From a virus, in IMG/VR virus record IMGVR_UViG_3300009161_000256, positions 1 to 22,605 of that record: a stretch of 22,605 bases of DNA; one strand, given 5' to 3'. The stretch's first letter is position 1. Each line of letters opens with the position of its first letter. This document shows, piece after piece, positions 1 to 22,605 of the stretch. The notes under the pieces were generated by a model. It worked only from the letters and a program-made list of their open reading frames with translations. It did not search any database and was not told where the DNA came from. A program made the translations under genes and the position numbers.

Positions 1-1908
1 AACGGTGTGAGGCAGAACCGTCCGGGGCCGAAGGTCATGCCCGAGGGCGGAGGCTCTGACATCTACGACGCCGACATCATGGAAGGCGTCATGCGGCGTG
101 TGGACTATGAGAACAACGCGTGGAATGCTTGGGAGTTGGCGACTGAATGCGCCACGGGCGGCAACTTTGGCTGCTTCGAGATGGGGCTGGAGTACCAGGA
201 TGACCACTCCTTCTCTCGCCGCATCACTGTGTCAGGTATCCCGAACGCGAACGAGTGTGTCTGGTTCGACCCGGAAGCTATACAACGTGACCGGAGCGAT
301 GCAGAGTGGGCACATCGTGTATACTTTTTATCCCCCGAGAAGTACTTGCAAATGTTCGGGCGCGAGACGAAGTTGGGCAAGCAGATCGAGAGCCGGTTGG
401 GGATGGGTACGGTCCTCAAGTATATCTACTCGCTACCGAACCGGGGAGATTATTCCGGCTGGGTGTCGAATGATGTGATTCAGGTGTCCAAGTTTTACCG
501 AGTGGACCGGAAGTATGACACACTCCGCCAGTATACAGATGGCGTGGAGCGGCTGGATTCGGAGAAGAAATACATCAAGAACGGCGCGAAGCCCCTGCCC
601 GGTGGTCTGGTTCGTGAGACGGAAACCAAAGAGGTCAAGTGGTACTTCGTGGACTGCTTCGAGGTAGTGAAACAGGGCACGTTCGGTGGTCCCTTCATCC
701 CGTTGTTCCCGATGTACGGGCGTGAACGCTGGGTCGGCAACATGCGGTTCGTATCCTCCCTGATCCAGGGCGCGAAAGACATGCAGCAGGCTCTGAACTT
801 CGCCATCACATCGGCTTGCGAGATCCTGTCGGCAGTCTCGAAGACCCCGTGGGTTGGCCTCGCGGGGCAGTTCCGCAGCAAACCGAATCAGTGGACGAAT
901 GCAAACAGCGACATCTTCGCGTTTATGGAGTACGATGAAGTCCTGCTCCCGAACGGTCAGTACCATGTCTCGGCCCCGCAACGGGATGTCTCCGAACCCC
1001 CGATCAACGCCTTCATGACTTTTGCGAACTCGTGTATCGGCTACATACAGCGGGCGACTGGCATCTTCGATCAGACCCTCGGGCGTGCTCGTGCGGATCA
1101 GAGCGGTCGGGCAATCGCAGAGCTGAAAGAGCAGTCTTCGGAAGGCACCTTCCACTGGGCGAGTGCTCTAACTACCTGCCTCACCCACTACTACCGCTGC
1201 ATGGGTGATCTCATTCAGCGCGAGTATGATAAGGAGACTGTCCTCCGCATCATGCGCCCAAACAACAAGATCGAAGAGGCGCTGATTAACTCCGAGTTCA
1301 AGGAAGACCCGGAGACGAAGACTCGTATCTCTTACTCTCTGGCTACCGGGTCATTCTCGTATGCTGTCACTGTCGGTCCCAGCTCCTCCACGCAGCGGGC
1401 ACATGATGCAGAGAAGGCACTGTCGGTAATCAAGATCCTGCCCCCGCAGATGATTGGGGCCATCTCGGACCTCCTGATGAAAGTCATGGATCTGGGTCCG
1501 CTGGGTGAAGAGATGGCTGACCGCATCACACCCCCGCAGTTCCGGGATCAGAATGATCCGCAGGCTATGGCAGCGCAACTCGCGCAGCTCACGCAGCAGA
1601 ACGAGGGTCTGAAACAGGCTGTCGATCAGTTGCAACGTGCGATTGCAGAGAAGCAGCCGCAGTTGGAAGTCGAGAAGTATGTGGCCGAACTGGACGCGCA
1701 GGTCCGCATCATGACCGCGCAGATGAAAGATGGCCAGCAGAAGGCGAAGCAGGAATCTGCTAACCTCCTGAAAGCCCTGGAGATCCGAACCAATGCCGTT
1801 GAGTCGGCAAAGGAGCGGATGAACAGGCTGCAAGTGGTCGCCATCAACAGCAAGCAGGACGTTCAGAGTCCTGAAGAAGCCGACGAAGAAGATGAAGAAG
1901 TGCAGTAA
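1..1908 (+). CDS. Portal protein, P22 gp1-like (5' end missing)
   Basis: The frame is open from base 1, giving 635 visible residues, and it reads as the P22-type portal family: a dodecameric ring at the capsid vertex through which DNA is packaged and ejected, and to which terminase and the tail adaptors bind. The first residues (NGVRQNRPGPKVMP) match the conserved RxNRPxxKVxP segment that in P22 portal lies well inside the protein, so the true start is upstream of the window and the GTG at 7 is not the start. Further family signs are the FDPEA box near residue 90 and the SGRAIAELKEQSSEGTFHW stretch near residue 370. The C-terminal 130 residues are Gln/Lys/Glu-rich with coiled-coil character and end in an acidic tail (PEEADEEDEEVQ). 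The family call is strong; the exact boundary is outside the window. Confidence 0.93.
   Translation, partial: NGVRQNRPGPKVMPEGGGSDIYDADIMEGVMRRVDYENNAWNAWELATECATGGNFGCFEMGLEYQDDHSFSRRITVSGIPNANECVWFDPEAIQRDRSDAEWAHRVYFLSPEKYLQMFGRETKLGKQIESRLGMGTVLKYIYSLPNRGDYSGWVSNDVIQVSKFYRVDRKYDTLRQYTDGVERLDSEKKYIKNGAKPLPGGLVRETETKEVKWYFVDCFEVVKQGTFGGPFIPLFPMYGRERWVGNMRFVSSLIQGAKDMQQALNFAITSACEILSAVSKTPWVGLAGQFRSKPNQWTNANSDIFAFMEYDEVLLPNGQYHVSAPQRDVSEPPINAFMTFANSCIGYIQRATGIFDQTLGRARADQSGRAIAELKEQSSEGTFHWASALTTCLTHYYRCMGDLIQREYDKETVLRIMRPNNKIEEALINSEFKEDPETKTRISYSLATGSFSYAVTVGPSSSTQRAHDAEKALSVIKILPPQMIGAISDLLMKVMDLGPLGEEMADRITPPQFRDQNDPQAMAAQLAQLTQQNEGLKQAVDQLQRAIAEKQPQLEVEKYVAELDAQVRIMTAQMKDGQQKAKQESANLLKALEIRTNAVESAKERMNRLQVVAINSKQDVQSPEEADEEDEEVQ
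1033..1045. repeat. Dispersed 13-bp dyad, copy 1
   Basis: TGTATCGGCTACA, inside the portal gene. The perfect half-site is on the right, so it is in reverse orientation. The codons read C-I-G-Y, a different frame from most other coding copies. Confidence 0.75.
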
Positions 1909-1909
1909 C

Positions 1910-1922
1910 TGTAGCAGCTACA
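1910..1922. repeat. Dispersed 13-bp dyad, copy 2 (intergenic)
   Basis: TGTAGCAGCTACA, a perfect dyad around one central base. It starts 1 nt after the portal stop codon and ends 19 nt before the scaffold ATG. Confidence 0.85.
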
Positions 1923-1941
1923 CGACGATTCGAGACACCCC

Positions 1942-3108
1942 ATGCCTGAAGAAACAGCAGTATCTGAGCCGAAAACCCCGGCATTTTCTGACTTCGTTGC
2001 CAGTGTCCGCACTGGAGTAAAGGAGGGAGGCAGCGTGTATTCGGCTGCGGCTGCGGCTTACAAGCCCGAAGCGGCCACGGAAGTCGTTGATAAGAAAGAA
2101 GATAAGGCAAATGTGGATGCAGACGACAAACCCGGCGACAAGCCTGCGGATGCTGCTGTGGCTGGGGAGAAGGAAGATACTCCTGCTGCAAAGGACAAGC
2201 CATCCCGGCTCGAACGGAAAGTGGCGAGAGTTACACGGGAGTACAAGGACCAGATTGCTGCCCTGACTGCGAAGGTGGAGGCTCTGTCCAAACCCGTTGA
2301 TAGGGTGGAAACATCTGATACTCCCGCTGAAGATGCAGAGCCAGTGGAGCCGGAAGAGGGCGACTTCTCCACGGTCGCTGAGTATGTGAAAGCTCTTCGC
2401 GGATTCGACAAAGAACATGCGGCGTGGAAAGCGAAGCAGGATGCTGTTGCGTCCCGCGCTTTCGAATCGGATGCTGTCTACCGCAGCAGTGTCCAGACAT
2501 TCCTCGCTGATCGTGACCGGATCATGAAAGACGAGAAGTATAAGGACTACATGGACGTAGCCAATTCGTACAAGGGGCCGGATATGTCTCCGGTGCTCGA
2601 ACGGGTTACGGTCATGGCCGGGGACGCGACTCTCATGTACGACTACTGCACGACAAAGGGCATGGTCCGCAAACTGAACGGGATCACCGAGGACGCCGGG
2701 GTTGCGATCCTGAAATCCGCTGACGCCCCAGCTGCGGTGCTGCGGTATCTCGCAGCCAACCCGGATGAGGTCACAAAAATAAATGAATTACCTCTTGCCA
2801 AGCGGGCGGCATTTGTTGGTAAAATAGAAGCACGGGTAGAATCTGAGGCGAAGGCTGGTAGCGATACCTACCAACGTAAAGATGAAACTCGGAACTCTGG
2901 TGGCAACGTAGCGGGTGAGAAACCCAAAGGCGAACACACAGACACGGCTGGTAAAGGGGAGAAAGCCCCGAAGACCAAAGCCGATGTTGACCCGAAAGTA
3001 ACAGGCGGGTCGGCAGCTCCCCAAACCAACTGGGCAGCGTCCGTGGATATGTCTTTTGCGGAACGCGCTCGGCTGATGAAGGAAGCGCAAGTCGCTAAAC
3101 GCCGCTAG
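1942..3108 (+). CDS. Putative scaffolding protein
   Basis: A 388-residue, highly charged, low-complexity protein between portal and coat, where P22-type phages carry the scaffold (gp8) that drives procapsid assembly and then leaves. It is rich in Lys, Glu, Asp and Ala. A helical segment at about residues 88-120 (SRLERKVARVTREYKDQI followed by AALTAKVEALSKPV) has coiled-coil spacing. The C-terminal 80 residues are Lys/Gly-rich, then a short helix (SFAERARLMKEAQVAKRR) ends in basic residues, as expected for the coat-binding helix of P22-type scaffolds. The octapeptide VEALSKPV (112-119) recurs in the protein at 5755-6420. No good Shine-Dalgarno is visible before ATG 1942; dyad copy 2 lies 19 nt upstream. 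Assignment rests on position and composition rather than sequence similarity. Confidence 0.8.
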   Translation: MPEETAVSEPKTPAFSDFVASVRTGVKEGGSVYSAAAAAYKPEAATEVVDKKEDKANVDADDKPGDKPADAAVAGEKEDTPAAKDKPSRLERKVARVTREYKDQIAALTAKVEALSKPVDRVETSDTPAEDAEPVEPEEGDFSTVAEYVKALRGFDKEHAAWKAKQDAVASRAFESDAVYRSSVQTFLADRDRIMKDEKYKDYMDVANSYKGPDMSPVLERVTVMAGDATLMYDYCTTKGMVRKLNGITEDAGVAILKSADAPAAVLRYLAANPDEVTKINELPLAKRAAFVGKIEARVESEAKAGSDTYQRKDETRNSGGNVAGEKPKGEHTDTAGKGEKAPKTKADVDPKVTGGSAAPQTNWAASVDMSFAERARLMKEAQVAKRR

Positions 3109-3110
3109 AG

Positions 3111-3123
3111 TGTAGCTGATACA
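3111..3123. repeat. Dispersed 13-bp dyad, copy 3 (intergenic)
   Basis: TGTAGCTGATACA, starting 2 nt after the scaffold stop. Its last five bases are part of the left arm of the hairpin at 3119-3160. Confidence 0.85.
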
Positions 3124-3160
3124 GCACCTCACGGCGATCCTAATCCCAGAGGTGCTGTAT
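3119..3160 (+). promoter_or_regulatory. Inverted repeat burying the coat gene's ribosome binding site
   Basis: ATACAGCACCTC (3119-3130) is the exact reverse complement of GAGGTGCTGTAT (3149-3160), separated by an 18-nt loop. The right arm contains the Shine-Dalgarno GAGG (3149-3152) and the A and U of the coat start codon (3159-3161). In mRNA the 12-bp stem would hide both. The left arm begins 10 nt after the scaffold stop, so a terminating scaffold ribosome would reach only its base. There is no U-tract, so this is not an intrinsic terminator. The inverted repeat is seen directly; a role in translational control is inferred. Confidence 0.7.
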
Positions 3161-4385
3161 GCCACAAAACGTCCTCGTAACTCCTCAGATGATTACGCAG
3201 GCTCCGCTCTTCGTCCTGAAGAACGCCCTCCGATTCGTCCCCCACGTTGACCGCAAGTACGAAGCTGACTTCGGCAACAAACGCATGAAGATCGGTGCAA
3301 CCGAACAGATCCGCCGTCCCGCCCGTTTCATTGGCCGCGATGGCCAAGCCTGGGACCCGGAAGCACTGACCGACACCTTTATCCCGCTCACCATCAACTT
3401 CCAGCATGGCGTTGACTTCGAGTTCTCCTCGCAGGAACGCGCTCTGTCTCTCGAAATGATGATGGAGCGGTACCTCAAACCCGCCGCAGACAGCATTGCG
3501 AACAAGGTCGATTACAACTTCGGGCGGCTTATGACCCTCTCGGTTGCGAACCTTGTCGGCACTCCCGGTACGGCGGCGACTGGCAACACGGCTCAGGGCA
3601 TCTATGCCGACGCGGGTGTTCTCCTCACCCAGATGGCTTTCCCCGACACCGACCGCTGCGTGGTCTACAACAGCAAGCTGAATCGGAATCTGGTTGTCAC
3701 CAACCTGACTCTCTTCAACCCGCAGGATGCAATCGCGAAGGAGTTTGAGACTGGCTATCAGGGCCGCTTCTCGAACTTCGACTTCTACACGGATGAGAAC
3801 GTCCAGAACTTCACGTTCGGTACCTACACCGGAACCCCGGTTATGACATCGGCGGGTCAGACTGGCTCGTCTATCACCGTGGACGGGTTCACTTCCGGTC
3901 TTGCGGCTCTCAATCAGGGCGACGTGTTCACCATTGGTGGCGTCTATGCGGTGAATCCGCAGTCTCGTCAGTCCACTGGTTCTCTCCAGCAGTTTGTCGT
4001 CACGGCGGCTACTGTTGACGTGGTGGGCACAGCGACGATTCCGATCTATCCCCCCATCATCCCCAGCGGTCAGTTCCAGAACGTCTCGAACTCTCCCGCT
4101 AACGATGCGACCATCACGTTCCTTGGCGCAACCTCTGGCGGTGCGGCTGTCGTCTCCCCGACTGGCCTCGCTTTCCAAAAGGGTGCCTTCACCGCAGCCT
4201 TCGTCCCGCTCGAAACTCCCAAAGCGGTCGAGGAGTCCTACATGGAAACCGATCCCGACACGGGCGTGTCCATGCGGTATCTCTTGCAGTACGACGGTGT
4301 TCGCGACATGTATGTCGGTCGTTTCGACGTGATGTACGGCCTCACTGGAACCTATCTCGAAGGGGCAGTGCGAGTCTCCCAGTAA
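3159..4385 (+). CDS. Major capsid protein, P22 gp5-like
   Basis: A 408-residue protein directly after the scaffold, with the layout of the P22 coat family (HK97 fold). The N-terminal half has the N-arm and the family-typical segments RRPARFIGRDGQAWDPEALT and NFQHGVDFEFSSQERALSL, then a long helix (MMMERYLKPAADSIANKVD). A beta-rich middle containing NQGDVFTIGGVYAVNPQSRQ matches the pattern seen in coat proteins of this group. The C-terminus (DMYVGRFDVMYGLTGTYLEG) fits the end of the same family. Start ATG 3159 has a well-spaced GAGG, but that site lies inside a 12-bp inverted repeat. It is probably the most abundant protein encoded here, which makes the occluded start notable. Confidence 0.92.
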   Translation: MPQNVLVTPQMITQAPLFVLKNALRFVPHVDRKYEADFGNKRMKIGATEQIRRPARFIGRDGQAWDPEALTDTFIPLTINFQHGVDFEFSSQERALSLEMMMERYLKPAADSIANKVDYNFGRLMTLSVANLVGTPGTAATGNTAQGIYADAGVLLTQMAFPDTDRCVVYNSKLNRNLVVTNLTLFNPQDAIAKEFETGYQGRFSNFDFYTDENVQNFTFGTYTGTPVMTSAGQTGSSITVDGFTSGLAALNQGDVFTIGGVYAVNPQSRQSTGSLQQFVVTAATVDVVGTATIPIYPPIIPSGQFQNVSNSPANDATITFLGATSGGAAVVSPTGLAFQKGAFTAAFVPLETPKAVEESYMETDPDTGVSMRYLLQYDGVRDMYVGRFDVMYGLTGTYLEGAVRVSQ

Positions 4386-4402
4386 GGGGACTCGTACTCT
4401 TC

Positions 4403-4415
4403 TGTAGCCGCTACA
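4403..4415. repeat. Dispersed 13-bp dyad, copy 4 (intergenic)
   Basis: TGTAGCCGCTACA, a perfect dyad, 17 nt after the coat stop and 23 nt before the next ATG. Confidence 0.85.
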
Positions 4416-4438
4416 CTGACTGCACAAAGGAACCTACA

Positions 4439-5545
4439 ATGACTCACATGAATCGAATTCTCGCAACTCTCTTGCTCGTGTTTTCCTTCGTCGTCGCCCC
4501 TGTTTACGCTCAGACCGTAACCACGTCCACGACTTTCTCGACAGCCCTGTCCAGTACCGCTACGGCGGGCACTGCCAGTCAGGTCTGCCTCACTTCTTCC
4601 ACGGGCGTCTCGGCTCCCGGTTTCGGCTCCACTCCTCAGACCGCGATCATGGCGGGTACCGAGTACATGCCGATTCTGGCTTCGACCCCCAACGCGAATT
4701 GCTGGACCGTCACTCGCGGCGGCAACGGGACTAAAGTCTCCGCTCACGCGACCACTGAGACTGTCTATGTCGGTCCGGTTGGCGGGAACACTTCCGGCCC
4801 CTTCCGATTCGCTCCCCCGGCTGGCGGTGCAGGTTCGACCTGCACTTCCACCTCCTTCTTCTACCTTCCGCAGGTTGTGGTCGGTAGCGGCACGGCTGGG
4901 CATTACGCTGACGGCCAGGTCTGGACCTGTCCCGCTTCCGGTTCGGTTGGCGCAAGCACTTGGCAGATGACGACAGATCCCGGCGCAGGCCAGATGTTGA
5001 CAGACGGTTACTTCTTCGTCAGTCCTGCTTCGTGCGGGGTTAAGGCCACAACTACTACCACGACCGACAACGGTATGGTTCCGGTGGCGACAGGTAACGT
5101 CGTCCACCAGTTCACGACCAATGCGACGGGCGGCACGTCTCAGATCACCTGCGGGATTACCGTCCCGAGTAGGCTGACTTCTGGCAAGGGGATCTCGATT
5201 ACCTCGGTATCCTTTCTCTACGGGGTCCAGACCAACGCGATTGCGTCGATTGCTACTGCGGCTCTCTCCAGCGTCACTTATCCGACATCAACAGCGGGTG
5301 GTGCGGCTGCGGCAGGTACGGTGGCGGCAATCGGCGGGACAGTAGCGGTTACGCCTACTTCTCTCCAACTCGCGACCACAACTACGGGACAGTGCTACAG
5401 TGAGAACCTGACTCTGGGGACTCCGTACAATATCACGACTGATAATGTCGGTCTGTCGTTCGATCAGGTGTTCACCAACTCTGCGGCGATCACGGTTTAC
5501 CAATCGTGCGGCCTCATCGTCCGGTATACCAATCGCCCCATCTAA
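4439..5545 (+). CDS. Secreted, decoration-like capsid-adjacent protein
   Basis: A 368-residue beta-rich, Thr/Ser/Gly-rich protein beginning with a textbook Sec signal peptide: MTHMNR, a hydrophobic core ILATLLLVFSFVVAPV, and cleavage site VYA|Q after residue 24. Residues 25-115 resemble a domain common in phage head-decoration or fibre proteins, with a TTxxSTALSSTATA start and a WTVTRGGNGTKVSAHA turn ending in VYVGP. The remainder is unrecognised beta-rich sequence. The mature part has eight cysteines, an even number compatible with disulfides, while the coat protein has one. ATG 4439 follows AAAGGA (4426-4431) with 7 nt spacing; ATG 4448 is an alternative that keeps the leader. The position right after the coat gene suggests a capsid-surface protein, but a leader peptide is unexpected for a protein assembled in the cytoplasm. 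Confidence 0.7.
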   Translation: MTHMNRILATLLLVFSFVVAPVYAQTVTTSTTFSTALSSTATAGTASQVCLTSSTGVSAPGFGSTPQTAIMAGTEYMPILASTPNANCWTVTRGGNGTKVSAHATTETVYVGPVGGNTSGPFRFAPPAGGAGSTCTSTSFFYLPQVVVGSGTAGHYADGQVWTCPASGSVGASTWQMTTDPGAGQMLTDGYFFVSPASCGVKATTTTTTDNGMVPVATGNVVHQFTTNATGGTSQITCGITVPSRLTSGKGISITSVSFLYGVQTNAIASIATAALSSVTYPTSTAGGAAAAGTVAAIGGTVAVTPTSLQLATTTTGQCYSENLTLGTPYNITTDNVGLSFDQVFTNSAAITVYQSCGLIVRYTNRPI

Positions 5546-5555
5546 GGACCCGGAC

Positions 5556-5753
5556 ATGAACCTCCACAATCCTCCCGCCTCTGTACTCGATCAGGGGCGG
5601 GAGGACAAACACAACTATCGGGGATGGGGGCAGACAAAGCCCGTGATCCCGGCAAGCAACACTCTCCCGGACGCTGCGGCTCCCGCTGTAGCAGATACAC
5701 AGGAACTGGCTGCTGCGCCCCCCGCTCCAGCCAAGAAAAAGAGAGGCAAGTGA
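5556..5753 (+). CDS. Small unknown protein, 65 aa
   Basis: A short gene fitted between its neighbours with a 10-nt gap before it and 1 nt after it, with AAGGA upstream of ATG 5556. The protein is polar at first (MNLHNPPASVLDQGREDKHN), then Ala/Pro-rich, and ends in a basic tail (KKKRGK). No domain is recognised and the composition suggests a disordered peptide. Dyad copy 5 lies within it, read as V-A-D-T. The tight packing supports it being a real gene; the role is unknown. Confidence 0.65.
   Translation: MNLHNPPASVLDQGREDKHNYRGWGQTKPVIPASNTLPDAAAPAVADTQELAAAPPAPAKKKRGK
5687..5699. repeat. Dispersed 13-bp dyad, copy 5
   Basis: TGTAGCAGATACA inside the 65-aa gene, codons V-A-D-T; perfect half-site on the left. 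Confidence 0.8.
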
Positions 5754-5754
5754 C

Positions 5755-6420
5755 ATGGCGGTGCAGGGAATTGTAACCGGACGGACCAACTCCGAGAAGG
5801 GGATTGTTCGCACATTCCGGCAGATGAACGAGACGCATCGCAGGTTGGCGAACCAGATGCTGAATGCGGCAGACTTTGAGGCGACTCGGAATCTCCCGAT
5901 CAACAAGCGGCTGGCTTGTGATGAGAGTGGGGAGTATGACAAGGATGCCCCTCGTCAGGCTTTCAATCTCGCGACGGCACCCAAGTACCCAAAGCATCTG
6001 CACCACAAGATCAATGAGAACCAGTTTGTCGAAGTCAGGGATGAAGTTCACGAGTCCCAAGTGATGGCGAGTGGGCTGTATTCTGCAACCCCCATTGAGA
6101 AGCGGTCGGCATTCAAGGTGTCGGATGCGGCTACATCGGACCTTATTCAGCGGGAATTGATGGCGGCTCAGGCTCGGACCCGCGATCTGGAAGCAAGACT
6201 GTATGAGCTTACCCAGTCGCAGGCTCGTACCGATCAGACCTCCGAAGTCGGCACCCTGCGTCAGGTTGTAGCCGACCTCATGGCTCGGGTCGAAGCGTTG
6301 TCCAAACCTGTCGCGGTAGTCTCTGCGGCCCCGGTGGATGATGACGACGATGATGATGACGACGATGATGACGACAGTGACACGGTTAAGCCCGCCGCTG
6401 TCAAGGGTCGCCGCAAGTAG
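5755..6420 (+). CDS. Coiled-coil head protein with poly-Asp tract
   Basis: A 221-residue protein of unknown function in the head module, starting 1 nt after the previous stop (TGACATG). Residues 1-120 are mixed polar sequence. Residues 128-188 form a likely coiled coil, ending in VEALSKPV (179-186), an octapeptide also found in the scaffold. Then comes an uninterrupted run of 13 Asp (195-207) encoded by alternating GAT/GAC codons, and a basic tail (VKGRRK). The acidic run followed by a basic end could bind coat, scaffold or DNA-like surfaces, but this is inference. In some related phages a gene of this kind sits between coat and tail adaptors. It could be a second assembly factor. Confidence 0.72.
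   Translation: MAVQGIVTGRTNSEKGIVRTFRQMNETHRRLANQMLNAADFEATRNLPINKRLACDESGEYDKDAPRQAFNLATAPKYPKHLHHKINENQFVEVRDEVHESQVMASGLYSATPIEKRSAFKVSDAATSDLIQRELMAAQARTRDLEARLYELTQSQARTDQTSEVGTLRQVVADLMARVEALSKPVAVVSAAPVDDDDDDDDDDDDDSDTVKPAAVKGRRK
6337..6375 (+). repeat. GAT/GAC microsatellite encoding 13 Asp
   Basis: Thirteen consecutive Asp codons mixing GAT and GAC. The mixture of codons argues for selection on the peptide rather than recent triplet slippage alone. Confidence 0.85.
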
Positions 6421-6422
6421 TC

Positions 6423-6435
6423 TGTAGCAGATACA
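6423..6435. repeat. Dispersed 13-bp dyad, copy 6 (intergenic)
   Basis: TGTAGCAGATACA, starting 2 nt after the upstream stop and ending 19 nt before ATG 6455, the same spacing as copies 2 and 19. Confidence 0.85.
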
Positions 6436-6454
6436 GTAGTTTCCGGGGGAGCTT

Positions 6455-7201
6455 ATGCCGACAGTAACAGCCCAAACGATTATAACTGCAGCTTGGGTGT
6501 CTTTAGGCATCGGTTCCCCCGGTGCTACGATGCCAGCCCCGGAAGCATCATGGGGACTGGATACACTGAACCGCTTTAACGACAGCATGAGTGGCGTGGA
6601 TGACATGATAAATGTTGTCACGTTAGCCCGGTACACACTGTCGGCAAATGTGGCGGTTTACAACATCGGGACTGGAGCCACATTCAATACTCTCCTTCCG
6701 GTGATGATAGAAACTGCCTCCATCGTGCTTGCCGTGCCTGGGGGTGACGAGCAGACCTTCCCGCTGGACATCATACCCGAGGAGCAATGGGCTGCGATTG
6801 GGGATAAGAAGGCCACTGGTACGGTTCCGACGAAGATGTTCTTCTCGCCTGTCGATCCAGTCGGCACCCTGAATTTCCATCCGATTCCGAAAGCGGCAGT
6901 GACTACACAGGTAGAGCTGGGAGTGTGGTCCCCGATTCCGCAACTGGCAACTCTCGCTACTTCTGTCAATCTCCCCGCTACCTATTACCGCTACGAGGTC
7001 TTGGGGCTGGCAATAGAACTGGCCCCCACATACGGCTCGGTTGTGAACCCGGTTATCCTCCAGATTCGCCAGCAGCAATATGCGGAAGCTCGGGCGATAG
7101 TACAAGCCCGCAATCGGGAGCTGAGGATGAAGCAGGCTCCCTCCCCGACACCTGAACAAGTGGCTCGTGCGAGAGCACAGCAGCCGCAGGCGGGGGCATA
7201 G
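6455..7201 (+). CDS. Head-to-tail adaptor, P22 gp4-like (copy A)
   Basis: A 248-residue protein of the P22 gp4 (tail accessory factor) type, which forms a ring below the portal and closes the packaged head. The family pattern is visible: a helical start (QTIITAAWVSLGIGSPGATM) with the ALxxLGxxxPG theme, then GLDTLNRFNDSM; a middle part with PLDIIPEEQWAAIGDKKATG; TLNFHPIPKA; and a C-terminal helix region (YRYEVLGLAIELAPTYG). The tail is Gln/Ala/Arg-rich and probably disordered. The GGGGGA before ATG 6455 serves as Shine-Dalgarno. It is followed after 6 nt by a second gene of the same family, suggesting an old tandem duplication with divergence. Confidence 0.82.
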   Translation: MPTVTAQTIITAAWVSLGIGSPGATMPAPEASWGLDTLNRFNDSMSGVDDMINVVTLARYTLSANVAVYNIGTGATFNTLLPVMIETASIVLAVPGGDEQTFPLDIIPEEQWAAIGDKKATGTVPTKMFFSPVDPVGTLNFHPIPKAAVTTQVELGVWSPIPQLATLATSVNLPATYYRYEVLGLAIELAPTYGSVVNPVILQIRQQQYAEARAIVQARNRELRMKQAPSPTPEQVARARAQQPQAGA

Positions 7202-7207
7202 TCTCTC

Positions 7208-8002
7208 ATGGTTACCACGTTCGGATCTGGACCCGGTACCGTTGCATATCTCGCACTGCGTAGAGCGGGTGCGATTATGGCTGGGGCGACTGAAGCCACA
7301 ACCCTGCTTGATGATTGCTTGCAGGAAGCGAACCTCATCCTCGACGGCTGGGATGCACAGAAGCTGGCACACTACTTCATGGATGATCGGTACTTTGACA
7401 TCACAGTGTCACAGCAGACGTACACGCTCGGACCAACTGGCGACTTTGACACCGACGCGGACGGGGTTGCGTTGCTCTATCGCCCCCAGAAGATCGAGCT
7501 TGCGAACTATGTGTATCAGGTGTCCGGGGCACTGCCTGTCCGCATCCCGTTGAACATCATCGAGGTTGATAACTTTGCACAGATCCCACTCTTGCAGGTG
7601 CAATCCAACGTCACGACCACATTGTACATCCAGTACACAGATACGAACATCACTCTCTGGCCGTACCCGTACCCGAATACCGGGAACCAGTTTGAGTTCT
7701 TTATGTGGCCGGGGTTCGCACGGTTTGCGAGTGTAGCGGGTACATTCACCGGACCTCCGGCCTTCACTGACGCTCTGGTGTCGGCTCTGGCTCTGAAGAT
7801 GTATCAGCTCACGACTCGGGATGTTGGGATTGCCCGTAACAACAGACTCCAGACTCTTATGTACGATGCGCGGGCGGCACACAGGCTCATGACAACATCG
7901 AATCTCGTCACACCCACTCTCGATCCTGATATCAGGTTCGGTGGCAACAACGGAGCGCCTTTTAATTACCTCACGGGAACGTTCAGTGGTTTTAGTAATT
8001 AA
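7208..8002 (+). CDS. Head-to-tail adaptor, P22 gp4-like (copy B)
   Basis: A 264-residue protein with the same plan as its upstream neighbour: an N-terminal helical pair (VAYLALRRAGAIMAGATEAT, then LDDCLQEANLILDGWDAQK), the family hallmark QQTYTLGPTGDFDT, then RPQKIELANYVYQ, an IPLNIIEVDNFAQI strand region, TLWPYPYPNT, and a C-terminal helix that reads as the conserved ALALKMYQLTTRD part. Sequence identity with copy A is low, so they probably form two different layers of the neck rather than redundant subunits. It starts 6 nt after the previous stop with only a G-rich stretch as ribosome binding site, consistent with coupled translation. The 42 nt after the gene hold no motif I recognise. Confidence 0.82.
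   Translation: MVTTFGSGPGTVAYLALRRAGAIMAGATEATTLLDDCLQEANLILDGWDAQKLAHYFMDDRYFDITVSQQTYTLGPTGDFDTDADGVALLYRPQKIELANYVYQVSGALPVRIPLNIIEVDNFAQIPLLQVQSNVTTTLYIQYTDTNITLWPYPYPNTGNQFEFFMWPGFARFASVAGTFTGPPAFTDALVSALALKMYQLTTRDVGIARNNRLQTLMYDARAAHRLMTTSNLVTPTLDPDIRFGGNNGAPFNYLTGTFSGFSN
7732..7744. repeat. Dispersed 13-bp dyad, copy 7
   Basis: TGTAGCGGGTACA in adaptor B, codons V-A-G-T; perfect half-site on the left. Confidence 0.75.
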
Positions 8003-8044
8003 ACGAGCTATCAAATACCTACAGAAGTACTCAGGGGCCTTATA

Positions 8045-8404
8045 GTGACTTCAGCAGATGAGAAGGTGGCAGTGTTGGAATCAGAGGTTAATGGCATACT
8101 CGGAGCAATAGCGAGACTGGATGCCCGCTCCATAGAGGCGGGTAATCAGGTGGCAGCTATGGTAGGGTCAGTGTCTCACTTGGCCGTGTCGGTAACGGAG
8201 TTAACGGAGGAGTTGAAGTCATGGGGGCGTGTCTCGTCTGACCGTCTACGCGCTGTAGAGGGGGAGATATACGCCATGAAAGCCGTAGAGGAAGAGCGCA
8301 ACCGTCACCACAATGCGACCTTTAACCGGGTCATGGCTATCTGCGCGGTGTGCTCGGCAGTCCCGACTACCGTAGTGTTCTTCTCACTTCGCGGAGGTCG
8401 TTGA
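8045..8404 (+). CDS. Small coiled-coil protein with C-terminal membrane helix
   Basis: A 119-residue protein beginning at GTG 8045, with AGGGG about 9 nt upstream. Residues 5-85 are helical with repeated heptad-like hydrophobics (VAVLESEVNGILGAIARLD, LAVSVTELTEELKSWGRV). Residues 96-114 (VMAICAVCSAVPTTVVFFS) form one hydrophobic helix, followed by a basic end (RGGR). A long N-terminal coil plus one C-terminal membrane helix is the layout of XhlA-type holin-associated proteins, and similar small proteins are common near phage tail genes. Its place between neck and hub genes would be unusual for lysis, so a membrane-interacting tail accessory role is equally possible. It ends 1 nt before the next gene (TGACATG). 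Confidence 0.65.
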   Translation: MTSADEKVAVLESEVNGILGAIARLDARSIEAGNQVAAMVGSVSHLAVSVTELTEELKSWGRVSSDRLRAVEGEIYAMKAVEEERNRHHNATFNRVMAICAVCSAVPTTVVFFSLRGGR

Positions 8405-8405
8405 C

Positions 8406-9956
8406 ATGGCTGAGTTTGCGGGATTCATTGGGCCATCCTACGCAGGCAAATCGAAGTATGCTGCTATCGAGAAGTGCCTGAACTTATACCCAGAAGTGCT
8501 TGGGACCCCATCGCCCGAGAAGGCGAAAGTGGTCCTGTATCCGACACCTGGGACAGGGTATGTCAGCGGTGGCTCTGATTTCCCACAGCCTAATCGAGGG
8601 CTGTTGCAGCTCAATGGCCGGATCTTTGGTGTCAACGGGAGTACGTTTTTTGAGTTCATCCTCCCGACTCCATCCTTCCCATCTGGGGCGTGGTACAACT
8701 GGGGCGCTGTTGCTGACGATGGACTGCCCGTGTGTATGGTTGCGAACGGTGTAATAACCACAGAGCAGCAGATATTCATCTCTAGTGCGGGTCAAGGGTA
8801 TGTGTGGTCGTTAGGGAATGTCTTCTCAGACTTGTCGCTGGAGCCGCAGTTCCTTGCCGGTACCGGGGCGGCTTTCATTAACGGGTACTTTGCCTCCATC
8901 ATTGACGGCACCAACGGATTTCAGATATCGAATGTCAACAGCGGCGCGTTAGGTAACTGGGATAGCCTTGATGTAGCCTACGCTCAAGGACAATCTGATA
9001 CTCTCGTCAATCTCATCTCCGATCACGGTTACCTTTGGCTGTTTGGTAACAGGCACATCCAGCTCTGGTATGCTGTCCAGAACCCCGGTCCACTCGACTT
9101 TCCGTTTGCCCCGCAACAGGGGGCATTTATCGAGATTGGGTTGGAGGCAGCTACTTCGTTAACAAAAGCGGATAACTCTTTGTTCTGGCTCGGGGCATCC
9201 TCGCAAGGGGGCCGCATTGCATATCGCACATCCGGCATCAATCCGGTTCGGATCAGCAACCATGCTATCGAGCAGGAGTGGGCAAAGTATTCGACTGTAG
9301 CAGATACATGGACTTACTCGTTCGAGTGGGATGGGCACACCTTCGTCCGGTTCATCTTCCCCACGGCGGGCAAGGGCTGGACATATGATTGCGCTGCGTC
9401 TGCCGATTTCGGGATGCCCATCTGGCACGAGAATGCGTTCACTCAGGCTAATGGCGTCCTGACTGCACCACTGGAGCGAGGCTACTGTTTCCTCAACGGC
9501 GTGCATTATGTCGGGGGCGGGGCTGTCACTGGGCATCCGGGGGCTATCTACAAGTTCACAACCGCGACGTACATCCCGGAGGACCCGGTTGCTATTCTGC
9601 TGTGGTCTAATGACGGAGGCAACACTTGGGGACCTGAGTACGAGGTCCCTGTCGGCAATCAGGGTGAGTATGTGTATCGGGTACAGGCCAACTTGCTCGG
9701 GTCTGGGCGCGACCGCGTGTTCTGGTTGCGGTGTATCGACAAGGGAGAATGCGCCCTCACGAGCACTACCGCAGAGGGAGAGTTCTACATCACCCGCGAC
9801 CGGATTTGTCCACATTTGTACCACGAGTACAATCTCAATACCTACCACCAGTTGGAGATTGAGTGCCAACGCGGGATAGGCTCAGCAAATGGTGAAGTTG
9901 ACAAATTCTGGGCGCTGATCTCGGCGTATCTGTACTTCTCTCCGGGGGCTGCGTAA
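8406..9956 (+). CDS. Tail hub / packaged-DNA stabilisation protein, P22 gp10-like
   Basis: A 516-residue protein of the P22 gp10 type, the hexameric hub that joins the gp4 ring to the needle and tailspikes and keeps DNA inside the head. The N-terminus (CLNLYPEVL, then PTPGTGYV) matches the family's opening xxNxYPE and pTPG motifs. The centre shows beta-propeller-like repeats with family-typical segments GYLWLFGNRHIQLWYAVQNP, LTKADNSLFWLGAS and RISNHAIEQEW. The C-terminus has WSNDGGNTWGPEYEVPVG followed by VFWLRCI, a pattern often seen at the end of these hubs. It overlaps the next gene by one base (TAATG). Dyad copies 8 and 9 lie inside it. Confidence 0.85.
   Translation: MAEFAGFIGPSYAGKSKYAAIEKCLNLYPEVLGTPSPEKAKVVLYPTPGTGYVSGGSDFPQPNRGLLQLNGRIFGVNGSTFFEFILPTPSFPSGAWYNWGAVADDGLPVCMVANGVITTEQQIFISSAGQGYVWSLGNVFSDLSLEPQFLAGTGAAFINGYFASIIDGTNGFQISNVNSGALGNWDSLDVAYAQGQSDTLVNLISDHGYLWLFGNRHIQLWYAVQNPGPLDFPFAPQQGAFIEIGLEAATSLTKADNSLFWLGASSQGGRIAYRTSGINPVRISNHAIEQEWAKYSTVADTWTYSFEWDGHTFVRFIFPTAGKGWTYDCAASADFGMPIWHENAFTQANGVLTAPLERGYCFLNGVHYVGGGAVTGHPGAIYKFTTATYIPEDPVAILLWSNDGGNTWGPEYEVPVGNQGEYVYRVQANLLGSGRDRVFWLRCIDKGECALTSTTAEGEFYITRDRICPHLYHEYNLNTYHQLEIECQRGIGSANGEVDKFWALISAYLYFSPGAA
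9296..9308. repeat. Dispersed 13-bp dyad, copy 8
   Basis: TGTAGCAGATACA in the hub gene, codons V-A-D-T; perfect half-site on the left. Confidence 0.8.
9673..9685. repeat. Dispersed 13-bp dyad, copy 9 (weakest)
   Basis: TGTATCGGGTACA in the hub gene; both half-sites deviate at positions 5 and 9 while the outer TGTA/TACA is kept. The frame is different again (V-Y-R-V). It lies 377 nt after copy 8 and 378 nt before copy 10. This copy could be chance. Confidence 0.5.
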
Positions 9957-10981
9957 TGGCTATTCCTCCCCCTATACAAGCTGGCCAGATGTGGAATCAA
10001 GCTGGGCATTTGAACCCGGCTTGGGATTACTGGCTTAGGTCGTTGGAGAATGTAGCGGGTACAGATCCGGCGGTCATCCCGGATGGGACTCTAGCAGATA
10101 TGCTTGCGATGTCCCCGTTTAAGAACGCCCCGGCAGGCGCTATTGAAGCGGCTATACTCGCTCTCGCGTGCGTGTCCCGGCCTCGTTTGCAAAGTGGCGC
10201 AGATGCAGATCAGGTATTGCAGTCTCGGAATGCCACAGCAACCGAACAGATTGACCTGCTATCTGCCTTGACCACTCGGGCGTCAAAGCCGACTCGGCCT
10301 CAGATCGTTGTCTGCACCCAAGCTACATTCCCGGCGACGGCCACTCTTGCACCCACGACGTTTGTGTACGTCACCGACTACTGTCACATGATGTTCTGGG
10401 ATGGCGTGACTATGGCGTTCGCGGACGGTGGTAACAGGTATATGGCCTTGTTCGAGACAGCTCCGGGGACAGGATGGGCGCTGTACGACGGCGGGACATA
10501 CGCATACCTGACATCCGCAGGGGCTACAGCGAATATAACTCTCCCGGATCTTACATCGGCTGGGGCTTTGGCAGCGTTCTTGGAAGCCGGGGGCGTTGTC
10601 AGTGGTCCGACAGCGGCAGTGGCTCCGACATTCACAGGCGCTGCTGCTGTTCCGGCTGGTATAGTGTCGGCCCCCGTATTCACAGGGACTCCTTTGGCGG
10701 CACACTATCACGACGCCCCAATCGGGATTGATGGAGCTGATAATATCTACGCCATTCAAGTGAATGGGGCCGGGGGTGCGTACTCCGCGACAACAGTGGT
10801 GGCTGGCGTTGCTGATGTGAGCGCAGTCTATGCGTTGAAGACTACTGCTGACTCAGCCGGGACCCCTGCGGGAACTGTGTCTTCCCCGGTATTCTCAGGT
10901 GTATCCGCTACACCAACGGGCACAATTAGCACTACTGGGGAACCCAGAAAGCTGACTCGGCTCCCGTATTTTCGACGGTGA
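9956..10981 (+). CDS. Tail fibre or needle-like protein
   Basis: A 341-residue virion protein translationally coupled to the hub gene. The N-terminus (AGQMWNQAGHLNPAWDYWLR) is an aromatic helical segment that probably docks to the hub. The middle is beta-rich. The C-terminal 130 residues are Gly/Ala/Thr/Pro-rich with repeats of the type xPxFTGxxxxxG: APTFTGAAAVPAG, APVFTGTP and SPVFSGVSATPTG. An H-Y-H triplet (250-252) recalls the metal-binding HxH motifs of phage fibre tips. The end RKLTRLPYFRR resembles the LPYxR ends of tail-fibre and collar proteins. By position it replaces the P22 gp26 needle or a short fibre; which one cannot be decided. Dyad copies 10 and 11 are inside. Confidence 0.68.
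   Translation: MAIPPPIQAGQMWNQAGHLNPAWDYWLRSLENVAGTDPAVIPDGTLADMLAMSPFKNAPAGAIEAAILALACVSRPRLQSGADADQVLQSRNATATEQIDLLSALTTRASKPTRPQIVVCTQATFPATATLAPTTFVYVTDYCHMMFWDGVTMAFADGGNRYMALFETAPGTGWALYDGGTYAYLTSAGATANITLPDLTSAGALAAFLEAGGVVSGPTAAVAPTFTGAAAVPAGIVSAPVFTGTPLAAHYHDAPIGIDGADNIYAIQVNGAGGAYSATTVVAGVADVSAVYALKTTADSAGTPAGTVSSPVFSGVSATPTGTISTTGEPRKLTRLPYFRR
10051..10063. repeat. Dispersed 13-bp dyad, copy 10
   Basis: TGTAGCGGGTACA, codons V-A-G-T, in the fibre gene. Confidence 0.75.
10900..10912. repeat. Dispersed 13-bp dyad, copy 11 (reverse orientation)
   Basis: TGTATCCGCTACA; the perfect half-site is on the right. Codons V-S-A-T, within the fibre gene's repeats. A degenerate form (TGTAGCGTTTTCA, three mismatches) lies just after the gene at 10983. 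Confidence 0.75.
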
Positions 10982-11054
10982 TTGTAGCGTTTTCAGCAGG
11001 TTACAGGTAAAAATAGTTGTGGGAATGCAGAAAGATACGAGGTAGAATATAGAT

Positions 11055-11438
11055 ATGGCCGTCAACACTGTCAATAACGTGATTCCGGGACAGGCTGTCG
11101 CGAGTGGCGCGATAGCGAAACTGGTGTTTACGGCGAATAACTCGTATCTCGGGGGCCTGAGTGTGCTGCCTGCCAGTGTGTATGTGACGATCACGAGCAT
11201 CAAAGTCACCAATGCGTCGGGCGCTCTTGCCAGCCTTACTCTGTCTGCGGGAGATACAGGGACGACAGTGGATGTCTTCTGCCCCGCGACTCCGATTCCT
11301 TTGCCGACTGTGGGCGCACCTTATACGGAAATGCTGGATGCTCCGATTGTTCTTGAGCCTGGGCAGTCTCTGTGGGCACTTACTTCCGTCGCGGCTGCTT
11401 TGAATATCCGCGCAGACGGGATGGTATCTATCCAATGA
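11055..11438 (+). CDS. Small beta-rich virion protein, 127 aa
   Basis: A 127-residue protein with alternating hydrophobic strands and no charged helices: VYVTITSIKVTNASGALASL, then a Thr-rich loop, and IVLEPGQSLWALTSVAAALN. The LEPGxSLWA segment is typical of small beta-sandwich proteins found among phage tail genes, but I cannot name the family. It follows a 73-nt gap (10982-11054) that has no full-length dyad and no convincing promoter; a TAGAAT-like box at 11043 lacks a properly spaced -35. Its stop overlaps the next start (ATGA). Confidence 0.68.
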   Translation: MAVNTVNNVIPGQAVASGAIAKLVFTANNSYLGGLSVLPASVYVTITSIKVTNASGALASLTLSAGDTGTTVDVFCPATPIPLPTVGAPYTEMLDAPIVLEPGQSLWALTSVAAALNIRADGMVSIQ

Positions 11439-11965
11439 AGAATGTGACCGTAGCCCGTGGGTGGCTGGAGCAGTACGACTCGCTGCTCTGGGGCTGGTTG
11501 AATGCCGATCCGGTGATGAATTTTGATGATACCTTCTCTGGCGGTTATCGCCAGTTCTGCAATGTGCTCACAAACCGGGGGCAGCGTGGCCAGCAGTACA
11601 CGGTCTATGGCGGGCCGGATGCTTCTGTTGTCGGGTTTGTGGGAGTAGAGACTGAGGTACCCGGCTACGCTTACAAGACTGGGGGCGTGGTCATTTCCCC
11701 GGAGCATCGCGGTAACGGTTACGCTACGGCTGCGGTGCTGGCCGTGATTCAGGATCTCCTGAGTGTAGCAGATACACCTAATCTGCGGGTGTCGGCTGAG
11801 TTGTTTAAGCACAACAAACCGATGCGGTATGTCTTGCACAAATGCGGATTCACAGAAGAGGGGACTCACATCGGTAAGACATTGCAGGGCGGCTCTCCCG
11901 TGGATACAGTCACATATGGCTTGGTGGTGTCATCGCCGCAAATGACTATCGGGGAGGAGGTGTAA
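11435..11965 (+). CDS. GNAT-family N-acetyltransferase
   Basis: A 176-residue protein starting at ATG 11435, which overlaps the preceding stop as ATGA; the open frame extends upstream but the overlap is the natural start. The acetyl-CoA-binding motif A is clear at residues 85-106: VVISPEHRGNGYATAAVLAV, with the pyrophosphate-binding R-G-N-G-Y-A at 92-97. Motif B follows (NKPMRYVLHKCGFTEEG, 127-143), where the N..xxxLxKxGF pattern is standard for the fold. The N-terminal 60 residues carry the substrate-side helices and strands. GNAT enzymes move an acetyl group from acetyl-CoA to an amine; the substrate here is unknown. The gene sits among virion genes, so a virion protein, a host protein met on entry, or a toxin-like role are all open. 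Confidence 0.82.
   Translation: MKNVTVARGWLEQYDSLLWGWLNADPVMNFDDTFSGGYRQFCNVLTNRGQRGQQYTVYGGPDASVVGFVGVETEVPGYAYKTGGVVISPEHRGNGYATAAVLAVIQDLLSVADTPNLRVSAELFKHNKPMRYVLHKCGFTEEGTHIGKTLQGGSPVDTVTYGLVVSSPQMTIGEEV
11764..11776. repeat. Dispersed 13-bp dyad, copy 12
   Basis: TGTAGCAGATACA in the GNAT gene, codons V-A-D-T. It is the last copy before the longest gap (2.6 kb), which contains the HNH gene. Confidence 0.8.
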
Positions 11966-11972
11966 AGTGCCC

Positions 11973-12512
11973 TCAATCTCTCGGCGGTCTGAGGATATTT
12001 TCTGTAAGCGGCTCTCCTCGTTTGATTCTCATGAAGAGGGTCAGATACTTGAGTCCAAACGACTCGCAGAACTCTGGAATAGTAAGGGTAACTCCTTCGA
12101 TGGTGTACCTCCTGTTGCGGCTGGTGTTTCTGGCTTGTTCAGTTCCGCTGGCCCACTTGCAGTTCTCTGGGGAGTATGGGCCGTTGCTGTCTTCTCTCTC
12201 AAGAGTATAGTGTCTGGGGCGTGGTCCCATGTCCGCAGCGAAAGCGGCGAGGGATCGTTCCCAGCGTCGGCACACTGTGATGGGGGGAGTCTTGCCTCCG
12301 TATATATGCCAGTCCTTGAAAGTCGGATCACTGCATCTCCGTATCATTGTCTTCCAAGTATCGTAGAGAGGGTTTCGTTGCTTAAATTCGAGTCGATCCC
12401 TCTTGTGGCATGTTATGCACTCGATGCTGTTGTTGCGCTCCGGTCGAATGCGGCTGTTCTCAGGAGTGAGTTCATGTCCGTGTTTGCAGAAATTATCTGT
12501 CCTACGTTGCAT
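11973..12512 (-). CDS. HNH-family homing endonuclease, antisense
   Basis: A 179-residue reverse-strand protein, the only gene opposing the late operon. An N-terminal zinc-binding segment has C9/H11/H13 and C32-x2-C35 (FCKHGHEL and ECITC). The nuclease core spans about residues 48-128: LYDTWKTMIRRCSDP, KTPPITVCRRWERSLAAFAA, and HYTLEREDSNGPYSPENCKW (101-120), which is the family's LDRxDNxGxYxPxNCRW signature with Asp replaced by Glu at 105. A C-terminal helix-turn-helix-like part (LTIPEFCESFGLKYLTLFMR) likely reads DNA. Such enzymes cut alleles lacking the insertion and spread by repair. It lies between the GNAT stop (7 nt away) and the 5' end of an ejection-protein gene. The overlapping + strand frame at 11967-12569 has no family features and is a shadow. 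Confidence 0.87.
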   Translation of the reverse strand: MQRRTDNFCKHGHELTPENSRIRPERNNSIECITCHKRDRLEFKQRNPLYDTWKTMIRRCSDPTFKDWHIYGGKTPPITVCRRWERSLAAFAADMGPRPRHYTLEREDSNGPYSPENCKWASGTEQARNTSRNRRYTIEGVTLTIPEFCESFGLKYLTLFMRIKRGEPLTENILRPPRD

Positions 12513-12518
12513 ACGACC

Positions 12519-12527
12519 AGTATAGCA
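12519..12527 (-). promoter_or_regulatory. Possible extended -10 promoter for the HNH gene (leaderless)
   Basis: On the reverse strand TGCTATACT lies 6 nt before ATG 12512. TG-N-TATACT is a good extended -10, and transcription would begin at or next to the start codon, giving a leaderless mRNA; indeed no Shine-Dalgarno precedes the ATG. No -35 is recognisable. This is inferred from a short match. Confidence 0.4.
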
Positions 12528-12542
12528 CGGGCGGAAGGGGGT

Positions 12543-12569
12543 ATGCCATTCCTTTTGGGGGTTTACTAA
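12543..12569 (+). other. Strong start with apparent -1 frameshift site ahead of the ejection gene
   Basis: GGAAGGGGG directly precedes ATG 12543, a much better ribosome binding site than the one before ATG 12614. Reading gives MPFLLGVY and a stop at 12567-12569. The -1 frame is open and continuous with the downstream protein, and a slippery-type heptamer T-TTG-GGG occurs at 12554-12560. After a -1 slip the product would begin MPFLLGGLLTIGLIAGG and run into the ejection protein, giving the hydrophobic N-terminus usual for that family. A one-base loss in the T4G5 run, or a sequencing error, would look the same. Confidence 0.55.
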
Positions 12570-12613
12570 CTATCGGCCTGATCGCAGGCGGCACGCAGCT
12601 ACTCGGCGGAATC

Positions 12614-13537
12614 ATGGGCGGCAATGCCCAGAAGAAGGCGGCGAAGACTCAGGCGGATGCGGCTCGTGTTGCGGCTGAGGAGTCCAAACGGCAATACGAA
12701 ACTACTCGCGGTGATCTCATGCCGTGGATGCGGGGCGGGCAGGAGTCGTTCGACACCCTGCTTGCCAAGCTGAAATCCGGTGAGATCGGTGGTCCGTATG
12801 GCCAGACCTTCCGCGCCCCGACAGCGCAGGAGGCACAGGACACACCCGGTTACCAGTTCACGCTGGATCAAGGTAACAAAGCTATCCTCCGTGGACAGGC
12901 CGCTTCTGGTGGTGCTTTCACTGGCGGGACGATGAAGAACCTTGCCAACTTCAATAAGAATCTGGCAGATACCACCTACAACGATACATTCCTGCGGAAG
13001 TTGCAGGAGTTCAATACGAACTTCGGTGTGTGGCAGGGGGATCAGAATCGCGGGTTCTCGAATCTGTACAATGTCGCGAACCTCGGAGAGAATGCGGCGG
13101 CGCAGACAGGGCAGTTCGGGCAACGGGCGACCGCAGAAGCGAACGGGTACAGTACCGATGCGGCGGCGGCAAATGCCGCTGGGATTATCGGGTCCACAAA
13201 CAGCTATGTGTCCGGGATCAATGGGCTGGTGAATAATGTCACAGGTGCGATGACGAAAGGGGGCTTCGGTGGGGGTAGTGTAGCCCCAGGCATGTCTCTG
13301 CCAACGAACACATCTTCCTACTCTCCCCGCACGGCTGCAATTAGGAATCCGGCGAACATGTTCAACTACAGTCTCGAAACTCCGCAGGTCGGTACAGGGT
13401 CACTGACATTCGATCCGAAGCTGCCTGGGGCTGGCTGGAATATGGGGTTTGAGTCCAACGCTGATTTTAAGAAGTATGCCGACGAGGCTCTGAACTACCA
13501 ACCTATGGGTTCTACCTCATCTATGTGGTTTGATTGA
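12614..13537 (+). CDS. DNA ejection / internal virion protein, gp7-like
   Basis: A 307-residue protein from ATG 12614, belonging by pattern to the widespread podovirus DNA-transfer family of proteins packed in the head and ejected to build a channel across the envelope. Typical parts are the Ala/Gln/Lys-rich helix NAQKKAAKTQADAARVAAEE, the RGDLMPWMRGGQESFDTLLA block, the PGYQFTLDQGNKAILRGQAA segment followed by GGAFTGGTMKNLANF, and the TYNDTFLRKLQEFNTNFGVW helix. The frame is also open upstream to at least 12545 and encodes a Gly/Leu/Ile stretch fitting a membrane-active N-terminus, so the true protein probably begins at ATG 12543 via a frameshift (see that entry). It is followed after 1 nt by the next gene. 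Confidence 0.82.
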   Translation: MGGNAQKKAAKTQADAARVAAEESKRQYETTRGDLMPWMRGGQESFDTLLAKLKSGEIGGPYGQTFRAPTAQEAQDTPGYQFTLDQGNKAILRGQAASGGAFTGGTMKNLANFNKNLADTTYNDTFLRKLQEFNTNFGVWQGDQNRGFSNLYNVANLGENAAAQTGQFGQRATAEANGYSTDAAAANAAGIIGSTNSYVSGINGLVNNVTGAMTKGGFGGGSVAPGMSLPTNTSSYSPRTAAIRNPANMFNYSLETPQVGTGSLTFDPKLPGAGWNMGFESNADFKKYADEALNYQPMGSTSSMWFD

Positions 13538-13538
13538 T

Positions 13539-14792
13539 ATGGCTATCCAACCCAATCTCGCTCTCATGTTCCATCCCGACGTGCCTGTTGAGGATGTACT
13601 CTCGCAGGCCAAGAAGGTTCAGGGTCTTCGGTCATTGATGACAGAAGACAACCTGCGGCAGCAGCAGATCGTGCAGAGTCAGCAGCAGGTGCAGGAGTCC
13701 AAGGCGCAGATGGACAACTACCAGGCGCAAGCGCAACTCCGGGAGCAGGAAGCTCGGGATCAGCAGGCTTGGTCGAGGACAGTGCGGAAGGCTAACGGCA
13801 ACTTCAAAGACGCTTTCGATGCTGCTGCCAGAGATCCAGAGGGGCCGTCTTCCAGTTACGTCGCAGCACAGCGGAAAGCGTATGACGAGCATGTAGAGGC
13901 GCAGTCGAAAATCGACACCGGGACTCGGACAGCAAACAAGGCTGCACTTGACAGGATCGGAATGGGCGTATCGGGCATTGTGGCATTGCCAGAGGACAGA
14001 CAGCAGCAGGCTTATGACAGCTGGTTTCGGGGTGTCTCCAGCGATCCGACGACCAAGGATGCTATAGCCACAGCCGTGAAGAACGGCGCTATTGGGCCGC
14101 AGTTTAACGCAGCTCAGTTGGCTGACTTTAACATGGTCACTAATGGCGCTAAGTCAGTGTATGACAGTGTTGAAGCCTTGAACAAGAGTAAGAAGGCAAC
14201 ATCGGAAGCGACAGAACAGGCTGCGAAGACGGCCCAGTTCCGGCGCGGTGATGACTTTGCCCGTCTAGCTGGGGCAGCATTGAGTGGTGGCCGTGAGGGT
14301 CTGGTTTCTGTGTTTGATAGTCTGCCGGAAGACAGCCCGGTCAGGCAGTTATTCCATCCCGACTACCTTGATCCAGATTCTTTTGAACCTAATGATGTAG
14401 CCGCTACACTTACGTTTGTGGGGTTGCCTATCGAGAAGCAGCAGCAGGCCAGACAAGCATTTCAGGCACTGGAAGCAGCCGGGAGTGATCGGAGGCTGGC
14501 ACAGAGGGCGACTGACCCAAAGCTGCCTAAATCCGAGAGAGACGCAGCGAGAGCTGCACTGCAGCTGCTGACCGATTCTGATATTGCGAAGACCGTGGCG
14601 CACGCAAAAGCGGCCAATGACAGTAAGTTTGACGGACTGTTCAATGAAACTCCTGGATCTCCAACTCCTGAACCTGATGTAAGCACCACAGGTACAGCCG
14701 AGTTTTATCTTCCCGGTGGGGATGGGATAGTGCAGGGTTGGTATGTGAAACAGTCTGACGGGTCAGCAAAATTGGTTAGGAGGGATCAATAA
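13539..14792 (+). CDS. Ejection / internal virion protein, helical, 417 aa
   Basis: ATG 13539 lies one base after the preceding stop; a TTG at 13530 is in frame but overlaps the upstream gene and is less likely. The 417-residue product is strongly helical and Gln/Ala/Lys-rich, with a long Q-rich coil at about residues 35-80 (EDNLRQQQIVQSQQQVQESK onward). This composition and position match the P22 gp20/gp16-type injection proteins, though no specific family motif is seen. The last 40 residues are beta-like (GTAEFYLPGGDGIVQGWYVK). It overlaps the next gene by one base (TAATG). Dyad copy 13 lies at codons V-A-A-T. Confidence 0.75.
   Translation: MAIQPNLALMFHPDVPVEDVLSQAKKVQGLRSLMTEDNLRQQQIVQSQQQVQESKAQMDNYQAQAQLREQEARDQQAWSRTVRKANGNFKDAFDAAARDPEGPSSSYVAAQRKAYDEHVEAQSKIDTGTRTANKAALDRIGMGVSGIVALPEDRQQQAYDSWFRGVSSDPTTKDAIATAVKNGAIGPQFNAAQLADFNMVTNGAKSVYDSVEALNKSKKATSEATEQAAKTAQFRRGDDFARLAGAALSGGREGLVSVFDSLPEDSPVRQLFHPDYLDPDSFEPNDVAATLTFVGLPIEKQQQARQAFQALEAAGSDRRLAQRATDPKLPKSERDAARAALQLLTDSDIAKTVAHAKAANDSKFDGLFNETPGSPTPEPDVSTTGTAEFYLPGGDGIVQGWYVKQSDGSAKLVRRDQ
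14396..14408. repeat. Dispersed 13-bp dyad, copy 13
   Basis: TGTAGCCGCTACA, a perfect dyad, codons V-A-A-T. It is the first of six consecutive perfect copies. Confidence 0.85.
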
Positions 14793-15661
14793 TGGAGCCG
14801 GAACAGGATGTCACCATATCCGCTGAAGCACTAAAGGCATTGACCTCCAAGGGCAACACAGAAGTTAGAAACCCTGCAGTGCTAAAGAAATACCCAAAAG
14901 TAGCGGACATGGTTAAGATGTTTGGGGAGTACGACTTGCAGCTTAGTAACTACGCTTTTGGTCGAGATCCCGTGTTCATGGGCAAGCTGGCCCAACTTGC
15001 GAAGGAGTACAATCCGTCCTTTAATGTCGGAAAGTATGATGTCATCCAAAAGGCGAGAAAGGACTACACTGGGCAGGGACAGGGGGGGAAAAACCTGACA
15101 GCCATAAACACGGCAGTAGGCCACTTCGACACATATCTCAACGACATAGAGAAAGAGGGCAACCTGTCCATCGGTTTTCTAAATTCCCCCCGGAACTGGT
15201 GGAGAACGGAAGCCCAAGATGATGCCGCCCCCAACAACGTAAAGATGACAGCAGATATGCTGGCGTCTGAGCTTGTCAAGGCCACTCGTGGGGGGCCTGG
15301 AGCTTCGCGGGATGTGCAGGACTGGCAGCAAAATGTGTCACCAAATCACTCTCCGAATGTGCAGAGGGGGTCTGCTCACAAGGCATTAGAGTTGCTGTCC
15401 AGTAGACTTGCGGCAGAACGGGATAACTATATGCGGGATGTTGGACAGCCTCCGACAGTTCCCTTTCTCTCTAAGACATCTCGCGAGACGCTAAGGAATC
15501 GCGGATACGACCCCGACTTGCTGGAGCAGGGTGTGAAAGCAGACAAGGCCAGGCTGCGGATGGATGACTTGCCTGATGCGGTGAAGCTGAAGTATCTAAA
15601 AAAAGCTGGGGGAGACGTTGCAAAGGCCAAGGCATTAGCCAAAGAAGATGGGTTCCGGTGA
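14792..15661 (+). CDS. Internal virion protein, 289 aa
   Basis: Coupled to the previous gene through TAATG and to the next through TGATG. Residues about 70-220 carry a pattern widespread in phage internal virion proteins: NPSFNVGKYDVIQKARKDYT, then GGKNLTAINTAVGHFDTYLN, then SELVKATRGGPGASRDVQDW, and a final helix SAHKALELLSSRLAAERDNY. In other podoviruses this domain occurs in head-packed proteins that are ejected. The C-terminus (KLKYLKKAGGDVAKAKALAK) is basic. Codon use is more A-rich in the first third than in its neighbours, which may reflect separate ancestry. Exact role is unknown. Confidence 0.75.
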   Translation: MEPEQDVTISAEALKALTSKGNTEVRNPAVLKKYPKVADMVKMFGEYDLQLSNYAFGRDPVFMGKLAQLAKEYNPSFNVGKYDVIQKARKDYTGQGQGGKNLTAINTAVGHFDTYLNDIEKEGNLSIGFLNSPRNWWRTEAQDDAAPNNVKMTADMLASELVKATRGGPGASRDVQDWQQNVSPNHSPNVQRGSAHKALELLSSRLAAERDNYMRDVGQPPTVPFLSKTSRETLRNRGYDPDLLEQGVKADKARLRMDDLPDAVKLKYLKKAGGDVAKAKALAKEDGFR

Positions 15662-18315
15662 TGGAAATGGAAGACAGTTGGGATAAACTAGCCAAAGAGG
15701 TGAAGACTCCGGGATCTTCACCTACTGCTGCGCCGAAGTCTGGAGGCAGCGGCTCATGGGATAAGCTGGCGGCAAGTGTAGCAGCTACACCAAAGTACAA
15801 CGAGAAGTCGGATGAGGAAGTAGTCAACAAACTTGGGGGCGACTTCTCTCAGATCCGCAAGTCTAGCACGTACAGGCCCGGTGAGTTGTCCGAACTATAT
15901 CATGCCCCCGCAGATGATCTGGCCAAAAACCCGATATTCTCTAAGATTACCAGTCTCGGCAAGGGTGCGTTTAATGTCGGCATGGCTGGATTGCAGGGGC
16001 TGGAGTATGCCGCTAACGCTGCTGGGATTCTGGGCGATGAGGACTATAACTACGCGAAGATGCGGCACTCCGCGTTCAACGCCAACTACGACCGCAATAA
16101 CGAGAAGAACCCGATTACGGAGACGGTCGGGTCTATGGTCTTTCCCGTACCCGGAGCAGCAACAGGGGCAGCAGCGAGAACGGCGCTGGGCATGGCCCGT
16201 ACCGGAGCCGCATCCGGGGTGATGCAGCCCGTGGACGAGACAAGCAAGGACGGGTTCGCTTCCCAGAAGCTGGATCAGGCCGCGACTGGGGGCATCCTCG
16301 GACTAGTGTTCGGCAAAGCGGTAGATGGTGTCGTAAAGGGCGGCACCAAATTGGCAGGCAAACTTCAGAACTACGCCTCCACTTTACTCCCGGAAGAGCT
16401 TGCGGCGAAGCTGAATCTGCAAGCGGACGCGGAGGGTGTAGCAGCTACAAAAGCAGCAGAGACAGCCAAAGGCCGCATCATGCAAGATAAGCTGGACCAC
16501 GAGCGGGTCGTGGATGCGGCGGCAGCGGAGTTGGAGAAGGCCAGAGCGGCAGCGCAGCGTGCGAAAGAAGGGCTGGAATCAGGAGTAACCGGAGCTTCAA
16601 ACAAGTTCGCGCAGGCGAAGCTGGCACTGAAGACAGCAGAGGAGAAGGTGTCGAAGCTGTCAGAAGAAGCGGCTCGGCGGGCACAGGATGCGGCAGAAGG
16701 GGCTGTGCATACCCTCGGCACCAATGCGTCGATGGCGTCATCTACGCTCCGTAGCGCAATGGGGAACACGGCGTTCCACGGTACCGATGATCTCCTCGCG
16801 GCGTCAAAGGGCGGAGATGGCAGGGCGAGTCAAGTGCTGGATCAGGTGCTGACCGCGCAGAAGAGTAACAACCCGGACCTCATTCAGCGGGCCAGCATCC
16901 AGTTGCAGAATTGGAACACACGGCAGCAGGCTACAGCCCTGTACGACAAGGTCGGGGATCTGGCGGAGAGTCTTGATCTCGGGCCAGTCAACCCGGAGAA
17001 TACCAGAGCGTTCGTTAAGGAAGCCCTGAGAACCATGAAGACTGATAAGTTCCCGGCAGATTCAGGCCTTGAAGACATCCTGAAGACAGCGCAGTCGAAG
17101 CTGTCTGGGCGCAAACTTGCTCCCGGATTCACAGGTGCAATGGTCGAGATCCCGGTTGATAACTCGTATGCCAACATGCGGGCTTATGAGTCGGCTCTCG
17201 GGGCAGAGATCCGGGGTATGCAGAAGGGCGCGAAGAGCATGATCGGGGACAGATCTTTGCCGATGCTCACGCAGCTCCGGGAAGCCGTTCGTGAAGATCT
17301 CACGAAGTATGCACAGTCTCACCCGGAACTCGCGAAGGCTGAGGCGGCTGCGAATGCGTACTATAAGCAGGCTCGTGTTCCATTCAAGGCACCCGATATC
17401 GCAAAAGCCGGATCGGAACTGGATGCGGATAAGATCTACGGCCAGATCATGGGGTCCAAGAGTGCTGACCAGGCGCAGCGGTACTACAACGTCCTCGATC
17501 CAAAGGGACGGGTAGCTGTCCGGTATCGCGGAGTGCAGGACGCTTTCAACGGAGCGACCGATCCGGCAACGGGGGCACTCAATCCCAAGAAATTCTTCGA
17601 TCATCTCGACGAGCTTGAGAAAACGCAGCCTGCCTTCTTCTCGGGCGCTGACGGGGCAGAGCTGCGGGGGATTCGTAATATCGCAGGACAAGCCATTCTC
17701 CTCGGGGATGAGGCCAAGAAGGCATCGACCATGTTCTCGGTGTCGTCTGATGCCGCCTCTCGTGTAGCTGCTACAGAGGCAGAGCTTGCTGCGGCCAAAG
17801 ACCGACTCGCAAAACTCGGAGTGACATCGGGCCAGATGATCGACATGCTCGACAATGCGCTGAAGGATCGAGTGGCTGACTCTGCATCCCGGATGGAGGC
17901 GGCAGCGGTTCAGCATACGGCACAGGGAGAAAACGTAGCTCGGACGGCTAAGGCGTCGGAGTCGTCTCTGCGGGAGCAAGCGAAAGCGGAGATGAAAAAA
18001 GTGCCGAAGAGTATGACTGCGGCAGGTCTGATGAGTCTCGCGGGACTGACGGGGGGAGCTGAAGTTGCTGCTGTCATGTCTCACTCTCCCTATGCCGTTG
18101 CGGGAGGTGGGATAGTTGCGGCTGCTGCTCTTATGAAGATGCTGGCCCGTACCGATGCGGGTCGTCGGTATGCTCTGGCGGCATCGAAACTGCAGCCGGG
18201 TAGTCCCGCGATGGCGACTCTGATTCGCGCAATGGAGAACAATCTTCCCGTGTCTGTCGGCAGAGTGGCCGCGACAACATCGGCAAGACCATCCCGCAGT
18301 CGGCAGGAGGAATAG
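15661..18315 (+). CDS. Large internal virion / ejection protein, 884 aa
   Basis: The largest gene of the window. ATG 15661 overlaps the previous stop as TGATG; a GTG three bases upstream is a possible alternative. SWDKLA occurs twice (residues 6-11 and 32-37), a short duplicated peptide. Residues 95-190 include small-residue-rich stretches (GAFNVGMAGLQGLEYAANAA, FPVPGAATGAAARTALGMAR) fit for membrane insertion. A long coiled coil runs from about 255 to 345 (AAAELEKARAAAQRAKEGLE and following). A second hydrophobic region lies near the C-terminus (about 784-830). This layout matches the large ejected proteins of podoviruses (compare P22 gp16, T7 gp16) that help DNA cross the cell envelope. No muramidase motif was found. 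Dyad copies 14, 15 and 16 are inside. Confidence 0.75.
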   Translation: MEMEDSWDKLAKEVKTPGSSPTAAPKSGGSGSWDKLAASVAATPKYNEKSDEEVVNKLGGDFSQIRKSSTYRPGELSELYHAPADDLAKNPIFSKITSLGKGAFNVGMAGLQGLEYAANAAGILGDEDYNYAKMRHSAFNANYDRNNEKNPITETVGSMVFPVPGAATGAAARTALGMARTGAASGVMQPVDETSKDGFASQKLDQAATGGILGLVFGKAVDGVVKGGTKLAGKLQNYASTLLPEELAAKLNLQADAEGVAATKAAETAKGRIMQDKLDHERVVDAAAAELEKARAAAQRAKEGLESGVTGASNKFAQAKLALKTAEEKVSKLSEEAARRAQDAAEGAVHTLGTNASMASSTLRSAMGNTAFHGTDDLLAASKGGDGRASQVLDQVLTAQKSNNPDLIQRASIQLQNWNTRQQATALYDKVGDLAESLDLGPVNPENTRAFVKEALRTMKTDKFPADSGLEDILKTAQSKLSGRKLAPGFTGAMVEIPVDNSYANMRAYESALGAEIRGMQKGAKSMIGDRSLPMLTQLREAVREDLTKYAQSHPELAKAEAAANAYYKQARVPFKAPDIAKAGSELDADKIYGQIMGSKSADQAQRYYNVLDPKGRVAVRYRGVQDAFNGATDPATGALNPKKFFDHLDELEKTQPAFFSGADGAELRGIRNIAGQAILLGDEAKKASTMFSVSSDAASRVAATEAELAAAKDRLAKLGVTSGQMIDMLDNALKDRVADSASRMEAAAVQHTAQGENVARTAKASESSLREQAKAEMKKVPKSMTAAGLMSLAGLTGGAEVAAVMSHSPYAVAGGGIVAAAALMKMLARTDAGRRYALAASKLQPGSPAMATLIRAMENNLPVSVGRVAATTSARPSRSRQEE
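15777..15789. repeat. Dispersed 13-bp dyad, copy 14
   Basis: TGTAGCAGCTACA, perfect, codons V-A-A-T. Confidence 0.85.
16437..16449. repeat. Dispersed 13-bp dyad, copy 15
   Basis: TGTAGCAGCTACA, perfect, codons V-A-A-T. Confidence 0.85.
17763..17775. repeat. Dispersed 13-bp dyad, copy 16
   Basis: TGTAGCTGCTACA, perfect, codons V-A-A-T. Confidence 0.85.
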
Positions 18316-18316
18316 C

Positions 18317-18874
18317 ATGGCTGATGCAGTGAGCAGGATAACGAAGACTCCGATCCGTATACTCGATCTGGCAAGAGTTGCGAGGGATCTGAAAGACAAA
18401 GGGTATACGGTAACATCCGATTCTGATTCTGTGATTGATAACGGCGTGTATTACCCGGACAAGAAAGAGATCAGGGTGGTACATCAGAATCCGTCTATGT
18501 TGGATCTGTCTCGTGTAATCGCACATGAAGACACGCACGCGGCGTTGTCACAGGCGGGGCTGCTGGGTGAGAAGATACCTACGGGTATTCCGGCTCTCAT
18601 GACGATGAGGAGGATTCTGACAGGCGATGGTGAAGAGAATCTCCCGGACAAGATGAGATTGGCTTTCCGCAGGAGTGGGTATTCCGGGGTTTCAGATGAG
18701 GAGATACCCGCACATGCTGTTTCTTATGGCAGGGGAGATTTGCCGGGTGTCACTAAGCGTGATTTGGACGATTGGTTCGAGGTATTCTCCTCTGGATTAC
18801 CCGGCCCCGTCTCTGATAAACTGAAACAGATACGCAGAGCAGCAGCCGCAGCAGAGCAGTTCTGGGGTAAATAG
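18317..18874 (+). CDS. HExxH zinc metallopeptidase-like protein
   Basis: A 185-residue protein starting 1 nt after the ejection gene. Residues 66-77 read SRVIAHEDTHAA, a classic zinc-peptidase helix with HExxH at H70-E71-D-T-H74. A likely third ligand is one of E128/E129 in SDEEIPAHAVSY, about 55 residues downstream, which would make it a gluzincin-type site. The strand before the helix (DKKEIRVVHQ) also fits the fold. There is no signal peptide or membrane helix. In this position it could be a virion-carried peptidase acting during entry (on envelope peptides or proteins), a maturation protease for virion proteins, or a host-takeover enzyme. The motif is visible; the substrate is unknown. 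Confidence 0.72.
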   Translation: MADAVSRITKTPIRILDLARVARDLKDKGYTVTSDSDSVIDNGVYYPDKKEIRVVHQNPSMLDLSRVIAHEDTHAALSQAGLLGEKIPTGIPALMTMRRILTGDGEENLPDKMRLAFRRSGYSGVSDEEIPAHAVSYGRGDLPGVTKRDLDDWFEVFSSGLPGPVSDKLKQIRRAAAAAEQFWGK

Positions 18875-18885
18875 GAAAGGTGATT

Positions 18886-19371
18886 ATGAAACGTCTTCTG
18901 ATTCTCGCGATTCTGGCTCTGCCCGCTTTCGCACAAAACTATATCGCAACCACGGGTAATGTCTCCGTTGTAGCTGCTACATATGCTGCTACTCTTCAGG
19001 CCCCGGCTGCATCGACAGGAAGTACTAAGGCCATCCAGTTGCAGACGGCTACCGTCTACTGTTCGGCAGCGTGCGTGCTGACCCAGAGCTACAACTGCAC
19101 GACTCCAGCGACTGCCACTGCCGGAACAGCTACTCCTCTCCCCGGTAGTCCGATTGTCCCAGCTTCTGCAACCTTCTGGACAGCCAGCAACGCCAGCGGC
19201 TGCACGTCGATAGTCGTCACAAATATCCCAGCCGGGTTCAGTTGGCCGATATCTCTTTCCGATCCGCAGATCGCACTGCGGAGTACGGGCACCACATCCA
19301 ACTACCACTTCTCACTTGCGAGTGTGACGGCGACGGTGAATATCTCGGTGATCTGGAAGGAGCAACAGTGA
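18886..19371 (+). CDS. Exported beta-rich protein, 161 aa
   Basis: ATG 18886 follows AGGAAAGG with 5 nt spacing; a GTG at 18880 lies within that site and is not the start. The first 16 residues are a compact Sec signal peptide (MKRLLILAILALPAFA|Q). The mature part is Thr/Ser/Ala-rich with beta-type alternation, such as STKAIQLQTATVYCSAACVL and NYHFSLASVTATVNISVIWK, and has four cysteines. No family is recognised. It overlaps the next gene as TGATG and opens a run of four genes that all carry leaders. Dyad copy 17 lies just after the leader. Confidence 0.7.
   Translation: MKRLLILAILALPAFAQNYIATTGNVSVVAATYAATLQAPAASTGSTKAIQLQTATVYCSAACVLTQSYNCTTPATATAGTATPLPGSPIVPASATFWTASNASGCTSIVVTNIPAGFSWPISLSDPQIALRSTGTTSNYHFSLASVTATVNISVIWKEQQ
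18969..18981. repeat. Dispersed 13-bp dyad, copy 17
   Basis: TGTAGCTGCTACA, perfect, codons V-A-A-T. Confidence 0.85.
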
Positions 19372-20351
19372 TGTGGAAAGCTCTTCTGATTCTTTGTGTA
19401 GCTGCTACACTTTCTGCCCAACTCCAGAATCAAAAGGTGGGAGTACTGGGTCCGGTAGAAGCAACTGGTGCGGCTGGCGGGGATTTGTCAGGAGCTTACC
19501 CAAACCCAACAGTCGTAAAAATTAACGGCACGGCGTTGTCTGGGCTGGCAACTGGCCTACTCAAAAACACGACGGCAACCGGAGTGCCATCAATCGCCGT
19601 AGCGGGCACCGACTTAATCGGCGGCGTTGGCAACCTCACAACCGTTGGCTCAGTTCCGTATGTGTCGGCCTCTGGGATTCTCAATCAGGACGCTGGCCAG
19701 TTCTTCTGGGAGGCGACAAACAACAAGCTTGGGATCAGCACCGCAACGCCTGCAACCAGACTGCAAATTGGAAATTATACTGCAGGCACCGATGAAAAAA
19801 TTACTGTAGCGGCGGGGAATGGGTATACATCCGCGTTACGTTTGTACGATGGTAGTGACGCCTACGGTTTTACGATTCAATATAACGGTGCTGGTGTCAG
19901 CCCTTATTTGGAGTTTTTGCGGCACCCCAATAGTGTACCTGGTGTGTCGGCAATGGTAATCAGTCGCACCAATGGCAACGTCGGCATCGGGACGCCAACG
20001 CCAGGCTCTACATTGTCCGTAAATGGCAGAGCATCAGCTAATCTATTTGGCTCAGAAACTAACTGCTCTTCCTCAGCTGGACCTGCTGTGTGTGCGGCGG
20101 CTGCTGCGGGGTCAGTTATTATCCCTGCCGCTGGAACAGACGTAACTGTTAACACAACAGCAGTAACGGCTAATAGTCAGATTTTTGCCATCTTTGACCA
20201 GAGTCTAGGCACTAAGCTTGGCGTTACGTGCAACTCTACTACATCGAACCCTCACATTGGCGCCAGAGTAGCTGGGACCAGTTTTACAATTCATGCCAAT
20301 GTGGCTCCGGTGACTAATCCCGCCTGCTTTAGCTATTTCATAATTAACTAG
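19371..20351 (+). CDS. Tail-fibre/adhesin-like protein with signal peptide
   Basis: A 326-residue product from ATG 19371 (TGATG overlap); the frame extends 43 codons upstream inside the previous gene, but only this start gives coupling and the signal peptide MWKALLILCVAATLSA|Q. The next part, GGDLSGAYPNPTVVKING, is the motif seen in many phage and environmental fibre proteins. Two further fibre-type repeats follow: NKLGISTATPATRLQIG and GNVGIGTPTPGSTLSVNG, which correspond to the GxxGIGTxxPxxxLxVxG unit of trimeric fibres. The C-terminus is a beta domain with four cysteines. From about 19.7 kb the sequence turns AT-richer than the genes before it, as expected for an exchangeable receptor-binding part. 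A fibre normally has no leader, so either export is real or the protein is a cell-surface adhesin. Confidence 0.72.
   Translation: MWKALLILCVAATLSAQLQNQKVGVLGPVEATGAAGGDLSGAYPNPTVVKINGTALSGLATGLLKNTTATGVPSIAVAGTDLIGGVGNLTTVGSVPYVSASGILNQDAGQFFWEATNNKLGISTATPATRLQIGNYTAGTDEKITVAAGNGYTSALRLYDGSDAYGFTIQYNGAGVSPYLEFLRHPNSVPGVSAMVISRTNGNVGIGTPTPGSTLSVNGRASANLFGSETNCSSSAGPAVCAAAAAGSVIIPAAGTDVTVNTTAVTANSQIFAIFDQSLGTKLGVTCNSTTSNPHIGARVAGTSFTIHANVAPVTNPACFSYFIIN
19397..19409. repeat. Dispersed 13-bp dyad, copy 18
   Basis: TGTAGCTGCTACA, perfect, codons V-A-A-T within the hydrophobic core of the signal peptide. Confidence 0.85.
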
Positions 20352-20368
20352 AGGCAAAAACGAACACT

Positions 20369-20635
20369 ATGAGAACCTTTGTTGCCGGACTTTTGATGGC
20401 AAATTCGATGTTTGCAGCTGATCCGCCCAAGCTGTCCGACGCGCTGTTGAAAGAACGCTGGAAGGCGTTGGCTGGCTACCACAGCAACACAGTTAGATAT
20501 ATGGAAATCCAAGCGGAATTGACTAAAGCTAAAGCCGCATATGAAAAGGCTATGGCTGATATCAAGGCTGCTTGCGGCACCGCGACAGTGGATGACACAG
20601 GGGCTGAAGTGGCCTGTAAGGCTGCGGCTAACTGA
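20369..20635 (+). CDS. Small exported helical protein, 88 aa
   Basis: An 88-residue protein with a signal peptide (MRTFVAGLLMANSMFA|A) and a helical, charged mature part (KLSDALLKERWKALAGYHSN, then YMEIQAELTKAKAAYEKAMA) that could form a coiled coil, followed by two cysteines 14 residues apart. There is no lipobox, so it is not a typical outer spanin, though a periplasmic coiled-coil protein near the end of a late operon could serve a spanin-like or chaperone role. The start has only a weak GAGG (20351-20354) about 14 nt upstream. Function unknown. Confidence 0.6.
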   Translation: MRTFVAGLLMANSMFAADPPKLSDALLKERWKALAGYHSNTVRYMEIQAELTKAKAAYEKAMADIKAACGTATVDDTGAEVACKAAAN

Positions 20636-20751
20636 AACGCGCACTGGGGACACCAGGTACCGCACCATTTGGAACCGGATACAACGACATCGGGCCGCTT
20701 CGGCACCAGGACCCGACTGGCGGAGGATTTAACATCGTTTTTGACGATTAG
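20632..20751 (+). CDS. Possible 39-codon ORF or frameshift extension
   Basis: In the -1 frame relative to the preceding gene, 39 codons run from CTG 20632, which overlaps the upstream stop as CTGA, to TAG 20749-20751. The reading ends GPLRHQDPTGGGFNIVFDD, whose Gly/Pro/Asp/aromatic mix looks protein-like rather than random. There is no ATG, GTG or TTG start. It may be a CTG-initiated peptide, a frameshifted tail of the 88-aa protein, or the remnant of a gene that lost its start. Dyad copy 19 begins 3 nt after its stop, as other copies do after real stop codons. Confidence 0.3.
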   Translation: MKRALGTPGTAPFGTGYNDIGPLRHQDPTGGGFNIVFDD

Positions 20752-20754
20752 GTG

Positions 20755-20767
20755 TGTAGCAGATACA
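20755..20767. repeat. Dispersed 13-bp dyad, copy 19 (intergenic)
   Basis: TGTAGCAGATACA, ending 19 nt before the tailspike ATG 20787, the same distance as copies 2 and 6 from their genes. Confidence 0.85.
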
Positions 20768-20786
20768 CTCGACAGGAATAGACACC

Positions 20787-22605
20787 ATGAGACTACTGAA
20801 CAGAATCACAATAGCCGCCTTACTTCTCGCTGCGGTGCCACTTATCGGGCAAGCCCCGGCCCCAATCACACCCATGCAGATCATAGACACGAGCACAGGT
20901 GTCGGATTGCCGTGTGTGAATTGCTATCTCGATACTTACGCAGCCGGGACCACAACTCGCGTTGCGACTTACACAAGCTCCACTCTCGCAACCCCGAACA
21001 CTAATCCGATTCGGACCAACGCCGGGGGCTACCCGGTGGCGAGTTCCGCAATCGTCGGGGTCTGGGTAGGCGTGACCTGTTACAAGTTCACTCTGCGAAA
21101 TGAGGCAGGGTCTACGGTGTGGACGCAGGACAATATCTGTGATCAGGCACAGGCTCTTCGGTTACTATTGTCTGGCAGCACTGGCGCAGCGCAGATCGGG
21201 TTCCAGCCGACTGGCGGAACTGTGCCGCTGACAGTAGCGGGAGCGCTGAACAGCGGATTCTTGTACAGTTCCGGGTATTCGACTCTCGCTCTCGGGTGCG
21301 CCGCTGCCGCATCGAACAACAAGACGCTGGCCATCGTCGCTACTATTGCTAACTCGCCCACACAATCGCTAAATTGTAATATTTGGTTTCCGTCCGGTAT
21401 CAGTGCGATGATCCAGCCTGCCAGCGGGGCGGTTGTTACGCTCACTGGGGCTGTGACGGCGGCTGCGGTTAAGATTTTTGACTATTCAGCAGGTGGGACG
21501 GTCAATCTGGCATCGGCCAAGGTGGCTGCTCATCTCCCGGAGTGGTACGGCCTAACGCTCGGCTCCGGGTCCGATTCGGTGACAGCCATCAACAGGGCGG
21601 CTACGGCGGCTGGAGTCGGGAAAACTATTTACCTGACGGGCGGCTCAGACTGCTATTACGTCAGCACGTCAATTCTCCCGCTTTCCTACCAGTCTTTCGT
21701 AGGGGTCGGATCTAGCTACAGCACGAGCACAGCAGGGGCGTGCGTTAAGCCGTTTGGCGGAATGACAGGAGACTTGTTTGCGCCTAATGGAATTGGCGGC
21801 GTGCAGGTGCGAGATATCAAGTTCGACGGCAATGGAACGGCAAGAGATTGTGTTCACCTGACTGGGGTATCTGGAAACAATACGCATTCCATTATTGGCC
21901 CGCTGATCGCACAGAACTGCACGCGCAGTCAAATTCACGTTGCTGGTTCCTACGGCATAGACATTAGGCGTGTGCTGGCGACAGGTACAGGTGTTTTCAC
22001 GTATAGCTACGGCATTCTGATCGACGGTGTGTTTAACAACACGATCACTATCGACGGAGGTGAGCAGAATTTCAGTTCAGAAGCAGCCGTCTATATAGCA
22101 AATACCGGGGGCGGCTCCGATACCATCACAATTCGCAATGTTATACAGCAAGCCAACGGTAAGCACGGGGTATGGGTTGCAGCTCCAACAACGGGTCTGG
22201 TGGTTGATAATAACCACTTTGAGAGAAATGGAAATGCCGCCAATGGTTACGATGTCTACATTCCATTTGTCGGCGGGTACGACACCCCATCACGAAACAT
22301 TAGCATCACAAACAACGATTTTAACGATAATAGTGCGACCGCATTTCACAATCAAGCAATGTTCATCTCTTCAACGGCGGGCCTGTTTATCCACGGTAAC
22401 AAGCCCGGAAGCAGCGTCTCGACAGATGGGACAGCTATTCGTGCTGCTGTGTATTTGGGACAGGGGGTGTCCGGTATTGACCCTTGGCCGATTGGAGATA
22501 ACGGAGGCATGAGCCTTTTTAATCAAGCCGGAAACGTACTTAATCCTTGGGTGACTGCGCCGTTTTCGGAGCAGCTTTTCAAGTACACATCTGAACTAGA
22601 TAACG
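20787..22605 (+). CDS. Tailspike with signal peptide and beta-helix (3' end missing)
   Basis: The frame is open from ATG 20787 to the window end, giving 606 visible residues. AGGAATAGACACC precedes the start. Residues 1-22 form a signal peptide (MRLLNRITIAALLLAAVPLI, then GQ) ahead of APAP. Residues 25-115 match the head- or tail-binding domain common to podovirus tailspikes: LPCVNCYLDTYAAGTTTRVA, then TPNTNPIRTNAGGYPV, the TYTxSTxxTxNxNPIxxxxxG theme. From about residue 249 (HLPEWYGLTLGSGSDSVTAI) a pectate-lyase-type right-handed beta-helix begins, with repeated short strands such as IDIRRVLATGTG, ITIDGGEQNFSS, ITIRNVIQQANG, LVVDNNHFERNG and ISITNNDFND. Such spikes bind and usually cut host polysaccharide. 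Catalytic residues cannot be assigned by eye. The mature part has at least ten cysteines. Confidence 0.82.
   Translation, partial: MRLLNRITIAALLLAAVPLIGQAPAPITPMQIIDTSTGVGLPCVNCYLDTYAAGTTTRVATYTSSTLATPNTNPIRTNAGGYPVASSAIVGVWVGVTCYKFTLRNEAGSTVWTQDNICDQAQALRLLLSGSTGAAQIGFQPTGGTVPLTVAGALNSGFLYSSGYSTLALGCAAAASNNKTLAIVATIANSPTQSLNCNIWFPSGISAMIQPASGAVVTLTGAVTAAAVKIFDYSAGGTVNLASAKVAAHLPEWYGLTLGSGSDSVTAINRAATAAGVGKTIYLTGGSDCYYVSTSILPLSYQSFVGVGSSYSTSTAGACVKPFGGMTGDLFAPNGIGGVQVRDIKFDGNGTARDCVHLTGVSGNNTHSIIGPLIAQNCTRSQIHVAGSYGIDIRRVLATGTGVFTYSYGILIDGVFNNTITIDGGEQNFSSEAAVYIANTGGGSDTITIRNVIQQANGKHGVWVAAPTTGLVVDNNHFERNGNAANGYDVYIPFVGGYDTPSRNISITNNDFNDNSATAFHNQAMFISSTAGLFIHGNKPGSSVSTDGTAIRAAVYLGQGVSGIDPWPIGDNGGMSLFNQAGNVLNPWVTAPFSEQLFKYTSELDN

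Follow-up and report, generated by a model that had tools for sequence, protein, structure and literature searches.

A hairpin over the coat gene start of a P22-like phage as a candidate translational gate

Background

Highly expressed genes usually have open start sites, and a tight RNA block on the gene for the most abundant virion protein goes against this expectation. Such a block is predicted at the major coat gene of a P22-like phage in the stretch of DNA analysed here (22,605 bases, referred to as the window), which is an IMG/VR fragment. This raises the question of whether the structure controls coat translation and, if so, what would open it.

Results

The scaffold-coat junction contains a perfect stem

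The original prediction named the two genes flanking the stem as scaffold and coat. This assignment is correct: both match their respective families (Table 1) and an upstream ORF matches the P22 portal profile PF16510. With a coat profile match and with scaffold and portal upstream, the downstream gene is a major coat gene of the P22 type. The scaffold stop codon is located 50 nt upstream of the coat ATG. This start is secure because in-frame stops precede it at 3117 and 3141 and because the N-terminus aligns with those of relatives. As for the scaffold gene, its start at 1942 is preceded by almost no Shine-Dalgarno sequence (SD), and a strong AAGGAGG precedes an in-frame GTG at 2035; from the sequence, two forms of the scaffold protein are conceivable.

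Table 1. Coordinates of the features at the scaffold-coat junction, in window positions
Feature	Position	Strand	Basis
Scaffold gene, stop TAG 3106-3108	1942..3108	+	ORF; phrog_8865 head scaffolding protein, E 3e-12
13-bp dyad TGTAGCTGATACA, one of 19 dispersed copies, shares 3119-3123 with the left arm	3111..3123	.	Motif count
Left (anti-SD) arm ATACAGCACCTC	3119..3130	+	Inverted-repeat search
Loop, 18 nt, weak inner pairing 3133-3134/3146-3147 and 3136-3138/3143-3145	3131..3148	+	Fold
Right arm GAGGTGCTGTAT, contains SD GAGGTG (3149-3154) and AT of the start codon	3149..3160	+	Inverted-repeat search and fold
Major coat gene, P22 coat family	3159..4385	+	PF11651 E 2e-32; phrog_283 E 7e-63; N-terminus aligned with relatives

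The 12-bp stem proposed between the two arms is exact, with 100 % complementarity, and it does bury the SD and the first two bases of the coat ATG (3159-3161). The SD extends further than first described: its six bases, GAGGTG, are complementary to the 3' tail of the 16S rRNA, and CACCTC in the left arm is identical to the anti-SD sequence of that tail. The predicted free energy of the isolated hairpin is -22.4 kcal/mol. Among perfect inverted repeats of the window this is the longest, and no other reaches 11 bp (loop of at most 60). Dinucleotide shuffles of the whole window yield a mean of 0.1 repeats of at least 12 bp, and when the 53-nt junction alone is shuffled 12 bp is reached in 3-4 of 20,000 shuffles.

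No Rfam family scored above its gathering threshold in the window or in five relatives, with only eukaryotic families found far below threshold. We rejected an intrinsic terminator as a reading of the stem since no T-run follows 3160 and the terminator scan does not report it. A trans-acting partner was likewise rejected: the window has no second copy of an arm, and its one weak match with 2 mismatches is at chance level.

Folding predictions for 20 starts in the window place the coat start among the most closed. Its SD is paired with a probability of 0.999, its initiation region has the lowest mean unpaired probability of all 20 (0.11), and opening the SD and start is predicted to cost 13.3 kcal/mol, second only to the start at 8406 (16.6 kcal/mol). 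That no other junction carries such a stem thus holds for perfect stems but not more broadly, given the similar opening cost at 8406 and a 14-bp inverted repeat of 93 % identity at 5570-5605. The former is the start of an Hc3-like gene, predicted to be folded as tightly as the coat start (8336-8425), and the latter lies 14 nt inside a small gene starting at 5556.

Occlusion of the coat start recurs in relatives

We collected more than 200 loci with related coats, many of them overlapping, corresponding to 123 unique coat junctions, from which clustering at 80 % coat identity gave 41 lineages. The other starts of the same loci served as controls, and the upstream part was shuffled while the SD and all downstream sequence were kept fixed. 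We define strong occlusion as SD pairing with upstream sequence above 0.9 together with a shuffle p <=0.05. Strong occlusion was found in 8 of the 41 coat lineages compared to 3 of 168 other starts (Fisher p ~1e-4) and 0 of 61 starts whose intergenic gap is of comparable size (Fisher p ~4e-4). With the window left out, coat and other starts still differ (p=6e-4). Opening energies are likewise higher for coat starts, 8.9 kcal/mol compared to 7.0 and 6.1 kcal/mol for the controls (p=0.003 for 8.9 versus 7.0).

This enrichment is partly exploratory because the loci L001-L012 prompted the idea; among lineages fetched after the idea arose, 3 of 34 coat starts and 2 of 118 other starts are strongly occluded (p=0.07). 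No enrichment was seen in 19 GenBank phages, P22 included, with coats of 28-37 % identity (1/19 coat starts versus 3/113 other starts), where Xanthomonas phage PBR31 is the single replicating case. In GC-rich loci, raw pairing probability used alone, with no shuffling, failed to distinguish coat starts from control starts.

In a maximum-likelihood tree of the coats, the window falls inside a clade of 10 rows (support 99/97), 7 of them labelled hairpin-bearing. Under the stricter shuffle test (p<=0.05) occlusion is found at 5 of 10 coat starts and 2 of 54 other starts of the clade (p=6e-4; 7e-5 in a z-score test), counts that include the near-relative pairs L015/L016 and L001/L002. Three members (L019, L021 and L115) have no clear occlusion. 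Among the 5-7 of 10 junctions that do show it, the occluding arms are unrelated in sequence.

In further viral scans, L001 and L002 were the only relatives that exceeded 60 % identity to the window. The junctions of these 72-73 % relatives fold differently from that of the window, and with a longer fold their occlusion is not significant (p 0.21 and 0.135). Their two hairpins differ from each other at two positions only, both unpaired. Conservation of pairing in homologous junctions had been put forward as a check on the stem. The outcome is mixed: even these two relatives do not retain the sequence of the stem, while occlusion recurs with other sequences.

One such change can be followed between L015 and L016, whose coats are 97 % identical and whose flanking DNA is almost unchanged. 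About 30 nt between the scaffold stop and the SD have been replaced, both hairpin arms having changed together (GTCGC/GCGAC in one and GTGTTTC/GAAACAC in the other), and each hairpin is predicted to pair most of AGGAGG. A two-tier form, where an outer SD stem surrounds an inner hairpin, is present in L003, L006, L008, L100 and L154; in L128 and PBR31 a GC-rich inner hairpin followed by T's is found inside the SD stem.

A terminator-like GC-rich hairpin followed by T's is located between scaffold and coat in L025, L026, L098, L099, L103, L108, L128 and L227, which come from Paraburkholderia and Burkholderia prophages, Xanthomonas phage PBR31 and some viral contigs. In a further locus (L225, MW202674, 3995-5510) the annotation splits the P22-type coat in two around a small ORF, which may be an insertion or intron.

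A dispersed dyad overlaps the left arm

As originally noted, the left arm shares five bases with a copy of a 13-bp dyad. The motif TGTAN5TACA has 19 copies in the window compared to 0.16 expected, always in the form TGTA[GT]CNG[ACG]TACA. These copies of TGTAGCNGCTACA are spread across 1033-20767 (for example at 1910, 3111, 4403 and 6423), about one per 1.1 kb. L001 contains 9 copies and the L002 locus 13 (0.2-0.6 expected), with 31 in the whole L002 record. Their outer TGTA/TACA is the same as in the window, but most have AT-N-AT inside where the window has GC-N-GC, as a shift in binding specificity would produce. The window, L001 and L002 alike have one copy in the scaffold-coat junction.

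Many dispersed short copies with a phage-specific consensus resemble the stoperators of mycobacteriophages (PMC5712189), a likeness found for the dyad only and making it a putative operator; unlike stoperators, the window dyad is a palindrome that mostly occurs within genes. A repressor gene was not identified in L244; ten proteins of the L002 record tried against Pfam included no regulator. The dyads were rejected as promoters since no conserved flank surrounds the 19 copies. Despite the bases in common with the left arm, the dyad is probably a separate DNA-level system.

Discussion

A gate on coat translation and its possible openers

The finding of similar hairpins made from unrelated sequences in relatives suggests that coat synthesis is gated at the RNA level. 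On balance the hairpin is probably functional as a gate, and with somewhat better than even confidence we propose that it may act in cis on translation of the coat gene. The RNA-level control suggested in the original prediction is supported in part: recurrent SD occlusion and the hairpin replacement in L015/L016 argue for it, while the lack of conservation of the exact pairing in L001 and L002 argues against it.

On a polycistronic mRNA of the head genes, the left arm would pair with the coat SD and the AU of the AUG, and therefore free 30S subunits could hardly initiate coat; undoing the pairing would allow coat to be made. Folding in the cell, repression and opening are all steps that we infer. 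Since coat must be heavily translated, a tight block needs an opener, which counts against the gate. Across the wider clade the likeliest trigger would be ribosome traffic over the scaffold 3' end, tying coat output to scaffold translation. The anti-SD strand of L003, L006, L015, L016 and L097 is within or next to the scaffold stop and thus in reach of the terminating ribosome, which would cover it. The corresponding distance past the stop is 46-69 nt in L001/L002, L008 and L100.

The window itself is a poor fit for simple coupling to scaffold termination, one of the routes first proposed, because the distance from the scaffold stop is 11 nt for the start of the stem and 18-22 nt for the anti-SD bases, slightly outside the region that a terminating ribosome is expected to cover. 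With the stem starting at the leading edge of that ribosome, the ribosome-traffic trigger is less certain here than in the clade. The next choice for the window would be that RNA processing, or an unrecognised internal transcript start, leaves the mRNA without its left arm.

Comparison with known systems

Hairpin-gated starts are a known type of element, and what is unusual here is that the gene is a major coat gene. In T4 e, soc, 49 and I-TevI a hairpin blocks initiation on long transcripts, and late transcripts lack its 5' strand (PMC3014915). These genes and the window have in common that the SD and/or AUG is paired with an upstream strand in a stable helix, of 12 bp in the window. By analogy the window hairpin may work like the gene e type, although we do not claim membership: the T4 late promoter is inside the 5' strand whereas no sigma-70 promoter was detected at 2700-3300 in the window, and the T4 genes are not the major coat gene. 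The hairpin sequestering the ribosome binding site of Aeh1 mobE (cited in PMC3014915) is another phage example, in a homing-endonuclease gene rather than an abundant structural gene.

In MS2 a start hidden by RNA structure is opened by ribosomes on the upstream gene, and hairpin stability sets expression (PMC9894550). The coat/replicase coupling and the coat initiator hairpin of MS2 thus share a structure-hidden start site with the window; MS2 is an RNA phage with long-range pairing, while the window arm lies just past the terminating ribosome. The P22 gene 8 - gene 5 junction has the same gene pair in the same order with a homologous coat, but its scaffold and coat genes overlap by one base with no predicted hairpin. 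Control of the P22 scaffold, originally cited in support of the stem, is for this reason not evidence for it, and the claim of P22 scaffold autoregulation was not found in the literature searched.

Alternative explanations

One alternative follows T4 more closely. The hairpin would silence coat on long read-through transcripts, and the productive coat mRNA would start or be cut inside or after the left arm and lack the anti-SD strand. The anatomy is that of the T4 genes, and the scheme is workable for relatives with the arm 46-146 nt past the scaffold stop. Against it, a motif scan limited to sigma-70-like promoters found none in 2700-3300 or in the L001 junction, and the 19 dyads have no conserved context marking them as promoters. 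We consider this alternative possible but doubtful. Slightly less probable, and on the whole unlikely, is that the stem is a chance or neutral structure, of little effect or tolerated through another expression route. By chance about 0.1 repeats of 12 bp are expected across the 22.6 kb, the enrichment fades in newly fetched lineages and distant phages, and the start at 8406 is likewise predicted to be tightly folded. Nevertheless, the probability within the junction itself is about 2 in 10,000, the stem falls exactly on the coat SD, occlusion recurs in the clade, and the hairpin was replaced rather than lost between L015 and L016.

It is also conceivable that coat or scaffold protein binds the hairpin, with feedback setting the scaffold-to-coat ratio. 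The structural proteins of P22 come from one mRNA with no specific control mechanism known (2023 paper, PMC9894550). The coat protein of MS2 offers a precedent, since it binds a hairpin. Because stem sequences turn over freely, with loops and stems wholly different among close relatives, L015/L016 included, a sequence-specific switch of this kind is disfavoured and we regard it as improbable. Even less credible is a DNA-level element related to the overlapping dyad, in which the two arms, with 30 bp between their centres, would be regulator binding sites. The five shared bases point that way, but neither arm fits the dyad consensus, the window offers no other good arm copy, and the coincidence with the SD is left unexplained. 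The least probable explanation, which we judge highly unlikely, is that the stem stimulates readthrough of the scaffold UAG, adding ~24 residues. The scaffold frame is open to 3180 and the 11-nt spacing resembles that of viral readthrough stimulators, but this layout is not shared with L001/L002, where the scaffold stops ~100 nt before the coat start.

Conclusions

How the scaffold-to-coat ratio arises from one long mRNA in P22-like phages has been described as unresolved (PMC9894550). The junctions are short, easily cloned elements, and the natural pair L015/L016 could distinguish coupling, processing and feedback. Extending the translational gate from the window to its relatives, we tentatively hypothesize, at rather less than even confidence, that in a clade of P22-like phages an RNA gate shuts the coat gene, its function kept while its sequence is repeatedly replaced, and that scaffold translation or mRNA processing licenses coat synthesis, so that the scaffold-to-coat ratio would be set at the RNA level.
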